Below, one piece after another: positions 1-63,928 of a stretch of 63,928 bases of DNA (positions are counted from its first letter, which is position 1; each line of letters starts with the position of its first letter). The position numbers and the translations under genes were made by a program. The notes under the pieces were generated by a model that was not told the origin of the DNA, made no database searches, and saw nothing but the letters and a program-made list of their open reading frames with translations. This stretch comes from an uncultured bacterium (GTDB lineage: Bacteria; Bacillota; Clostridia; Lachnospirales; Lachnospiraceae). The stretch is from NCBI GenBank assembly GCA_947567075.1, contig CANOLZ010000002.1, positions 1-63,928 on the forward strand, in the 5' to 3' direction.

Positions 1-2165
1 CCTTTAATTCCCCAGGAGAAAATCCAATCATATCCTGGATCTGCACTGGGAATTAACAAAATTTTATCTTCCATGTCTTTCATTTCTTCCTGGCTTTCTA
101 ACACTTTTACCTTTCCCCTTGCAATTTTTAAGGTAATGTAATTAGGTTCTGTATCTGGATAGTAAAACTGCCATACATCCCATGGATGAATAATGACTGG
201 AGCCAAGGTAATGGCTTTTGTTATTTTATAAGCTTCCTTTCCCCTTTCAATGGAATGGCAAAAACTATTTTTTTCATCTTTTGTAGATGCATACAATCCT
301 CTCACTGTCTGAATGTCCAAATAGGAACAGTCTTCCTTAGAAAAACCGTATTCCTTTCCTATTTCCCCTATCATTTGAATTGCCTTACTTAAGTTCTTTG
401 TAAATATAAACTTCCCATATTCCCTGCCTTCAATAACCGACTTTATAAAATCCATTAATTCTAGTATATTATCGCTTAGTCCATTCTCCTTTAAAGCTTC
501 TGTCAATGTATGCATTTGTTCTAAAGACAATCGAAAATTTGTTCTTTTCTCTTCTGCCTTCTCTTCTATTTCTTTATTCCAGTCAAAATATAAATCTGGA
601 GCTTCATCATAACGTTTTGAATGTATGTCATAGGTGCCTGGTCTTAAATGACCATATTTTTTTAAGAAAATATCCCTAGGTTGGGTCATAAAGTCTTGAT
701 TCATATTGGAGCTAATCGTGTTTACATCGTTCATAAAAGCCTGGTAATCTTCTTCCTGAAGAATTCCTTTTGTGACCATGGAGCGCAGCATCTGTACAGC
801 AATAAAGGCTGCCCTTGCAAGTCCTGCAAATGGTAAAGTTCCGTATCTTTTACAGTCTTCTAAAAGCCAGTAAACTTTCTCAATGTCCTCCATATCACTG
901 TTAAGTATTTCTTCATATCGGCTTTCTAAAATTTCAATTTTTCCATAATCTTTTCTCCACAAGCCTGTCTGGTGATTTATAATATCATTTGTAACATTTC
1001 TCAAAGAAGAAATAATCTCCTCTACTTCCTCCTTTGTAAATCCATACTCTTTCAATATGGAAATACGTTGAGGTAAATCCAAAGTATAACAGGAAAATAC
1101 AATATCAAATTCTACTTTATCGTGTTTGGAAGGATCTTCTATTAATCGCTCAATATAGTAATTTACCAGCTTTTCACTTATTTTTTCATCTAACTGGGCT
1201 GGGACAAAGGAGTTAAAACTAACTCTCACATCAATATAAGGCAATCCGCAAAAATCTACCATGAGGGGAAAACTTCGCAAATTTCTGTAACCATAATTAT
1301 CTCTTTGATATGCCCAAACACTGTCCGTTATGATTTCCTGATAGAGAGACATAGCCAACGGCTTAGGACGGATTCCAATCATTTCCGCTGGGTTCCAGTC
1401 TGGCATTACTCCATAAATGGTTTTATTGCCACACAGAAAGGGCTTATGAGATTGAGCCCTTTTTATTTTTATTTCAATTCTCTCAAGCTCTCTTCTCTGC
1501 CTTTCATAGTCGAGAGCCTCTCCTGTAATGCACAATGTTCTTACCTGAAAAATGTATAATTTATCTTCTTCTGTTATGGCAAATTCCACGTCTAAGTTTT
1601 CCTGGCCAAACAATTTTTCCAGTTCTTCTAATGTTTTACATAACTTACCCATTTGAGATGGGACATGAACATCATCCCTCCCTTTAAAAAAATAAAAAAG
1701 CTTGTGGGCCTTTCCTGTTCCTGAAGTAATAGAGGAGGTGGAACCTGTTTCATCATAATTGATCACATAATAATTTCCTAATGTACTTGGCTCCATTGTA
1801 AAGGCCACGCCGCATATTTTTACTTGCTCTAACATTGGCTGTACGAGAACTTGGTTTTCCTCATTATTGTCTTCAAAGGATTGAATTACCTGACTCACTG
1901 CCCTTTCAAAAGCTTCTTTTCCCTTAACATCCCCAATGGATTCAAACTTTCCAGCTTGGGATTCTTCTGCTGTATCCTCATTTAAAGCGCTGCTTCGCAC
2001 AATAACCTTTCCATCACCCCATTGTTCCAAAACCCTTTTCCAATAGCAGCTTTTCTCTTCCTTCCACTCTTTAACTGTAAAGGAAATTTGAGGGAGCACT
2101 TCCCCATAAGACAGTTTCCCGTAAAGTTTCTTCAATGTTTCTGCCTTTGTGCCCAATGTAAGCAT
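1..2165 (-). CDS. PEP synthase / pyruvate phosphate dikinase-like protein, C-terminus cut by window edge
   Basis: About 721 N-terminal residues are present, starting at the ATG at 2165; the reading frame stays open to base 1. The first 250 residues look like the ATP-binding (PPDK_N) domain: VRSSALNEDTAEESQAGKFE matches the family's VRSSA...ED...AG signature, and a later DVEFAITEEDKLYIFQVRTL matches the block that ends this domain. The last visible residues, SADPGYDWIFSWGIKG, resemble the start of the swivelling phosphohistidine domain. The family moves phosphate between ATP, a histidine and pyruvate/PEP. It lies 34 bp downstream of the sulfotransferase-like gene at the end of the nonulosonate operon. 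PEP is the co-substrate of NeuB-type synthases, so a supply role is possible, but the middle region (about residues 280-650) is not that of a housekeeping PEP synthase and the substrate is unknown. Confidence 0.72.
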   Translation of the reverse strand, partial: MLTLGTKAETLKKLYGKLSYGEVLPQISFTVKEWKEEKSCYWKRVLEQWGDGKVIVRSSALNEDTAEESQAGKFESIGDVKGKEAFERAVSQVIQSFEDNNEENQVLVQPMLEQVKICGVAFTMEPSTLGNYYVINYDETGSTSSITSGTGKAHKLFYFFKGRDDVHVPSQMGKLCKTLEELEKLFGQENLDVEFAITEEDKLYIFQVRTLCITGEALDYERQRRELERIEIKIKRAQSHKPFLCGNKTIYGVMPDWNPAEMIGIRPKPLAMSLYQEIITDSVWAYQRDNYGYRNLRSFPLMVDFCGLPYIDVRVSFNSFVPAQLDEKISEKLVNYYIERLIEDPSKHDKVEFDIVFSCYTLDLPQRISILKEYGFTKEEVEEIISSLRNVTNDIINHQTGLWRKDYGKIEILESRYEEILNSDMEDIEKVYWLLEDCKRYGTLPFAGLARAAFIAVQMLRSMVTKGILQEEDYQAFMNDVNTISSNMNQDFMTQPRDIFLKKYGHLRPGTYDIHSKRYDEAPDLYFDWNKEIEEKAEEKRTNFRLSLEQMHTLTEALKENGLSDNILELMDFIKSVIEGREYGKFIFTKNLSKAIQMIGEIGKEYGFSKEDCSYLDIQTVRGLYASTKDEKNSFCHSIERGKEAYKITKAITLAPVIIHPWDVWQFYYPDTEPNYITLKIARGKVKVLESQEEMKDMEDKILLIPSADPGYDWIFSWGIK

Positions 2166-2199
2166 TTTTGATCACCTTCTCTCCTTCTTGGCCTATCTC

Positions 2200-3816
2200 T
2201 CAATCCTCTGGCAAAATACATGAATAATATTCTTTCTCTTTCTGGTGGGAATCTATATACTCCAAAAAAAACTCCTTTATCCACTCATTTACATTGTATT
2301 TCTCACTCTCTGTGCCTTTTTCAGAAATAAGCTCCTCCACCAATGTTGCAAATTTAAAATCCTTTTTTAAAAGATCTTTTAATTGTTCCCTGCTAAATTC
2401 TAAAAACTCAGGTACAGAATTTTCATATCCATAAGCTTTTTTAAAGGAAGAGAAGATCATATTCAGCCTTGTTTCATCCCATAAAGTCATAACTTCTGAA
2501 AATCTTACAGGAGCTACAGGAGTTTGATCATTACCTGTAATATATTTGATTCCTTCTGGAGTAAGAGCCGGAAAATAAATCTCAATGCCATTAACCGTTG
2601 TAGATCTTAAAGAATCCGTATAAGGTATGTCTAACCATCTGCATAAACTTTTTAATGTCTCTTCTGGTTGACTCTTTAAATCCTCAAATTTAATAGCCTT
2701 TACATTTTCAAATCCTTTTTTCCTTTCCAGCATAGTTCCCAATTCACTATTTATAATATGAGAAAAAGCCTCTTTTTTCACTGCGGCATTATTCTCCTCT
2801 TTCATAACAAAACGCCTAATCCAGGAATAGCAATGCTGTACAGGTTCTCTAATAATCATTAAATTTTCCACTCTTTTAAATTCATCAGGATTTAAGTGGG
2901 TATACATTGTTGATGCATCGTAATTAGGCAGATGCATATGGTAGAAAATCCAATACTCTATATCTTTTTCCTTTTTCTTTCCTATACAGTTATTGTAAGC
3001 TGCAAAGTATACTTTTAACATATGGGCATAAGACTTTAACTTCCTGTTATCTCCTAACTGAAATTTTAACTGCTGTACAAATGTGGTGGGATCCACATAA
3101 ACATCTTTGATAAATCTCCCCTCTTTATTTACACAATAACCTTGAAACCTATGTTGTCCTACGCAGTACAAGTCTTCATATTCTGAGTGGAGATATCCAA
3201 GCATCTGCGCCGTCATCTCAATAAGAAGCTCGTCCCCTTCTAAATATTGCATTCTATTCACATAGACATTTTCCAGGGTTTCGCTATAAGGCAGACATAA
3301 TATATTTCTATGTCCGTCAAGGAGCTGCTCCAAATAATAACTTCCAGAATTGGACATATTATTAAACAAAATGATGTTTTGGATATCCTCCTGTTTTATG
3401 CTTTCCTCTTTTTCTCTGTCTTCTCCAACTTGCTCCACACTGTCTATATCCAAAAGAAAGACATAATATAGTATACGAAGTTCTGCATTTCTATCATACA
3501 CACCTAGACTTTTTAAACGCTCCACCATATGCTTTTGCTTATTTCTGTCCCAGGAGCCCTTTTTTTTCGTCTCATCAATGCAAACAATATAAACTGCATC
3601 TGGGTACTTTTCCACTCCTTCTTCTAAGGAGTATACAGGAAGGTCGTTTTTTTTCTGATTCCACTTTTTTGGATTATCGTCACAGTAACAGTTGGGGGTT
3701 ATTCCCAAATTTTGAAATACTTTATAAGCTACTTCTCCCCAATAACCAGCTCCATAGAGACATAATCCTCTCTTTTTTCCTTGTTTTACACTCTCTAAAA
3801 TACTTCTATGCCACAT
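2200..3816 (-). CDS. Rossmann domain fused to a sulfotransferase-like domain
   Basis: The protein has 538 residues. Residues 17-80 form a nucleotide-binding-like domain (LCLYGAGYWGEVAYKVFQNL, then a CDDNPKKW segment), as seen at the N-terminus of PglD-like and other sugar-modifying proteins. From residue 148 a second domain begins with NNMSNSGSYYLEQLLDGHRN, which resembles the 5'-phosphosulfate-binding loop of sulfotransferases. At 319-335, LMIIREPVQHCYSWIRR matches the 3'-phosphate-binding motif (R-x-P then S and R). Sulfotransferases move sulfate from PAPS to a hydroxyl or amine, here perhaps on the flagellar glycan or a sugar precursor. It sits between the LegC-like aminotransferase gene and the PEP-synthase-like gene with 33-34 bp gaps, so it is probably in the same operon. 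The function is inferred from two motifs only. Confidence 0.55.
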   Translation of the reverse strand: MWHRSILESVKQGKKRGLCLYGAGYWGEVAYKVFQNLGITPNCYCDDNPKKWNQKKNDLPVYSLEEGVEKYPDAVYIVCIDETKKKGSWDRNKQKHMVERLKSLGVYDRNAELRILYYVFLLDIDSVEQVGEDREKEESIKQEDIQNIILFNNMSNSGSYYLEQLLDGHRNILCLPYSETLENVYVNRMQYLEGDELLIEMTAQMLGYLHSEYEDLYCVGQHRFQGYCVNKEGRFIKDVYVDPTTFVQQLKFQLGDNRKLKSYAHMLKVYFAAYNNCIGKKKEKDIEYWIFYHMHLPNYDASTMYTHLNPDEFKRVENLMIIREPVQHCYSWIRRFVMKEENNAAVKKEAFSHIINSELGTMLERKKGFENVKAIKFEDLKSQPEETLKSLCRWLDIPYTDSLRSTTVNGIEIYFPALTPEGIKYITGNDQTPVAPVRFSEVMTLWDETRLNMIFSSFKKAYGYENSVPEFLEFSREQLKDLLKKDFKFATLVEELISEKGTESEKYNVNEWIKEFFLEYIDSHQKEKEYYSCILPED

Positions 3817-3849
3817 ATCTTTTCACAACTCTTTCTTCTTAATGGTCTT

Positions 3850-4989
3850 TTATCCCTTCAATATGTTTTTTAAAGTAGTAACAACATACTCTAGTTCCTC
3901 ATCCCGAATACCAGTGGAGCTAGGCAGGGTTAGTATTTCTTCCCAAATCCTTTCTGACACGGGCATATTGGACCTTTCTGCCTCTTTGTAAGGTTTTTGC
4001 AAATGGACTGGCTTCCAGAAGGTTCTTGCCTCAATATCTTTCTCCTTTAAAGCAGTACATATATCTTTTACCTTATATTTCTTTCCTAAGACAACACCTG
4101 AAAACCAGCATGCACTCTCTGCCCAGTCTTCATCCGGAAAAAGGGAAACCTCTTTTATATCTTTTAACTGGCTGTTATAGTAGTTTCGAATCCTTCTCTT
4201 TTTGTCTACGAATTCATAAACCCTCTCTAGCTGGGCACAGCCTACTGCTGCCTGCAAATTGGTCATTCGATTGTTATAGCCAACCATGTCATGTTCATAG
4301 TCTATACCACATCTTGCTGTTGTAGCCAGATGTCTAGCCCTTTCTATAAGCTCTTTATTGTCGCTCACAATGGCTCCCCCGCCACCACATGTTATTGTTT
4401 TGTTTCCATTAAAAGAAAAAACTGTGGCATCAGCAATCTTTCCTATATTACCCCCCTTATATTTTGCTCCTATGGCTGCTGCCCCATCAGCAATAAGGGG
4501 CAGGTGATATTTTTCCCCAATCTCCTTTAGCCTGTCCATCTTTGCGGGAAGTCCTAAAGTATATACAGGCATAATGGCCGCCACCCTTTTACCTGTTTCC
4601 TTATGATAGCACTGACCATTTTTAGAAAATGTCTTCTCTTCCAATTCCTTTTCTAATACAGAAGGATCCATGGTCCAGGATGTTTCTGAAACGTCAATAA
4701 GCCAAGGCTCTGCTCCACAGTGGGCAACTGCATTAGCCGTTGCAATAAAAGTAAAGGACGGAATACAGACCAGTTCTCCCCTCTCAACCCCCCATGCCCG
4801 TAAAGCCATATGGAGACCTGCTGTCCCTGACGATACAGCCGTTGCATACTTTGCCTCTACAACATCTGCCACACCTTGTTCCAGCCTTGTCACAAAGGCT
4901 CCAACGGAAGATACAAAGGTGGTGTCAATACATTCGTTTAAATATTTTCTCTCATTTCCCGTCAAATTCGGTTCTGCTAAAAAAATCAT
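3850..4989 (-). CDS. legC: LegC-type PLP-dependent sugar aminotransferase (DegT/DnrJ/EryC1/StrS family)
   Basis: This 379-residue fold type I aminotransferase has family length. It reads FVSSVGAFV near residue 25, SSGTAGLHMALRAWGV for cofactor phosphate binding, ADGAAAIGAKYKG, and SFNGNKTITCGGGGAIV with the lysine that should hold PLP. The C-terminal ARTFWKPVHLQKPY is typical of the LegC group, which aminates C4 of a 4-keto-6-deoxy nucleotide sugar using glutamate. The start overlaps the end of the upstream dehydratase gene by 4 bp (ATGA), suggesting translational coupling. LegG, LegI, NeuD and PtmE-like genes nearby support a legionaminic-acid-like pathway. Related enzymes for other amino sugars cannot be excluded. 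Confidence 0.8.
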   Translation of the reverse strand: MIFLAEPNLTGNERKYLNECIDTTFVSSVGAFVTRLEQGVADVVEAKYATAVSSGTAGLHMALRAWGVERGELVCIPSFTFIATANAVAHCGAEPWLIDVSETSWTMDPSVLEKELEEKTFSKNGQCYHKETGKRVAAIMPVYTLGLPAKMDRLKEIGEKYHLPLIADGAAAIGAKYKGGNIGKIADATVFSFNGNKTITCGGGGAIVSDNKELIERARHLATTARCGIDYEHDMVGYNNRMTNLQAAVGCAQLERVYEFVDKKRRIRNYYNSQLKDIKEVSLFPDEDWAESACWFSGVVLGKKYKVKDICTALKEKDIEARTFWKPVHLQKPYKEAERSNMPVSERIWEEILTLPSSTGIRDEELEYVVTTLKNILKG

Positions 4990-5975
4990 TTTGCTCCTCT
5001 CTCTGCCCCACTAAATATATTCTCTTTATACCATTCAAAAGTCTTCTTAACTCCCTCCTCTAGAGAAACTTTTGGGGTAAATTCAATACATTCCTTTGTC
5101 TTTTCCATATTGGGGCATCTACGTTCAGGGGAACCTGATGTGTTTTCCATATTTTGAACTTCATAAGGTTTTTCCACTGCTTTCAAAATAATCTCAGCTA
5201 AAGCCTCCATAGCTATTTCTGGCTCTTGATTTCCCACATTATAAGCCTGTCCCAGAGATTTTGGGCTTTCCGCCAGCAATCTTATCATTTCCACTGCATC
5301 AGAAATATAACAAAAGGTTCTTTTATGGGTAGGAGAAAAAACTTCCAGCTTTCCTTTTCCTTCATCAAACCAAGCCTTTCTTAAAAGCTCTGGAATCACA
5401 TGGGACATTCCCATTCTAGGTCCATAAAAATTATGAGGGCGTATAATTGTGAAAGGCAGCCTGCTCTGATTCATCACAGCCTCTCCGTATATTTTTGATA
5501 ACATATAAGAGGTTCTTGGATGTTCTAAAGGAGTCAACGTTAGGGGAGTACTTTCTGGAGTTGGAATTTCCATATGAAAATATTGAAGTGTCCCTCCATA
5601 AACTTCACTTGTAGAAGCAAAGACAAACCTTTTTAACTGGGTCTGTTTTTTTGCAAAATCAATGGCGTTAAATAAAAGAACCATATTATTTCTTAATACT
5701 TCATCTGGTTTATTTAGTACATTTTGCACCCCTATAATGGCTGCTAAATGATAAATGTAATCATACTCTCCTTTTAATTTTTCAAAGCTTGCACTGTCTT
5801 GTAAATCTAAAGACAGTAATGTAACCTTATTATTTTTCTCTAATTCTTCCAGATTGGAATCTTTTACGCCTCGTTCAAAATTATCCACCAATGTAATCTC
5901 ATACTGATGATCCAGCAAGTCTTTTGCCAGATGATATCCAATAAACCCAGCTCCTCCTGTAATTAATGCTCTCAA
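4986..5975 (-). CDS. NAD-dependent extended SDR, nucleotide-sugar dehydratase/decarboxylase-like (LegB candidate)
   Basis: This 329-residue protein begins with the NAD-binding motif GGAGFIG and has STSEVYG and SYMLSKIYGE (the catalytic Y-x3-K). It also has RPHNFYGPRMG and a C-terminal ERRCPNMEKTKE block of the kind found in UDP-glucuronate decarboxylase and dTDP-glucose 4,6-dehydratase relatives. Position suggests it supplies the 4-keto sugar for the overlapping LegC-like aminotransferase, so it is the LegB candidate. However, the EVYG-to-YxxxK segment is longer than I expect for LegB, and the gene overlaps a UDP-sugar dehydrogenase gene, so acting on an oxidised (uronic) sugar is a real alternative. 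Both ends overlap neighbours by 4 bp. Confidence 0.7.
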   Translation of the reverse strand: MRALITGGAGFIGYHLAKDLLDHQYEITLVDNFERGVKDSNLEELEKNNKVTLLSLDLQDSASFEKLKGEYDYIYHLAAIIGVQNVLNKPDEVLRNNMVLLFNAIDFAKKQTQLKRFVFASTSEVYGGTLQYFHMEIPTPESTPLTLTPLEHPRTSYMLSKIYGEAVMNQSRLPFTIIRPHNFYGPRMGMSHVIPELLRKAWFDEGKGKLEVFSPTHKRTFCYISDAVEMIRLLAESPKSLGQAYNVGNQEPEIAMEALAEIILKAVEKPYEVQNMENTSGSPERRCPNMEKTKECIEFTPKVSLEEGVKKTFEWYKENIFSGAERGAK

Positions 5976-7378
5976 ACTCTATGCCCTCCTCTTCCAATTC
6001 CTGCAAACTTATAGTGTCCATGGCTTATATCTTGAATTTGCTTATTCGTCAATACTCGATTTGCATCAAATATTAATATATTATTCTCGCCAATCCAGCT
6101 CTTTAAATCTATCTGGGCATACTCCTTATGGGCAACTGTAAAAACAACTGCATCAAACCCATCACTTGGAGGTATTTCCTTCCTAACTTTTATTCCCATT
6201 TCCCTCCATTCACTTACAAGGGGATCTTGAAAGGTCAGTTCTCCCTCTCTTCTCATTGCTTCCCTGGCAAAAATTTCTGTTGGTGAATATCTAGTGTCAC
6301 CCACATCTTGACGATAGCTTACTCCAAGGACTAATATTTTTTTCCCTAAGAGACTTCCTCCTAAAAGTTCTTGTATTTTATCTAAAGATACAATCGGCAT
6401 TTCATTGTTCATCTCCACTGCTTTCGTGCAAAAGGGAAATTCTAATCCTGAAAGTTCTAAAATGTCTTTTGCGCCTAGGGCTGCAAAAAAGGGATCTTTT
6501 GTAAGACAGTATCCCCCAACTCCAAATCCTGGCTGTCGAATATTGGAATGGGTTGGTCTCATTCGAATAGCATCTACTACTTCAAACAAATCAAATTCTG
6601 CCTTTTCTGAAAAGCGTCCCCACTCTTCCATAAATGCTATCGTAACAGCCCGATAAGAGTTCTCTAATACCTTTGCCGTCTCTGAGGCAGTTGTACAAGA
6701 TAATCTTGTCAGTGGATATTTTTCTACATGAATTACATTGGATAGAAATTCTTCGCACATATTTGCTGATTTATCATTAATGCCTGCAAACACTCTCCAA
6801 TAATTTACAATAGAGTTATAATAATCTGCTCCTGGCATAACTCTTTCGTAAGAATGGGCTAATAAAACCTCTTCCTTTTCTATCCCTCTTTTCTTAAATT
6901 CTTCCTCTAAAATTGGTTTAATTACCTTTTCACAAGTTCCTGGTGGAACTGTTGTTTCTATAATTAAAAGGCTGCCCTTTTTCATTTTACTTCCTATTGT
7001 GTGCATTGCCTCTTTATACATTTTCAAATTTAAGTACGGCTCTTTATCTTCTTTATAGCTTACGTCAAGATTAATATCGCTTAAAATAATGTCTGCTTCT
7101 CCAAACCATTGGGAATCTGTTGTTGCCAGCATATTTTTGTTTTTAACACATTCTTTGTGAGCTCTGCTCAGTTCTTCATCTACATTTTCAAAGGGAAAGA
7201 TCCCTTTATTCATAGCATTTGTCTTTTCTATTCCTTGCTCGTTTGGCAATTCTATGCCGATTACATTGTATATGGGCTCGCCTTTTTTATTTTTTGCATT
7301 TGCTACTGCAATTGCCATTGCTGCCCCCACAAATCCTAAGCCTTGTATGCAAACTAATGGTCTCTCTGTGCTAAACAC
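5972..7378 (-). CDS. UDP-glucose/UDP-HexNAc 6-dehydrogenase family protein
   Basis: This 468-residue protein has the three-part layout of nucleotide-sugar dehydrogenases. An N-terminal NAD domain (CIQGLGFVGAAMAIAVANA) has the ETTVPPGTCEKV turn; a central dimerisation helix carries SETAKVLENSYRAV; the C-terminal sugar-nucleotide domain has GKKILVLGVSYRQDVGDTRYSPT. The catalytic cysteine is visible as C291 in GFGVGGYCLTKDP. These enzymes oxidise C6 of UDP-glucose, UDP-GlcNAc or UDP-ManNAc to a uronic acid with two NAD+. RVMPGADYY points to the UDP-HexNAc branch, but not decisively. It overlaps its neighbours by 4 and 8 bp. A dehydrogenase is not part of the textbook legionaminate route, so the cluster may make a second sugar or an oxidised variant. 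Confidence 0.85.
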   Translation of the reverse strand: MFSTERPLVCIQGLGFVGAAMAIAVANAKNKKGEPIYNVIGIELPNEQGIEKTNAMNKGIFPFENVDEELSRAHKECVKNKNMLATTDSQWFGEADIILSDINLDVSYKEDKEPYLNLKMYKEAMHTIGSKMKKGSLLIIETTVPPGTCEKVIKPILEEEFKKRGIEKEEVLLAHSYERVMPGADYYNSIVNYWRVFAGINDKSANMCEEFLSNVIHVEKYPLTRLSCTTASETAKVLENSYRAVTIAFMEEWGRFSEKAEFDLFEVVDAIRMRPTHSNIRQPGFGVGGYCLTKDPFFAALGAKDILELSGLEFPFCTKAVEMNNEMPIVSLDKIQELLGGSLLGKKILVLGVSYRQDVGDTRYSPTEIFAREAMRREGELTFQDPLVSEWREMGIKVRKEIPPSDGFDAVVFTVAHKEYAQIDLKSWIGENNILIFDANRVLTNKQIQDISHGHYKFAGIGRGGHRV

Positions 7379-8552
7379 TTTCTTTCCCTCCTATATCGTA
7401 AAAGGTTTTCTTTAAATCAATAGAGCCCTCTGACATAAATTTATCAATCTTATCAGCAATTTTATCTGTTGCTTGTCCCTCCCCATAAGGGTTTACAGCA
7501 GTGGAAGCAAGTTCTTTAAATTCCTTTGACAATGCTTTTTTCATGGCCTTTACAATTTCCTGTCTGTCTGCTATACAATTGATTACACTGGATGCTTGTA
7601 TCCTCCCCTTTTGTCTGTCACCAATATTTACTGTGGGAATCTGAAAGGAGGGAACTTCTAGTATACCACTGCTAGAGTTACCTACAACCATTTCTGCACC
7701 TCTTACTGCATTTAAATATTTTGTCATTCCTAGGGAATCAAAAAGAGCTGTATGGGGAGTATCCTCCACATATTTCTCCAACAGTTGATTCATTTTTCTT
7801 CCCCCTTCGTCTGCATTGGACTTTGTTATAATAAAATTCATTTGGGGAAATTCCTGTAAGGCTAATAAAAGCTCTTTCATCTGGCCTTCTCCAGTTCCCT
7901 CTTCCAATGTCACTGGATGAAAAGTCACAACTCCATATGGCGTCTCTTTGTTCCATGAAAGATTTAACTGGTTAAATAATTCTTCTTTTGACATTTTTTT
8001 TAAATGAACAATATTCTCTACACCCAGTCCCCCTACATTGAACACCCTATTGGGATCTTCTCCCAATTGGATAACCCTTCTTCTATATTCCTCGCAACTT
8101 GTAAAATGTAAATAACTCATTTTAGAGACGGCATGTCTTATACATTCGTCAATAGCTCCTTCTGTCGTCTCCCCTCCATGAAGGTGGACAATGGGAATTC
8201 TCTCGTTCATAGCAGCTATACAAACTGCCAATGTCTCAAATCGATCCCCTAATACAATTAACATTTTTGGATTGGAAGCGGCAAAATAATCTGCAAATTT
8301 TATAATAGCTTCAGCCATTGCCTGGGAAACGCCCCCTGCTGTATCTTCCTTAGATAAAATAGGAATTTTTGTATCAACCTTAAATCCATCTTCCTCAATT
8401 TCTTTTAATGTATATCCAAAAGAGGAAGATAAATGCATGCCTGTAACAGCAATTCGAACATCATATTCCTTTTCTATGAGCTTTCCAATTAATCTTTTTA
8501 GCAAACCATATTCTGCCCTTGTGGCTGTCATAACGCAAATTTTTTCTCTCAT
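7371..8552 (-). CDS. legG: Hydrolysing UDP-sugar 2-epimerase, NeuC/LegG type
   Basis: The protein opens with REKICVMTATRAEYGLLKRL, the usual start of NeuC/LegG. It has VLGDRFETLAVCIAAMNERI, HLHGGETTEGAIDECIRHAV, and VGNSSSGILEVP near the C-terminus. The family removes UDP and epimerises C2 to release free ManNAc-like sugar (2,4-diacetamido-2,4,6-trideoxymannose in the legionaminate route) for condensation with PEP. I place the start at 8552: a GGGGGATG stretch lies 6-13 bp before it, and it matches family N-termini. An in-frame ATG at 8567 adds only MGDEV. It ends 8 bp inside the dehydrogenase gene. Confidence 0.85.
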   Translation of the reverse strand: MREKICVMTATRAEYGLLKRLIGKLIEKEYDVRIAVTGMHLSSSFGYTLKEIEEDGFKVDTKIPILSKEDTAGGVSQAMAEAIIKFADYFAASNPKMLIVLGDRFETLAVCIAAMNERIPIVHLHGGETTEGAIDECIRHAVSKMSYLHFTSCEEYRRRVIQLGEDPNRVFNVGGLGVENIVHLKKMSKEELFNQLNLSWNKETPYGVVTFHPVTLEEGTGEGQMKELLLALQEFPQMNFIITKSNADEGGRKMNQLLEKYVEDTPHTALFDSLGMTKYLNAVRGAEMVVGNSSSGILEVPSFQIPTVNIGDRQKGRIQASSVINCIADRQEIVKAMKKALSKEFKELASTAVNPYGEGQATDKIADKIDKFMSEGSIDLKKTFYDIGGKESV

Positions 8553-8644
8553 CACTTCATCCCCCATTCTTTGCCCAGCCTAGGAAGTTAGGAGCAAGTA
8601 CAATCGCCCTAAGACGCTAGGTAACATGCTCTGCAAACTACCAA
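8553..8644 (-). other. Spacer between legI and legG with a possible hairpin
   Basis: Most junctions in this operon overlap or are short, but about 94 bp lie between the legI stop (8647) and the preferred legG start (8552). On the minus strand an imperfect hairpin can be drawn: an outer CCTAG/CTAGG stem, a mismatched 4-nt step, then TTAGG/CCTAA closing a loop of about 15 nt. There is no T run, so it is not a simple terminator. It could be an mRNA processing or stability element; this is only inference. Confidence 0.3.
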
Positions 8645-8646
8645 TA

Positions 8647-9645
8647 TTACAATATAATCATTTCGTCTATCTCATAGTCTCTGTCTGCCTTTGTTCCAAT
8701 TACTTCATCCCACCTCATGGGAGAAACCCCATAACCTGGTCTTTTTGTTGTTATATTATCCTCTGAAAAAACTTCTCCCTTTTCTATTTTCTTTGAAGCA
8801 ACAATGCTTTTTCTAACAAACTCTATATTTTTTTTCTCTGATTCTGAAGTAATTTTTTTTCCGTCCCCTAAGGCAAATTCTATATTTCTAATGGAGCGAA
8901 CCATTTCTTTTAGCTCATCTGGCTCTAAGCTCGCTTTATGATCTGGTCCTTCCATATTTTTGTCTAATGTAAAATGCTTCTCTATTACAACAGCTCCTAA
9001 AGCCGCTGCGCCAATGGCTGCCTCAATGCCTTCTGTATGGTCAGAATAACCTACTGGAAGCTGAAGTTCTCTTTCCATTGTTTTCATTGCCAGCAAGTTC
9101 ACATCCTTCATAGGCGTTGGATACTCTGTATTGCAATGAAGTATTGTTATTTCCTTTGCTCCATTTTCTTTTAAAACTCTTACTGCCTCTTTTACTTCTT
9201 CCATTTGGCTCATTCCTGTTGACAGTATAACATCTTTTTTCTTTTCTCCTATCCGTTTTAAGTAAGGATAGTTTGTAATTTCTCCAGAAGGAATTTTCAA
9301 AATATTTATGCCTAATTGATCCAGAAACTCAATACTTTCTATGTCAAAAGGTGTGGATAGAAATAAAATACCCTTTGACTTGCAATAATCAAGGAGCTCA
9401 AAGTGAGCCTCATGGGGAAGTTCTAATTTTCTCAACATTTCATACTGGGTTTCTTCTCCCCCTGTCATCCGCACCTGATATTCTGGTTTCTTTGTCTTCT
9501 CGCAAAGGAGGTTCTTCACTTGAAATGTTTGGAACTTTACTGCGTCTGCTCCTGCCTTGACAGCTACATCTACTAACTTTTTCGCAGTCTCCATACTTCC
9601 ATTATGATTGACTCCTGCCTCTGCTATGATAAATATTTTCTTCAT
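8647..9645 (-). CDS. legI: Nonulosonate (legionaminate/sialate-type) synthase, NeuB/LegI family
   Basis: The protein has about 332 residues. KIFIIAEAGVNHNGS and DAVKFQTFQ open the NeuB TIM barrel. ILSTGMSQMEEVKEAV, ILHCNTEYPTP, VGYSDHTEG and VIEKHFTLDK follow in family order. The last 60 residues (RPGYGVSPMRWDEVIG) form the antifreeze-like SAF domain that closes over the active site of the partner subunit. The enzyme condenses PEP with an N-acyl mannosamine-type sugar to make a nine-carbon acid. A start at 9645 has GGAG 7 bp upstream and gives the family N-terminus; an ATG at 9657 would add four residues. Separating legionaminate from sialate or pseudaminate synthase needs phylogeny; the LegC and LegG neighbours favour legionaminate. 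Confidence 0.87.
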   Translation of the reverse strand: MKKIFIIAEAGVNHNGSMETAKKLVDVAVKAGADAVKFQTFQVKNLLCEKTKKPEYQVRMTGGEETQYEMLRKLELPHEAHFELLDYCKSKGILFLSTPFDIESIEFLDQLGINILKIPSGEITNYPYLKRIGEKKKDVILSTGMSQMEEVKEAVRVLKENGAKEITILHCNTEYPTPMKDVNLLAMKTMERELQLPVGYSDHTEGIEAAIGAAALGAVVIEKHFTLDKNMEGPDHKASLEPDELKEMVRSIRNIEFALGDGKKITSESEKKNIEFVRKSIVASKKIEKGEVFSEDNITTKRPGYGVSPMRWDEVIGTKADRDYEIDEMIIL

Positions 9646-9711
9646 TGTCATCTCCATTCTGCCGTATCAACAGCGCTTCATTCTTTTACGGCATATGGAT
9701 ATCCCTTCTGT

Positions 9712-10351
9712 CTATTCAAGGTTTTTCCACACGCCACAGGCCGTACAGGAATCTGGAACATCCCCTAGCACGATTGCTCCTGCACCAATCTTTACGTTGT
9801 TCCCCACAGTGAGACATTGTAAAATCGTTGCGTTTGCCCCAACGAAAGTTTCTTCACCTATTTTTACAACGCCACATGCAATAGCCCCTACAGAAAGATG
9901 AGAAAAATTACCAAGCACACAATCATGCTCTAATACAGCGCCATTATTAATAATGCACATTTTCCCCACTTTTGCATCTCCATTAACTACTGCATTCCTC
10001 CCAATGTAAGAGCCTTCTCCTATTTGTGCACTTTCTGCAATTACTGCCGTTTCATCAATAACAACAGGTAAATGAAAACCAATTTCTTTCAAACGGTAAT
10101 ACAAACGAGTTCGAACATCAGAGGTTCCTAAATATGCCATACATATAAATGCATTTTTTACCCCCCCCCTCACTCAAAAAAAGCTTTTCCAGATCATCAT
10201 CACTGCCAATCACTTCATAATTTTTATATTTTTTCCCTTTATTTTCCTCTTTCTCTATTAATCCAACAATACGATACTTGCTTTGCCTTTCTATTGTATC
10301 AATAACTCCCTTTGCATGTCCTCCAGATCCAACTAAAATAATGTCTTCCAT
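9712..10351 (-). pseudogene. NeuD/PglD-type sugar N/O-acetyltransferase, out of frame at a G9 tract (possibly phase-variable)
   Basis: Two frames together give one complete PglD-like protein of about 212 residues. The first frame starts at 10351 (AGGAGG 7 bp upstream) with DIILVGSGGHAKGVIDTIE, the nucleotide-sugar-binding Rossmann domain, and runs through a run of nine G (plus strand C at 10161-10169) into a stop after EGGGKKCIYMYGIFRNL. One base less puts it in the frame that continues NAFICMAYLGTSDVR and a left-handed beta-helix of hexapeptide repeats, with the likely catalytic His in AVLEHDCVLG. The length, 640 bp, is one base over a multiple of three. The family acetylates the 4-amino group made by the aminotransferase. 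It may be a genuine off state, a mutation, or a homopolymer sequencing error. A GTG at 10173 could start the second part alone, but that would lack the Rossmann domain. Confidence 0.8.
10161..10169 (-). repeat. Homopolymer G9 tract (C9 on plus strand) inside the acetyltransferase gene
   Basis: Nine identical bases interrupt the coding frame at the linker between the Rossmann and beta-helix domains. G8 restores one 212-residue protein; G9 as read here ends it early. Poly-G tracts of this length are known slipped-strand contingency sites in Campylobacter flagellar glycosylation genes. The next longest tract I noticed is G7 in the glycosyltransferase gene 19257-20429 (19858-19864), which is in frame. 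Confidence 0.7.
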
Positions 10352-10418
10352 CTCCATACCTCCTAGCCCTTTTACTGGACTAATTCTCAATGTTTCATAA
10401 GTTTTTTTAAATTATCTC

Positions 10419-12197
10419 TTAAAGCATCCATTTTTCTAATTCCTCTTTCTTTAAAAATGGATACAAGTCTTGCAAAGCAGGAGTTAACATTTTTCCATTC
10501 TCATCTAATCTTGACATCACTTTCGGAATTACCGGATCATCAAATGCCTGCATAACTTCTAAAAGCACCCTTTCTTTAGATGCAAAGAAATTTTTTAGTG
10601 TCTCTTCCACTTGAGCATTTGTTTCACAGCACATATACTGAAACCCAAAAGCTTTGGCAATTTTTTCAAATTCCGGAAAACTTACTCCTGTGTCAGGACT
10701 TGCCCCAATATAAGCCCCATTAAAAAAACTTTTACTTGTCTGACGGATAGCGCCATAACCATCATTGTTAAAAATGACTATGGAAATAGGCAAATGATAA
10801 TGTACCATTGTCTGAAGCTCTTGCAAATTCATCATAAAGCTTCCATCTCCTGTTACACAAAATACCCTTTTCCCAGAAGCTACAGCTGCTCCAATAGCTG
10901 CTGGAAGATCATATCCCATAGAGCCACAGCTATAATTTCCCATTGCCCGCTGCTCCTTCTTTAAAACGCCAACTTGCATTTTTGCTGAATTGGCCGTATT
11001 GTTGCCCAATGTCAAGACACTATCCTCAGGTTCATACTTTTGGAACATTTTCCAGAAGTAATACATGCATACTCTCTCTGACTCCTTTGCCCCTTTGGCC
11101 CCTTCAAAAGAAGTAAACTCTTTTTTCAAATGGTTACAGTAGGTAAGCCATTCTTCATGCTCCTTATTATCTAGTTTACATGTAAGGCTTTTATAGAAAA
11201 AGGATTTTAAATCTCCATATATCCATTTTTCTATTTTAAGTCCTGGCTTTTTTGCCTCATAAGGATCCCCGTCAACCATATAAATCTGCGCAAAAGGGGC
11301 AAACCCTTCTTGATTAAAACCCGTTTGTCGAAAACCTAAGCTATTTCCCAAAACCAAAACAGCATCTGCATTTTGTAAAATAAAATTTCCTGTCCGCGGT
11401 CCAATATTTCCAGAAGATCCAAAATAAAGCGGATGCTCTAAATAAAAGTTATCCACAACCCAAGCTCCGCCTATTGCTGGTATTTGCATCTTGTCTATAA
11501 ATTCTGAAAACTCCTCCCTTAAATGGCTGTTGACAATGCCTGAACCTGCCAGAATACAAGGTCTCTTTGCCCTTTGGAGGGCCTCTAACACGTCCTTTAC
11601 CTCTTCATCTACTATAGGAGGAATAGGGCTCATATATTTTTCTGGTTTATAAAAATCCTCTTCTTCAACTCTTGCATTTTGAATATCTTGAGGAATATCC
11701 AGCCAAACAGGCCCCCTTCTTCCATCCATTGCAATTTGAATAGCTTTTATTATTTCTCGCTTTACTGCCAATGGATCTGTAAGCATTATGGCATACTTTG
11801 TCATATTTTTTACAGCTGGAATAATTTCATACTCTTGTATGCCCCGATATCTAAGGGGCATCCCTGACTTTTGAATAGATATTTCATACCGAACTTGACC
11901 AGAGATCACAATCATAGGCAGACTATCCTGCCAAGCTCCCAGTACTCCTGTCAATGCGTTGGTAGCTCCAGGGCCAGAGGTGACGCAGACTGCTGCCATC
12001 TTACCGCTATACTTGGCATAGGCTTCCGCTGCCATGGCACATGCCTGCTCATGGTGTTGAAAATATTTATCCATCTTTTCGCAGACAAGCATGGCATTAT
12101 TCAAATGCATTGCTCCCCCTCCTACTACTGCGAAGCATTTTGTTATACCAAACTCTACTAATGTTTCCATGACTACGTCAGCCACTCTCTTTATCAT
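10419..12197 (-). CDS. Thiamine-diphosphate enzyme, acetolactate-synthase-like, in a sugar operon
   Basis: The 592 residues cover the three domains of ThDP decarboxylase/synthase enzymes. The PYR domain has YFQHHEQACAMAAEAYAKYS with the catalytic glutamate, and VCVTSGPGATNALTG. The middle domain has VLVLGNSLGFRQTGF. The PP domain has VTGDGSFMMNLQELQT followed by IVIFNNDGYG, the GDG...NN motif that binds Mg-ThDP. No regulatory subunit or isoleucine/valine gene is nearby. In yersiniose biosynthesis a similar enzyme (YerE) adds a two-carbon branch to a keto sugar, and a reductase then acts; the SDR gene two places upstream fits such a pair. A catabolic role is the alternative. The gene lies 67 bp downstream of the next gene in each direction or less, so co-transcription is likely. 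Confidence 0.75.
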   Translation of the reverse strand: MIKRVADVVMETLVEFGITKCFAVVGGGAMHLNNAMLVCEKMDKYFQHHEQACAMAAEAYAKYSGKMAAVCVTSGPGATNALTGVLGAWQDSLPMIVISGQVRYEISIQKSGMPLRYRGIQEYEIIPAVKNMTKYAIMLTDPLAVKREIIKAIQIAMDGRRGPVWLDIPQDIQNARVEEEDFYKPEKYMSPIPPIVDEEVKDVLEALQRAKRPCILAGSGIVNSHLREEFSEFIDKMQIPAIGGAWVVDNFYLEHPLYFGSSGNIGPRTGNFILQNADAVLVLGNSLGFRQTGFNQEGFAPFAQIYMVDGDPYEAKKPGLKIEKWIYGDLKSFFYKSLTCKLDNKEHEEWLTYCNHLKKEFTSFEGAKGAKESERVCMYYFWKMFQKYEPEDSVLTLGNNTANSAKMQVGVLKKEQRAMGNYSCGSMGYDLPAAIGAAVASGKRVFCVTGDGSFMMNLQELQTMVHYHLPISIVIFNNDGYGAIRQTSKSFFNGAYIGASPDTGVSFPEFEKIAKAFGFQYMCCETNAQVEETLKNFFASKERVLLEVMQAFDDPVIPKVMSRLDENGKMLTPALQDLYPFLKKEELEKWML

Positions 12198-12223
12198 TTT
12201 TAATCCCCTGCCTTTCCACTTTC

Positions 12224-13264
12224 TTAAACATTGAGTTTTTCCTTCATTTTTTCCAGTTCCTCAAACTGTCCCATGTCCATATAGGCAGACTCGTTTACAA
12301 TATAGCATCCAATCTTCTCTCCCTTTTCCCTATAATACTCTATAATATCAGGGAAACTTATGGGTTTATTCTCCTCCAACTCATCAATCACCTTAGGGTT
12401 GACAATGTAAACGCCTGTATTAATAAAATATTGATACGTAGGCTTTTCAATCACTCCTACGTAATTGTTTTCCTTATCAATGGAGACAACTCCATAAGGG
12501 ATATCCGCTTTATATTCTGATAACACCATTGTAATAAAATTATGCTTTTTCTTATGTATATGGTATATTGCTGTATAATCTGCATCAATTAAAATATCAC
12601 AGTTTGTTAAAATGAAATCTTTATTTACCTTTCCCCTTAAGAGACTTAATCCCCCTCCTGTCCCTAAAGGCTGTTCTTCCTCTATATATTCCAAGGAATA
12701 GTCTCTATCAATGTTTTCAAAGTAGGACTGTATCATACCCCTTTTGTGGTTCACTATCATAAAGCATTCCTTACACCCACATTCAAAAAAACGGTTCAAA
12801 ATATGTTGGGAAACAGGTATATCTCCAATAGGAATCAAAGCCTTTGGAAGAATTTTTGTATAGGGATGAAGTCTTGTCCCCTTTCCCCCTGCCATCATCA
12901 CGACAGGAATGTCCATTTTTTCCTGTTCTCTTATTACTGTTCCGTCTCGAAATACAACTCCTGTAATTTCTCTGTTTAAATTAATAATTGGCACTGAGTA
13001 CAACTCTGATTCCCGAAAAATCTTTTTCCATTCATCCTTATGATATTCATTACAAGTCCAGGGAGAGTAGTTGGCAATGCTGGATACTTTTTCATTAATG
13101 TCTCCCGCCTTCAATGTAAATCTGCGAATGTCTCCGTCGGAAATAGATGCCAGAAGCTTTTTTCCTTTTACGACATAGACAACCTTGCAACGCACTTCCT
13201 CCAATCTCTGGATTGCCTGTTTAATACTTTCCGTTTCTGATAAAAACATATCTTGCAGTTTCAT
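12224..13264 (-). CDS. PtmE-like sugar-phosphate nucleotidyltransferase with N-terminal CBS pair
   Basis: The 346 residues comprise a tandem CBS region (about 1-115, with LLASISDGDIRRF and PIINLNREITGVVF) and a nucleotidyltransferase domain starting at PVVMMAGGKGTRLHPYTKIL, the GGKGTR nucleotide-binding loop. LGTGGGLSLLRG and FILTNCDILIDADY (metal-binding Asp) follow. This is the arrangement of PtmE from Campylobacter jejuni, which makes the GDP-activated GlcNAc that enters the legionaminic acid route. It is 17 bp downstream of the SDR gene and 26 bp upstream of the ThDP gene. Which nucleotide and sugar phosphate it uses cannot be read from the sequence. Confidence 0.75.
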   Translation of the reverse strand: MKLQDMFLSETESIKQAIQRLEEVRCKVVYVVKGKKLLASISDGDIRRFTLKAGDINEKVSSIANYSPWTCNEYHKDEWKKIFRESELYSVPIINLNREITGVVFRDGTVIREQEKMDIPVVMMAGGKGTRLHPYTKILPKALIPIGDIPVSQHILNRFFECGCKECFMIVNHKRGMIQSYFENIDRDYSLEYIEEEQPLGTGGGLSLLRGKVNKDFILTNCDILIDADYTAIYHIHKKKHNFITMVLSEYKADIPYGVVSIDKENNYVGVIEKPTYQYFINTGVYIVNPKVIDELEENKPISFPDIIEYYREKGEKIGCYIVNESAYMDMGQFEELEKMKEKLNV

Positions 13265-13280
13265 AGTGAAATCTTCTTTC

Positions 13281-14171
13281 CTAATAAATTAGTTTGTACA
13301 AATCAATTTCCTTTTCATTAGCCTGGTACCAGTGATACAGCTTTTCTATGGCACTTTCTGCCTTCGTGTAAGAAAAATCTTTGCATTCTTCCATAAATCT
13401 AGCATTTGACGCTGTATATTCATTGGCCATCCCTTGTTTACATATATAGATTGGTATATCTTTTCCACTGATTTCCACTACCTTATGGCAGATCTCTTTC
13501 AAACTGATTTTTTCTCCAGATACCATGTTATAGGTGTGAAACTTCGGCTCATGATTGAGAAAAAACTCTACCATTTTGCAAAAATCTTCTACCCATAAAT
13601 AGTCAAAGTAAACATTTTGCCTCATAGAAAGAGGAAGGCCTTTAATTGCCTTACAGCAAACGTTGGAAATATATTTTAAAGGATAGTACTCATACTTTCC
13701 AAAAATTCCAAAGAGCCTGAAATTATATATATTTCTGCTTTTTTCAATCATTTGATGTATGGTATATTTCATAAGTCCATACTGGTCAATGGGAATGGAT
13801 CTTCCGATTTCCTCTTCCCTTACATTCACAATATCAAATCGTTTATCGTATTCTGCGCCTGACCCAGTATAGTACATCTTTCCATAAAAATCCGCCTGCT
13901 TATAAAAATTTAAAAATATACGCAGGTTATATTCCAAAGCCTTTGTTCCATCCTTGCTTTTGTCAACTCCGTCTCCATAAACGGCAAAGTGTAAAATATA
14001 GTCAAAAGAATGTTCCTTAATATATCTCTCTACCTCTCCCTCATCAATACAGTTTAATTCTTTACTGGAAGGACAGTAAAGCTGGTACTCTTCCTTACGG
14101 CTTTCTAAATATTCTTTTATATTTTTTCCCACAAATCCGCTGGAGCCTGTTATTAATACTTTTCTTTTCAA
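13281..14171 (-). CDS. NAD(P)-dependent SDR epimerase/reductase, TTG start
   Basis: This 296-residue extended SDR begins with the dinucleotide motif VLITGSSGFVGKNI and has YGLMKYTIHQM with the Y-x3-K catalytic pair. It resembles the GDP-fucose synthase/RmlD side of the family more than the dehydratases. The start is TTG at 14171, preceded by AAGGAAG at good spacing; no better ATG is in frame. It may reduce or epimerise a keto sugar made in this cluster, perhaps after the ThDP enzyme. A 120-bp gap upstream separates it from the four-domain gene, so a separate promoter is possible, but I found no convincing one. Confidence 0.65.
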   Translation of the reverse strand: MKRKVLITGSSGFVGKNIKEYLESRKEEYQLYCPSSKELNCIDEGEVERYIKEHSFDYILHFAVYGDGVDKSKDGTKALEYNLRIFLNFYKQADFYGKMYYTGSGAEYDKRFDIVNVREEEIGRSIPIDQYGLMKYTIHQMIEKSRNIYNFRLFGIFGKYEYYPLKYISNVCCKAIKGLPLSMRQNVYFDYLWVEDFCKMVEFFLNHEPKFHTYNMVSGEKISLKEICHKVVEISGKDIPIYICKQGMANEYTASNARFMEECKDFSYTKAESAIEKLYHWYQANEKEIDLYKLIY

Positions 14172-14252
14172 CGTTATTCTTCCTTTTTATATATAATAGT
14201 ATACCATGAAAGCTATAATAGATCTATCGGTATTTTGCGCATAAAAAAACAC

Positions 14253-14299
14253 CCCTTATAGATCATTATAAAATTTATGAAAGCAACTCCCTTATAGAT
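14253..14299. repeat. 11-bp direct repeat around the stop of the four-domain gene
   Basis: CCCTTATAGAT occurs at 14253-14263 and again at 14289-14299, 36 bp apart. The second copy covers the stop codon of the 705-residue protein. Both lie at the edge of the 120-bp gap before the SDR gene. No T run or transposon ends were seen; the role is unknown. Confidence 0.4.
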
Positions 14300-16409
14300 A
14301 ATGTTCTTCAAGATATTGGTAAGTTGTCTCAGGCACAAGGAATTTTAGTTCCTCCCATTTATTTTCTTCCATAAGTCTTCTAACTCTCGATGCGCTAATG
14401 ACTCCCTCAGAATCTTCCCTTCTTGGAATTTCCATAAAGCTTATTCCATAACTTGTTAAAACCCTTTCCATTGCCTCATTATACTGTTTCGTAATTTTGT
14501 CCAAAGGCTCTTCTCCCGCAAATCTTATATCAATATTTAGCACCGGAACAATATATTTTGCAAAAATCTCCACATCTTCTGTTGCATCAATTTGCAAATG
14601 CTGTAATTTTTCTTTTGAAAAATAAGTGGGTAGTGTTCTTATGGAAAGGATAAATTTCCCGCTTGGCAGCACAACCACGCTAGGATATTGTTTGATCCCC
14701 CTCCTTACCATCTCTATTCTATCGTGAAAGGTAAACTTAGACTTATCCTCTTCCACAATAAAAAGATATAAAACATCCACAAAAGATAAGGCTTTTTCGA
14801 TTAAATACTGATGTCCTAAGGTGAATGGGTTGCAGTTCATGACAATAGCCCCTGTTTTACCCCTCCCCTTTACAGAAACTGCTTTTTTACTAATTTCCTT
14901 TATATATTTTTCCAGCTGCTGCTCTTCGATTGGTCCTAATAATCTGCCACTCCAAAGAAGAGTCTGATTGCCTGTCCATTGGATTTTTTGTAAATGCTCC
15001 AAGAGTAATTTTTCATACAGACTTTGAGCAATGACTTCATTTGCCTTTTTATTCGTGTGTAATGTTTCTTCAAAAAACCATTCGTCATGTCTATCATTAT
15101 ATATTTCTGTTAAATCCAGATCCATTCCTACCTTAAAAGGAACTTGCATTTTCTTTATTCCCGTATAATGGTTAATAAAAATAACAATATCGTTTTCCAA
15201 AAAGGGAATACTTTTTATTGTATCAAAAATATTTTCCATGGGAGAGCTCATCTCATTTACCATGGACAAGACTGTATATTTGCCTGGATAAAATTTATCT
15301 ATTTTTTCTTGTAAAAGGCCAAGTAAGCTATTCTCAAACCGCACTCCAAAACCTTGGGCAATACAAGGACCAATGACATAAATTTTGTTATCTCTCCAAT
15401 CTTCTATTGCTGTTTTTACACATTTTCCTCTGAGCATCCTTTCAAAATACTTTTCCTCATCCACAACTGCTTTCCTTTGCCATAAGTATTTACATGTTTC
15501 TTCTCCATACACTCTAAAAAACATGGCAAGTTTTCTTATATCATTGGGAGGTTTTATCCCCAATCCTTCCCTATTTTGAATCCTTTCCTTTTCTAAAACA
15601 GTAACCTCCTTTAACTCATTAGCATAAGGTATATGACAAATAAAAGCCGAAACTTTCCTATTCTTCAAAAAAGAGACAGTGAGACTGTCTTCTATTTCCC
15701 TACATAAACTTCCAATCTTGGACAATATCAAATAATGCATCCCCAAATCAATAGGTTTCTCCCCTAGCTTTAGAATCTTGTCTTCTATCATACCAGCTAT
15801 ATATCCTTCTTTTTCTTCTAAAGCCATAATTTCTTCCATCGTTTTCAAGTAGGGGGCTGTATTCGGAAATTTTTTCCACATACTTTCTATTGTATTTTCT
15901 CCTATTTCCCCTATATCTAAAATGTAAACTGGAAAATTTTCCTTTGATAAAAATTTAAAAAGTTCAAAACTTAATTCATTGAATCCTACAATAAGAATAA
16001 ATTGCATTTCTGGATCTACCTTAAAAAATAAGGAGCCCTTTTTCTTTCTCTCTAAAAAACGAAGGGTTTCCATATCCCTTACCATTTCCGTCGAAGTATC
16101 ATCAAAGCAAAAATAAACGAGCTCTCCTTTTTTATTCATAACAGGAAGCCATCTTATGTTCTTATTTTCATGAAAAAAGGAAGCTGCCATATCCAAAACA
16201 TTTTCATCCAATAAAACCCACTCCCTTTGAATAAGTTCTTTTGACCCTTTATCTACACTTTCAAATGTAATAATTCCATAAAATTCTTCCCCATCATTAA
16301 CTACGATAATATCTTCTTTTTGTTCCTCTGAAAAAAAGTTTTGCAGCTCCAAAGAAGGGAGTTCGCCCTTCTTTACTTCAAACACTTCTTTCTCACAAAA
16401 TCGAATCAT
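14292..16409 (-). CDS. Four-domain protein: CBS-like, Rossmann-like, SGNH-like and citrate-lyase-ligase-like nucleotidyltransferase
   Basis: The protein has 705 residues. Residues 30-105 look like two degenerate CBS repeats (EDIIVVNDGEEFYGIITFE; WLPVMNKKGELVYF). Residues 137-168 resemble a Rossmann start (FILIVGFNELSFELFKFL). Residues 341-470 look like an SGNH/GDSL domain: KIYVIGPCIAQGFGV at the front and LHTNKKANEVIAQSL where the catalytic His block belongs. Residues 519-705 match the C-terminal nucleotidyltransferase of citrate lyase ligase: AIVMNCNPFTLGHQYLIEKA, then ISASRVRRLMEEN near the end. The citrate lyase ligase family adenylylates acetate. No citrate lyase genes are present. In this operon the protein may activate and attach an acyl group or make an activated precursor. 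I do not recognise this architecture from a characterised enzyme. Confidence 0.6.
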   Translation of the reverse strand: MIRFCEKEVFEVKKGELPSLELQNFFSEEQKEDIIVVNDGEEFYGIITFESVDKGSKELIQREWVLLDENVLDMAASFFHENKNIRWLPVMNKKGELVYFCFDDTSTEMVRDMETLRFLERKKKGSLFFKVDPEMQFILIVGFNELSFELFKFLSKENFPVYILDIGEIGENTIESMWKKFPNTAPYLKTMEEIMALEEKEGYIAGMIEDKILKLGEKPIDLGMHYLILSKIGSLCREIEDSLTVSFLKNRKVSAFICHIPYANELKEVTVLEKERIQNREGLGIKPPNDIRKLAMFFRVYGEETCKYLWQRKAVVDEEKYFERMLRGKCVKTAIEDWRDNKIYVIGPCIAQGFGVRFENSLLGLLQEKIDKFYPGKYTVLSMVNEMSSPMENIFDTIKSIPFLENDIVIFINHYTGIKKMQVPFKVGMDLDLTEIYNDRHDEWFFEETLHTNKKANEVIAQSLYEKLLLEHLQKIQWTGNQTLLWSGRLLGPIEEQQLEKYIKEISKKAVSVKGRGKTGAIVMNCNPFTLGHQYLIEKALSFVDVLYLFIVEEDKSKFTFHDRIEMVRRGIKQYPSVVVLPSGKFILSIRTLPTYFSKEKLQHLQIDATEDVEIFAKYIVPVLNIDIRFAGEEPLDKITKQYNEAMERVLTSYGISFMEIPRREDSEGVISASRVRRLMEENKWEELKFLVPETTYQYLEEHYL

Positions 16410-16474
16410 TAAAAACCATTCCTTTCATTTAAAAGGGGCCATTTCCTAAACTTGCTGGCAAAGAATGCTGCCCT

Positions 16475-17632
16475 TTAGATTCCAGCAATTCGAAACATTT
16501 CCTGAAATCTTTTTTCATAAGAAAATTCAGAACTGGCCTTCTCTAACCCTCTTTGAGCTATTTTTTTTCTCTCCTCTTCATTTTTCAAATAATACTCTGC
16601 CTTTTCTATCCCTTCCTCTATGCTTGTATAACAAGAAAATTCCTCTTCTGGTATGAAATATTGGGCCAGCTCCTCTTGATAATTGGAGAGCAAAAAACCT
16701 CCCGCCCCCAAAATATCCAAAGCTCTAAGGGGAATCCCTGTCTGTAGAATTTTTAAAGTAATGTTCAAATTAATTTTACTTGCCATAAATATTTTAGGCA
16801 TTTCTTCTAAGTATTTGGCGCTTCCCCTATAGCTTACCTTTGAAAGAGCAGGATGCTCTTCTCTAGAATATAAATTCACCTCATAGTATTTTGATAAAAT
16901 TCCCAGCAAAAGAACCCGTTCCTGTCTTGTTAGAAAGCTGGCAGCTGCGTAAGAAAGCTGTTCCTTACTTATTTGAAACTTTCCTTCTCCCAGCTGTTGT
17001 TTATATTGACTGTTCAATTCATCCATTAAGGGATCCGTCAAAAGTTCATCCAAAAAATAATATCCATATACTTTAAACTGAGCGTCTGCTAAAGCTTTCA
17101 AATATCCTGTCATATAATCATTTAAGGGATTTAATAAGTCTAAAAAAGCTGAAGGATAAAGCTTTCCTACAAAGGAAATATCTCCTTTGTATTTTTTCCA
17201 ATCAGAGGAGGAAAGGCTTATCCTTTTAAGTCTTTTTGTATTGACTGCAAGGGGGAGATGATATACGTTGTTAAATCCCTTATCTCTGTATTGTTTTACT
17301 TGGATTTTGTCAAATAAAAATACATAATTACATTCCAACCCTAAGGTCTTTTCAATCTCCGGTACATTTAAAGGATTATCATAACTCCAGGAAAGATAAG
17401 GTATTCCCTTATTCTGACATGCTATTGCTACAAGGGGAAAATAATTGACTGTAAAAACAGCGTCATACTGATCAAGAGATAAATATGTTCCAAATCGATG
17501 GAGAAAAAAGTCATCTTTGTTTTTATCCCCAAAGCAATAACTAACTGACTTAAATTGTACATGATTTTCCCCTAGTATCTCGTTTACATCCTTTTGGGTA
17601 TAGGCACTCCATTCCAGAAGTAAAAGTTTCAT
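16475..17632 (-). CDS. CgeB/DUF3880-type glycosyltransferase, copy 1
   Basis: This 385-residue GT-B-like protein has the traits shared by five paralogs here: an N-terminal half with IPYLSWSYDNPLNVPEIE and CNYVFLFDKIQ, a central GDISFVGKLY, and a C-terminal SKINLNITLKILQTGIPLRA followed by LDILGAGGFLLSNYQEEL. It ends with the YYLKNEEERKKIAQRGLEK helix typical of CgeB-like transferases. It has no signal peptide or membrane segment, so it is probably cytosolic. Its start overlaps the small companion gene by 4 bp. The position near flagellin and a nonulosonate pathway suggests flagellin glycosylation; donor and acceptor are unknown. Confidence 0.72.
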   Translation of the reverse strand: MKLLLLEWSAYTQKDVNEILGENHVQFKSVSYCFGDKNKDDFFLHRFGTYLSLDQYDAVFTVNYFPLVAIACQNKGIPYLSWSYDNPLNVPEIEKTLGLECNYVFLFDKIQVKQYRDKGFNNVYHLPLAVNTKRLKRISLSSSDWKKYKGDISFVGKLYPSAFLDLLNPLNDYMTGYLKALADAQFKVYGYYFLDELLTDPLMDELNSQYKQQLGEGKFQISKEQLSYAAASFLTRQERVLLLGILSKYYEVNLYSREEHPALSKVSYRGSAKYLEEMPKIFMASKINLNITLKILQTGIPLRALDILGAGGFLLSNYQEELAQYFIPEEEFSCYTSIEEGIEKAEYYLKNEEERKKIAQRGLEKASSEFSYEKRFQEMFRIAGI

Positions 17633-18111
17633 CGAATCATCTCCAATTCTGTATCCAATAATATTTTCTCAATAAGGGTATTCCACTGGATTTTCTCTCT
17701 CTTTCCTTCGTAAAATCCTACATTTGGAACATTAGGAAACTCCTGTCCTACCTTTTTTGCTTCCTCCTCCCCTTGGCAATAGACAAACATAGAAAAATTC
17801 ATTCTCTCCTTTAATGAATTCTCATAAATTTTCCAATGATTTAGAAGGATATAGGCAATTCTCCCATATAACAAATTTAAGGATATTTCTTCCTGCTCTG
17901 TGCGAAATTCAAATCCGGCAAAGTCAAAACTTACTATTAACGGAACCTTTATTTTTTGAATTTCAAAAAACTGTATATGCAATGGTTTGTCCTTACAAAT
18001 ATTATATATTTCTCCTTCTATTCCCACTTTATTTAGGCTCTTTAAAAGCTGAGAACTTCTTTTCTCCTGTTCTGGAAATCTTTCTCTATTTGTTATTATG
18101 AGCGTTTTCAT
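17629..18111 (-). CDS. Small protein of unknown family, paralog of the 21711-22589 product
   Basis: This 160-residue protein starts with MKTLIITNRERF. Its core, VPLIVSFDFAGFEFRTEQEE, then RMNFSMFVYCQGEEEAKKV, lines up with PDIILTFDMAGFFLYDERKE and RMNFPTTFYVRSEEEADYL in the 292-residue protein further along. The spacing and charge pattern recall the N-terminal half of CgeB-like transferases, so it may be a one-domain relative acting as a partner subunit. It overlaps the glycosyltransferase genes on both sides by 4 bp, which ties it to their expression. There is no catalytic motif I can name. Confidence 0.5.
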   Translation of the reverse strand: MKTLIITNRERFPEQEKRSSQLLKSLNKVGIEGEIYNICKDKPLHIQFFEIQKIKVPLIVSFDFAGFEFRTEQEEISLNLLYGRIAYILLNHWKIYENSLKERMNFSMFVYCQGEEEAKKVGQEFPNVPNVGFYEGKREKIQWNTLIEKILLDTELEMIR

Positions 18112-19256
18112 TTTATAATCTCCAATATTTTTTTTAGTGCTATTGGATAAGAGTAATCTTTTTTAACTCTTTTATATCCATTTATTGCGATCTGTTTTCT
18201 TATATCCTCATGTTTTAAATAATAATGAACCTTTTCAATTAATTCTTCCATAGTATGAAAAAATACAATTTCTTTGTCTGGCACAAAGAGTTCTTCCATT
18301 TCTTCCTGAAAATTGCTTAAAACAAATCCACCAGCTGCCATAATATCATAAACCCTTTGGGGAACCCCTGTCTCAATAGATCGCATAGTCATGTTTAAAT
18401 TAATTTTACTGTAGTGATATATTTTCGGCGCTTTTTCATACTCTATCTTTCCATGTATACGTACATTTTCTAAAGCATAACTTTCACTGTTTGTATACAA
18501 GTCCACCTGATGTTGGATTGCCAAACCATTTAAAACACATATTCTTTCAATTTCTGTCACTTTGCGCGCAATATAGTATAATTCCATAAAGTAGGACAGT
18601 TCCACCTCATATTCTTTGAAAGGTTTCACATAGGTTAGGAGCCCTTCTGCTTCTGCTTCTGTCAAACTTCCAAAAAATTCCCTTCCTTTCTCCCAATGCA
18701 TTGCTTTCTTTAAAATAATGGAATCTATGGATTCCTTTATCTCTCTTGAAAAGAATCCTGCTTCTTCGTTGTAATGATTTTTCTCATATAAACTGCCTAC
18801 AAAGGTTATATCTGCACTATATGTTTTTTCATCTTCCTCTGAAATGGGAAGCATAGATATTTTGGATACATTGGCTGCCAAAGGCAAATAAAATAAATGG
18901 GAAAGTCCCCTACTTTTCATTCTCTCATACTGGTTTTTGTCAAAAACAAAAATATAATTACAGTCATTGAATGCTGCTTGGGAATATAAGTGAATTTGGG
19001 GAGAATCAAAAACCCAGGATACATATTTCACTTTATTTTCCATACAGGCATTGGAAACAGTTTGAGAGAAATTATGAGTAATTACAAAGCTATAGTTGTT
19101 TTCTTTTAAATAGTTTGATAAGACTGCCTCTTCTTCTTTTCTTGGAACTTGCATTTGGACAAAAGCAGGATAAAGCTCCACCTCCTCCCCCAGCTCCATA
19201 AGTCCCCAGGGAATGTCCATTAAATCTACTTCCCAACGCACAAATAAACCTTTCAT
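18108..19256 (-). CDS. CgeB/DUF3880-type glycosyltransferase, copy 2
   Basis: This 382-residue protein reads VKYVSWVFDSPQIHLYSQAA and CNYIFVFDKNQYERMKSRGL, then LFYLPLAANVSKIS, ADITFVGSLY and KINLNMTMRSIETGVPQR. VYDIMAAGGFVLSNFQEEM and YYLKHEDIRKQIAINGYKRV follow. It is clearly closest to copy 3, with which it is directly adjacent (no gap), so the two look like a tandem duplication that has diverged. Its insert between the halves (about residues 165-245) differs from copy 1, which may reflect a different acceptor. Confidence 0.72.
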   Translation of the reverse strand: MKGLFVRWEVDLMDIPWGLMELGEEVELYPAFVQMQVPRKEEEAVLSNYLKENNYSFVITHNFSQTVSNACMENKVKYVSWVFDSPQIHLYSQAAFNDCNYIFVFDKNQYERMKSRGLSHLFYLPLAANVSKISMLPISEEDEKTYSADITFVGSLYEKNHYNEEAGFFSREIKESIDSIILKKAMHWEKGREFFGSLTEAEAEGLLTYVKPFKEYEVELSYFMELYYIARKVTEIERICVLNGLAIQHQVDLYTNSESYALENVRIHGKIEYEKAPKIYHYSKINLNMTMRSIETGVPQRVYDIMAAGGFVLSNFQEEMEELFVPDKEIVFFHTMEELIEKVHYYLKHEDIRKQIAINGYKRVKKDYSYPIALKKILEIIK

Positions 19257-20429
19257 CTACAAATCTCCCTCCTCCCCTCTCACTGTTTCTATTATCTTTG
19301 ATAAAGCCTTGGGATAAGAGTAATAGTCTCTTACTTTTTTGTATCCATTCATAGCAATCCTTAGCCTCTCTTCCTCATGCTTTAAATAATAGTTCACCTT
19401 TCGAACTAGCTCCTCCATATTTTTAAACATTACAATTTCCACATCTGGCACAAACCGTTCTGCCAGTTCTTCCTGATAGTTGCTCATTACAAAACCTCCA
19501 ACGCTCATAATATCAAACACTCTTTGAGGAATGCCTGTCTCAATGGAACGAAGGGTAATATTCAAATTAATTTTACTTAAATGGAATATTTTCGGCGCAT
19601 CTCCATCATAGGAAACGGGAGGATGAACCATTACATTTTCTAAGTCTTCTGTATTACTTCCTGTATAAAGACATACATGGTGATTCAACGCCAAGGCATT
19701 TAAAATGCATATTCGCTCAATCTCCGCTATTTTGCGAACAATATACAGCACTTCCACTGTATATTCAGGAGCTTCTGTCAAGGGATAAAATAAGTAGAGC
19801 GTTTCTGACATATCTTTAAAAATCTCTTTTGTCACTGCCCCAAATATAGAGGAAGAGCCCCCCCACTGAAAGGCATTTTCCATAATTATCTTATCTAAAT
19901 ACTCTTTTATAGAACTGGAAAATCTGTGGATGTCTAAATTATAGCTGTTATCTCTGTAAAGTCCTCCAATAAAGGAAATGTCACAGCTATATTTTTTTAC
20001 ATCTTCTTCCTCTACTGCAATAGTAGAAGCCCTTGCCACATTGGCTGCAAGGGGTAAATGATATAAATGCCCCAACCCTCTTTTTTTCATTCTTTCATAC
20101 TGGGCTTTATCAAAAACAAAAATATAATTATTGGAATTATAAGCGCTTTTTTCGTATAATTCCATAAGAGGGGAATCAAATATCCAAGACACATACTTCA
20201 CTCCTTGTATCTTACAGGCATTGGATATTGTGGGAGAATAATTATGGGATATGACAAACTCATACTTTTTTTTCTCCAAATACGAAGAAAGCATATTCTC
20301 TTCCTCCTGAATATTCGACTGAATTGTAATAGTTTCATCGTAAATTTCCACCTCCATTCCAAGTTCCAACAGTCCCCAAGGAATATCGGACAAAACAATC
20401 TTGTCACTGTGTATAAATAATACGGACAT
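19257..20429 (-). CDS. CgeB/DUF3880-type glycosyltransferase, copy 3, first gene of the operon
   Basis: This 390-residue protein shares VKYVSWIFDSPLMELYEKSA, NNYIFVFDKAQYERMKKRGL and LYHLPLAANVARAS with copy 2. CDISFIGGLY and KINLNITLRSIETGIPQR come next, then VFDIMSVGGFVMSNYQEEL. A G7 run (19858-19864 on the plus strand as C7) encodes part of QWGGSSS; it is in frame here but is a second possible slippage site. The gene starts next to a 154-bp divergent intergenic region and appears to lead the long minus-strand operon that reaches past base 1. No promoter there is certain. Confidence 0.72.
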   Translation of the reverse strand: MSVLFIHSDKIVLSDIPWGLLELGMEVEIYDETITIQSNIQEEENMLSSYLEKKKYEFVISHNYSPTISNACKIQGVKYVSWIFDSPLMELYEKSAYNSNNYIFVFDKAQYERMKKRGLGHLYHLPLAANVARASTIAVEEEDVKKYSCDISFIGGLYRDNSYNLDIHRFSSSIKEYLDKIIMENAFQWGGSSSIFGAVTKEIFKDMSETLYLFYPLTEAPEYTVEVLYIVRKIAEIERICILNALALNHHVCLYTGSNTEDLENVMVHPPVSYDGDAPKIFHLSKINLNITLRSIETGIPQRVFDIMSVGGFVMSNYQEELAERFVPDVEIVMFKNMEELVRKVNYYLKHEEERLRIAMNGYKKVRDYYSYPKALSKIIETVRGEEGDL

Positions 20430-20483
20430 TTAGCACACCCTTTCCCTTTCCATTTTCATTGTTTTTTCCCTAATTTTTCTTAT

Positions 20484-20511
20484 CTGTATTTACTTGAAGG
20501 ATAAAATACAG
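20484..20511. promoter_or_regulatory. 8-bp inverted repeat in the divergent glycosyltransferase intergenic region
   Basis: CTGTATTT (20484-20491) and AAATACAG (20504-20511) form a perfect inverted repeat with a 12-bp spacer, between divergent genes starting at 20429 and 20584. The size and place suit an operator or a small hairpin. I could not assign -35/-10 boxes with confidence. No T run follows on either strand. Confidence 0.35.
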
Positions 20512-20583
20512 TATACTTTCCCAAAAGACTATTTTAAGCAGATAAGTGAATCCCCCACTAGATAAGGAAGGAGAATTTCCATA

Positions 20584-21756
20584 ATGAGAATTCTATTTAT
20601 TGACTGGAACAGTTTTGGCAATGAAGACATTATCTATCATTTGAAAAGAGCTGGCCATAAAATAGTATACATTCCCTTTTCCAATGAAAAAAACACAAGA
20701 GATAATGAACAATTACAAAGGGAAATAATTGAAAAAATTTCTTCCTGTCGCCCTATTGATTTTATTTTTTCCTTTAATTACTATCCTGTCATCTCCAAGG
20801 CAGCGATGATATCCAATGTAAAATATGTTTCTTGGGTTTATGACAGTCCCTTTATACAGCTTTACACATATTCCTTAGAAAATCCATGTAATTATGTCTT
20901 TCTCTTTGACAAAGCTGTTTATTTAGAACTAGCGTCAAAAGGCTTCCAAACAGTCTATTATCTTCCCCTTGCAGCCAATGTGGAACGATATGATTCTCTG
21001 CCCAATGTTCCCTCAAAAATAAAACGTTACCGTTCTCCTATCTCCTTCGTAGGCTCCCTCTATTCCGAAAAGAAAAACCAGCTTTATAATCGCTTTGAGG
21101 GGATCTCCAACTATACAAAAGGATTTCTTGAAGCTCTTATCTCCTGCCAAAAAAGAATTTATGGAGAATTTTTGCTGGAAAAATGCTTAACAGAAAAAAT
21201 TTTGACAGATATGATTCTGTCTTATCCAGTAACCCCCAGTTTAGATGGTTTTGAAAATGTCTCCTGGACGTATGCTCACTATTTTCTTGCAAGAAAAACA
21301 ACAGAAATAGAACGTCAGGAAATATTATCCATGTTATCACAACAATATTCTGTAGCCCTATACACAAAAGAGCCCTCTCCTTTTCTACCTAAAGTTGACA
21401 ATCGAGGAGAAATTGACTATTATACTCAAATGCCTTTTGTTTTTAAACATTCCAAAATTAATTTAAACATTACCTTAAGGAGCATTCAAACAGGCATCCC
21501 TCTTCGCGCCATGGACATAATGGGATGCGGTGGTTTTTTATTAACAAACTTTCAAGCTGATTTTCTTGATTTCTTCCAGCCAGACATTGATTTTGTTTAT
21601 TATGAAGATTACGAGGATCTTTTAGAAAAAACAAATTATTATTTAACCCATGAAAAAGAGCGGCTTCAAATTGCAAAAAGAGGCTATGAGAAAGTAAAAC
21701 AATATCATAATTATCCTGTAAGAATTGAGGAAATAATCCATTGCGTTAATTCATGA
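20584..21756 (+). CDS. CgeB/DUF3880-type glycosyltransferase, copy 4, inverted
   Basis: This 390-residue protein is the only copy on the plus strand. It shows VKYVSWVYDSPFIQLYTYSL, CNYVFLFDKAVYLELASKGF and VYYLPLAANVERYDS. SPISFVGSLY and KINLNITLRSIQTGIPLRAM follow, with DIMGCGGFLLTNFQADF. AGGAAGGAG precedes the ATG. Its last 46 bp overlap the end of the convergent minus-strand gene 21711-22589, so the two transcripts would be complementary at their 3' ends. This inversion could let it be expressed separately from the other copies. Confidence 0.72.
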   Translation: MRILFIDWNSFGNEDIIYHLKRAGHKIVYIPFSNEKNTRDNEQLQREIIEKISSCRPIDFIFSFNYYPVISKAAMISNVKYVSWVYDSPFIQLYTYSLENPCNYVFLFDKAVYLELASKGFQTVYYLPLAANVERYDSLPNVPSKIKRYRSPISFVGSLYSEKKNQLYNRFEGISNYTKGFLEALISCQKRIYGEFLLEKCLTEKILTDMILSYPVTPSLDGFENVSWTYAHYFLARKTTEIERQEILSMLSQQYSVALYTKEPSPFLPKVDNRGEIDYYTQMPFVFKHSKINLNITLRSIQTGIPLRAMDIMGCGGFLLTNFQADFLDFFQPDIDFVYYEDYEDLLEKTNYYLTHEKERLQIAKRGYEKVKQYHNYPVRIEEIIHCVNS

Positions 21757-22589
21757 GAAAAAAAGAGCTCCTCTATTTTTACTTCTTGTAAAATGTGAGA
21801 ACCCTTAACTGGACATTTCTCCCAGCCTTCTCCCAAAACGCTTACTTCTCTTTCTTTTACATATTGCTCCTTTTCTTTCATCTCATAAGAAGCAGGAATA
21901 CCCCTAAATAATATAGCCAATTCAATGACTTCTTCCATGGAATAGGAGCAATTTGCCTTTTCTAAATAATGTATAATTTTTAAGTGATAATAGTCCTTAG
22001 CTCTCTCCCATTGCTTCCATATACTTTCTCCCATTTTTTTAAAAGCTTCAGGAAGATTTCTTAAAGATGCCTTGAAACTTTCTGGATCTTTATAATCTCC
22101 TATAAAGAGCTGTCTCCTTTTGGGGGAAGACTCCAGAAATATACCTGAAAACAGGCCTTTCTCCCAAGCGTTAGACAGGACTCTTACATCCAGTACGTTA
22201 TCATAACAGGAGAGCAGATAATCTGCCTCCTCCTCACTTCTTACATAAAAAGTAGTAGGAAAATTCATTCTTCTTAGAAGCTGATCTGGATAATACCAGG
22301 GCGCTTTTGTCAAAATATGAATACAATAACTGTATACAGAATTATATATCAATTCTTTTCTCTCATCATACAAAAAAAATCCAGCCATGTCAAAAGTGAG
22401 AATAATGTCTGGATCCATTAAATAGAAGGCTTCCATACATGGAGCATAAATATCTTCCTTAGACAAGTCCACTTTGATAACCTCCATACCTTCCTTGTCC
22501 AGCTCCCTATACAAAAGCTCCCTTATCAAACTTCCTAGAAATGTTGTTTTTTCATCTGTAACCAACACAAATTTTTTTAATCTATTCAC
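21711..22589 (-). CDS. Protein of unknown family, longer paralog of the 17629-18111 product
   Basis: This 292-residue protein starts MNRLKKFVLVTDEKTTFL. Residues 60-135 carry PDIILTFDMAGFFLYDERKE and RMNFPTTFYVRSEEEADYL, shared with the 160-residue protein. The C-terminal half is helical and charged with no motif I know. It may be an N-terminal glycosyltransferase-like domain with an added helical tail. It lies 2 bp downstream of the GT2-like gene, and its 3' end overlaps the convergent copy 4 gene by 46 bp. Confidence 0.45.
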   Translation of the reverse strand: MNRLKKFVLVTDEKTTFLGSLIRELLYRELDKEGMEVIKVDLSKEDIYAPCMEAFYLMDPDIILTFDMAGFFLYDERKELIYNSVYSYCIHILTKAPWYYPDQLLRRMNFPTTFYVRSEEEADYLLSCYDNVLDVRVLSNAWEKGLFSGIFLESSPKRRQLFIGDYKDPESFKASLRNLPEAFKKMGESIWKQWERAKDYYHLKIIHYLEKANCSYSMEEVIELAILFRGIPASYEMKEKEQYVKEREVSVLGEGWEKCPVKGSHILQEVKIEELFFSHELTQWIISSILTG

Positions 22590-22591
22590 GA

Positions 22592-23257
22592 CTATTCAAA
22601 AAACTCCCTATATTCTTTCAGACATCTTTTTCTATAAAAATCATAATTTCGCAAACTGATAATTCCATCATCATGAACGCACCAAGGGTTTGCTTGCCCT
22701 GGAACAACAATTCGATATCCTGCCCTTTTCATTTCAAAGCTTTGAGAAATGTCATAGAAATCCCATCCATCAAACAGATCTTCCCTCCAAGGCAAATCTT
22801 TTCTCGTTACCATTAAAAAGCCGTCAATGGCATCCACATCATAGATTCCATCTTCTAAGGAAAACATATAATCTCCATAGTTTTTTTCAATATTTGTTTC
22901 CCCATAAAGAGCTCCCAAGCGGTAATTATGCCACATCATCCCATCAATGGCCATCTTTTCTGTGCCTACCATACCAATCATTCCTATGTTTTCATCTGTC
23001 TTGAATACTTTTAAAATATCTTCTAGGAAATGACGGTTTACAATACGCACATCCTGATGTAAATAAATTTTATAAACTGCATTCGATGCTTTCATTCCTT
23101 CATTATATCCAGAAGTCATCGAGGAGGCATCCTCAATACTTAATGTCTCAATGGAATATCCCTCTGGCACATAAAGGCGGTGAATATATAATAAACATTC
23201 TTCTAACGACATCATGTTATTACTGCAGCAAATAAAGCAAAATTTATGATCATCCAT
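22592..23257 (-). CDS. GT-A glycosyltransferase-like protein (Glyco_tranf_2_5 / StrF-like)
   Basis: This 221-residue protein begins FCFICCSNN, followed by ASSMTSGYNEGMKASNAVYK and IYLHQDVRI, the pattern of the StrF-like GT2 domain in which the Q-D pair stands for the metal-binding DxD. DAIDGFLMVTRKDLPWREDL and DISQSFEMKRAGYRI with a late CVHDDGI complete the fold. Such domains transfer sugar from a nucleotide donor. The start overlaps the upstream 251-residue gene by 8 bp. It probably adds a sugar in the same flagellar glycan; this rests on position only. Confidence 0.65.
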   Translation of the reverse strand: MDDHKFCFICCSNNMMSLEECLLYIHRLYVPEGYSIETLSIEDASSMTSGYNEGMKASNAVYKIYLHQDVRIVNRHFLEDILKVFKTDENIGMIGMVGTEKMAIDGMMWHNYRLGALYGETNIEKNYGDYMFSLEDGIYDVDAIDGFLMVTRKDLPWREDLFDGWDFYDISQSFEMKRAGYRIVVPGQANPWCVHDDGIISLRNYDFYRKRCLKEYREFFE

Positions 23258-24005
23258 TTGTTTCCTGCTCCTTTATCCTTTCTTGTAATTGTTTTACTTT
23301 TTCAGAAGGGTTTTCAATAAGTGAAAGAAGATTTAATATCCAGTGATTTTCTCCAATTTCTATAAGCTCAACACAAAATTTTAATAAAATCTCCTCGTCA
23401 CATTCCAATTTCCTCGCCATGTAAAACAAAAACAAAATTCCATCTTTTTTACGTCCAGATTTTACATAAAGACGAAACACTCCAATGCTCACCTTCACTT
23501 TTTGTAAAATTCTAAAATATTCGAGCATCTCTCCCATGCAAATATAGGTAATGTTATTTTCTGAAATAAAATCCATTAATCCAATTAAATATTCCTCTTC
23601 AAAATCAAATTCTATCCTTCTGAGATAAAATGATAAAACTTGTGTTAGCTCATTGGCTTCCCCTATACTTTTCACTTGAAACCAAAGTTGAGGCTGTTCA
23701 AAATTTTTTTCAATACACGATATTTGTGCAACTACTCCAAAGCAAAAAAAATCATAGGAAAGATTACACATTTCTATATATTCATCTGAAAGAACAGCAT
23801 CAACGAGCCATTGGCTCTCCCACTCTCCTTCCTTTTTTATCCAATTGTCTATTCTTTTCCCAAGTCCCTTTGCGGAGGCCTCTATCTTCTCATATCTTTC
23901 ATGAAGTTTTTCAAAGTACTCATCGGTCTTTTTTAATGCCTCTGCCTTTGGAAGATCCAAATAATCTCCACCCATGGGTTTCCAAATCATGTCTTCTTTA
24001 CGCAT
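23250..24005 (-). CDS. Unknown helical protein in the glycosylation operon
   Basis: This 251-residue protein opens with MRKEDMIWKPMGGDYLDLPK. A predicted coiled segment at about residues 25-60 (EYFEKLHERYEKIEASAKGL) is followed by a largely helical, charged body with repeating YLRRIEF, FRILQKVKV and FYMARKLEC elements that recall helical-repeat scaffolds. There is no signal peptide, membrane segment or catalytic motif. It is placed between a CgeB-type gene (24 bp upstream) and the GT2-like gene it overlaps, so it may be a partner of those enzymes. I do not recognise the family. Confidence 0.45.
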   Translation of the reverse strand: MRKEDMIWKPMGGDYLDLPKAEALKKTDEYFEKLHERYEKIEASAKGLGKRIDNWIKKEGEWESQWLVDAVLSDEYIEMCNLSYDFFCFGVVAQISCIEKNFEQPQLWFQVKSIGEANELTQVLSFYLRRIEFDFEEEYLIGLMDFISENNITYICMGEMLEYFRILQKVKVSIGVFRLYVKSGRKKDGILFLFYMARKLECDEEILLKFCVELIEIGENHWILNLLSLIENPSEKVKQLQERIKEQETNG

Positions 24006-24029
24006 AGATACACCATGCCTTTCTCATTT

Positions 24030-25196
24030 CTATATAGCCTGAAATATTTTGTCCAGTTGTTTTTTATAGCTAAACTCTGAGATTACTTTTTTCCAACCAT
24101 TTTTTGCAATCTTCTCTCTTTCTTCATCCTTCCTTAAGTAGTATGCACATTTATCCAACAATTCTTCTATACTTCCAAATAAAATTACTTCTTTTCCGTC
24201 TTCAAAATATTCTGCAATCTCTGGCTGATAATTAGTCACTAAACAGCCCTGACATGCTAAAATGTCCAAAGCTCTTAATGGTATTCCTGAAGAAATAGAG
24301 CGTAAGGTAATATTTACATTCATTTTACTATTATAAAATACACAAGGCATTTCATTATAATAGTCAACATATCCTTTTTTATGAATTCGAGGCAGATGGG
24401 AGGTGCTTGAAGTAGTATAAATGGTTGTCTCAAAGTTTTCTGATAATAATTTCATTATACGGCTGCGTTCCATCACTGTTATTTTTTTATAAATGGTGTT
24501 CTCCATAAATTTCTCAAAAGATAAAAAGCAGGCAGAATCCATAGAAAAGCTCACATATTTTTTTAAATCTTCCCATACATTATCTGGAATGACTTCTCCT
24601 ACCAAACTATATCCGTATATTTTAAGCTGAGCTTCACATAGTCCCTCAATATAACCTTTTATATAATCAGGTAAATAAGGAATTTGTTCAAAGTAATTTC
24701 TTTCATCTGTATATAAGCTTCCTACAAAGGATACATCCATACTTTTACAATAACCCTTTTTCTGTTTTTCAATGGCCTTCATAAATATTTCACTGTCTAC
24801 AGCAAGGGGCAGATGATATGCATTTTTTACTCCCCACCCTTTTAATTCATTACACTGTTGCCTGTCAAAACAAAATATAAAATTTTCTTCATAAAATACT
24901 GGATCACAATAGAGACTATAATGGGGACAGCCAAATACCCAAGAGATATATATTTTTTTTGTCACCTTACAAGCTTTTGCTATTACTGGAAAAAAATCAA
25001 AGCTTATAACTGCTTCTATTTTATCCTCTTTTAAAATAATGCTTATTTCCTCTAAAAAGTCTTCATCTTCCAAATGGTTTTGAATTGGTTTATTGAAAGT
25101 TTTTACATAACATCCCTTTTCTCTCAAAGCTTTTTCAAGACTTCTTTCTCCATAGGCATCCCACTGATAAAGCAATACTCCTGTGCTATTCCTCAT
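24030..25196 (-). CDS. CgeB/DUF3880-type glycosyltransferase, copy 5, next to flagellin
   Basis: From the ATG at 25196 the protein has 388 residues. I chose this start because AAGGGGAAAGGG lies just upstream and because it matches the paralog N-termini; an upstream start at 25241 would add 15 residues and run back into the flagellin terminator. It has IYISWVFGCPHYSLYCDPVF, FIFCFDRQQCNELKGWGVK, YHLPLAVDSEIF, MDVSFVGSLY, KMNVNITLRSISSGIPLRAL and DILACQGCLVTNYQPEI. As the first gene after flagellin on the same strand, it may be expressed by read-through from the sigma-28 flagellin promoter. Confidence 0.72.
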   Translation of the reverse strand: MRNSTGVLLYQWDAYGERSLEKALREKGCYVKTFNKPIQNHLEDEDFLEEISIILKEDKIEAVISFDFFPVIAKACKVTKKIYISWVFGCPHYSLYCDPVFYEENFIFCFDRQQCNELKGWGVKNAYHLPLAVDSEIFMKAIEKQKKGYCKSMDVSFVGSLYTDERNYFEQIPYLPDYIKGYIEGLCEAQLKIYGYSLVGEVIPDNVWEDLKKYVSFSMDSACFLSFEKFMENTIYKKITVMERSRIMKLLSENFETTIYTTSSTSHLPRIHKKGYVDYYNEMPCVFYNSKMNVNITLRSISSGIPLRALDILACQGCLVTNYQPEIAEYFEDGKEVILFGSIEELLDKCAYYLRKDEEREKIAKNGWKKVISEFSYKKQLDKIFQAI

Positions 25197-25228
25197 TTTT
25201 CCCTTTCCCCTTAATTCATTCAAAAAAT

Positions 25229-25254
25229 AAAGGGTTGACATATGTCAACCCTTT
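25229..25254 (-). terminator. Flagellin terminator hairpin
   Basis: A near-uninterrupted inverted repeat, AAGGGTTGACA/TGTCAACCCTT, starts about 20 bp after the flagellin stop and is followed on the minus strand by a T-rich run (TTTATTTTTT). This is a strong intrinsic terminator that probably limits read-through into the glycosyltransferase genes. It also contains TTGACA, but no matching -10 box was found. Confidence 0.8.
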
Positions 25255-25274
25255 CTGGTAATTTACAACAAATA

Positions 25275-26105
25275 TTATCCGAGTAAGGACAATACACCCT
25301 GATTAGCTTGGTTAGCTTGAGCCAACATAGCCTGACCTGCCTGAGCAAGAATGTTATTATTGGCATATTTAACCATTGTTGTAGCCATATCAGTATCACG
25401 AACCGCTGACTCTGCTGCCTGAGTATTTTCAACGATGTTATCCAAGTTAGCAATTGTATGCTCTAATCTGTTCTGCATAGCACCTAAGTAAGAACGTGAT
25501 TTGGACAGAGACTGAATAGCAGAAGCAATTACATCAATTGCAGCTTTTGCCTGATTTGCAGTACTACATGTTACTCCACTGATGCTAATCTTGTCTTTAC
25601 CAATTTGACTTGCAGCTAAGTTGTCAATAGTGATTGTAATCTGCTGTGCAGTTACATTTTCAGCACCAACTTGAAGTGTTTCACAGAAGCTACCATTTAA
25701 CAGTTTCATTGTATTGAAGTCTGTACTCTGGGATACTCTGTTAATTTCACTTTGAAGCTGTTTGATTTCGTCATCAATGTTTCCTTTGTCAGCAGATGTT
25801 GATGTTCCGTTGGCAGCTTTTACAGCCAACTCATTCATACGCTGTAACATATCATGTACTTCAGCCATAGCACCTTCTGCTGTCTGAACTAAAGATACAC
25901 CATCCTGAGCATTGGAAGAAGCCTGAGTAAGACCTCTAATCTGTTTTCTCATCTTTTCGGAAATAGCCAATCCTGCTGCATCATCAGCTGCACGGTTGAT
26001 TTTGTATCCAGATGATAACTGCTCTGTTGTTTTTGCCTGAGATTTTGTTGTGATACCAAGCATTCTGTTAGAGTTCATAGCGGTTAAATTGTGTTGTACT
26101 ACCAT
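25275..26105 (-). CDS. hag: Flagellin, short form with two cysteines
   Basis: The filament subunit has 276 residues. The N-terminal D0/D1 region ([34 protein letters not shown]) and C-terminal D1/D0 region ([19 protein letters not shown]; ending [11 protein letters not shown]) are intact; the variable middle is short, so it lacks large D2/D3 domains. R89, L93 and E113 sit where TLR5-contacting residues lie in other flagellins (LQRMNEL and the following helix). Cys141 and Cys180 are unusual for a flagellin. It has its own sigma-28 promoter, a GGA-rich leader and a terminator, so it is a single-gene unit. Ser/Thr in the middle region are candidate glycan sites. Confidence 0.95.
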
Positions 26106-26224
26106 AATATATTCCTCCTTGAATATGACGTGGCTTCCCTGCCACCCTATTTAATTTTTTTGCAATGATTCCTCAATGTTTCCTGATTCCTCTTTGCTTT
26201 TATAAGTAACATCTTACTTACTTG
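26106..26224 (-). promoter_or_regulatory. Flagellin mRNA leader with probable CsrA-binding sites
   Basis: The leader of about 118 nt carries five GGA motifs. On the minus strand GAGGAATCA occurs twice (plus positions 26166-26174 and 26184-26192) with another AGGAAA between. Just before the ATG, ATATTC/GAATAT (26109-26126) forms a 6-bp stem that puts AAGGAG, most of the Shine-Dalgarno, in the loop. A further GTGGC/GCCAC hairpin lies between. CsrA typically binds GGA in hairpin loops, and csrA and fliW are in the upstream operon, as in the Bacillus subtilis Hag-FliW-CsrA circuit. Binding here is inferred. Confidence 0.6.
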
Positions 26225-26230
26225 TATAAT

Positions 26231-26257
26231 ATATCGGATGAATTCCAATATAGTTTA
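26231..26257 (-). promoter_or_regulatory. Sigma-28 promoter of flagellin
   Basis: TAAA (26254-26257) and TCCGATAT (26231-26238) read on the minus strand with exactly 15 bp between them, matching the TAAA-N15-GCCGATAA consensus at all but two positions. Transcription would start near 26224. Confidence 0.82.
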
Positions 26258-26277
26258 TACCTAAATTATATTTTTTT

Positions 26278-26754
26278 TTATTTTTTGCTATCCAAAAATC
26301 GAGGCTCCATAAAATTGGATCGGTTCATATTTTTATAGTAATTTTTTGAGACATTGGATTGGTTGCGTCCTAAGCGGACTACTTGTCTCTCTTTTTTTAT
26401 TTTTGCGTCAAAAAGCCGTTTGTTTCTGGCTTCCTCAGCTTGCACCGCAACGCTCATATCTGTAATTTTGACAATTAAATCTTGCAGCTGGCGAATTTGC
26501 TCTTTATAGATCTCTTTTTTTCCATTGATCTCTTCCTTCACTTTATCATATAAAGTCTGAAACCCTTCATCCAGCTTTAAAAGCTTTTCTATTAATACAG
26601 ACTTTTCCTCTACTGTTTTCTCTATTTTTTCAGGCAAGAATTCCTCTTCCTTTAAAAGAGACATTTGTTCTGCATTTTTATAAGAAAGCATCCGTAGTAT
26701 TTCTTCTTTTTTTTCCAAACTGTCTTTCAAAACATCCAGATATTTCCTTGTCAT
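26278..26754 (-). CDS. Coiled-coil flagellar protein, FliT-like candidate
   Basis: About 158 residues of charged helix. The start at 26754 follows GGAGG by 6 bp; a GTG at 26760 is less likely. It opens MTRKYLDVLKDSLEKKEEIL and has coiled segments to about residue 120, then a basic tail (RQVVRLGRNQSNV). It lies directly after fliS and before flagellin, where FliT-type export chaperones for FliD are often found. Sequence identity to known FliT is not apparent by eye, so the call rests on position, size and helix content. Confidence 0.45.
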   Translation of the reverse strand: MTRKYLDVLKDSLEKKEEILRMLSYKNAEQMSLLKEEEFLPEKIEKTVEEKSVLIEKLLKLDEGFQTLYDKVKEEINGKKEIYKEQIRQLQDLIVKITDMSVAVQAEEARNKRLFDAKIKKERQVVRLGRNQSNVSKNYYKNMNRSNFMEPRFLDSKK

Positions 26755-26818
26755 GGGCACCCTCCATCCAAGCCAAACGTCTCCTCGCCGTCTAACAATA
26801 TGGTTTCTTTAAATATTT

Positions 26819-27199
26819 CTATTTTTGTGTCTTTACAATCCTCATTACTTCTTTCCATGTATCCCTGACAGAGCGCAGATGCCTAGCTATTTCTTCTAAT
26901 ATTTCCTTATCTTTTTTCATATTTGCCTGCAATAATCTTTGCAAAAGGTAAGTATAAATTCTGTCAAAGTCTTGAGCCACTGGATATTTCATATCCAAAG
27001 TGGCCCTTAATTCATCAATAATTTTTTGAACCCGTATAATATTCGTATGTGCTTTTTCAATCTCATTATGTTCAATAGCCATAATTGCAATATTGCAAAA
27101 TTTTATGGAACCTTCATAAAGCATAAGGGTTAATTCTGCGGGAGATGCAGTTAAAATTTTACTCCGATTGTACTGTGCATAAGGATTTTGCATTGCCAT
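26819..27199 (-). CDS. fliS: Flagellin export chaperone FliS
   Basis: At 126 residues it has the usual FliS length. NPYAQYNRSKILTASPAELT followed by LMLYEGSIKFCNIA is the FliS N-terminal signature, and the rest is a helical bundle. FliS binds the C-terminal end of flagellin in the cytosol and prevents premature assembly. It is 7 bp downstream of fliD, with the FliT-like gene 64 bp further on, so flaG-fliD-fliS form one unit. Confidence 0.93.
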   Translation of the reverse strand: MAMQNPYAQYNRSKILTASPAELTLMLYEGSIKFCNIAIMAIEHNEIEKAHTNIIRVQKIIDELRATLDMKYPVAQDFDRIYTYLLQRLLQANMKKDKEILEEIARHLRSVRDTWKEVMRIVKTQK

Positions 27200-27206
27200 T
27201 GATTGA

Positions 27207-29219
27207 TCAACCTCCTAATAAACTAGCAAAAGAATTTGTACTGGAATTCAATTTTGCCATGGCCTTTTCCATTCTAGTAAATTTTGTATAATAACGATCT
27301 TCTAACTTTTTCAGTCTCTCTTCCTGGGCAGCGATTTTCTTCTTATAATCGTCGTATTCCTCCTGTAAGGTTACATCATTATACACTTTATTATAGCTGC
27401 TAGTCTCTGATTTTGCCATAATCTTCTGCATCTGGCTATACATATTTTTTGCAAGACCATTGAAGAAATCCATAACGGCATTTGGATCTGTAGCAATCAT
27501 GCCTCTTAATACATCAGGCTTACCAGATGAACTTGGATCGTCTGGATTGCCATCAATGTGATAAGCATAACGCTCGTTATCCTCAGCCTCAAAATATCCT
27601 AATGTATTAATTCCGAAGTCAGATAAGAACATTGTCTTTCCATTTACTTCCACTCCAGCGCTCATTGCTTCTTTCATTACTGTGGCAACGCTGTTTAAAG
27701 TAGAATCTTTTCTAAGAAGAGAATCTTTAATCTTCTGTTCCCATTTTTCCACTTCGGACTCTGACAGAGACTTTTTCTCTTCATCTGTTAAAGGCTCATA
27801 TCCCTTTGCAGATTCAGCTCCATACAATTTATCCATTTCTATAATGACATCATTGTACTCTTTTAAGAAATTTTTGACAACATCATAAATACCATCTGTA
27901 TCATCCTGAGTTGTAACTGTAATTACTTCTCCAGGAGCTGTCGTTGCGTTCACAGTAAAGGTAAGTCCATTAATTTCAAAGTTATTGTCTGATGAAGTAA
28001 ACTTTGCTCCATTTAGCATAATCGTAGCATCCTGACCAACTTCTCTGTTGGCATAAAGCTCAGGATCAGATGGGGGAGTTCCTATCTGATAACCGTTATC
28101 CACGATTGTCTTTGCTTCCTTTGCTTTTGTTACATACTTTGTTGTCACATCTTGTTCCAATGTGGCTAAGGAATTATTATTTGCTGTTTCCTGATCATTT
28201 AAATTCTGAATAGACGTTTCATAATTCTTTATTTCTTTTGCAACTGCAAGCTGCTTGTTCAGTGTTTCCATCTGCGCCTTATCAGCATCTGTTGGATTTG
28301 AATTAGCTGACAATTGCTGTAATTCCTGCTCTATTTGTTCTACTGTCTTTCCAGCTGCATAGTCTGGACTTTGTTTTAAATCGTTTATTTTATTTTGATA
28401 ATCTGTCCTTGTTGTCTGGATAGTATTATTGCTCTCCTGTAAAGCTGCTCTCTTTGCATCTATTTCAGGCTGGATATATTTTGTATTCATTTTCTGTGCA
28501 ATATCTTGATCTGTATCCGCTGGATCTACAAAAGAAGCATACTCATCATATATAGCCTTTGTATTACTATCCATAGTAGCTGTAACAAGACCTAGCTGGC
28601 TTAAGGCATTGGCACCATTAGAATTTGCTGCCATTAGCTGAAAGTCATTGGCAGTGCCTGATTCTTTGGAGCTAAGGAAAAATCTCTGATTTTTTTCATC
28701 AAAACTAGCATTTATCCCTGCTGATTGGAGATTTGTAATAAGCTCATCAATCGTTGTATTTTCATTTAACGTGATATCTACAGTCTTTCCATTGGAAGTA
28801 ATACTAATTTGAGAGTCATCGGTAATGCCAAGCTCACTTAACTTTGTCTCAGCAGTATATCCTTGATTTCCTCCCTTTACCTTACCCCCTGTCAAAAATC
28901 CAGGTTTTGCTAACTCTTTAATCTCCAAAGACTGTACTCCGTTTACTGCATTTTCTCCAGTAATAACTTTTACAGCATTAGGATTAGACACAGTAGTTGC
29001 CTTTTTCATAAAGGTGTACTGGTATCTCAAGTTGCTTAAGGCTGAGTTATACAATTTATAAATTTTACTATTTAAGGTTTTCCATGCATCCTGCTTCCAT
29101 TCCAGCTTTTTCTGGCTCTTTACCAGTTTTTCTTTTTTCTGGCTCTGAGCTTTTACCAGCTCTTGGACAATAGCATCTGTATCCAAGCCTGACTGCAATC
29201 CAGATAATCTAATTGCCAT
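27207..29219 (-). CDS. fliD: Flagellar filament cap protein FliD with a coiled-coil insert
   Basis: The 670 residues make it longer than many FliD proteins. The N-terminus (LSGLQSGLDTDAIVQELVKA) and C-terminus (KFTRMEKAMAKLNSSTNSFA) are typical. Between about residues 225 and 370 there is a Gln/Asn/Asp-rich helical stretch with heptad character (for example EELQQLSANSNPTDADKAQ) before the ATIMLNGAKF block resumes the normal fold. FliD caps the filament tip and folds incoming flagellin. It follows flaG closely and shares its sigma-28 promoter. Confidence 0.92.
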   Translation of the reverse strand: MAIRLSGLQSGLDTDAIVQELVKAQSQKKEKLVKSQKKLEWKQDAWKTLNSKIYKLYNSALSNLRYQYTFMKKATTVSNPNAVKVITGENAVNGVQSLEIKELAKPGFLTGGKVKGGNQGYTAETKLSELGITDDSQISITSNGKTVDITLNENTTIDELITNLQSAGINASFDEKNQRFFLSSKESGTANDFQLMAANSNGANALSQLGLVTATMDSNTKAIYDEYASFVDPADTDQDIAQKMNTKYIQPEIDAKRAALQESNNTIQTTRTDYQNKINDLKQSPDYAAGKTVEQIEQELQQLSANSNPTDADKAQMETLNKQLAVAKEIKNYETSIQNLNDQETANNNSLATLEQDVTTKYVTKAKEAKTIVDNGYQIGTPPSDPELYANREVGQDATIMLNGAKFTSSDNNFEINGLTFTVNATTAPGEVITVTTQDDTDGIYDVVKNFLKEYNDVIIEMDKLYGAESAKGYEPLTDEEKKSLSESEVEKWEQKIKDSLLRKDSTLNSVATVMKEAMSAGVEVNGKTMFLSDFGINTLGYFEAEDNERYAYHIDGNPDDPSSSGKPDVLRGMIATDPNAVMDFFNGLAKNMYSQMQKIMAKSETSSYNKVYNDVTLQEEYDDYKKKIAAQEERLKKLEDRYYTKFTRMEKAMAKLNSSTNSFASLLGG

Positions 29220-29230
29220 CTTTATTCCTC

Positions 29231-29656
29231 CTATCTTTTTTCATCCATTAGGATTCCAGCTATTTCCCATGCTCTCTCCAGCATATCCAATGACTTTTCA
29301 GGGGGAAACTCTTTAATAACTTTCTTTGTCTCCCTGTCTACGATTTTAATCATAACTCTGTTTGTTCCTTCATGAACACCGTAAACTGCTTCTGAATTAA
29401 ACATTTTCTTATTAAACTCATCCACTGCTTTTTTTAATTGTTCATTGGTTTTCTGTTGATTCGTCTCCTCCTGGTAATGGCCATTGGTTTTCTGGCCCTC
29501 CCCATCCCATGCTGTCCCTAAATGGCCCTTAACATAAACTACTTGTTCTTTTACTGCTCCATCCATGGATTCAGGCAAAGATGTTTCTGCCAGTTTTACT
29601 GGCTGCGCTTTTGGCATTTGATAAGCCCCAGCGTTTGATAGTGTCTCTAATGCCAC
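29231..29656 (-). CDS. flaG: FlaG family protein
   Basis: About 141 residues; the C-terminal RVMIKIVDRETKKVIKEFPP is the FlaG signature (the D-x2-T-x2-V-I-x-E-x-P-P core). The N-terminal half is low-complexity and probably disordered. FlaG influences filament length in several bacteria. I place the start at the GTG at 29656, 8 bp after GGAGG; the GTG at 29665 overlaps that Shine-Dalgarno. It opens the flaG-fliD-fliS unit. Confidence 0.85.
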   Translation of the reverse strand: MALETLSNAGAYQMPKAQPVKLAETSLPESMDGAVKEQVVYVKGHLGTAWDGEGQKTNGHYQEETNQQKTNEQLKKAVDEFNKKMFNSEAVYGVHEGTNRVMIKIVDRETKKVIKEFPPEKSLDMLERAWEIAGILMDEKR

Positions 29657-29746
29657 TATAATCACCTCCGTGTGATATAATATTTATTGAACATAAGAGC
29701 AGTCCCACATAAATGGGAGCAGCTCATAGTTTTATCTCTAATGTAA

Positions 29747-29773
29747 ATATCGGCATTTTCCCTCTATTTATTA
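29747..29773 (-). promoter_or_regulatory. Sigma-28 promoter of flaG-fliD-fliS
   Basis: On the minus strand TAAT (29770-29773), 15 bp, then GCCGATAT (29747-29754). The -10 element is nearly perfect; the -35 is TAAT in place of TAAA, as in the flgM promoter. The predicted start near 29740 lies about 85 bp before flaG. Confidence 0.75.
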
Positions 29774-29780
29774 ATGTTTC

Positions 29781-29996
29781 TTAAAATAAATTTCTCAGTG
29801 CATCCATTCCCTTTGCCGATACTGCTTCCTCATTAGATTTCTGTATTTGCATGTAAACTTCTTTTCGATAAATAGGCACTTCCTTAGGAGCCGAAATACC
29901 TACTTTTACCTGATCATTTTTGATCTCCAGTATCGTTACTTCAATATTATTATTAATAATTAAAGCTTCCTTTTTTTTTCTTGATAAAGCTAACAT
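29781..29996 (-). CDS. csrA: Translational regulator CsrA
   Basis: The 71-residue protein starts MLALSRKKKEALIINNNIEV at 29996; a longer frame from 30023 would add nine residues inside fliW and is unlikely. ILEIKNDQVKVGISAPKEVP and IYRKEVYMQIQ are the classic strands, including the basic RNA-contact residues. CsrA binds GGA motifs around ribosome sites and represses translation. One base separates its ATG from the fliW stop, so the two are coupled. Its most likely target is the flagellin leader. Confidence 0.94.
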   Translation of the reverse strand: MLALSRKKKEALIINNNIEVTILEIKNDQVKVGISAPKEVPIYRKEVYMQIQKSNEEAVSAKGMDALRNLF

Positions 29997-29997
29997 A

Positions 29998-30474
29998 TTA
30001 ATGTCCTTGCTCCTTTTCTGCAAATTCTTTTGCGGCCTTTAATATGTCATAAATAGGATATTTTACTGGATATTCCTCTTCCTCCAATATGATTTGGCAG
30101 GCCTTTCTTTCTTTGCTGTTAATCAGCATTGGCGCTTTTAAATTTACCGTCATTTTTGTCAAATCAGACGGAACCGTTATTGTTACCAGAACTAGTAAGT
30201 CATCATCTGTCCATTGTCCTAAAGGTTTTAGCAGCTTATCATCTATCATTGGATTATAAATTGGTTTTACTATTAGAGGATTGATTACTGGCAAAGCAAA
30301 AGCCGGCTCCTGAATAGACTGCATCCAGCTTATTTTGTTTTTTTCTTCAACTTCCTCATCATGAATCAGAATAAAATCTTTTAAATTAGGAAAGCCAATA
30401 ATACCTCCTGGAAAATGGATTTTCTTTTCTTCACTCACTCCTACTGTTCCAAACAGTTTTGTTTCCAAATTCAT
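29998..30474 (-). CDS. fliW: Flagellar assembly factor FliW
   Basis: The 158-residue protein reads IHFPGGIIGFPNLKDFILIH, FALPVINPLIVKPIYNP and MTVNLKAPMLINSKERKACQ, all typical of FliW. FliW binds either flagellin or CsrA; free FliW titrates CsrA and so allows flagellin translation when flagellin has been exported. Its place next to csrA is the standard one. Confidence 0.93.
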   Translation of the reverse strand: MNLETKLFGTVGVSEEKKIHFPGGIIGFPNLKDFILIHDEEVEEKNKISWMQSIQEPAFALPVINPLIVKPIYNPMIDDKLLKPLGQWTDDDLLVLVTITVPSDLTKMTVNLKAPMLINSKERKACQIILEEEEYPVKYPIYDILKAAKEFAEKEQGH

Positions 30475-30510
30475 TGTAAAAAACCATCTCTCTTTCCGCC
30501 AAATACGCTA

Positions 30511-31959
30511 TTAGATATAATCTAGCAAGCTATAGTTGGCAATTTTTCCAATTGCTAAGAGGGCGGAGTTATATATCATATCTGCCTGCATTAATTCCAT
30601 TGCCACTTTCTCAATATCAATATTTTCATTTTCAGAAGCTAGATCTTCAAAGCTTGCATACTGATCTGTGAGACGGGATCGAACAATATCTACCCTCTCG
30701 CCCCTGCCTCCAACTCTCGCCTGGGCCTTGTTTGCCCTTGCATAATACTCATCTGCTTTTCCAATTTCTTCATTAAACATTCTTGTTATTTTTTCCGTAT
30801 GCAAATTCATCTCTTTGTTGGCAGCTTCCAGCATTTTTTCTACTTTTGCCTGATCTGCATTGGGATCATTCTTCATTGATTCCAGTTTTTTTATTTTCTC
30901 CTCACAGTCCAAGGCTGCCTGAACAGCATTTGTCAACTCATCCACATCTCTTCCAATATCGTGGGTAAACAATTCTTCTGCTGTTGTATTAATTTGCAAT
31001 TTTTGATTGAAACTAACATCATATTCCATTTTCTGATCTGCTGCCGCAGTATCATACTGCACATCCCTTGTAATGCTTTCGCATCCTGCAAAATAATGCT
31101 CTGGCCTTAAATCTCCCTTTGCCCACTTTTCTTTCTCAAAGGTGACTTCCATTTTCTCCATATTATCCTTTATGTCCTTACCTAAAATTAATTCCCCAGT
31201 CTCAGGTATATAATGAATAGCGTTATCTGCTGGAGCGTAAGCAGCGTCTTGAGCTGCTCCTCCTCCTGCAATTGAAGTCACAATTGGTGTCACTGCATTG
31301 CCATCAATTTCAATAGTAGGAGGCGTTGCCATTAAGTCGTCATAAGGAAGCCGTATACGGTATACCTCTGTCATATCCACAATGCCTACAATATCATCCC
31401 AATCTTGGGAAGGATTATTCATGTCTAGCTTTCCCTTAATATAATCTATTTTCTCAATATCCTCTGCTGTAAAGCTTGTAGGGATCTTATAATGATCCGT
31501 AGTCTCTTCCTTAAAACTTAAGGCAGTGCCTGTACGGTAGCCAGTAAACAGAGTTCTCCCTGAGTAATCTGCATTTCCGTTGTCATAAATCTGATCCCGC
31601 AAGGCCTGTAAAGATTCCAAGGCATTCTGCCTGTCTTCCATTGTGGCCTCGGTTCCTTTTCCTCCAATTCCCACGCAGGCTGCTTTAAACTTGGTTAGAA
31701 CATCAACAGTTGCCTTGACAGCATCATGGGTTACATCCAGCCAAGCATCTGCATCCTCCACATTTCTCTCCAGATATTGGGTTAATTCATTCAATGTTCC
31801 TCTCAGTCTTAGGGCGCGAATGGCAATTACTGGGTCATCAGAAGGCCGGATTATTTTTTTATGGGTAGATCCTTGGGTATATAATCTATCCTGCATAGCT
31901 TTATTTGCCATCAAATTATATTTTGATGACTCCATCATCATTGAAGTTGTTACTCTCAT
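30511..31959 (-). CDS. flgL: Hook-filament junction protein FlgL
   Basis: At 482 residues it is longer than many FlgL proteins, owing to a central insert (about 160-330). The N-terminus MRVTTSMMMESSKYNLMANK and RPSDDPVIAIRALRLRGTL are flagellin-like D0/D1; the C-terminus (EDLASENENIDIEKVAMELM, ending YSLLDYI) completes the bundle. FlgL (HAP3) joins the hook to the filament. It is 15 bp downstream of flgK. Confidence 0.93.
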   Translation of the reverse strand: MRVTTSMMMESSKYNLMANKAMQDRLYTQGSTHKKIIRPSDDPVIAIRALRLRGTLNELTQYLERNVEDADAWLDVTHDAVKATVDVLTKFKAACVGIGGKGTEATMEDRQNALESLQALRDQIYDNGNADYSGRTLFTGYRTGTALSFKEETTDHYKIPTSFTAEDIEKIDYIKGKLDMNNPSQDWDDIVGIVDMTEVYRIRLPYDDLMATPPTIEIDGNAVTPIVTSIAGGGAAQDAAYAPADNAIHYIPETGELILGKDIKDNMEKMEVTFEKEKWAKGDLRPEHYFAGCESITRDVQYDTAAADQKMEYDVSFNQKLQINTTAEELFTHDIGRDVDELTNAVQAALDCEEKIKKLESMKNDPNADQAKVEKMLEAANKEMNLHTEKITRMFNEEIGKADEYYARANKAQARVGGRGERVDIVRSRLTDQYASFEDLASENENIDIEKVAMELMQADMIYNSALLAIGKIANYSLLDYI

Positions 31960-31974
31960 AAGAAACCTCCCTTA

Positions 31975-33876
31975 TTATACACCAGTCTGTAAAATTAATC
32001 GGTCATATACTTCTGTCAGCACTTGTATCATTTTTGAGCTTAGATCTAATCCCCTTTGAAACTTACTCAGATCCAATGCCTCTTCGTCTTCATCTACCCC
32101 AGATACAGACTTTCTCTGTAGATCAATGGAATTACCAATGTTGGCATAATTTTCAGTAAATATACTTGCACTTTTCGCATTCAATGCCATATCTGCTGAG
32201 AGACACTCCAAAAACTCTCTCGAGCTCCTGCCTCTAAAGGACATTTTTCTTGTATCTGTTTTTATTTTTTCTATTTCATCCAGCACATTATAAGCATCTA
32301 CGTCAATGTCTGGATTTTTGCTTGTGGAAACTGCTAAATGCTCAGAGTCTTTTTTCATCTTTTCTGACACTGTAAAGTTAAAAGCAGTGAGATTATAATA
32401 GCTGTCTCCAATACTTGACCAACTTGTTACAGGCTTAAAAGGATTGGCTGGATCATAACCAGGTGCTGTAGGATCTTCATACACATCTTCAAAAGTTTTC
32501 TGAGCCCCGCTTATATCTGTGTATACAAATAAAACGTCTCCTGGCTCTTTATAGGAAGTGTATCCATGTTTTAATTCTTTATTAACAGCAGCAGCAAAGT
32601 TTCGAATCCATTCATTCATCTGACTTAAATAGTAAGGGATTCCCTGATAATCTACCGACTTGCCTATAGAAGCGTTTTTATTAATAAGCGCTCCTGTGTT
32701 CACAACAGGCTCTTTTAAAGTAAAGGTATAGTTTGCTGTTCCATCTGCATTAAGGGTCATTTCCCAAGAAGAGTATTCAATCTCCATGTTGTACAAACGA
32801 ACAATTCCTGCTGCTGGCAGGTTGGATTTGGAAATGTCACATAAATAACTGTCTGTTGCTTTTATTGTCACTGTCTGATCTGGCCCATTGGCTCCAAATC
32901 CTTCTATAACTCCTTTAAAATTCTCCTGGTTATTTCCATCTCTTAATTCCACTAAGGCTTTCATCTCTCCGCCTAAATTTTTTCCATATAAATTAAACTC
33001 CAGTCCATTGGACCATCGAAAATTATATAGCCCATCAGCATCTGTCTGGTTTCTCTTTTGGGCATCTGTCCTGGCAGTACACTCAATTGTATTGTACTCA
33101 TATCCGTCTACCAACATTTGTCCACCAGCGATTTTTACAATATAATTATGGGCCCCTGTCACCATATCTGGATTTAAACTGTTAGAAATGGGAACCTCAT
33201 CCACATCCACATTTACGATTTTAGACAATTCATCTATAAGAAGGTTTCTCTTATCACGAAGCTCGTTAGCCTTTAATCCATCTGTATTCATCTCAATTGT
33301 GTTAATTTGCTTATTCAGAGTGGCAATTTGTTCTGCAATTCCGTTAATCTGTCTTGTCTTATTTTCCAGCTCCGCATTGACATCCAACTGTAATTTATGA
33401 AGATTCTCGGCCATGGCCTTCATAAAGTCTGCCAGATTTTGTCCTGTGCTGATTACATTTTCTTTCCGGGAAGGATCTGATGAATACTTTTTCACATCTG
33501 CAATAGCATTAAAAAACTTATTGAATAAAGTATTGAACCCTTCCTGCCCATCTGCAATCTCTTTAAAATAGTCCTCAATCTGACGCATATAATAATGCTT
33601 TATCTCATACTGTCCGAGGTTTGCATTATTTTCCCAAAATCTTAAGTCATAATACGTATTTCTAACTTGTTCAATTGCTGTTGTAACTACACCGGAGCCA
33701 GCCATTCCATAAGTGGTGTTTGTTCTCAAAGCCATGGCGGCTTCCTGAACGGTCTGTTGACGGGTGTATCCTTTTGTAGCTGCATTAGCAATATTATTTC
33801 CTGTCGTATTCAGGGCAGCCTGATAATGATTAATGCCAGAATACGCTATATTTAAACCAAAAAATGTTGATGGCAT
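31975..33876 (-). CDS. flgK: Hook-associated protein FlgK, copy 1
   Basis: At 633 residues it has FGLNIAYSGINHYQAALNTT and GNNIANAATKGYTRQQTVQE at the N-terminus and ends with SSKMIQVLTEVYDRLILQTG. These D0/D1 ends are diagnostic of FlgK (HAP1). The middle region (about 250-520) is a variable domain. A second, different FlgK-type gene lies 21 bp upstream. Tandem FlgK-like proteins suggest a two-part junction or a specialised variant. Confidence 0.92.
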   Translation of the reverse strand: MPSTFFGLNIAYSGINHYQAALNTTGNNIANAATKGYTRQQTVQEAAMALRTNTTYGMAGSGVVTTAIEQVRNTYYDLRFWENNANLGQYEIKHYYMRQIEDYFKEIADGQEGFNTLFNKFFNAIADVKKYSSDPSRKENVISTGQNLADFMKAMAENLHKLQLDVNAELENKTRQINGIAEQIATLNKQINTIEMNTDGLKANELRDKRNLLIDELSKIVNVDVDEVPISNSLNPDMVTGAHNYIVKIAGGQMLVDGYEYNTIECTARTDAQKRNQTDADGLYNFRWSNGLEFNLYGKNLGGEMKALVELRDGNNQENFKGVIEGFGANGPDQTVTIKATDSYLCDISKSNLPAAGIVRLYNMEIEYSSWEMTLNADGTANYTFTLKEPVVNTGALINKNASIGKSVDYQGIPYYLSQMNEWIRNFAAAVNKELKHGYTSYKEPGDVLFVYTDISGAQKTFEDVYEDPTAPGYDPANPFKPVTSWSSIGDSYYNLTAFNFTVSEKMKKDSEHLAVSTSKNPDIDVDAYNVLDEIEKIKTDTRKMSFRGRSSREFLECLSADMALNAKSASIFTENYANIGNSIDLQRKSVSGVDEDEEALDLSKFQRGLDLSSKMIQVLTEVYDRLILQTGV

Positions 33877-33897
33877 GCTCTATCCTCCTTCTCTACC

Positions 33898-35499
33898 TCA
33901 TCCTCCAAGTCTCATAATGAGATGTTCCAGCATCTCACTTACAACATTAATATACCTGCTAGACGCATTATAAGCATTCTGGAATTTGATCATATTTGTC
34001 AGTTCCTCACTAGAAGAAACTCCCATTACCATTTGCCTGGAATTTTCTATGCTTTCTACTGTAGATGTCTGGGTTTCTGCTACATTTCGGAATACGGAAC
34101 CTAAGCTGGCATATTGCTTCACGATATTTTCATAATAAGTTGTAAAATTATTTTTATCTGTTGCATTGGGATTCAAGGTTAAATATTTCTTTGAAAAAGC
34201 TTGCACCAACGCATCTGCCTTTGCCTGATCTGCCTTCCCGTCCTTTGTGTAAAAGCTTAACAACGTCTCGTCCTGAAGCAAATCAGGATTGATCTTAAGG
34301 TTGCCACATGTATACATTGTTTCTGGAACATTCAGATCTTCTCCTACAACATTGTGATCTCTGTTTTCTGAAAGTCTAAGAAACATATCATAATTTGTGG
34401 AATTTCCATTTGCGTCAGGAGGATTTAGCACCATATTTATCTGGGTGACAATTTCATGGATTAAATTGTCAAATTCCGCCTGCACATTCATAATCAGAGA
34501 CTGGGATATTGTATTGGTATAATAACCAGGTCTGTTAAATTGTGGATAGGAACCATTTCCAGAAGGATCCGATTCATAGAGATCCGTGAAATTTGCACTG
34601 TGATCCCCTCTTGCCAGAAGTATCCCTTTTAGCTGTCCAATATCTGTATTCAGGTCAGAAGAAACCTCTCTGCTCAAATTATAGACTTCCATGTCATCGT
34701 ACTCTGGCCAAATAGCAGTGTAGAATCCGTTTTCCTCCTCTCTGTACCCCATTTTCTGCACTCTGTCGCTTGTTACAAACTGTACTCCTTCTATGCTGAC
34801 TGTTACAACTCCATCTATGTCTTCTGCATATTTAATTTTTACCATGGAACCTAGTTGATCTAACAAAAAGTTCCTCTTATCCCTAAGATCGTTAGCCTCT
34901 TCCTGTCCTCCCTTTTCTATCATACGTATTTGTCCATTGAGAGAACTGATCATTTCCCCATAATCGTTGATCTTATCTATTAAATCCTTTGCCTGTTTAT
35001 TCAGTGTATTTTGATATCCCACCAGACCATTATAGACAGCGTCAGCCCTCTCTAAAAATTTATAAGACTGGTTGACAAAAAGACCTAAGTTTACAGAATT
35101 CGTTGGATCCTTTTGAACTTCCTGGACAGCTACCCACAAATTTTCCAAAGATTCCTGGAATGAAACACCTTCTAATTCTCCAAAAAAATCTTCTAATTGG
35201 GTTACGGTCTTCGCTGTCTCCTCATAAAAAGCCTGCCTCCCTACTTCCTGGCGGTAACGCTGATCCAGAAAGAAATCTCTAACCTGCCTTACTTTCTGTA
35301 CATCTGTTCCCAGTCCAAGCTGCATAGGTGAGACAGCCGCATTTCCAATACTATTGTACCGCCTATCGCCCATAATAATCTGCTGGCGGGTAAAGCCTTT
35401 TGTATCAATATTTGATAAATTGTGGGCAGTTGTATTTAAGGAATTCTGACTTGACATTAGACCTGAATTCCCTATATACAAATTACTCATTAACGACAT
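33898..35499 (-). CDS. flgK: Hook-associated protein FlgK, copy 2
   Basis: About 533 residues from the ATG at 35499, 6 bp after GGAGG. A frame from 35589 would add 30 residues that do not fit the family. NLYIGNSGLMSSQNSLNTTA and HNLSNIDTKGFTRQQIIMGD are the FlgK N-terminus; NMIKFQNAYNASSRYINVVS and a final LIMRLGG form the C-terminus. It looks closer to the usual FlgK than copy 1 does. It is probably translated from the flgM transcript. Confidence 0.92.
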   Translation of the reverse strand: MSLMSNLYIGNSGLMSSQNSLNTTAHNLSNIDTKGFTRQQIIMGDRRYNSIGNAAVSPMQLGLGTDVQKVRQVRDFFLDQRYRQEVGRQAFYEETAKTVTQLEDFFGELEGVSFQESLENLWVAVQEVQKDPTNSVNLGLFVNQSYKFLERADAVYNGLVGYQNTLNKQAKDLIDKINDYGEMISSLNGQIRMIEKGGQEEANDLRDKRNFLLDQLGSMVKIKYAEDIDGVVTVSIEGVQFVTSDRVQKMGYREEENGFYTAIWPEYDDMEVYNLSREVSSDLNTDIGQLKGILLARGDHSANFTDLYESDPSGNGSYPQFNRPGYYTNTISQSLIMNVQAEFDNLIHEIVTQINMVLNPPDANGNSTNYDMFLRLSENRDHNVVGEDLNVPETMYTCGNLKINPDLLQDETLLSFYTKDGKADQAKADALVQAFSKKYLTLNPNATDKNNFTTYYENIVKQYASLGSVFRNVAETQTSTVESIENSRQMVMGVSSSEELTNMIKFQNAYNASSRYINVVSEMLEHLIMRLGG

Positions 35500-35588
35500 A
35501 ATAATCCTCCATTCTTGCACAACTGGCGGAAATACGTTTGAAAAACAAATGGACGACTTGTTTTTCAAGTCTCCGCCTTTCATTAACA

Positions 35589-36107
35589 TTATTGCTTTGT
35601 GTCAAAACTTCCCCTGCTGTGTCCCATAAAATTCCCAGCATTTTCCGCACCCCTATTATAATTAGCTGTTTCTGGCGCTAAACGCATAGACTGAATTAAA
35701 TTTAAATCAAACTCCACCATCTCCAATGACAGCTGGATCAATTCTCCATTATGTTCATTTACTTGGCGCATAATCGTTATTGTATCCTGAAGCTTTTTAT
35801 AAACTTCTGAAAGTCTCTGCTTTTCCTTTGGCTGGGAATCCATCATGTCTATAAGACCTTTCAATTTTAAATCTTTAACATCCTTGTTAATTACGTTGGC
35901 AATGTCCTGAAACACTTCTTCCCTCTTTTGTTCCAGGCGATTGAGTCTGCTCACAACGATTTGTTCCTCATCCGTGATTGATTGTAACTTCTTTACATCT
36001 CTTCCTACTATAATCGGCGTTTTGCTCTGAGAAAGCTCCAGCAGCATTTCATATTCTGAATTTTCCTGTTCCAAAACCTTTACTAATTCTTCCACTAAAC
36101 TTGCCAC
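35589..36107 (-). CDS. flgN: FlgN-family export chaperone
   Basis: This 172-residue helical protein (VEELVKVLEQENSEYEMLLE; LEQKREEVFQDIANVINKD) has the size and coiled-coil pattern of FlgN, the cytosolic chaperone for FlgK and FlgL. Its place between flgM and flgK is the standard firmicute order. Sequence conservation in this family is low. Confidence 0.8.
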   Translation of the reverse strand: MASLVEELVKVLEQENSEYEMLLELSQSKTPIIVGRDVKKLQSITDEEQIVVSRLNRLEQKREEVFQDIANVINKDVKDLKLKGLIDMMDSQPKEKQRLSEVYKKLQDTITIMRQVNEHNGELIQLSLEMVEFDLNLIQSMRLAPETANYNRGAENAGNFMGHSRGSFDTKQ

Positions 36108-36146
36108 TGGTCTACCTCTCTTTTCCCTTTTTCTTTTCTTCTGCTC

Positions 36147-36434
36147 TTACTCATTATAGAGCATCATAGACTGGTATTTCTCCAGCACTTTATTTGCAAA
36201 ATCATTGCCGCTTACTTGATATGCGCCGCTGTCTATACGGCTTTTTATGGACTCTGTCAAATCTGTCCTAATATCTGGCTGCTTCGCTATTGCTGCTTTT
36301 GCAGCCTGATAATCCTTGCCTGCGCTTGAGATCACTACTTGATCTGATACCCCGGCTCTTTTCATATCCTTTGACTTTTTCACTGTGTCTGCCTTGTAAA
36401 TAGAATTTACCTGGCTATAAGCTTCAATACGCAT
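36147..36434 (-). CDS. flgM: Anti-sigma-28 factor FlgM
   Basis: The 95-residue protein starts at 36434 (GGGAGGAC upstream) with MRIEAYSQVNSIYK and ends with IRTDLTESIKSRIDSGAYQV then FANKVLEKYQSMM, the sigma-binding helices of FlgM. A longer frame to 36656 has no ribosome site and reads into the divergent gene. FlgM holds sigma-28 inactive until it is exported. It heads the late operon and has its own sigma-28 promoter, which gives feedback. Confidence 0.87.
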   Translation of the reverse strand: MRIEAYSQVNSIYKADTVKKSKDMKRAGVSDQVVISSAGKDYQAAKAAIAKQPDIRTDLTESIKSRIDSGAYQVSGNDFANKVLEKYQSMMLYNE

Positions 36435-36481
36435 TATAGAGTCCTCCCTCCCATAAAAAATAATTTCATTACTTGTATTTA

Positions 36482-36508
36482 TTATCGGCATTTTTTTATT
36501 TTTCATTA
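36482..36508 (-). promoter_or_regulatory. Sigma-28 promoter of the flgM-flgN-flgK operon
   Basis: On the minus strand TAAT (36505-36508), 15 bp, then a perfect GCCGATAA (36482-36489). The start would be near 36475, about 40 bp before the flgM ATG. Confidence 0.78.
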
Positions 36509-36583
36509 GGCCAGGTTTCAAAATGTTGACCTCTGAGCCTTTCTGCCTTATCATTCCTTTTCTGATATATCCCTTCTTTTTTA

Positions 36584-36612
36584 TTGTGTTATGAGTAAGA
36601 GAATGATATGAT
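36584..36612 (+). promoter_or_regulatory. Probable sigma-A promoter of the DeoR-type regulator
   Basis: TTGTGT (36584-36589) and TATGAT (36607-36612) are separated by 17 bp, about 42 bp before the ATG. Moderate match. Confidence 0.5.
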
Positions 36613-36654
36613 GAAAAAAAGATAATCTGTCCAGCTGTATGAGAAGGAGGAAAC

Positions 36655-37416
36655 ATGCTAGTAATTACTAGGAGATCTCAGATTAAAGAAATTTTATTAG
36701 CAAGGAAAAGTGTAACTGTATCTGAATTATCAAAAATATTTTCTGTCACTGAAGAAACGATCCGAAGAGACTTACAGCAATTAGAAAACAGCGGCTTTCT
36801 CACTAGAACTTACGGAGGAGCTTTTATTCAAGACGGTGCCTTGAGCGAGGTTGATTTTGTTTTAAGTGAAACAGAACATTTAGATAGTAAAGAAGCCATT
36901 GCCTCTAAATGCATGGAATTTATCCATCAAGATGACATTATTTTTCTCGACGCATCTACCACAGCTACCTTTATTGCCAAAAACCTTCGAAATATGAGAT
37001 TGACCGTAGTTACAAATTCTCTCATGGTCATCGATCAGCTAAAAGATTGCGAACCCATTCATTTAATTTGTGTTGGTGGAACATTTTTTCCAAACTCTAA
37101 ATCTTTTCATGGTTCAACTACGACTAATAACCTCAAAAATTATTTTTTGGATAAAGTTTTTATATCCTGCAGCTCCCTTTCTCTTGAGCATGGCATTATG
37201 GACTCCAATGAAGAAAGCGCTTCCCTTAGGCAGCTTTTATTAAAATCCGGAAATTCCATTTACCTTGTTGCAGATAAGTCCAAGTTTAATAAAACCTCCT
37301 TTGTTCATATTTGTGATTATACTCCTATTCACGCTCTTATTTCAGATTTTCACTTTACACCCAACTGGATAAAAGTTTTAAAAGATAAATGTGTCAATAT
37401 TTATTCATGCAACTAG
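36655..37416 (+). CDS. DeoR/GlpR-family transcriptional regulator
   Basis: The 253-residue protein has the DeoR helix-turn-helix (VTVSELSKIFSVTEETIRRD followed by LQQLENSGFLTRTYGGA) in its first 60 residues, then the sugar-phosphate-sensing domain with IIFLDASTTATFIAKNL, VVTNSLMVI and ICVGGTFFP, ending with VADKSKFNKTSF. AGAAGGAGG precedes the ATG. Such proteins repress sugar operons and sense phosphosugars. No target operon is adjacent; it stands divergent from flgM, but nothing shows that it controls motility. Confidence 0.88.
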   Translation: MLVITRRSQIKEILLARKSVTVSELSKIFSVTEETIRRDLQQLENSGFLTRTYGGAFIQDGALSEVDFVLSETEHLDSKEAIASKCMEFIHQDDIIFLDASTTATFIAKNLRNMRLTVVTNSLMVIDQLKDCEPIHLICVGGTFFPNSKSFHGSTTTNNLKNYFLDKVFISCSSLSLEHGIMDSNEESASLRQLLLKSGNSIYLVADKSKFNKTSFVHICDYTPIHALISDFHFTPNWIKVLKDKCVNIYSCN

Positions 37417-37466
37417 CATCTCTTCTATTTTTTATTCTTCCATAACTGGGAATAGAGGAAGGGAAC

Positions 37467-37530
37467 AGCCGGAAATGTTCCATAAACCGTTATTTCAGTA
37501 GGAACTTTTCCGGCTTTTGTCTGTTTTTCT
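37467..37530. terminator. Long terminator hairpin after the DeoR-type gene
   Basis: AGCCGGAA (37467-37474) pairs with TTCCGGCT (37508-37515), and inside it GTTCC pairs with GGAAC, giving about 13 bp around a 19-nt loop. A T-rich tail follows on the plus strand. It sits between convergent genes. A smaller alternative hairpin GGAACA/TGTTCC overlaps the left arm. Confidence 0.7.
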
Positions 37531-37543
37531 TATTTATTTTCTT

Positions 37544-38113
37544 CTATCTCTCCACCAAAATTTCTTTATCTTTGCCCCAGGCATATTCCATAAAGTCATC
37601 TACCCATCCTTTATAACGGATATAATCGCTCCACGCCCCCACAATTTGCATTTCTGTTATTATTTTACGGGCAAGCTCCAAATAATTTGTCTTTTCCAAA
37701 ATTGATGTGTCTCCTGCTTCTTCTCTTAATCTGGACATCTTTAAAAAATCATTAGCATGACCCGTATGTACACTCCATGCCAATACTTCCACATAGGAAC
37801 AATGGTTTGGATTAACATTCTTCACATTAATTTCCCGCTCATAATCATTTCCGTTTATATCTGTTCCTTTTACAATATATACAGGATTGTCTTTGGAAAA
37901 TCCTTCCGCCTTGTAAACATTTGCCGTTTCGCCCGTAGGAACATGGCAAATGGCAAATAAAGCATTGCTATCTATTGCATATTTTGGAACTTTTTGGGAA
38001 GAGCCAGAGACTTCTTTTGTAAAGTCTTTTTGATCTGGCTTTTTTGAAGAGATTGGTTGCTTTCCCATAGAAGGGTAGGAACTCATTCCTGTTAGATAAA
38101 CGTACATATCCAT
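37544..38113 (-). CDS. Unknown protein, probable member of the sigma-28 regulon
   Basis: The protein has 189 residues. The first 45 are polar and probably disordered (SSYPSMGKQPISSKKPDQKD), with no signal peptide. Residues 45-190 look folded, with IDSNALFAICHVPTGETANV, YIVKGTDINGNDYEREINVK and a helical WSDYIRYKGWVDDFMEYAWG. It lies 38 bp downstream of the 104-residue gene and probably shares its sigma-28 promoter, which suggests a role in motility or export by the flagellar apparatus. The disordered N-terminus would suit a flagellar export substrate. I do not recognise the family. ATG 38113 has its Shine-Dalgarno rather close; ATG 38107 is an alternative. Confidence 0.6.
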   Translation of the reverse strand: MDMYVYLTGMSSYPSMGKQPISSKKPDQKDFTKEVSGSSQKVPKYAIDSNALFAICHVPTGETANVYKAEGFSKDNPVYIVKGTDINGNDYEREINVKNVNPNHCSYVEVLAWSVHTGHANDFLKMSRLREEAGDTSILEKTNYLELARKIITEMQIVGAWSDYIRYKGWVDDFMEYAWGKDKEILVER

Positions 38114-38151
38114 TTTCCTTTCACTATATTCAACAAACGATACTCTTCCTC

Positions 38152-38466
38152 TTAATTTTCAGAAATTTGTTCTTGTGTTTTTTGCTCCTCCCTTTTTTTA
38201 CCCTCTTCCCTTATCTCTTCTCTTATAAGGTTTTCTGTTTTGTCAAACTTATTTATAAATCTTTCCCACTCTTTCATTGTAAAAGATTGAGAACCTATTT
38301 GAAAGGAAGGTTCCATTTCCCCTTTTCGTATTTTGTCCACAAGTTCTTCTCTTTTTTCTTGTAATAATTTTTGATAGTCTGTTATCTCCCTTCTCCCTGT
38401 ACCTACATCGGATAAATAAGAATCACTAATATTCCCATATCCAGTTCCTACTGTTCTAATCGCCAT
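38152..38466 (-). CDS. Small unknown protein behind a sigma-28-like promoter
   Basis: This 104-residue protein starts MAIRTVGTGYGNISDSYLSD after AGAAAGGAG. The first 30 residues are Gly/Ser-rich, then a charged coiled segment follows (ITDYQKLLQEKREELVDKIR) and an Arg/Lys/Glu-rich tail. A short middle block FQIGSQSFTMKEWERFINKF looks like a docking motif. It is first in a two-gene unit with the 189-residue protein. Function unknown. Confidence 0.6.
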   Translation of the reverse strand: MAIRTVGTGYGNISDSYLSDVGTGRREITDYQKLLQEKREELVDKIRKGEMEPSFQIGSQSFTMKEWERFINKFDKTENLIREEIREEGKKREEQKTQEQISEN

Positions 38467-38559
38467 AAAATTCTCCTTTCTGCAATCCTTCTATCATTCC
38501 AGATTGCTCCACTTTCTCAAAAGTCCAAGTGGATTATTTCATTTTTTGTTACTTTAATA

Positions 38560-38586
38560 TTATCGTCACTTTACCTTGAAAATTTA
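38560..38586 (-). promoter_or_regulatory. Sigma-28-like promoter of the two unknown genes
   Basis: On the minus strand TAAA (38583-38586), exactly 15 bp, then GACGATAA (38560-38567): one mismatch from the consensus. It lies about 95 bp before the 104-residue gene. Confidence 0.68.
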
Positions 38587-38599
38587 CCATTGTATTTTT

Positions 38600-39475
38600 T
38601 TATTTCTGCCTTTCTCCACAAATATCTAGGTAAAATCTTTTCATCTTCTCCTTTTTTTTGCCTTGCTCTATATAAACATTTTCCAAATAGTGAAATCCTA
38701 GACTTTCACATAATTTTATAGAAGGAATGTTTTCTTCCATAATAAAGCACTGTAATGCCTTACATTCCAATTCCTCCCTGGCATATTGTATGGCTGCCCT
38801 GCATGCCTCCCTTCCAAAACCCTTTCTTTCATACTCTCTTCCAATAATATATCCTAGCTCCAGCTCCTCATATCCTTCCCTGTGCTCCAGTCCTACCCTT
38901 CCAATTACTTCTCTCCCTTCTTTTTTTTCTACAATCCACATACCATATTGGTAAAACTCATACATACTCTCTATATAAGCTTTTGTATAAGCCACCTCAT
39001 CTTCTACATTTTCAAATAGAGGCTCCATAAAATCTGTTATGCCCTCTCCCTCATACATTTTGTACAAAAGAGGAACATCTTCTAATACAATTTCCCTTAT
39101 GATACATCTTTTTGTCTCTCTAATAATCCATGGAAGCTTATGTTTCCTTCGATATAATCGGTCAAAAAACATTCCATTACTCTCTTTTACCCCTTCCATT
39201 ATCCATTTAGACTTTGTAGATGGGCAGGGACCTCTCTCTGGGTTCCAATAAAAAGCCGCTGCCGTCTTACTGCTCATCGCTAAATCTATATACTCCTCAT
39301 TATCTGTTAAAAGAAAACTATTGTCTCCATTATTTGTCCTCCATTCCATTTCATTTTTTATTAAAATTACTTGAATGCCATCTTTTCTCAACGTTTTCCT
39401 AAGAATATTCTTTACTTCTTCTCCATCCTTATCTAACCAAAGAAGTATTTTTTTTACCAATAAACCATATTCCAT
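38600..39475 (-). CDS. GNAT acetyltransferase with an extra N-terminal domain
   Basis: The protein has 291 residues. The C-terminal half (from about 120) is a GNAT domain: CIIREIVLEDVPLLYKMYEG, then EVIGRVGLEHREGYEELELG and REYERKGFGREACRAAIQYA with the R/K-x-G-x-G acetyl-CoA loop, and IPSIKLCESLGFHYLENVYI. The first 110 residues (VKKILLWLDKDGEEVKNILR) form a separate small domain I cannot name. The family acetylates amines, including ribosomal N-termini and small molecules. It is not clearly part of the flagellar unit, since it lies just upstream of that promoter. Confidence 0.75.
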   Translation of the reverse strand: MEYGLLVKKILLWLDKDGEEVKNILRKTLRKDGIQVILIKNEMEWRTNNGDNSFLLTDNEEYIDLAMSSKTAAAFYWNPERGPCPSTKSKWIMEGVKESNGMFFDRLYRRKHKLPWIIRETKRCIIREIVLEDVPLLYKMYEGEGITDFMEPLFENVEDEVAYTKAYIESMYEFYQYGMWIVEKKEGREVIGRVGLEHREGYEELELGYIIGREYERKGFGREACRAAIQYAREELECKALQCFIMEENIPSIKLCESLGFHYLENVYIEQGKKKEKMKRFYLDICGERQK

Positions 39476-39486
39476 GGAAATCCCCC

Positions 39487-39515
39487 TTTACGAATCTCCT
39501 CTTTTTCGGTACAAT
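39487..39515 (+). promoter_or_regulatory. Sigma-A promoter of the cyclophilin gene
   Basis: TTTACG (39487-39492), 17 bp, TACAAT (39510-39515); the ATG is at 39557. Good spacing and five of six matches at -10. Confidence 0.6.
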
Positions 39516-39556
39516 AAAAGTCACTCTTATTTTAACAATAGAAAGGACGAAAAACA

Positions 39557-40078
39557 ATGGCACAAAATCCAATTGTAACAATTCAAATGGAAGATAAAAG
39601 CATTATTAAAGCAGAATTATACCCAGAAATTGCCCCCAACACTGTCAACAATTTTATCCATTTAATTAAACAAAAATATTATGATGGACTTATCTTTCAC
39701 AGAGTTATCCAAGGCTTTATGATACAAGGAGGTTGTCCAGAAGGGAACGGAATGGGAGGTCCTGGGTATAGCATTAAAGGGGAATTCTCTCAAAATGGCT
39801 TTGAAAATGATTTAGCCCATACAGAAGGAGTTTTATCTATGGCCAGAAGCTCCCTTCCCGATTCTGCCGGCTCCCAGTTTTTTATTATGCATAAGACAAG
39901 TCCCCACTTAGACGGTGGCTATGCTGCCTTTGGAAAAGTAATAGAAGGTATGGATGTGGTGAACCATATTGCTGAAACAAAGACAGATTATTCTGATAGA
40001 CCTATGGAAAATCAAGTAATGGAGCAGGTTACTGTAGATTCCTTTGGTGTGGAATATCCTGAACCAGAGAAGATTTAA
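39557..40078 (+). CDS. Peptidyl-prolyl cis-trans isomerase, cyclophilin type
   Basis: The 173-residue protein reads NFIHLIKQKYYDGLIFHRVI, QGFMIQGGCPEGNGMGGPGY, LSMARSSLPDSAGSQFFIMH and GYAAFGKVIEGMDVVNHIAE, in the order of bacterial cyclophilins, including the catalytic Arg (FHRVI). There is no signal peptide, so it is cytosolic. It speeds prolyl bond rotation in protein folding. It is a single-gene unit with its own promoter. Confidence 0.93.
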   Translation: MAQNPIVTIQMEDKSIIKAELYPEIAPNTVNNFIHLIKQKYYDGLIFHRVIQGFMIQGGCPEGNGMGGPGYSIKGEFSQNGFENDLAHTEGVLSMARSSLPDSAGSQFFIMHKTSPHLDGGYAAFGKVIEGMDVVNHIAETKTDYSDRPMENQVMEQVTVDSFGVEYPEPEKI

Positions 40079-40101
40079 TTTATCTTCCTAAAAAAGTATG
40101 G

Positions 40102-40413
40102 CTACACTTCGTTTCTATAAAATTTGTTCTTCAAATTGTTTTTCTTTTTCTCCGTAACTTTGGCATATATATCCATTGTTATGGAGATTTTTTCGTTAGC
40201 CTCTTCTAAGAAAGCCGGCTTTTCTAAATATAAGAAATTTAAAAGGGATGCATTGTCATTGGCATGATAAAATTCTTGTTCAATTCTCAGTTTGTAGAAG
40301 CCATCAATGATTTCTATGTATGACATGTCAGATATGTTTTGTAATTGTAATATAGAACTTTGTCTTTCCCTGTGGCGTTGAATCATTGCTGGGCCACAGC
40401 CCTGGCAGGCCAT
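40102..40413 (-). pseudogene. Possible remnant of a tyrosine recombinase C-terminus
   Basis: An open frame of 103 codons whose last part, ISITMDIYAKVTEKKKNNL, resembles the end of integrases of the Tn916 type (…TTMNIY…). The rest (IIDGFYKLRIEQEFYHANDN) has no motif, and the catalytic Arg, His and Tyr set is not complete. No clear ribosome site is seen. It may be the scar of a lost mobile element or a chance open frame. Confidence 0.3.
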
Positions 40414-40674
40414 TGGGAAGCGATTTTAAAACCGTACCTGCTGAAAGGACGAAGATCAAAAACAACAAAGTGGGATTCACTTTTCTACGAAAAACTTTTA
40501 AAAAATTTATTTGTATCTCCTTTCTCAGTTCATGATTCGTTCATATATAATTTAAAATTCTTTCATTCCCTCCACATTGTTTATCCATTTCTATGGCATA
40601 TACTAATACCATCAACAAGTAATCTTGCTGATTTCTAGCAACATTGCTATTTAAATAAACTTTTTCATAATAAT

Positions 40675-40699
40675 TGCCAAGTAATTTTATTACTTGGCA
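40675..40699. repeat. 11-bp perfect inverted repeat with a 3-nt loop
   Basis: TGCCAAGTAAT / ATTACTTGGCA around TTT. A strong hairpin with no T run immediately after. It may be a terminator part or the end of a lost element. Confidence 0.5.
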
Positions 40700-40701
40700 T
40701 C

Positions 40702-40725
40702 CTCCCTTTTATGGGAGCTTTTTTT
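40702..40725 (+). terminator. Short terminator hairpin
   Basis: CTCCC/GGGAG with a 6-nt loop followed by a T7 run on the plus strand. No plus-strand gene ends close by; the nearest is the cyclophilin gene about 600 bp upstream. Confidence 0.55.
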
Positions 40726-40852
40726 CATTTCAAAAGAAAATGTCTGCTAAATGAGTAAATATAACAAAAAGATGCTTTTTTTATATACGTTTTTGCTGTA
40801 CTTGAAATAATTTAAAAACATTCTCCTAAACTTGTTTTTGTAACAGAAGAGC

Positions 40853-40881
40853 AAAAAAAGGCAGACTTAGCTGCCTTTTTT
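40853..40881. terminator. Terminator of the aldolase gene
   Basis: AAAAAAGGCAG/CTGCCTTTTTT around a 6-nt loop, right after the aldolase stop at 40884. The flanking A and T runs make it work on either strand. Confidence 0.8.
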
Positions 40882-40883
40882 AC

Positions 40884-41747
40884 TTAAGCTTTTCCAATAG
40901 AACCAAATAGTTCCATCTTTTCTTTTACTGTTGCCTTTATTGCCTCAAACCCTGGAGCAAGAAGCTTACGGGGGTCAAATCCCTTTCCTTCCTTGTCCTT
41001 TCCAGCTTCGATATATTTACGTGTGGCTTCTGCAAAGGAAAGCTGACATTCTGTATTTACATTGATTTTAGCAACTCCTAAAGAAATTGCTTTCTGAATC
41101 ATTTCAGCTGGTATTCCTGTTCCTCCATGGAGAACGAGAGGCATGTCCCCTGTCAGTTTCTGGATATTGTCTAATGTCTCAAAGCTAAGACCTGCCCAAT
41201 TATCTGGATATTTTCCATGAATGTTTCCAATACCTGCTGCCAGCATGGTTACACCTAAATCCGCTATTGCCTTACATTCCTGGGGATCTGCACATTCTCC
41301 CATTCCAACAACTCCATCTTCTTCTCCACCAATGGATCCTACTTCTGCTTCTAGTGAAAGTCCTTTATCCTTACATACTTTTACTAATTCTTTTGTCTTT
41401 TCTACATTTTCTTCAATTGGGTAGTGAGAACCGTCAAACATGACAGAAGAAAAGCCTGCCTCAATACATTTATAGCAGTGTTCATAGCTGCCGTGATCCA
41501 AGTGGAGGGCTACAGGAACCGTAATTCCAAGTTCTTTAAGCATACCATTTACCATCCCTACTACTGTTGTATATCCTCCCATATATTTTCCAGCACCTTC
41601 TGACACGCCTAAAATTACTGGGGATTTATTCTCCTGTGCAGTTAATAAGATCGCCTTTGTCCACTCTAAATTGTTAATGTTAAACTGGCCTACTGCATAA
41701 TGGCCTGCCTTTGCTTTTTCTAGCATTTCCTTTGCCGAAACTAACAT
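40884..41747 (-). CDS. fba: Class II fructose-1,6-bisphosphate aldolase
   Basis: About 287 residues from the ATG at 41747 (an ATG at 41762 would add MEVMY). AVGQFNINNLEWTKAILLTA, ALHLDHGSYEHCYKCIEAGF (zinc ligands and catalytic Asp), SLEAEVGSIGGEEDGV, LAAGIGNIHGKYP and LVLHGGTGIPAEMIQKAISL are all class II motifs. The enzyme splits fructose-1,6-bisphosphate in glycolysis using zinc. It is a single-gene unit with its own -10 box and terminator. Confidence 0.95.
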   Translation of the reverse strand: MLVSAKEMLEKAKAGHYAVGQFNINNLEWTKAILLTAQENKSPVILGVSEGAGKYMGGYTTVVGMVNGMLKELGITVPVALHLDHGSYEHCYKCIEAGFSSVMFDGSHYPIEENVEKTKELVKVCKDKGLSLEAEVGSIGGEEDGVVGMGECADPQECKAIADLGVTMLAAGIGNIHGKYPDNWAGLSFETLDNIQKLTGDMPLVLHGGTGIPAEMIQKAISLGVAKINVNTECQLSFAEATRKYIEAGKDKEGKGFDPRKLLAPGFEAIKATVKEKMELFGSIGKA

Positions 41748-41764
41748 GTACATTACCTCCATTT

Positions 41765-41779
41765 ATTATGATTCATAAT
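41765..41779. promoter_or_regulatory. 15-bp palindrome in the aldolase leader
   Basis: ATTATGATTCATAAT is a 7-bp inverted repeat around one base, between the -10 box and the aldolase start. It is a candidate operator; no known consensus is assigned. Confidence 0.4.
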
Positions 41780-41794
41780 GATTTGTTCTTGTCC

Positions 41795-41800
41795 ATTATA
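41795..41800 (-). promoter_or_regulatory. -10 box of the aldolase gene
   Basis: A perfect TATAAT on the minus strand, 48 bp upstream of the ATG at 41747. The -35 region is weak, which may mean an activator is needed. Confidence 0.5.
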
Positions 41801-41850
41801 CTCCAAAATCTAAGGTTTTGCTATATGAAGTTCATGAATTTACAAAGTTT

Positions 41851-42756
41851 TTATTCTGGTGTAAAAATTTCTATAGCCTTATTTATATTCCGTATCTCCA
41901 CTTTGGAATGTTCTCCCCCATATTCTCCATCCAATGTCCAAGCTACTTGCATTTGGGATTCTATTGTAAGCTCCTTCGCCTTAAAAGTATACATATATTT
42001 TGTATCCATTTCCTCAATCATGAGAGCAGCCACAATGCTATTTAATTCTATAGGATTTTTAGGCTTCTTAATCATGGTTACCTCAAATAGACCATCATCC
42101 AATGTAACATTTTTTCCTGTAATGCTTTTAAAACCTCCTACGGATAGAGAATTGGTTACCATTCCAAAAATAAACTCATCTTCAATAACCTCTCCCTCAC
42201 ATGTTATCCTCATAAAAAAACATTTAAGAGAAGAGAGTCTTTTTACCCCTTCCAATAAATAAGCAATATGGCCTAGTACATTTTTTGCTGACTGCTTTGT
42301 TTCATAAGATACATCTGTAAAAATTCCAAAAGCGGCTATGTATACAAATGTATCATCATTAAAAGAACCAATATCGAAAGATTTCTTATTACCCCTTACA
42401 ATTAGTTCTGCTGCCTTTATCATGTTCTTTGGTATCTTCAAACTATTTCCAAAATCGTTGGTGCTGCCTGCTGGTATATAGCCAATTGGAACTTTCTCTC
42501 CTTGCTGCATCATTCCTGTCACGACTTCATCCAGGGTACCATCTCCCCCACTGCACACAATCACTTTACATTCTTTTTTTCTATCTCTAGCCGTCCGTAT
42601 TCCATCTCCATTTTCCTGGGTGGGATGTACAACAACCTCATACCCTGCTTTTACAAACATATCAATAATATCTGATAAATATCCTTTTATTTGAGCTTTT
42701 CCAGCATAAGGATTATAAATAAAAAGCATCATATTATTTTCCATACGAATATTCAT
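41851..42756 (-). CDS. Diacylglycerol/lipid kinase family protein (DagK/YegS-like)
   Basis: The 301-residue protein reads LFIYNPYAGKAQIKGYL, CSGGDGTLDEVVTGM (the nucleotide-binding GGDGT loop), IPAGSTNDFGNSLKI and a C-terminal WTLDGEYGG. These mark the DAGK catalytic family, which phosphorylates lipids such as diacylglycerol released by cell-envelope synthesis. The start is uncertain: ATG 42756 is very close to its Shine-Dalgarno, and ATG 42744 is an option. Confidence 0.85.
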   Translation of the reverse strand: MNIRMENNMMLFIYNPYAGKAQIKGYLSDIIDMFVKAGYEVVVHPTQENGDGIRTARDRKKECKVIVCSGGDGTLDEVVTGMMQQGEKVPIGYIPAGSTNDFGNSLKIPKNMIKAAELIVRGNKKSFDIGSFNDDTFVYIAAFGIFTDVSYETKQSAKNVLGHIAYLLEGVKRLSSLKCFFMRITCEGEVIEDEFIFGMVTNSLSVGGFKSITGKNVTLDDGLFEVTMIKKPKNPIELNSIVAALMIEEMDTKYMYTFKAKELTIESQMQVAWTLDGEYGGEHSKVEIRNINKAIEIFTPE

Positions 42757-42804
42757 ACTCCCTTCTTAGCTCTCTCTACTCTTCATAAGATAAAAAGGAA
42801 TAAA

Positions 42805-42845
42805 AAACACAGTATCCTTGTATTTTTTATCCCCTTCTCACAGTT
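42805..42845 (-). terminator. Possible AT-rich terminator after the Crh-like gene
   Basis: GGATAAAAAATAC and GTGTTTTTTATTCC pair imperfectly on the minus strand and end in a T run, 30 bp after the HPr-like stop. Weak because it is AT-rich. Confidence 0.35.
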
Positions 42846-42874
42846 TTATGTCTATAAAAAATTTATCCGTCTCT

Positions 42875-43135
42875 TTATTCATTTTGTGAGCTTAAGTATT
42901 TCTCAATGTCTTCCATTGCCGCCTGTTCATCAATGCCTTCAATAATAGCCGTTACCTTATCACCTGAACAAAGCCCTAAGGTCATCATACCCATAATACT
43001 TTTTGCATTCACTTTCTTGTCCGCACATTGCAAGTAAATCGTACTGTCATACTGGCTGGCTACCTGCACTAACAACGCTACTGGCCTGGCCTCTAGTCCA
43101 TTTTCCAATTTGATTGTAATCGATTTTTCCATCAT
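42875..43135 (-). CDS. Crh-like HPr protein: Glu at position 15, Ser46 kept
   Basis: At 86 residues it has HPr length and fold. The histidine that accepts phosphate from enzyme I in HPr (GLHARP) is Glu15 here (NGLEARPVALLVQ), so it should not take part in sugar transport. Ser46 and its context (NAKSIMGMMTLGL) are intact, so HPr kinase could phosphorylate it. Bacillus Crh has Gln15 and serves only in catabolite repression through CcpA. HprK is encoded in the same gene run. The start overlaps the whiA stop by 4 bp. Confidence 0.85.
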   Translation of the reverse strand: MMEKSITIKLENGLEARPVALLVQVASQYDSTIYLQCADKKVNAKSIMGMMTLGLCSGDKVTAIIEGIDEQAAMEDIEKYLSSQNE

Positions 43136-44088
43136 TCTAAACTCCTCCTTTGCTCTCTCATCCTCTCCGCAAAATCACTTATTTTTCTTAGCCGATGATT
43201 TATCCCGGACTTTCCTACTATAGGAGTCATAAGCTCCCCTAATTCTTTTAAAGTCGCTTCTGGGTTTTCCAGCCTTAACTGGGCCGTTTCCTGCAAATTA
43301 GCTGGCAATTTTTCAAGGCCTGCTGTCTCTTGAATATAACGGATGTCCTCTATTTGCTTCACGGCAGCGGATACGGTTTTATTAATATTAGCAGTCTCAC
43401 AATTCACCCTCCGATTTACAGAATTGCGCATTTCTTTCACAATGCGTAAATTCTCCAACTCCATGAGTGAAATAGGAGCCTCCATAATATTCAAGGTATC
43501 TACAATCCTGGTCCCCTCTTTTACATAAACTACAAAATGTTTTTTCCTTTCTATTACTTTTGCGTCCACAGCAAAATGATTCATAATATCTCTAAGTTGC
43601 ACTGCCTTTTCTTTAGATGGGCATACTATTTCCAAGTGATAAAACTTCTCTGGATCGCTGATAGAGCCTGCTGCAAGAAATGCTCCCCGGATGAATGCCC
43701 TTTTGCAACATATCCCTGGAATAATAAGACTATTTACCAGCCCTGTTTTCAAAGTCATTCTTCCTTGCTCATCTACGACTTTTAACGCTTGTAATATGCG
43801 AAGCTGCTCATTATCATTCTCTATCTGTAAAATATAGGAATGTACTTTCTTATTCCCCTGGGTACTTCTTATAACGATATCTATATTAAATGCTTTTCTT
43901 AATAATGTAAAGCATTTTCTTGCAACTATCACATTTTCTGTATAAATTTTAAAATCATACTTATTATCTCCAGCTTTTTTGAGTCTGCCACAAAAGCCTA
44001 TAATTGCCCCAAGCTCAGCAATCTGGCAATGTCTTGCCTGGCCAATCTGTTTGTAAAGCTCCTCCTTTACCTTGCTGGAAAAAGACAT
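43132..44088 (-). CDS. whiA: WhiA, DNA-binding regulator
   Basis: About 318 residues from ATG 44088, 8 bp after AAAGGG; an ATG at 44109 directly after the rapZ stop has a weaker site. The N-terminal part (SFSSKVKEELYKQI, then LGAIIGFCGRLKKA) is the homing-endonuclease-like domain; the C-terminal part (ATLKELGELMTPIVGKSGIN, then HRLRKISDFAE) is the helix-turn-helix. WhiA controls cell division and sporulation genes in Gram-positive bacteria. It usually sits with rapZ and yvcK; yvcK is absent here. Confidence 0.93.
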   Translation of the reverse strand: MSFSSKVKEELYKQIGQARHCQIAELGAIIGFCGRLKKAGDNKYDFKIYTENVIVARKCFTLLRKAFNIDIVIRSTQGNKKVHSYILQIENDNEQLRILQALKVVDEQGRMTLKTGLVNSLIIPGICCKRAFIRGAFLAAGSISDPEKFYHLEIVCPSKEKAVQLRDIMNHFAVDAKVIERKKHFVVYVKEGTRIVDTLNIMEAPISLMELENLRIVKEMRNSVNRRVNCETANINKTVSAAVKQIEDIRYIQETAGLEKLPANLQETAQLRLENPEATLKELGELMTPIVGKSGINHRLRKISDFAERMREQRRSLE

Positions 44089-44109
44089 TTTTATACCCTT
44101 TCCTTTCAT

Positions 44110-44988
44110 CTACCATTTCTTTCTTAGATTGTCCTTTTCAATATCTTTATGCTCCAAACGTAATCCATATGAGCCTTTTCCTTTTAATCTACTATATATT
44201 TTATTAGCTAATGTAACACTTCTATGTTTTCCTCCTGTACATCCAATGCTGACAACCAGCTGATTTTTTCCCTCTAAAATATAATGAGGAATTAAAAACT
44301 GCAGCATGTCTTCTAGCTTGTCCAAAAACTCTCCTGCCTCTTTAAATCCCATGACATACTCTTGTACTTCTTTATCATTTCCTGTCTTTTGTTTCAAATC
44401 ATCGAAATAATAGGGATTGGGCAGAAAGCGTACATCAAATACCAAGTCTGATTCCATGGGCACACCATATTTAAAGCCAAAGGAATCAATAGTAATAAAT
44501 AAATTATTAAACTTTTTATTATTCACAAAAATGGAATCTAGTTCTGCCTTTAATTCCCTCGTGAACAGCTGGCTTGTATCAATAATATAATTTGCCGATT
44601 TTTTCAAAAAAGCCAGCCTGCTTCTTTCTTGTAATATAGCTTGCTCTACATTTCCATCTGTAACTAGAGGATGGTTTCTCCTTGTTTCCTTAAATCTCTT
44701 TATTAAAACATCTTTGTTTGTATCTAAAAATAAAATTTCATAAGGGCATCCTTGTTCTCTCATTTCCTCTAATGCCTTTTCCAATTCATTGAAACCGTTT
44801 CCGCTGCGAACGTCAATTCCAATAGCAACCTTAGATAATTCACTATTTGGCATCATGATCAGTTCTACAAACTTGTCCATGAGAAGCACTGGGAGATTAT
44901 CTACACAAAAGTATCCTGCATCTTCCATGACCTTTAGCGCTGTGCTCTTACCTGCTCCAGACATCCCTGTCACAATTACAAATCTCAT
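44110..44988 (-). CDS. rapZ: RapZ/YvcJ-type nucleotide-binding protein
   Basis: The 292-residue protein starts MRFVIVTGMSGAGKSTALKV (Walker A) and has FCVDNLPVLLMDKF, FLPNPYYFDDLKQKTGNDKE and IGCTGGKHRSVTLANKI. In Escherichia coli RapZ guides RNase E to a small RNA that controls amino-sugar synthesis; in Bacillus, YvcJ affects competence. The gene is 22 bp upstream of whiA, in the usual order. Confidence 0.94.
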   Translation of the reverse strand: MRFVIVTGMSGAGKSTALKVMEDAGYFCVDNLPVLLMDKFVELIMMPNSELSKVAIGIDVRSGNGFNELEKALEEMREQGCPYEILFLDTNKDVLIKRFKETRRNHPLVTDGNVEQAILQERSRLAFLKKSANYIIDTSQLFTRELKAELDSIFVNNKKFNNLFITIDSFGFKYGVPMESDLVFDVRFLPNPYYFDDLKQKTGNDKEVQEYVMGFKEAGEFLDKLEDMLQFLIPHYILEGKNQLVVSIGCTGGKHRSVTLANKIYSRLKGKGSYGLRLEHKDIEKDNLRKKW

Positions 44989-45035
44989 ATTTACTAAACT
45001 CCTTTTAAGGCCTGTGTATATTCCCTTATAACACT

Positions 45036-45060
45036 AAAAAACCGGCACATTTTTGCCGGT
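45036..45060 (-). terminator. Terminator after murB
   Basis: ACCGGC/GCCGGT with an 8-nt loop, followed by T6 on the minus strand, four bases after the murB stop. It may separate murB from rapZ-whiA, although some read-through is likely. Confidence 0.75.
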
Positions 45061-45063
45061 CTT

Positions 45064-45984
45064 TCATTCAAATTCTCCTATCATACAAACTTCCGGCTCC
45101 AGCATAACACCAAATTTTTCTCTCACCCTGTCTTGTATCTTTCCTATTAAGTCTTTGACGTCTTTTGCCGAAGCGTCTCCAACATTGATAATAAAACCGC
45201 AATGTTTTTCCGACACCATGGCGCCTCCTACACGAAAACCCCGAAGTCCCGCATCCATAATTAACTTTCCGGCATAGTATCCCTCTGGCCTTTTAAAGAC
45301 ACTGCCAGCACTTGGAAACTCTAAAGGCTGACTTTTAGCCCTCTTCTCCTTTAACTCATTCATACGAGCTTTCATTATACTTTTTTCGCCCTTTTCCAAC
45401 TCTAATGTAACTTCCATAGCTATCAAAGGACGCTTTTTAAATATACTCATACGATATCCAAACTCCAGATCTTCTTCTGTGAGAAAAATAACCTCCCCTT
45501 TTTCTGTCACTGCCTCTACTTTTTTTACAATATCTTTCATTTCCCTTCCATAGGCCCCTGCATTCATGACAGCAGCTCCTCCAATGGTTCCTGGAATACC
45601 AGCTGCAAATTCCATCCCTGTCAATTCGTTTTCCAATGCAAAATTCGCTATCTGTGACAGCAGCGCTCCTGCTCCTGCTATAATTTTCTTTCCTTCTATT
45701 CTTAAATGATTTTCATTGTCAAAAACCTGAATGACGGCACCCCTGTATCCTAAATCCCCAACTAAAAGATTGCTTCCATTTCCAATAATACAATATTCCA
45801 TATTCATGGAATTGCAATATTTTATTAGCTTTGCCATCTCCTCCATTCCCTTTGGTTTCAAATAAAAATCTGCTTCTCCGCCAATTCGGAATGTGGTATG
45901 CCTTTTCATTGGTTCCTTTAACAATATGTTCTCTTTTTGTATCAAGTCGCAAACCTCATTATAAAAAACTTGATTCATTTTCAC
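45064..45984 (-). CDS. murB: UDP-N-acetylenolpyruvoylglucosamine reductase MurB
   Basis: The 306-residue protein has TTFRIGGEADFYLKP, CIIGNGSNLLVGDLGYRG and GIPGTIGGAAVMNAGAYGRE for FAD binding, and SAGSVFKRPEGYYAGKLIMD with the catalytic serine. GGAMVSEKHCGFIINVGDAS and a late EPEV complete the type IIb enzyme. It makes UDP-MurNAc for peptidoglycan in the cytosol using NADPH. It follows the glucokinase gene by 29 bp. Confidence 0.96.
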   Translation of the reverse strand: MKMNQVFYNEVCDLIQKENILLKEPMKRHTTFRIGGEADFYLKPKGMEEMAKLIKYCNSMNMEYCIIGNGSNLLVGDLGYRGAVIQVFDNENHLRIEGKKIIAGAGALLSQIANFALENELTGMEFAAGIPGTIGGAAVMNAGAYGREMKDIVKKVEAVTEKGEVIFLTEEDLEFGYRMSIFKKRPLIAMEVTLELEKGEKSIMKARMNELKEKRAKSQPLEFPSAGSVFKRPEGYYAGKLIMDAGLRGFRVGGAMVSEKHCGFIINVGDASAKDVKDLIGKIQDRVREKFGVMLEPEVCMIGEFE

Positions 45985-46013
45985 TGCTCCTCAGATAGTA
46001 TTTGTATTATATA

Positions 46014-46949
46014 TTATTCTAATACCAATTTGGCAGAACCATAAATACCCGCATCATTTTCCAGCTTTGCCAAGGCAAACTCAGCGTTTCTACATGTATC
46101 AAATGCATATTTTTTATAATATTTAGAAACATACTCTATCAAAATATTTCCTGCTTTGGAAACTCCTCCTCCTAAAACAAAAATTTCAGGATCACAGACA
46201 GATGCAATCTGGGCTAAAGCTTTGCCTAAATATTCTCCAAACTTCTCTACAACCATGATAGCAAGGGTATCCTTTTGTTTTACTCCATCAAATACTGTTT
46301 TTGCACTTATTTTTCTTCCTGCCAGGACAGAATTTTCCTTTGACTGTTCAAGCATTTCCTTGGCTAGCCTTACAATTCCTGTTGCAGAAGCATATTGTTC
46401 TAAACATCCTTTGTTTCCACAGTTACAGGGGATTTTTTCTTCGTCCTTTACATGCATGTGTCCGATTTCTCCTCCAGCCCCCCTGCTCCCAGACACAATC
46501 TTTCCATCAATAATAATTCCTCCCCCTACTCCTGTTCCCAATGTGGCCAGAACAATATTGCGATGTCCCTTAGCGCCTCCCTGCCACATTTCTCCTAAAG
46601 CTGCCACATTGGCATCGTTTGCTGTTTTCACTGGCAATCCTAATGAAGTCCCCAATTCCTTATTGACGTTTATTTTTCCCCAGCCTAAATTAACGGCTGT
46701 ATAAACTGTTCCATCTTGTCCCACTGGTCCAGGAACTCCTACTCCTACCCCTACACAGTCCCCCATTAGTAACTCTCTCTCTTCTATTTTTCTCTCTACT
46801 GATTTTCTAATGTCAGACAATATATGACATCCCTGATCTATGGTTCTTGTGGGAATCTCCCATTTATCTATTATATTTCCATTATTGTTAAATAATCCCA
46901 GCTTTATCGAGGTTCCCCCTACATCCACTCCAAAACAAAACTGTCCCAT
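46014..46949 (-). CDS. glcK: ROK-family glucokinase
   Basis: The 311-residue protein reads FGVDVGGTSIKLGLFNNNGN (phosphate 1), VLATLGTGVGGGIIIDGKIV, and the zinc motif CNCGNKGCLEQYASATG preceded by GAGGEIGHMHV. These identify ROK sugar kinases, and glucokinase is the usual assignment next to hprK. It phosphorylates glucose with ATP. It begins 1 bp after the hprK stop. Confidence 0.9.
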   Translation of the reverse strand: MGQFCFGVDVGGTSIKLGLFNNNGNIIDKWEIPTRTIDQGCHILSDIRKSVERKIEERELLMGDCVGVGVGVPGPVGQDGTVYTAVNLGWGKINVNKELGTSLGLPVKTANDANVAALGEMWQGGAKGHRNIVLATLGTGVGGGIIIDGKIVSGSRGAGGEIGHMHVKDEEKIPCNCGNKGCLEQYASATGIVRLAKEMLEQSKENSVLAGRKISAKTVFDGVKQKDTLAIMVVEKFGEYLGKALAQIASVCDPEIFVLGGGVSKAGNILIEYVSKYYKKYAFDTCRNAEFALAKLENDAGIYGSAKLVLE

Positions 46950-46950
46950 T

Positions 46951-47883
46951 CTATTCCTCTCTTTTCTGTGTCAAAGAATTCTGAACTCGATTATACAATT
47001 CTTTTGCTGCATTATACCCCATCTTCTTCTGACGATGATTTACCGCTGCAGATTCACAAATAACTGCTAAATTTCTTCCTGGACGGATTGGTATTGTATG
47101 GCATACTATTTTATTCCCTAAATATTCTGTATACTCTTCTTCCAGTCCCAACCTGTCATAATCTTTGTCCTTGTTCCAATCTTCCAGCCGAATAACTAAG
47201 TCAATGTTCTGGGTATCTTTTACGCTGGAAGCCCCAAACAAAGTTTTGACATCTACTATGCCAATTCCTCTTAATTCGATGAAATGTTTCGTAATACCTG
47301 GGGCAGAGCCAACCAAAGTGTCATCACTCACCTTTCTAATTTCCACAACATCGTCTGTCACTAAACGATGTCCCCTCCTTATAAGTTCCAAGGCCGCTTC
47401 ACTTTTTCCTATTCCACTTTCACCAATAATTAGAACTCCTTCTCCAAAGCAGTCTACTAAAACTCCATGAATGGAAATACATGGCGCCAGCTTAACATTC
47501 AGCCAGCGTATAATCTCTGCCATGAACGATGATGTAGATTTCGCTGTTGTAAAAATTGGCACACAGTTTTGTTCACTGTATTTTATAAATAATGGATCTG
47601 GTTCTAAATCTCTGCAGAATACAAAACAAGGTATCTGTTTTTCTATTAGCTGACTATAAATCTCTACTTTTCTCTCTTCACTTAAGGAATTCATATACGT
47701 ATATTCTACAAATCCGATTACCTGCACTCTTGTGACTTCAAAATGTTCCACAAATCCTGCCAGCTGTAATGCTGGTCTATTTATATCTGGCTGTGTAATT
47801 TTAATATTTTCTATATTGATGTCTGGAGTTAAATTTTTTAATTTTAGTTTATCCACTACATCTGTAAGCGCAACTGCACCCAT
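46951..47883 (-). CDS. hprK: HPr kinase/phosphorylase
   Basis: The 310-residue protein has ISIHGVLVDCFGEGVLIIGE, the P-loop GESGIGKSEAALELIRRGH, VTDDVVEIR, and the HprK signature HFIELRGIGIVDVKTLFG. It adds phosphate to Ser46 of HPr and Crh when fructose-1,6-bisphosphate is high and removes it when phosphate is high. The Crh-like gene 42875-43135 lies about 4 kb further along the same strand. Confidence 0.96.
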   Translation of the reverse strand: MGAVALTDVVDKLKLKNLTPDINIENIKITQPDINRPALQLAGFVEHFEVTRVQVIGFVEYTYMNSLSEERKVEIYSQLIEKQIPCFVFCRDLEPDPLFIKYSEQNCVPIFTTAKSTSSFMAEIIRWLNVKLAPCISIHGVLVDCFGEGVLIIGESGIGKSEAALELIRRGHRLVTDDVVEIRKVSDDTLVGSAPGITKHFIELRGIGIVDVKTLFGASSVKDTQNIDLVIRLEDWNKDKDYDRLGLEEEYTEYLGNKIVCHTIPIRPGRNLAVICESAAVNHRQKKMGYNAAKELYNRVQNSLTQKREE

Positions 47884-47926
47884 ATGCCATTCCTCCCTTA
47901 TTTTTTTATTTTACCATACTATAGGA

Positions 47927-49807
47927 CTAATCTTCAACTGGCTGCCCTGAATTTTTGTGAAAGAAGTCGTATACGCTTTTTGCTGCCCTCTCATTCATAC
48001 CTGCTGCCCTTTGGAGTTCTTCTACAGAGGCAGCCTTTATTTCATCAAAAGACTGAAACTCCTTCATCAAGGCTCTTCTTCTAACAGGACCGATTCCTGG
48101 AATGTCATCTAACACTGAGCGTACCTGCCCCTTACTTCTTAACATTCTATGATATTCCACTGCAAATCTGTGGGCTTCATCCTGAATTCTTGTAATCAGC
48201 TTAAATCCTTCACTCCCCTTGTCCATGAAAAATTCTTCCTTTTCGTAATACAAGCCCCTTGTTCTGTGATGTTCATCCTTTACCATGCCGCACACAGGGA
48301 TGTGGATTCCCAGTTCTCCTAATACATCTATGGCAACCTTCACTTGTCCCTTTCCTCCATCCATCATAATCAAATCTGGAAATTTTGTAAAGCTTCCCAA
48401 TTGTTTATCCATGCTTTTTTCTTCCATCTCCCTCTTCTCCTTTATTCCATGGACAAAACGTCGGTTCAACACTTCCTTCATACTGGCATAATCATTGGGT
48501 CCTTCCACAGAACGTATTTTAAATTTTCTGTAATCATTTCTTTTAGGCCTTCCCCTTTCATAAACAATCATAGAACCTACAGACTCAAATCCATTAATAT
48601 TGGAAATATCATATGCCTCAATTCTGTTTAAACTAGTTAAGCCAAGTAACCTCTCTATTTCCTTTAAAGCTCCTGTCGTCCTGCTTTCCTCCCTCTTTAA
48701 CCGTTCCTTATCCTGGCTTAAAATCATTGCCGCATTTCTAATGGCCAGCTCCACCAATTTTTCTTTCTTTCCCTTTTTAGGTACCCTTATATAAACTCTG
48801 CTTCCTCTCTTATCCGTTAACCATTGCTCAATGAGCTCCCCACCCTCAATTTCTTCCTGGAGCATGAGCTCTTTCGGAATAAAAGGCGTTCCCCCATAAA
48901 ATTGTTCAATGAAGTTTTGTATAATTATTTTTCTTTCTACTCCTTCTGTATGGGCCATATAAAAATGCTCTCTCCCTATAAGTCTTCCTCCTCTTACAAA
49001 GAAAACTTGGATAACACAATCCTCTTCTTCTACAGCCATACCAATAATATCTTTGTCCTCTCCATCACTTTCTGTAATTTTCTGTTTTTGAGCGATTGAT
49101 CTAACACTATTTAACAAATCTCTATATTCTATGGCTTCCTCAAACTTTAAATCTTCGGAAGCCTTTTCCATCTTCTCCTCTAGTTGCCCTATGAGCCCTT
49201 TGTAATTCCCATTGAGAAATTCCAAAACCATATCCACACATTGACTGTATTCCTCTTTTGACTGGTAGCCTTGGCATGGAGCCTTGCACTGGTGTATATG
49301 ATAATTTAAACAAGGCCGTTCCTTTCCAATGTCTCTTGGAAGATTTCTATTACATGTGCGTATCTTATACAGCTTTCTCATTAATACAATTGTATCTTTT
49401 ACAGCAGCCGCACTTGTATAAGGCCCAAAATATTTTGACTTATCCTTTTTCATCATCCTGCTAAACAGAATTCTGGGATATTCTTCCCCTAAGGTTACTT
49501 TAATATAAGGATAGGTTTTATCATCCTTTAACATTGTATTGTACTTTGGCTTATGTTCCTTAATTAAGTTGTTTTCCAGTACGAGAGCTTCCAGCTCAGA
49601 ATCTGTTACAATGTACTCAAAAGAATGAATTTTTTTAACCATTTGATCAATTTTCGGCCCTCGGTTTATATGGCCTCGAAAATAAGATCGCACTCGGTTT
49701 CTTAAACTGACTGCCTTTCCTACATACAAGATGGTGTCGTTTTCATCGTGCATCAAATATACGCCCGGTTTCTTTGGAAGTTTTTTTAATTCCTCTTCTA
49801 TGTCCAT
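47927..49807 (-). CDS. uvrC: Excinuclease ABC subunit C
   Basis: At 626 residues it has the full UvrC layout: GIY-YIG domain ([20 protein letters not shown]), Cys motif ([16 protein letters not shown]), UvrB-binding helix ([20 protein letters not shown]), RNase H-like domain ([20 protein letters not shown]) and C-terminal helix-hairpin-helix ([19 protein letters not shown]). It cuts DNA on both sides of lesions in nucleotide excision repair. It starts 4 bp before the lipoprotein stop. Confidence 0.96.
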
Positions 49808-49811
49808 TTTC

Positions 49812-50807
49812 TCATCTCACAATCTCTTTATAATTTTCTCCTGTTATAATAGTAAAATCGCCTGAATACGGTTCTTCTATTTCCTTTCCATATAAAATGG
49901 CTTCTACTAGCTCTCCTGTTTCTTGTATAAGCCCTAGGCTGTCTTTATACAAAGACATGGTCTGTTTTCCATTTTTTAAAATTTCTTCATTTTCCTTGTC
50001 ACATCCCTGCCCTGTTACAATAGGCCAGGCTCCTCCATAAGAGCTGTCCAGTCCTTGGACCACTCCAAAAGCTAAAGAGTCTGTTGCACAAATCACTGCA
50101 TCTAAATCCATTTCCCCTGCATAATAAGAAGCAATAATATTTTTCATTCGATACTTTGCCTGCTGTCCATCTCCATTTTCAATCCATACTTGTTCCTGTT
50201 CCCTCTGACCAGAACCAATCATCAGGTTTCCCCTCTCTATGTAAGGAGAAAGTATCTCCATAATGCCTTCATAAAATATCTGCCCTTTCTCCTTGTCCAC
50301 ATCACCTACAAATAATTCTATATAATAGGTACCCTCTCCTTCCTCCAATCCCAGCATCTCTATTAAATATTTTCCCTGCTGTCTTCCGACATTTCCATCT
50401 TCAAATCCTATCCTATAATCAATAACTTCATCCCCAAGGGTGGAACTTTCATAAGCAATAACAGGAATACCCTCTCCCTTTGCTTGGAGAAGAGCTGCCC
50501 GAATTCCCACATCATCTTCAGCAAGGACAATAAGAAGACGGCAGCCCCCTCCTATCATATTTTCTATCTGTTCTTTCTGTCTCTCCTTTTTATTCTCAGC
50601 AAACTGTAGTTCTACCTCATATCCCATATCCTGTAGGCATTCTCTTATTCTTTCTCCTGCCTCTTTCTGTCTTGGGATCCCCTCATCGGGCAAAGATACT
50701 CCAATGACAACCTTTTCTGACGTCTCTTCCTTCTCTACCTTTTTTTCATTATTACATCCCGACAATACACATAGCAACAGAACAATCCACCCAATTTTTC
50801 TACCCAT
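49812..50807 (-). CDS. Sugar-binding lipoprotein, type I periplasmic-binding fold, no transporter nearby
   Basis: The 331-residue protein has a lipoprotein signal ([15 protein letters not shown]) with the lipobox Cys at 18. [33 protein letters not shown] and [20 protein letters not shown], then [18 protein letters not shown], are typical of the ribose/xylose-binding group. It probably faces the outside of the membrane. Neither permease nor ATPase genes are adjacent, so it may feed a distant system or a sensor. It is downstream of the ftsH terminator; I found no clear promoter. Confidence 0.78.
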
Positions 50808-50851
50808 TCCTTTGTCCCCTCATGACCTTCCTATTTTGTCATATTGGCTAC

Positions 50852-50900
50852 GGAAAAAAAGAAGTTTCTGGCAAAGAATGATCTTTGCTAAAACTTCTTT
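50852..50900 (-). terminator. Terminator after ftsH
   Basis: GAAGTTT..GCAAAG / CTTTGC..AAACTTC around a 6-nt loop with a T7 run on the minus strand, 11 bp after the ftsH stop. Confidence 0.75.
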
Positions 50901-50910
50901 CCCCCACTTC

Positions 50911-52872
50911 TTAATTATTTTCTTCCTTTGTTTCTTTCTCGTGGATTTGCTCCATTTCTGTTTCTTCTTTCTCGCCTTTTTCTTCTAAATTGTTTTCTTT
51001 TGTCTCAGGAATTCCTTTTACTTCTCGGAAAATTCTCATAAACTCTTTTCCTGTAATTGTTTCTTTTTCAATAAGGTAGGCAGCTATTTCATCCATTACA
51101 TCCCTATTTTCTTCCAGAAGCCTCTTTGCCTCCTCATAGCTTTCTTTTATAATTTTCATTACTTCTGCGTCGATATCTGCTGCTGTCACATCACTACAGT
51201 TTAAAACTCTCCGGCCATCTAAATATTTGTTTTCTACAGACTCCAATCCTACTAGACCAAACTTCTTACTCATACCATACTGGGTAACCATTGAGCGGGC
51301 AATAGCTGTAGCCTTTTCAATATCATTGGCAGCCCCTGTCGTCACAGTATCAAACATGATTTCCTCTGCTGCCCTTCCGGCCAGGGCACCTACTAACATT
51401 GCTCTAAGTTCTGCCTCTGTATTTAAATACTTTTCTTCTTCTGGCACTTGCATGACATATCCTAAAGCGCCCATTGTCCTAGGCACTATGGTAATCTTTT
51501 GTACTGGCTCTGCATCCTTTTGCAATGCACTCACTAAAGCGTGGCCTACTTCATGGTAAGAGACAATTCTCCTCTCCTCTTTGCTCATAATTCGGTCTTT
51601 TTTCTCTTTCCCAACGAGGACTACTTCCACTGCTTCAAACAAATCTGCCTGGCTTACCAACTGTCTTCCCTGCTTTACTGCATTTATGGCAGCCTCATTA
51701 ATCATATTGGCTAAGTCCGATCCAACGGCTCCAGAAGTGGCAAGGGCTATTGCCTCCAAATCCACGGATTCATCCATTCGCACTTCTTTGGAGTGAACTT
51801 TTAAGGTTTCTATCCTTCCCTTTAGATCTGGCTTATCTACAATAATTCTCCTGTCAAAACGCCCTGGTCTTAGCAAAGCCTTATCTAAAATCTCTGGGCG
51901 GTTAGTGGCAGCTAAAATTAGTAAGCCCTTGGATGTATCAAATCCATCCATTTCAGCTAAAAGCTGGTTCAATGTCTGTTCCCTCTCATCATTGCCTCCC
52001 CCATATCTGGAATCCCTGCTTTTTCCTATGGCGTCTATCTCATCAATGAATATAATACATGGTGCATTTTTCTGAGCTTCCTTAAAGAGATCCCTCACTC
52101 TGGAAGCCCCAACGCCTACAAACATTTCCACAAAATCAGAGCCTGCAAGGGAAAAGAAAGGTACCTTAGCCTCCCCTGCCACCGCCTTAGCCAACAAGGT
52201 TTTTCCAGTTCCAGGAGGACCTACAAGTAAGGCACCCTTAGGAAGCTTTGCTCCAATTTTTGCATACTTCCCTGGATTGTGGAGGAAGTCTACCACTTCC
52301 TGCAAAGATTCCTTTGCCTCATCTTGCCCTGCCACATTTTGGAAGGTTACTCCTGTTTCCTTCTCTACATAAACTTTGGCATTGCTCTTTGCAACTCCCA
52401 TCATTCCCCCGCCTTTGGACATTTTTCTCATAAGAAAGGCCAGGAGAGTCCAAATAAGGACAACGGGTAATACATAAGATAAAATAATCTGCATGAAATA
52501 TCCTGATCGATCAGGAACCTCAGCTTCATATTTCACTCCTGCCTTCTCCAATCTGTCCACTAAAGTTAAATCAGTAATTCTTCCTGTATAATACTGAGTT
52601 ACAAAGTCATTCTCCCCAGACTTCTTTGGATAAATGGAAATTCTATCGCTTTCCACTACGACCCGTTCTACCTTTCCTCCCTCTATCATGTCTAAAAATT
52701 CATTATAACTAATTTCCTTATTAGTAGCTCCTGTGAGACTCTTTTCCATATAGCTTATACATAAAAGAGTAATAAATGTTGAAATAAGCAGAATGAGCAG
52801 TGTCTGCTTATTTTTTGGTGATTGGTTATTATTTTGTTTGTTGTGATTATTCTCTTGGTTGTTATTCTCCAT
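50911..52872 (-). CDS. ftsH: ATP-dependent membrane zinc metalloprotease FtsH
   Basis: At 653 residues it has two N-terminal membrane segments ([38 protein letters not shown]) around a short external loop. The AAA domain has [20 protein letters not shown] and [12 protein letters not shown]; the peptidase domain has [13 protein letters not shown] with the zinc-binding H-E-x-x-H. It degrades misfolded and regulatory membrane proteins. The C-terminal 40 residues are Glu/Lys-rich. It has its own sigma-A promoter divergent from pyrG. Confidence 0.96.
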
Positions 52873-52940
52873 TCTCTATACTTATCCCTTTGCAGGTATT
52901 TCCTGACTCCTTTTCTTAAATTTTCGTTCTTTCCTTATTT

Positions 52941-52969
52941 ATTATAGTTATACTTTCCTTATAAATCAA
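52941..52969 (-). promoter_or_regulatory. Sigma-A promoter of ftsH
   Basis: On the minus strand TTGATT (52964-52969), 17 bp, TATAAT (52941-52946). Confidence 0.68.
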
Positions 52970-53052
52970 TACGTACTTTGTGAATTCTTAGACAAAAATA
53001 TAAAGGTTTTCTAAACTTATCTTTCTTAGTGGATTTTAAACTTTTCTCGTTG

Positions 53053-53058
53053 TATAAT
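53053..53058 (+). promoter_or_regulatory. -10 box of pyrG
   Basis: A perfect TATAAT, 56 bp before the pyrG ATG. The -35 is weak (TGGATT 17 bp upstream). No GGGC start region for the known pyrG reiteration control was recognised. Confidence 0.5.
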
Positions 53059-53114
53059 AAATAGTATTGCATTAAGATTAGTAATTGAACTAGAACGCAG
53101 GAGGGTATCCATTC

Positions 53115-54716
53115 ATGCCAGTAAAATACGTATTTGTTACAGGAGGCGTTGTTTCCGGCCTTGGAAAAGGAATTACAGCAGCATCGTTAGGACGTTTATT
53201 AAAAGCAAGGGGCTACAAAGTTACCATGCAGAAATTTGATCCCTATATTAACATTGATCCAGGAACAATGAATCCCATACAGCACGGTGAAGTCTTTGTC
53301 ACAGATGACGGGGCTGAGACAGACTTAGATCTAGGCCACTATGAGCGGTTTATCGATGAAAGCTTAGATAAGCACTCCAATGTCACGACTGGAAAAATTT
53401 ATTGGTCTGTTCTCCAGAAAGAACGCCGAGGTGATTTTGGGGGAGGTACCGTTCAGGTTATACCCCATATTACCAATGAAATAAAAAGTCGTTTTTATCG
53501 AAATTTTACAGATGAAGAGATGCGTATTGCTATTATTGAAGTTGGAGGCACAGTGGGAGATATAGAAAGTCAGCCCTTTTTAGAATCTATACGCCAATTT
53601 CAGCATGATATTGGAAGAGATAATGCCATTTTAATCCATGTTACCCTCATTCCATATCTTAGAGCCTCCCAGGAGATGAAGACAAAACCTACCCAAGCCA
53701 GTGTGAAAGAACTTCAGGGAATGGGAATACAGCCAGATCTCATTGTCTGTCGCAGTGAATATCCTCTCGATCAACAGATGAAAGACAAAATCGCTTTATT
53801 TTGTAATGTTCCCAGTAATCACGTCCTTCAAAACTTAGATGTGGAATATTTATATGAGGCCCCTCTTGCCATGGAAAAAGAACAGTTGGCACAGGTTACA
53901 TGTGAATGTCTTCATTTGGACTGCCCTGAGCCAGATCTTGGAGACTGGACAAGTATGGTGGATTCCCTCCGTTCTCCTACAAGGGAAGTAAACATTGCCC
54001 TTGTAGGAAAGTATATTCAGCTTCATGATGCGTATATTAGTGTGGCCGAGGCGTTAAAACATGGGGGTATTTCCAATAAAGCCACAGTTTTTATTCAATG
54101 GATTAATTCGGAAGAAGTTACTCTGGAAAATATGGCAGAAATTTTTAAAGATACTGACGGAATACTTGTTCCTGGCGGGTTTGGCTCTAGGGGTATTGAA
54201 GGTAAGATCCATGCCATCACCTATGCAAGAACGAATCATATTCCTTTCCTAGGCCTTTGTCTGGGAATGCAGCTTTCTATTGTAGAGTTTGCAAGAAATG
54301 TTATTGGTTACCATGATGCCCATAGTGTGGAATTAAATCCCAATACTACCCATCCAGTCATTGCCCTCATGCCTGACCAAAATGACGTGGAAGATATTGG
54401 GGGAACTTTACGCCTTGGAGCTTATCCCTGCACCTTAGATAAAAGCTCCAAAGCTTTTGCCCTCTATGGAACAGAAGTTATCCACGAAAGGCATCGGCAT
54501 CGATATGAAGTAAATAATGATTTTCGTCATGTGCTAACGGAAAAGGGAATGCTTCTCTCTGGCTTTTCTCCTGATGGAAGAATTGTGGAAATGTGTGAAA
54601 TTCCAGAACACCCATTTTTCATTGCTACCCAGGCCCACCCAGAGCTTAAATCAAGGCCTAACCGTCCCCATCCACTTTTTAGGGGCTTTATTGAGGCTGC
54701 TCTGAAAGTACACTAA
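53115..54716 (+). CDS. pyrG: CTP synthase
   Basis: The 533-residue protein starts [20 protein letters not shown] (ATP-binding loop of the synthetase domain) and has [40 protein letters not shown], and a C-terminal glutaminase with [17 protein letters not shown] and [17 protein letters not shown], where Cys is the nucleophile. It makes CTP from UTP, ATP and glutamine. AGGAGGG stands 9 bp before the ATG. The O-acyltransferase gene follows 18 bp later and may share the transcript. Confidence 0.97.
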
Positions 54717-54734
54717 GGAAGGCGCTGTGATTTT

Positions 54735-56210
54735 ATGGTATTTTATTCTTTTATTTTTTTATTTATATTTTTACCTCTTGGAATTGCAGGCTACTTTTTT
54801 TTAAACAACCGCAGACATTATGAGATTGGCAAGTTTTTTCTCTTTGCCATGTCCCTTTGGTTTTTTGGCTATGTAAGCATTACTTTTATTCCTTTAATTC
54901 TTTTCAGCATAGGAATCAGTTATTTTTTGGCCTTGTGGATGAGAAAAGCATCTTCTCTTCCATTACGCCGTATTCTCCTTATAGGTGGCATTTTTTTTCA
55001 TCTTGGCCTGCTATTCTATTATAAATATTGGGGATTTTTTTTGTTTAACATAAATCAGTTTTTTAAAACAAATTATTTTTTCCTTCAGGTGGCTCTCCCT
55101 TTGGGCATTAGTTACTTTACTTTTCAGCACATTGCCTTTCTTGTGGATACATTTAAAGGAAAACAATGGACTTATACATTGCTTGACTATAGTTTATATA
55201 TTGTTTTTTTTCCAAAATTAAGCTCTGGTCCCATTGCCCTCCACCATGAATTAATTCCCCAATTTCAAGATGAATCCAAAAAGTCCTTTTCTTTTGAAAA
55301 CTTTTCTAAAGGACTCTTGGCCTTTTCTTTTGGCATGGCAAAGAAAGTTCTGTTGGCTGATGTCTATGGTCGTGTAGTGAATTGGGGGTTTAACAACATT
55401 CCTGTGATGGGTTCTACCAACGGCATCATCACTATGGTTGCCTACACTTTACAGATTTACTTTGATTTTAGCGGTTACTGTGATATGGCTGCTGGTATTT
55501 GCCTTATGCTGAATATTGACCTTCCCATGAATTTTTTCTCACCTTACCGTTCTAAGTCTGTGAAGGAATTTTGGGATAAATGGCATATGACTTTGACCCG
55601 TTTTTTTCGCCAATATCTTTATTTTCCTCTGGGAGGCAGTCGAAAAGGCAGTGTTTTTACCTATATAAATATTATGATTATTTTCCTCATTAGCGGATTA
55701 TGGCATGGAGCCAACTGGACCTTCCTTCTTTGGGGATCCATCCATGGCATAGGAATGGTTTTATCTAGAATACTCAAGGGCAAGGTGAATAAAGTGCCTG
55801 ATTTTTTAAAATGGATTTTTACCTTTTTATTTGTAAATGTTGCTTGGATATATTTCCGTGCGGACTCCATTTTTATTGGAAATCAATTTATCCGTTCCAT
55901 TTTGTCTTGGAAGTTCACATTGCCTAATATTAATATGCTCTATGATTTTATTACCCCAGAAATGGATATTGTCATAACTATTATGGAACTTATTACCTCC
56001 AACACAACTCATATTTACTATATAGAAATTGTTATGCTCATTTTTTTCTTTGCCTTTGGCATTTTTGCTGTTGTTAAAATGAAAAACACAAATGAACGAC
56101 TTCTGGAATTTAAACCAACAAAAAAGACATTATTCCTAACTATTTTTTTGCTGACTTGGTCCATCTTGTCCATGTCTGGAGTCAGCTCCTTTTTATATGT
56201 TAATTTTTAG
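54735..56210 (+). CDS. MBOAT-family membrane O-acyltransferase (AlgI-like)
   Basis: The 491-residue protein has about ten hydrophobic segments. LPLGISYFTFQHIAFLVDTF, KLSSGPIALHHELIPQF, LQIYFDFSGYCDMAAGICLM and SGLWHGANWTFLLWGSIHG (invariant His at about 322) are AlgI/DltB-type motifs. Such proteins move acyl groups across the membrane onto extracellular polysaccharides. The SGNH-like gene starts 16 bp later and probably acts with it, as AlgI works with AlgX/AlgJ. The polymer target is not known. Confidence 0.87.
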   Translation: MVFYSFIFLFIFLPLGIAGYFFLNNRRHYEIGKFFLFAMSLWFFGYVSITFIPLILFSIGISYFLALWMRKASSLPLRRILLIGGIFFHLGLLFYYKYWGFFLFNINQFFKTNYFFLQVALPLGISYFTFQHIAFLVDTFKGKQWTYTLLDYSLYIVFFPKLSSGPIALHHELIPQFQDESKKSFSFENFSKGLLAFSFGMAKKVLLADVYGRVVNWGFNNIPVMGSTNGIITMVAYTLQIYFDFSGYCDMAAGICLMLNIDLPMNFFSPYRSKSVKEFWDKWHMTLTRFFRQYLYFPLGGSRKGSVFTYINIMIIFLISGLWHGANWTFLLWGSIHGIGMVLSRILKGKVNKVPDFLKWIFTFLFVNVAWIYFRADSIFIGNQFIRSILSWKFTLPNINMLYDFITPEMDIVITIMELITSNTTHIYYIEIVMLIFFFAFGIFAVVKMKNTNERLLEFKPTKKTLFLTIFLLTWSILSMSGVSSFLYVNF

Positions 56211-56226
56211 AAAAGAGGATATTGCC

Positions 56227-57282
56227 ATGACACATAAAAGATTTTCTATCTTGGTTATTGTATGTACCATTGTTTTTCTTTTTCTAGCTGGACTCTCCGT
56301 GTATGTTGTAGATCCCTTTGTCCATTTTCATCCCCCCTTTGGCGGTCTGAAAGTTGCTGAAACTAATGAATACTATCAAAATGTAGGAGTTGCCAGAAAT
56401 TTAAAATATGATAATGTCATTGCAGGTTCTTCTATGGCTGAAAATTTCAAATCATCTTGGTTTGACAAAGGATTTGGGGGCAAATCTGTTAAACTTACCT
56501 TTCAGGGAGGGCAGCTTATTAATTATAAAATTTTATTTGATGAGATTTTCTCTCATCAAAAAATTAAGCGGATTTTTTTCCCTCTGGATAACTTTATCCT
56601 TACTGATGCCGCCTCTTCCACGGCTATTGAAATTCCTTCCTATTTATATGGAACATTGGAAAATGGAGGACTATGGGAGTCTATGCCCTATCTTTTAAAT
56701 AAAGATGTGCTCGTTAAACAAATTCCAAAATTTCTTATTAATAATATACGCCACGAAAATCCTGAAGATGTTGCTTACGCATGGAACCATAAATCTATTT
56801 TTTCCAAAGAGGTAACCTTAAATTCTTATTTCCGTATTCCAGAGGAGTCCGTGCAGGAAATGGTTCCTGATAACTTCTTTTATCCTACTGCTGAGAGTTT
56901 CTTAAATACTATAATTCCTTATATTAAGGAAAATCCTGACACGGAGTTTTATATATGGATGCCCCCTTACAGTATTCTTTATTGGGACGACTCCAACAGG
57001 CAGGGATATACGAACGCCGAGATCAGCGCCCAAGGTTATGTTGCCTGGAATTTGATGCAGTTTGAGAATGTGAAAGTTTTTTACTTTCAGAATCTTTTTG
57101 ATTTAATTACAGATCTTGATAATTATAAAGACTATTCCCATTATTCCCAAGATGTGAACTATTATATTTATGAATGCTTTTTGAAAGGAGAAAACCAGCT
57201 CACCCCTGAAAATTATCATACTCAAATGTTAAAGATGAAAGAAATTGCAGAAACCTATGACTTTATACAACTTCTATATTAA
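56227..57282 (+). CDS. SGNH/AlgX-like membrane-anchored partner of the acyltransferase
   Basis: About 351 residues from ATG 56227 (AGAGGATATTGCC upstream); an ATG at 56197 lies inside the preceding gene. One N-terminal membrane segment (ILVIVCTIVFLFLAGLSVYV) anchors an outer domain with NVIAGSSMAENF (the Ser block) and NYKDYSHYSQDVN (the Asp/His block). This is the AlgX/DltD-like role of passing the acyl group to the polymer. Confidence 0.75.
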   Translation: MTHKRFSILVIVCTIVFLFLAGLSVYVVDPFVHFHPPFGGLKVAETNEYYQNVGVARNLKYDNVIAGSSMAENFKSSWFDKGFGGKSVKLTFQGGQLINYKILFDEIFSHQKIKRIFFPLDNFILTDAASSTAIEIPSYLYGTLENGGLWESMPYLLNKDVLVKQIPKFLINNIRHENPEDVAYAWNHKSIFSKEVTLNSYFRIPEESVQEMVPDNFFYPTAESFLNTIIPYIKENPDTEFYIWMPPYSILYWDDSNRQGYTNAEISAQGYVAWNLMQFENVKVFYFQNLFDLITDLDNYKDYSHYSQDVNYYIYECFLKGENQLTPENYHTQMLKMKEIAETYDFIQLLY

Positions 57283-57286
57283 AAAA

Positions 57287-57334
57287 GACTTTTGGCAACA
57301 TAGAATGCAGAGTTGCCAAAAGTCCTTTTTATTG
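57287..57334. terminator. Terminator between the acylation pair and galE
   Basis: GACTTTTGGCAAC (57287-57299) pairs perfectly with GTTGCCAAAAGTC (57312-57324) around a 12-nt loop, with A and T runs on the outer sides, so it serves both convergent genes. Confidence 0.85.
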
Positions 57335-57370
57335 TATGGTTTTCAAAGTGTCCGTAGGTAATCTTTGTTT

Positions 57371-58390
57371 TTAAGAAACTTCATAACCATTAGGGTTATT
57401 AGACTGCCATCTCCAAGAATCTTCGCACATTTCCTTGATACCCCTCTTAGCCTGCCAGCCCAATTCCTCCTTAGCCTTTGTGGCGTCAGCATAACAAGTG
57501 GCAATGTCCCCTGCCCTTCTTGGCTTTATTTCATAGGGGACTTTTTTTCCAGAAGCCTCTTCAAAATTTTTTACAATTTCTAAGACACTGTATCCATTCC
57601 CTGTTCCTAAATTATAAATACATAGACCTGCCTTTTCCTCAACTTTTTTCAAAGCTTTCACATGGCCTAAGGCCAAGTCAACTACATGTATATAATCTCT
57701 CACTCCTGTCCCATCTGGTGTGTCATAATCATTTCCAAATACCCCCAAACAAGGCAGCTTTCCTACTGCTACCTGGGTAATGTAAGGCATTAAATTATTA
57801 GGAATTCCATTGGGATTTTCACCAATGGTTCCGCTTTTGTGGGCCCCAATAGGGTTAAAATACCTTAATAAAATGACATTCCACTCTGGATCCGCCTTTT
57901 GCATATCTGTTAAAATCTGCTCTAACATGGATTTTGTATGTCCATAAGGGTTTGTTATTTTTCCTTTCGGGCAATCTTCTGTAATAGGGATAAAGGCTGG
58001 ATTTCCGTATACAGTTGCCGATGAAGAAAATATAATATTTTTCACTCCATGTTTTCTCATAACATCTACAAGAACTAAGGTTCCCCCTATGTTATTTTCA
58101 TAGTACTCCCAAGGTTTTTGCACGGATTCCCCTACTGCTTTTAAACCTGCAAAGTGAATACAGGAATCAATGTTTTCCTTTGAAAAGATTTCTTCCATAG
58201 CCTTTCTATCCAAAATATCCGCCTTATAAAAAGGAACTTTTTTTCCTGTAATTTTTTCTATTCGCTCCAATGCTTTTTCACTAGAATTACTTAAATTATC
58301 TACAACAACTACCTCATACCCTGAATTATGCAATTCCACCACAGTATGGCTTCCTATATAACCTGCTCCTCCTGTCACTAATATGGCCAT
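57371..58390 (-). CDS. galE: UDP-glucose 4-epimerase
   Basis: About 339 residues from ATG 58390, which follows GGAGGAG; the ATG at 58405 would add MEEKK and overlaps poorly with the ribosome site. [44 protein letters not shown] (Y-x3-K) and [12 protein letters not shown] are GalE motifs. It interconverts UDP-glucose and UDP-galactose (or the HexNAc forms). No galT or galK is adjacent. Confidence 0.93.
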
Positions 58391-58501
58391 TTTCTTCTCC
58401 TCCATTTCTTTTGAGAGTCATTATTTATAATTTTATCATATAATCTTTTAACCTTTATTTCTATAGAACATTGTTGCTCCTATATATGAAAATGTTGCAT
58501 G

Positions 58502-60328
58502 TTAATATTTCCCTATTATATTAAGAAATTTTTCTCCATACTTTTCGTATTTATACTCTCCCACACCAGAAATGCTAAGCATTTCCTCTTTTGACTTAGG
58601 ACGGATGCGGCACATCATCCTTAATGACTTATCAGAAAAAATAATATAGGGAGGAACCTTTGCTTCCCTGGCCAACTCCATCCTCAGATCTCGAAGTTCT
58701 GCAAAAAGTCTTTCGTCTTCTGAACGTAAGTCTTCTTCCTTTTCTCCCCTTACTATTTTTTGTACTACTGTTCTTTCCTTTGCCATTTTCATAGAAATAA
58801 AAGCGTTGTTTTGAAAAACTTCCATTGATTTCTTTGTTAGTTTTAGTATGGAATATTCCTCATTAGTTAACATAAGATATTCTTCCAAAAGTAAGTAATG
58901 AAGAATTTGGCGAAGTTTATACACAGGTACTCCAGGCAGTTGATTATAATATGGATTTTTATCTAAATGATATTGTTTTACTTTGGCATTGGATGCTCCA
59001 TGGACTGCATCTATAATAGCTCCCATTCCATAACGCTCCCTTGCCTCTTTTACGCATCCAACGAGGGTTCTCGCCTCCTTTGTTACATCTACTTCTTCAA
59101 ACTGGGTCAGACAGTTGCTGCAATTTCCGCAATAATTTCCCAAATATTCCCCAAAATAACGGAGAATATAATCTCTCAGACATTCGTTGGTAAAGCAGTA
59201 AAAGGTCATTTTTTTCAATTTTTCTCTATCTCTCTCTCTTACTAGGGCACGAACATCTGGAGTTAGTTCGTCTTCCTCAAACTCATGCTCAATAAAAAAC
59301 TGATTGGTAATAACATCCTGTCCCCCATAGAGGAGAATACACTCTGCCATTTCTCCATCTCTTCCTGCCCTCCCAGCTTCCTGATAGTAATTCTCCATAT
59401 TTCTAGGCATATTGTAATGAATGACAAACCGAACGTTTGATTTATCAATGCCCATTCCAAATGCATTTGTGGCCACCATAACTAAAGCTCTGTCGTAGAT
59501 AAAGCTATCCTGATTATCCTGTCGCTCTTTATCTAGTAGTCCACCATGGTATTTTGCAGCCTTTATCCCATCTTTTGTTAAGTTTTCATAGACTTCTTCC
59601 ACTAATTTTCTAGTCAGGCAGTATATGATGCCGCTGTCCTTTCTATGAGCTGAAATATAATCTCTTACTTCTTTATATTTATTTTCAGGCTTTTTTACTG
59701 CAAAGTGGAGGTTTTTCCTATCAAATCCTGTTGTCACCACAGTAGGTTCCTCTAACATTAAAAGTTCTATAATATCTTTCTTTACTTCCTTTGTAGCTGT
59801 TGCTGTATAGGCGCAGATAACTGGCCTCTTAGGAAGAATATCTATAAACTCTCCTATTTTCAAATAGCTTGGTCGAAAATCCTGTCCCCACTGGGAAACA
59901 CAATGGGCTTCATCTACAGCTATGATGGATATGTCTACTTTGGACGCAAAAGATAAAAACTCCTCTGTCATTAAACGCTCTGGAGCCACATATATAATCT
60001 TATATCGATTCTGGGATGCCAGAGAGAGAGCCTTATAATATTGGTTCATTGTTAAAGAGCTGTTTAAAAAGGCTGCATGAACTCCTGCCTGGTTTAATGC
60101 ACCTACTTGATCTTTCATCAAAGAAATTAAAGGAGATATGACCAAGGTGATGCCTTCCATCATAAGAGCAGGCACTTGAAAGCATAAAGACTTGCCTGCA
60201 CCTGTAGGCATGATTCCTAATACATCCCTTCCATTTAATGCGCTGTCAATGAGCTTCTCCTGTCCCTCCCTGAAAGAATCATATCCAAAGTACTGTTTTA
60301 AAACCTCTTCCTTCCTTTGTCCATTCAC
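58502..60328 (-). CDS. recQ: ATP-dependent DNA helicase RecQ
   Basis: The 608-residue protein reads GIMPTGAGKSLCFQVPALMM (motif I), IIAVDEAHCVSQWGQDFRPS (motif II), TNAFGMGIDKSNVRFVIHYN and QEAGRAGRDGEMAECIL. The zinc cysteines are in CLRDYILRYFGEYLGNYCGN followed by CSNC. The C-terminal HRDC domain is IRPKSKEEMLSISGVGEYKY. It unwinds DNA in recombination and repair. It follows the next gene by 33 bp. Confidence 0.95.
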   Translation of the reverse strand: MNGQRKEEVLKQYFGYDSFREGQEKLIDSALNGRDVLGIMPTGAGKSLCFQVPALMMEGITLVISPLISLMKDQVGALNQAGVHAAFLNSSLTMNQYYKALSLASQNRYKIIYVAPERLMTEEFLSFASKVDISIIAVDEAHCVSQWGQDFRPSYLKIGEFIDILPKRPVICAYTATATKEVKKDIIELLMLEEPTVVTTGFDRKNLHFAVKKPENKYKEVRDYISAHRKDSGIIYCLTRKLVEEVYENLTKDGIKAAKYHGGLLDKERQDNQDSFIYDRALVMVATNAFGMGIDKSNVRFVIHYNMPRNMENYYQEAGRAGRDGEMAECILLYGGQDVITNQFFIEHEFEEDELTPDVRALVRERDREKLKKMTFYCFTNECLRDYILRYFGEYLGNYCGNCSNCLTQFEEVDVTKEARTLVGCVKEARERYGMGAIIDAVHGASNAKVKQYHLDKNPYYNQLPGVPVYKLRQILHYLLLEEYLMLTNEEYSILKLTKKSMEVFQNNAFISMKMAKERTVVQKIVRGEKEEDLRSEDERLFAELRDLRMELAREAKVPPYIIFSDKSLRMMCRIRPKSKEEMLSISGVGEYKYEKYGEKFLNIIGKY

Positions 60329-60361
60329 TTGGCCATTACTCCTTTATCTTATTTCCTACAA

Positions 60362-62716
60362 CTATAATTCTAGGTAATCAAAGTACTTTTGCAAATCTTC
60401 TGTTACTTTTCCTTTATTTCGAATTAAAAGGCTCTCTAAATTGTTTGCCTTCTTTTTGCTATCTTCCAGCACTCTGTCAAATCGCTCAATATGAGACTGG
60501 AAAACAGGATGCTGTCTTAATTTTTCTCTTATATCCTTTGAAAAAGGACAGTATTGAAATAATATTTCCCTACATATTTTATTTAACTTGGAAGAACCTT
60601 TAGACTCATATAAAATCCAGGACACATAGTCTTGAACAAATAATCCCTTGAAACTGTTTCTTGCCTTTGCCAGAGACTGCCTGATTTTATCCTTTGCCAA
60701 AGGTGTCAAATCTCTATTCTTTTTGTAGAATTGGGCAAAATCAAAATATTCTGAAGTCAAGGATCTCTCCCTTATATCATTCCAGAAAACGCCTTGAATT
60801 GTCCTACATATCTCCCAGCGAAACTGGCCTATTACATTTACTACAAGCCTTTCTAAATCTTCCCTCTCAAATAAAGAAAAGGCAAATCGAGCCGGAGTAT
60901 CCTTTTTTAATCCTGATATTTCCTGCCACATTAAGGCCTTTGTTCCAATATTAGGAAGTAGAATTGTAATAGGAAGCACCTCTTTCATAATAATCTCTTT
61001 GCCTACTCCATGTTCTGTATCCCAAAATAAAATAGGGCGATAAAAGCAAGAGTAGTCAATGCTACGGCACTGGTCTAGCATCCTGGAGATTTTTGCTTTG
61101 GATAAAAATAATTGATCCATTCGCTCTGGGGACTGATCTGTGTTTAAAATTGGACAAAAAGTTAAAACTTGGCCTTGGGTCACTTTATTAGCAACTTTTA
61201 ACATATTCATTAGCTCAAAATGAACTTTCCCCTTAAAATCTTTTTTCAGCTCTTCTTCCTCTTGTTTTGTAATTGAGCCAGATCTTTGTTCTTCCCTTAA
61301 ATATGCAGCATAGTCTAAGTCCATTTCATTTTTGGAAGGCTCTTGCCTGCCCTCATAAATTTCTATAAGCCATTCTTTCATTGTGTAGACAGGGTAAATA
61401 GTCTCCTCCTCATCCATTTCTTCCTGCCTCAGATAATAAATCTCTAAAAGCTGTTCTTCTGTAATTAATCTTTGATCCATAAAACTATAGTCTAAAAACA
61501 GAGAAACAGAAGGTGGAATTTTCGTTGACTCTTTTTCTTCCATATAACGGAAAAAAATAGATTCATAAAAAACATAGTAGAGCTGCACAATAGTATTTCT
61601 AAGTTCGTTTGCCCTATCTGTCGATGCCTTTTTATCTTCTAAGTTTATAAATTCCTCCACTGCCTGACGAAATTCATTGGCAACTTCCACATTTCTTCCT
61701 GCATATTGAATAATCTCCACTAAGCTTCCTGAAGTATTTTTCTTTGCTTCCACAATCTGAGCAGAACTGTATCTCCCTTCTTTTGGGAGCTCCATCTCTT
61801 TGTCCACTTCACTCATCATCTGGAATCTTTCTTGGAATTGTTCCCACAATTTCTTTATTGTGTTCTTTTCTATTTCTTCATAACTATCTGCTAAAGAGAC
61901 AATTTTGTCTATTTTTTTTCTTAGAATCTGAACATGTCCTGAATTGTTTCCTATATTCAAAACTAAGTTTGTATATAGTGAAAAAAGATTTTCCTTATCC
62001 TCTCCCAAAATTCTTTCCCCATGTGTTATAAGATACTTTTTTGCCTCTTCATAGCAATCTTCCACTTCGCTGGCAATCATCACTAAATCTTCTATATGTT
62101 TTATTGTAATATAGGAGTTTGCCATAAAAAATGTGTTCCTGATTTCCATAGGAATAGTAGATAGATTTCCAAAGTAATCGTCATGTTCCCTTAAAAGAGT
62201 ATCTTCTACATCAAAGGGAAACATATTTTCTATTTTGAGGGATTTTTCAAAAGGAATGAGACAACCTTTACTTACTTTCTCACACAGAGCATAATCTTCT
62301 TTTACAATGGAGTAAAGCTGTTGAGCTTTCTGCTTTAATCCCTTATATTTCTCATAAAAATGTCTTGTCTGGTCTATAATGCAATTGAGCATTTCATTGG
62401 CCACTCCCAAGCTAAAACCTACTAAAACTAATTCCCTCACTTCATTGTGAAAGTCAGCATAGGGAAAGACTAAAACCAAACTATCAGCTTCTAAACTATA
62501 TTGGTACAAGTATTCTTTCCCAATACCATCAATCAATCCAAGAATACCGCCAGAGCTTATTTCTATTCTTTCCTTTCCGTCTTCTCCTCTTATCTTTCCC
62601 TGAAGTAAAAGGAGTATTTCCTTTACCTCCTGTCCCTTTTCATAAAGCATTGTCCCCCTTGGCATCTTCTTTTTTATTCCTTTGTCAATAATTCTTGTCA
62701 TCTGTCTCTCCTCCAT
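60362..62716 (-). CDS. Large unknown protein with a cyclic-nucleotide-binding-like N-terminal domain
   Basis: The protein has 784 residues. The first 100 resemble a cNMP-binding beta-roll (PRGTMLYEKGQEVKEILLLL, QGKIRGEDGKERIEISSGG, ILGLIDGIGKEYLYQYS), but the phosphate-binding Arg motif is not clear, so ligand binding is doubtful. The rest is mostly alpha-helical and charged, without a nuclease, kinase or DNA-binding motif I can name. No signal peptide or membrane segment. It lies between recQ and a UvrD-type helicase gene, with gaps of 33 and 51 bp. I do not recognise it. Confidence 0.55.
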   Translation of the reverse strand: MEERQMTRIIDKGIKKKMPRGTMLYEKGQEVKEILLLLQGKIRGEDGKERIEISSGGILGLIDGIGKEYLYQYSLEADSLVLVFPYADFHNEVRELVLVGFSLGVANEMLNCIIDQTRHFYEKYKGLKQKAQQLYSIVKEDYALCEKVSKGCLIPFEKSLKIENMFPFDVEDTLLREHDDYFGNLSTIPMEIRNTFFMANSYITIKHIEDLVMIASEVEDCYEEAKKYLITHGERILGEDKENLFSLYTNLVLNIGNNSGHVQILRKKIDKIVSLADSYEEIEKNTIKKLWEQFQERFQMMSEVDKEMELPKEGRYSSAQIVEAKKNTSGSLVEIIQYAGRNVEVANEFRQAVEEFINLEDKKASTDRANELRNTIVQLYYVFYESIFFRYMEEKESTKIPPSVSLFLDYSFMDQRLITEEQLLEIYYLRQEEMDEEETIYPVYTMKEWLIEIYEGRQEPSKNEMDLDYAAYLREEQRSGSITKQEEEELKKDFKGKVHFELMNMLKVANKVTQGQVLTFCPILNTDQSPERMDQLFLSKAKISRMLDQCRSIDYSCFYRPILFWDTEHGVGKEIIMKEVLPITILLPNIGTKALMWQEISGLKKDTPARFAFSLFEREDLERLVVNVIGQFRWEICRTIQGVFWNDIRERSLTSEYFDFAQFYKKNRDLTPLAKDKIRQSLAKARNSFKGLFVQDYVSWILYESKGSSKLNKICREILFQYCPFSKDIREKLRQHPVFQSHIERFDRVLEDSKKKANNLESLLIRNKGKVTEDLQKYFDYLEL

Positions 62717-62734
62717 GCTGTTTTATCTTCTTTT

Positions 62735-62763
62735 ATAATACTATAATTTATATTTTCTGAAAA
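62735..62763 (-). promoter_or_regulatory. Possible sigma-A promoter of the 784-residue protein gene
   Basis: On the minus strand TTTTCA (62758-62763), 17 bp, TATTAT (62735-62740), 19 bp before the ATG. The -10 is close to the ribosome site, so this is uncertain. Confidence 0.35.
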
Positions 62764-62767
62764 GTAA

Positions 62768-63928
62768 CTATTTTTTATCAAATAGACTAATCTGTCTGCC
62801 TTCTATCCATCTTCTCTCCCCTCCCTTTCCCTTTTTTTCCATGTAATCCTTTGGTATTTCTTTTAAAAAGCGGGAAGGTTCCTTTGATGTGACAAGAATG
62901 AGCTCCTCCTTTGCCCTAGTTAACCCTACATAAAAAAGTCTTCTCTCTTCTTCCAAGTTTTCTTCTCCCCTTCCATGAACAAGGGGAATAATTCCTTCAT
63001 TTACTCCAATAAGTATAACTATTCGAAATTCCAATCCCTTAGCTCCGTGGAAAGTCATTAAGTTGACCCCATCCCTTGTGTATCCTCTGCCTCCCCATCT
63101 TTTTAATTCCCCTTCTGTCCCTCTGCTTAAGCTGTTTAAAAACTCTTCTATCTTTTTATAAAAAGGAGCCATAGAAAGAAATTTCTTCATTCCTTCATCA
63201 TCCATTTCCATATCTTCCATCCAGCTCTCCAGAAGGGAGAGCAGCTTCTTTTTTCCTATAAGGAGCTTATATTTTTCCACTGCTTCCTCTATGGATAGCT
63301 TCCTCTCCTCCCCATCCCATAAAAGCTTTTTTGCACTTTGGAAAAGCAACTCCTCCTCTGGTTTTAGTAAATAGTGAAAAAAACATAGGCTTCCCCTAAC
63401 ATTTTTTTCTGTCAAAAAATCTTCCCTGCCTGTCACAATATAAGGTATCCCTTCTTTTTTTAACGCCTTTTCCAATATTTCTGTCTGCCTGTGGGTTCTA
63501 TAAAGAATGCCAATGTCAGAAAAACCAGGGAGAGAAGAAGCTTCCCTCTCTCCTCCCTTATTTTGTGCATCGATCATATCTAGCCCTCCAATGAGGCGGC
63601 TGATTTCTCCTGCTACAAAGGCAGCTTCTGACTGAGGGCTTTTTGTTTCCACAAGGCGAAGGAGAGGTCCTTCTTTTCTAACAGCCTCCATCCTTCTTTC
63701 TATTCCCTTATTATTTGAAATAAGAGGCAGAGCCGCTGAAAGAATTTGAGGGGTAGATCGGTAGTTATGTATAAGGCTGATCTTTGTCAGATTCCCAAAA
63801 TCCTCTTGTAGCTTCTCAAAACATCCTCCGTCAGCTCCTCGAAATCCATAAATTGCCTGATCTGGATCTCCTATTACAAAAAGCTCCCTTCCCCCTTGAT
63901 TCCACATTTTTATCAATTCATACTGTAC
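62768..63928 (-). CDS. UvrD/PcrA-type superfamily 1 helicase, N-terminus cut by window edge
   Basis: The last 386 residues or so. The frame is open to base 63928, so the TTG at 63916 is not a true start. LFVIGDPDQAIYGFRGADGG (motif III), LIHNYRSTPQIL (IV), VNLMTFHGAKGLEFRIVILI (V) and LFYVGLTRAKEELILV (VI) are the classic C-terminal helicase motifs. It unwinds DNA in repair or plasmid replication. The C-terminal end is short compared with PcrA, lacking the usual long tail, so it may be a smaller UvrD-like member. Confidence 0.9.
   Translation of the reverse strand, partial: VQYELIKMWNQGGRELFVIGDPDQAIYGFRGADGGCFEKLQEDFGNLTKISLIHNYRSTPQILSAALPLISNNKGIERRMEAVRKEGPLLRLVETKSPQSEAAFVAGEISRLIGGLDMIDAQNKGGEREASSLPGFSDIGILYRTHRQTEILEKALKKEGIPYIVTGREDFLTEKNVRGSLCFFHYLLKPEEELLFQSAKKLLWDGEERKLSIEEAVEKYKLLIGKKKLLSLLESWMEDMEMDDEGMKKFLSMAPFYKKIEEFLNSLSRGTEGELKRWGGRGYTRDGVNLMTFHGAKGLEFRIVILIGVNEGIIPLVHGRGEENLEEERRLFYVGLTRAKEELILVTSKEPSRFLKEIPKDYMEKKGKGGERRWIEGRQISLFDKK

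Follow-up and report, generated by a model that had tools for sequence, protein, structure and literature searches.

The stretch of DNA analysed here, 63,928 nucleotides in all and called the window below, holds a sugar acetyltransferase gene whose two halves lie in different reading frames that meet at a run of nine G. The locus raises the question whether this run is a switch that turns the gene on and off, the mark of a gene being lost, or an error of the assembly, and, if it is a switch, at which step of surface glycan synthesis it would act. The genome from which the window comes, probably that of a gut clostridium, is a single draft of 2.29 Mb in 161 contigs, 79% complete, and homopolymer runs in it were counted by pattern search. 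Positions of the features discussed are given in Table 1.

Table 1. Features of the window, of other contigs of the same genome (C numbers) and of G10 tract loci across the bacterial family (L numbers)
Feature	Position or locus	Strand	Basis or remark
G9 homopolymer tract, proposed slippage switch	10161..10169	-	one of only three runs of at least eight G in the genome
Acetyltransferase, N-terminal part (PglD_N)	10118..10351	-	PF17836 1.6e-10; TIGR03570 positions 2-55
Acetyltransferase, C-terminal beta-helix (hexapeptide repeat), shifted frame	9712..10173	-	TIGR03570 positions 66-199, 1e-42; PF00132
LegC aminotransferase	3850..4989	-	TIGR04181 431.3 bits, cut-off 420
LegB-like NAD-dependent 4,6-dehydratase	4986..5975	-	best NCBIfam match TIGR04180 125.5 bits, under cut-off 475
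NeuC/LegG-type hydrolysing 2-epimerase	7371..8567	-	TIGR03568 456.9 bits, cut-off 235.9
NeuB/LegI-type nonulosonate synthase	8647..9657	-	TIGR03569 515.3 bits, cut-off 399.65
Acetolactate-synthase-like TPP enzyme adjoining the acetyltransferase	10419..12197	-	68% identical neighbour in G125
PtmE-like nucleotidyltransferase with CBS domain	12224..13264	-	PF00483, PF00571; name inferred from domains and neighbours
Block of DUF3880 and other glycosyltransferases	16475..25241	.	presumed builders of the flagellar glycan
Flagellin	25275..26105	-	PF00669 2.3e-41, PF00700 2.7e-24
CMP-nonulosonate synthetase candidate	C1:80271-80885		outside the window
G9 tract splitting FkbM-family methyltransferase	C20:13265-13273		joined protein 71.2 bits on TIGR01444
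G10 tract splitting SAM methyltransferase	C97:84-93
G10 tracts in Acyl_transf_3 genes	L093, L184, L200, L212		split in L093, L184 and L200 (three further genera); in frame in L212
G10 tract in MBOAT gene	L117		split
G10 tracts in hexapeptide transferase genes	L175, L177, L113		split in L175; in frame in L177; near the end in L113
G10 tracts in glycosyltransferase genes	L090, L098, L181
G10 tract in gene for PMT_2-like protein	L190
G10 tract in DUF1919 gene	L110
G10 tract in gene for type I restriction specificity subunit	L191 (G420:C29)		in frame
G10 tracts in LytTR regulator genes	L185, L207
G10 tract in gene for ABC-2 protein	L202

The split acetyltransferase gene

An earlier note on this DNA had described a gene of the NeuD/PglD family lying in two frames that meet at a G9 run, and this is borne out exactly, on the minus strand. 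The frame of the N-terminal half starts at the ATG at 10351 and stops 13 codons beyond the tract, which in the assembled state splits the gene at the junction of its two domains. With one G removed the halves join into a protein of 212 amino acids, the length that the note had given, which scores 189.9 bits in a profile search with TIGR03570, the model of the NeuD/PglB/VioB family of sugar acetyltransferases. The curated cut-off of this model is 160.8 bits, so that the joined protein belongs to the family by its whole-protein score, while the separate halves (39 and 146.1 bits) both fall short of it. The order of domains is also that of the family, PglD_N (PF17836) in one half followed by the hexapeptide beta-helix (PF00132) in the other. 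Both halves retain family residues, as had been claimed, and no second lesion was seen in the joined 212 codons. The gene has one of the features expected of a phase-variable gene, a long homopolymer within the frame, over-long for its genome, on the length of which the reading frame depends.

The flagellar cluster and the probable step of the enzyme

The setting in a flagellin cluster, likewise proposed from the letters, agrees with the gene content of the window, which includes flagellin, FliS, FliD, FlaG, FliW, FlgL and FlgK together with nonulosonate and glycosyltransferase genes. The TPP enzyme that adjoins the acetyltransferase is outside the textbook legionaminic acid pathway. Two further genes of the window are worth recording in their own right. 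One (14292-16409), within the flagellar glycosylation cluster, encodes a protein of 705 amino acids with a C-terminal domain of the citrate-lyase-ligase type; a homologue in genome G420 (locus L176) carries a G10 tract near the 3' end and lies beside a second gene, which is split by a G9. The other (2200-3816) encodes a sulfotransferase-like protein, the beginning of which gives a weak match to the N-terminal part of the NeuD/PglD model.

As to the effect of losing the enzyme, the earlier note was probably wrong. It had predicted the loss of one acetyl group on the nine-carbon sugar, but both the neighbours and the homologues of the gene point to LegH, which acts at an earlier step. LegH is the GDP-4-amino-4,6-dideoxy-GlcNAc N-acetyltransferase and carries out the N-acylation step in the synthesis of CMP-legionaminate (PMC13317340). 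The remaining pathway lies alongside the split gene, with LegC, NeuC and NeuB scoring over the cut-offs of their models, a LegB-like dehydratase scoring under its own, and a PtmE-like protein recognised by its domains. The gene order LegC-PtmE-NeuD-NeuB-NeuC recurs among family members. The closest solved structures of the C-terminal half, matched over most of its length (1e-16 to 5e-25), are PerB (4ea7), PglB (4m98), PglD (3bss) and VioB, all of them N-acetyltransferases that act on nucleotide-linked 4-amino sugars. Because of the shared gene order and these nearest structures, the acetyltransferase most likely acts as LegH on the six-carbon GDP-amino sugar, before any nine-carbon sugar exists. 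If so, the off state should stop legionaminic acid altogether and not trim a single acetyl group from it.

It is also conceivable, although rather unlikely, that the gene is a switch but that its enzyme is a true NeuD which O-acetylates the finished nine-carbon sugar. TIGR03570 does include NeuD proteins, and the NeuB and NeuC of the cluster find their best matches in models named for neuraminate. Against this stand the LegB-type, LegC-type and PtmE-like genes of the cluster, the 4-amino sugar substrates of the nearest structures and the position beside PtmE and NeuB, which is fixed in the family. Moreover, no second NeuD-type acetyltransferase scoring well was found in the 79%-complete genome; given this completeness, an unrelated acetyltransferase of the GNAT type may replace the LegH step.

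Long G runs in the genome

Exact runs of six G number 245 in the whole genome and runs of seven 12, after which there are none of eight, two of nine and one of ten. Extrapolated with the decay from G6 to G7 (0.049), about 0.6 runs of eight and about 0.03 runs of at least nine would be expected, where 0 and 3 were seen; by our own arithmetic the Poisson probability of three runs of at least nine is then about 5e-6. A laxer model with P(G|G) = 0.27, taken from the window genes, leads to about one expected run of at least nine and a probability of about 0.08, and it overpredicts the shorter G runs about ninefold. A stronger argument against chance than these counts is the placement of the tracts. 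Eleven of the 12 G7 runs are within long intact frames and the twelfth is intergenic, while the runs of at least nine are all three inside genes and all three frame-breaking, the broken genes being this acetyltransferase, an FkbM-type methyltransferase and an SAM methyltransferase. We also considered whether three long tracts are in themselves an unusual count for the family and rejected this, since runs of at least eight G occur in 351 of 397 family genomes. Notable in this genome are the location of the tracts and the missing length class of G8.

For the SAM methyltransferase gene on contig C97 an intact paralogue is available on contig C20 (79% DNA identity). At the site of the G10 run the paralogue reads ACAAATGGGACA (G3) and is seven bases shorter. 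Between the two copies dN/dS is 0.13 before the tract (165 codons) and 0.12 after it (26 codons), low on both sides, so that purifying selection must have acted on both parts during most of the period since the two copies diverged. C20 and C97 both carry glycosyltransferases, and a fragment on C97 shares 53% identity with one of the DUF3880 glycosyltransferases in the window. In another genome, G125, homologues of the FkbM gene, NeuC, NeuB, LegC, the acetyltransferase, the TPP enzyme, PtmE, an SDR gene and a C20 glycosyltransferase are gathered within 19 kb, and from this co-location C20 and the window would seem to be pieces of the same type of island.

A sequencing or assembly error, in which case nearly all cells would really carry G8 and an intact gene, is in our opinion unlikely. 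That the genome is a single draft in many contigs speaks for it, and so does the fact that all three long tracts are exactly one base over an in-frame length; because of the latter a length bias shared by the assembly is possible, and the exact assembled length may be wrong. However, other homopolymers are clean, as seen from the G7 runs and from the intact window genes, which contain 22 A/T runs of eight. Shortening the three tracts to G8, G8 and G9 would still leave them longer than any other G run of the genome, all of them within glycan-type genes, and tracts of this kind are expected to slip. A plain error is less likely because it leaves unexplained why the only three long tracts are placed in such genes. 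Rather than the product of a sequencing slip, the three runs are therefore probably switches that turn surface sugars on and off at random.

History of the tract

At the position of the tract a glycine codon is found in 24 of 25 aligned homologues (35-57% identity), four more distant homologues do not have glycine there, and the acetyltransferase in its G8 reading has two extra residues at this point. No long G tract was found in the acetyltransferase homologues, the longest run among 29 family loci being five G, and because of this the G9 tract is, to judge from these loci, specific to this lineage. Such specificity fits a young hypermutable tract. Conservation of the tract in relatives is common in phase-variable genes but not required.

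A lineage-specific tract absent from relatives would also agree with a recent and irreversible loss, in which a slip of one base inactivated the gene and decay is now under way. We find this quite improbable, as the joined codons carry no other damage and keep family residues on both sides of the tract, three independent genes share the same type of lesion, and a tract of this kind is able to slip back. The nucleotide-binding domain and the beta-helix are expected to be needed in one chain, as in PglD. This makes it very improbable that frameshifting or restart at the tract still allows expression of the gene at G9, as a leaky or two-chain enzyme, even though the C-terminal frame is opened by a GTG just 5' of the tract and by an in-frame ATG a little beyond it, and even though translational frameshifting at G/C tracts of Campylobacter jejuni maf genes partly restored motility (PMC3068675).

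The proposed switch

Taken together, we consider it likely that this LegH-type acetyltransferase gene, part of a cluster for flagellar glycosylation, carries in its G9 run a contingency tract of the slipped-strand type. Phase variation is the best explanation because all three long tracts break glycan-type genes, the rest of the acetyltransferase gene is intact and similar tracts occur in glycan genes of other genera in the family. Of what had been read from the letters alone the switch is thus well supported, if indirectly, while its predicted effect probably does not hold. Replication slippage would reversibly add or remove one G in the tract. At G8 (or G11) the enzyme of 212 codons would be made and the gene would be on, whereas at G9, the assembled state, the early stop would leave it off. 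When on, the enzyme would N-acetylate GDP-4-amino-4,6-dideoxy-GlcNAc, the product of LegB and LegC, after which NeuC/LegG and NeuB/LegI would lead to 5,7-di-N-acetyl-legionaminic acid for the flagellum, presumably for use on flagellin; when off, the pathway would halt before the nine-carbon sugar. The two methyltransferase genes, with their G9 and G10 tracts, would switch independently, and cells would in this way differ in their glycan coat. A switch at the step that decides whether a nonulosonate is made would divide a single population into cells with and cells without the glycan, which would probably affect motility as well as recognition by antibodies and phages. To the immune system, the flagellin of gut clostridia is a major antigen.

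Poly-G tracts across the family

Exact G10 tracts are present in 119 of the 397 family genomes. Roughly half of the approximately 70 that we inspected were judged non-coding from the openness of the frame. Those situated in or at the end of recognisable genes are mostly in glycan-type genes, a proportion obtained by inspection of these approximately 70 tracts and without a formal background rate. Type I restriction specificity subunits, one of which is among the genes with a tract (Table 1), are a class often phase-variable elsewhere. In G329, a genome of another genus, two G10 tracts split an MBOAT gene and a hexapeptide transferase gene less than 10 kb from PtmE-NeuD-NeuB, and by its gene content this is an independent nonulosonate cluster with frame-breaking tracts. 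We lean slightly towards the view that poly-G contingency tracts are a widespread and undescribed switching system in this large clostridial family, which to judge from its more than 350 genera is probably Lachnospiraceae. The tracts would have a preference for genes of glycan acyltransferases, methyltransferases and glycosyltransferases, among them genes in flagellar nonulosonate clusters. If this is true, slippage lets commensals change their coats in the manner of Campylobacter.

Two other observations on tracts in the family can be added. At four loci (L069, L108, L112 and L114) a run of G10-G11 is found directly 5' of a TATAAT-like box, and these are candidates for phase variation of the promoter type through a change of spacer. 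Tracts of at least eight G, or of G10, are far more numerous in G170, G318 and the genus g85 (G084, G393) than in the rest of the family.

Comparison with known systems

The phase variation known from gut Gram-positive bacteria works mostly by inversion of DNA. For Lachnospiraceae or clostridia our literature search found no report of phase variation through poly-G tracts or strand slippage, a weak negative, as most subscription journals were outside its scope. Compared with LegH, the gene described here is likewise found beside LegB/LegC/PtmE/LegG/LegI-type genes in a flagellar cluster, and the expected step matches (PMC13317340), the identification being made from neighbourhood and fold family. 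With the N-acetyltransferases PglD, PerB and VioB it has in common the PglD_N domain followed by the beta-helix; it differs from them in that the assembled gene is split between the two domains and in that its substrate is a predicted one.

The mechanism itself is already known from flagellin glycosylation in Campylobacter, where C. jejuni has several phase-variable flagellin glycosylation genes with poly-G/C tracts per genome, such as Cj1295 and maf (PMC3068675, PMC4965091). The host differs here, being a Gram-positive clostridium whose genome has just three tracts of at least eight and in which switching is a prediction. The targets differ too, being a LegH/NeuD-type acetyltransferase and two methyltransferases, with a tract that is not common to relatives. 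Alike in both are a G homopolymer within the frame of a gene, its place in a flagellin glycosylation cluster with nonulosonate synthesis, and several such genes in one genome.
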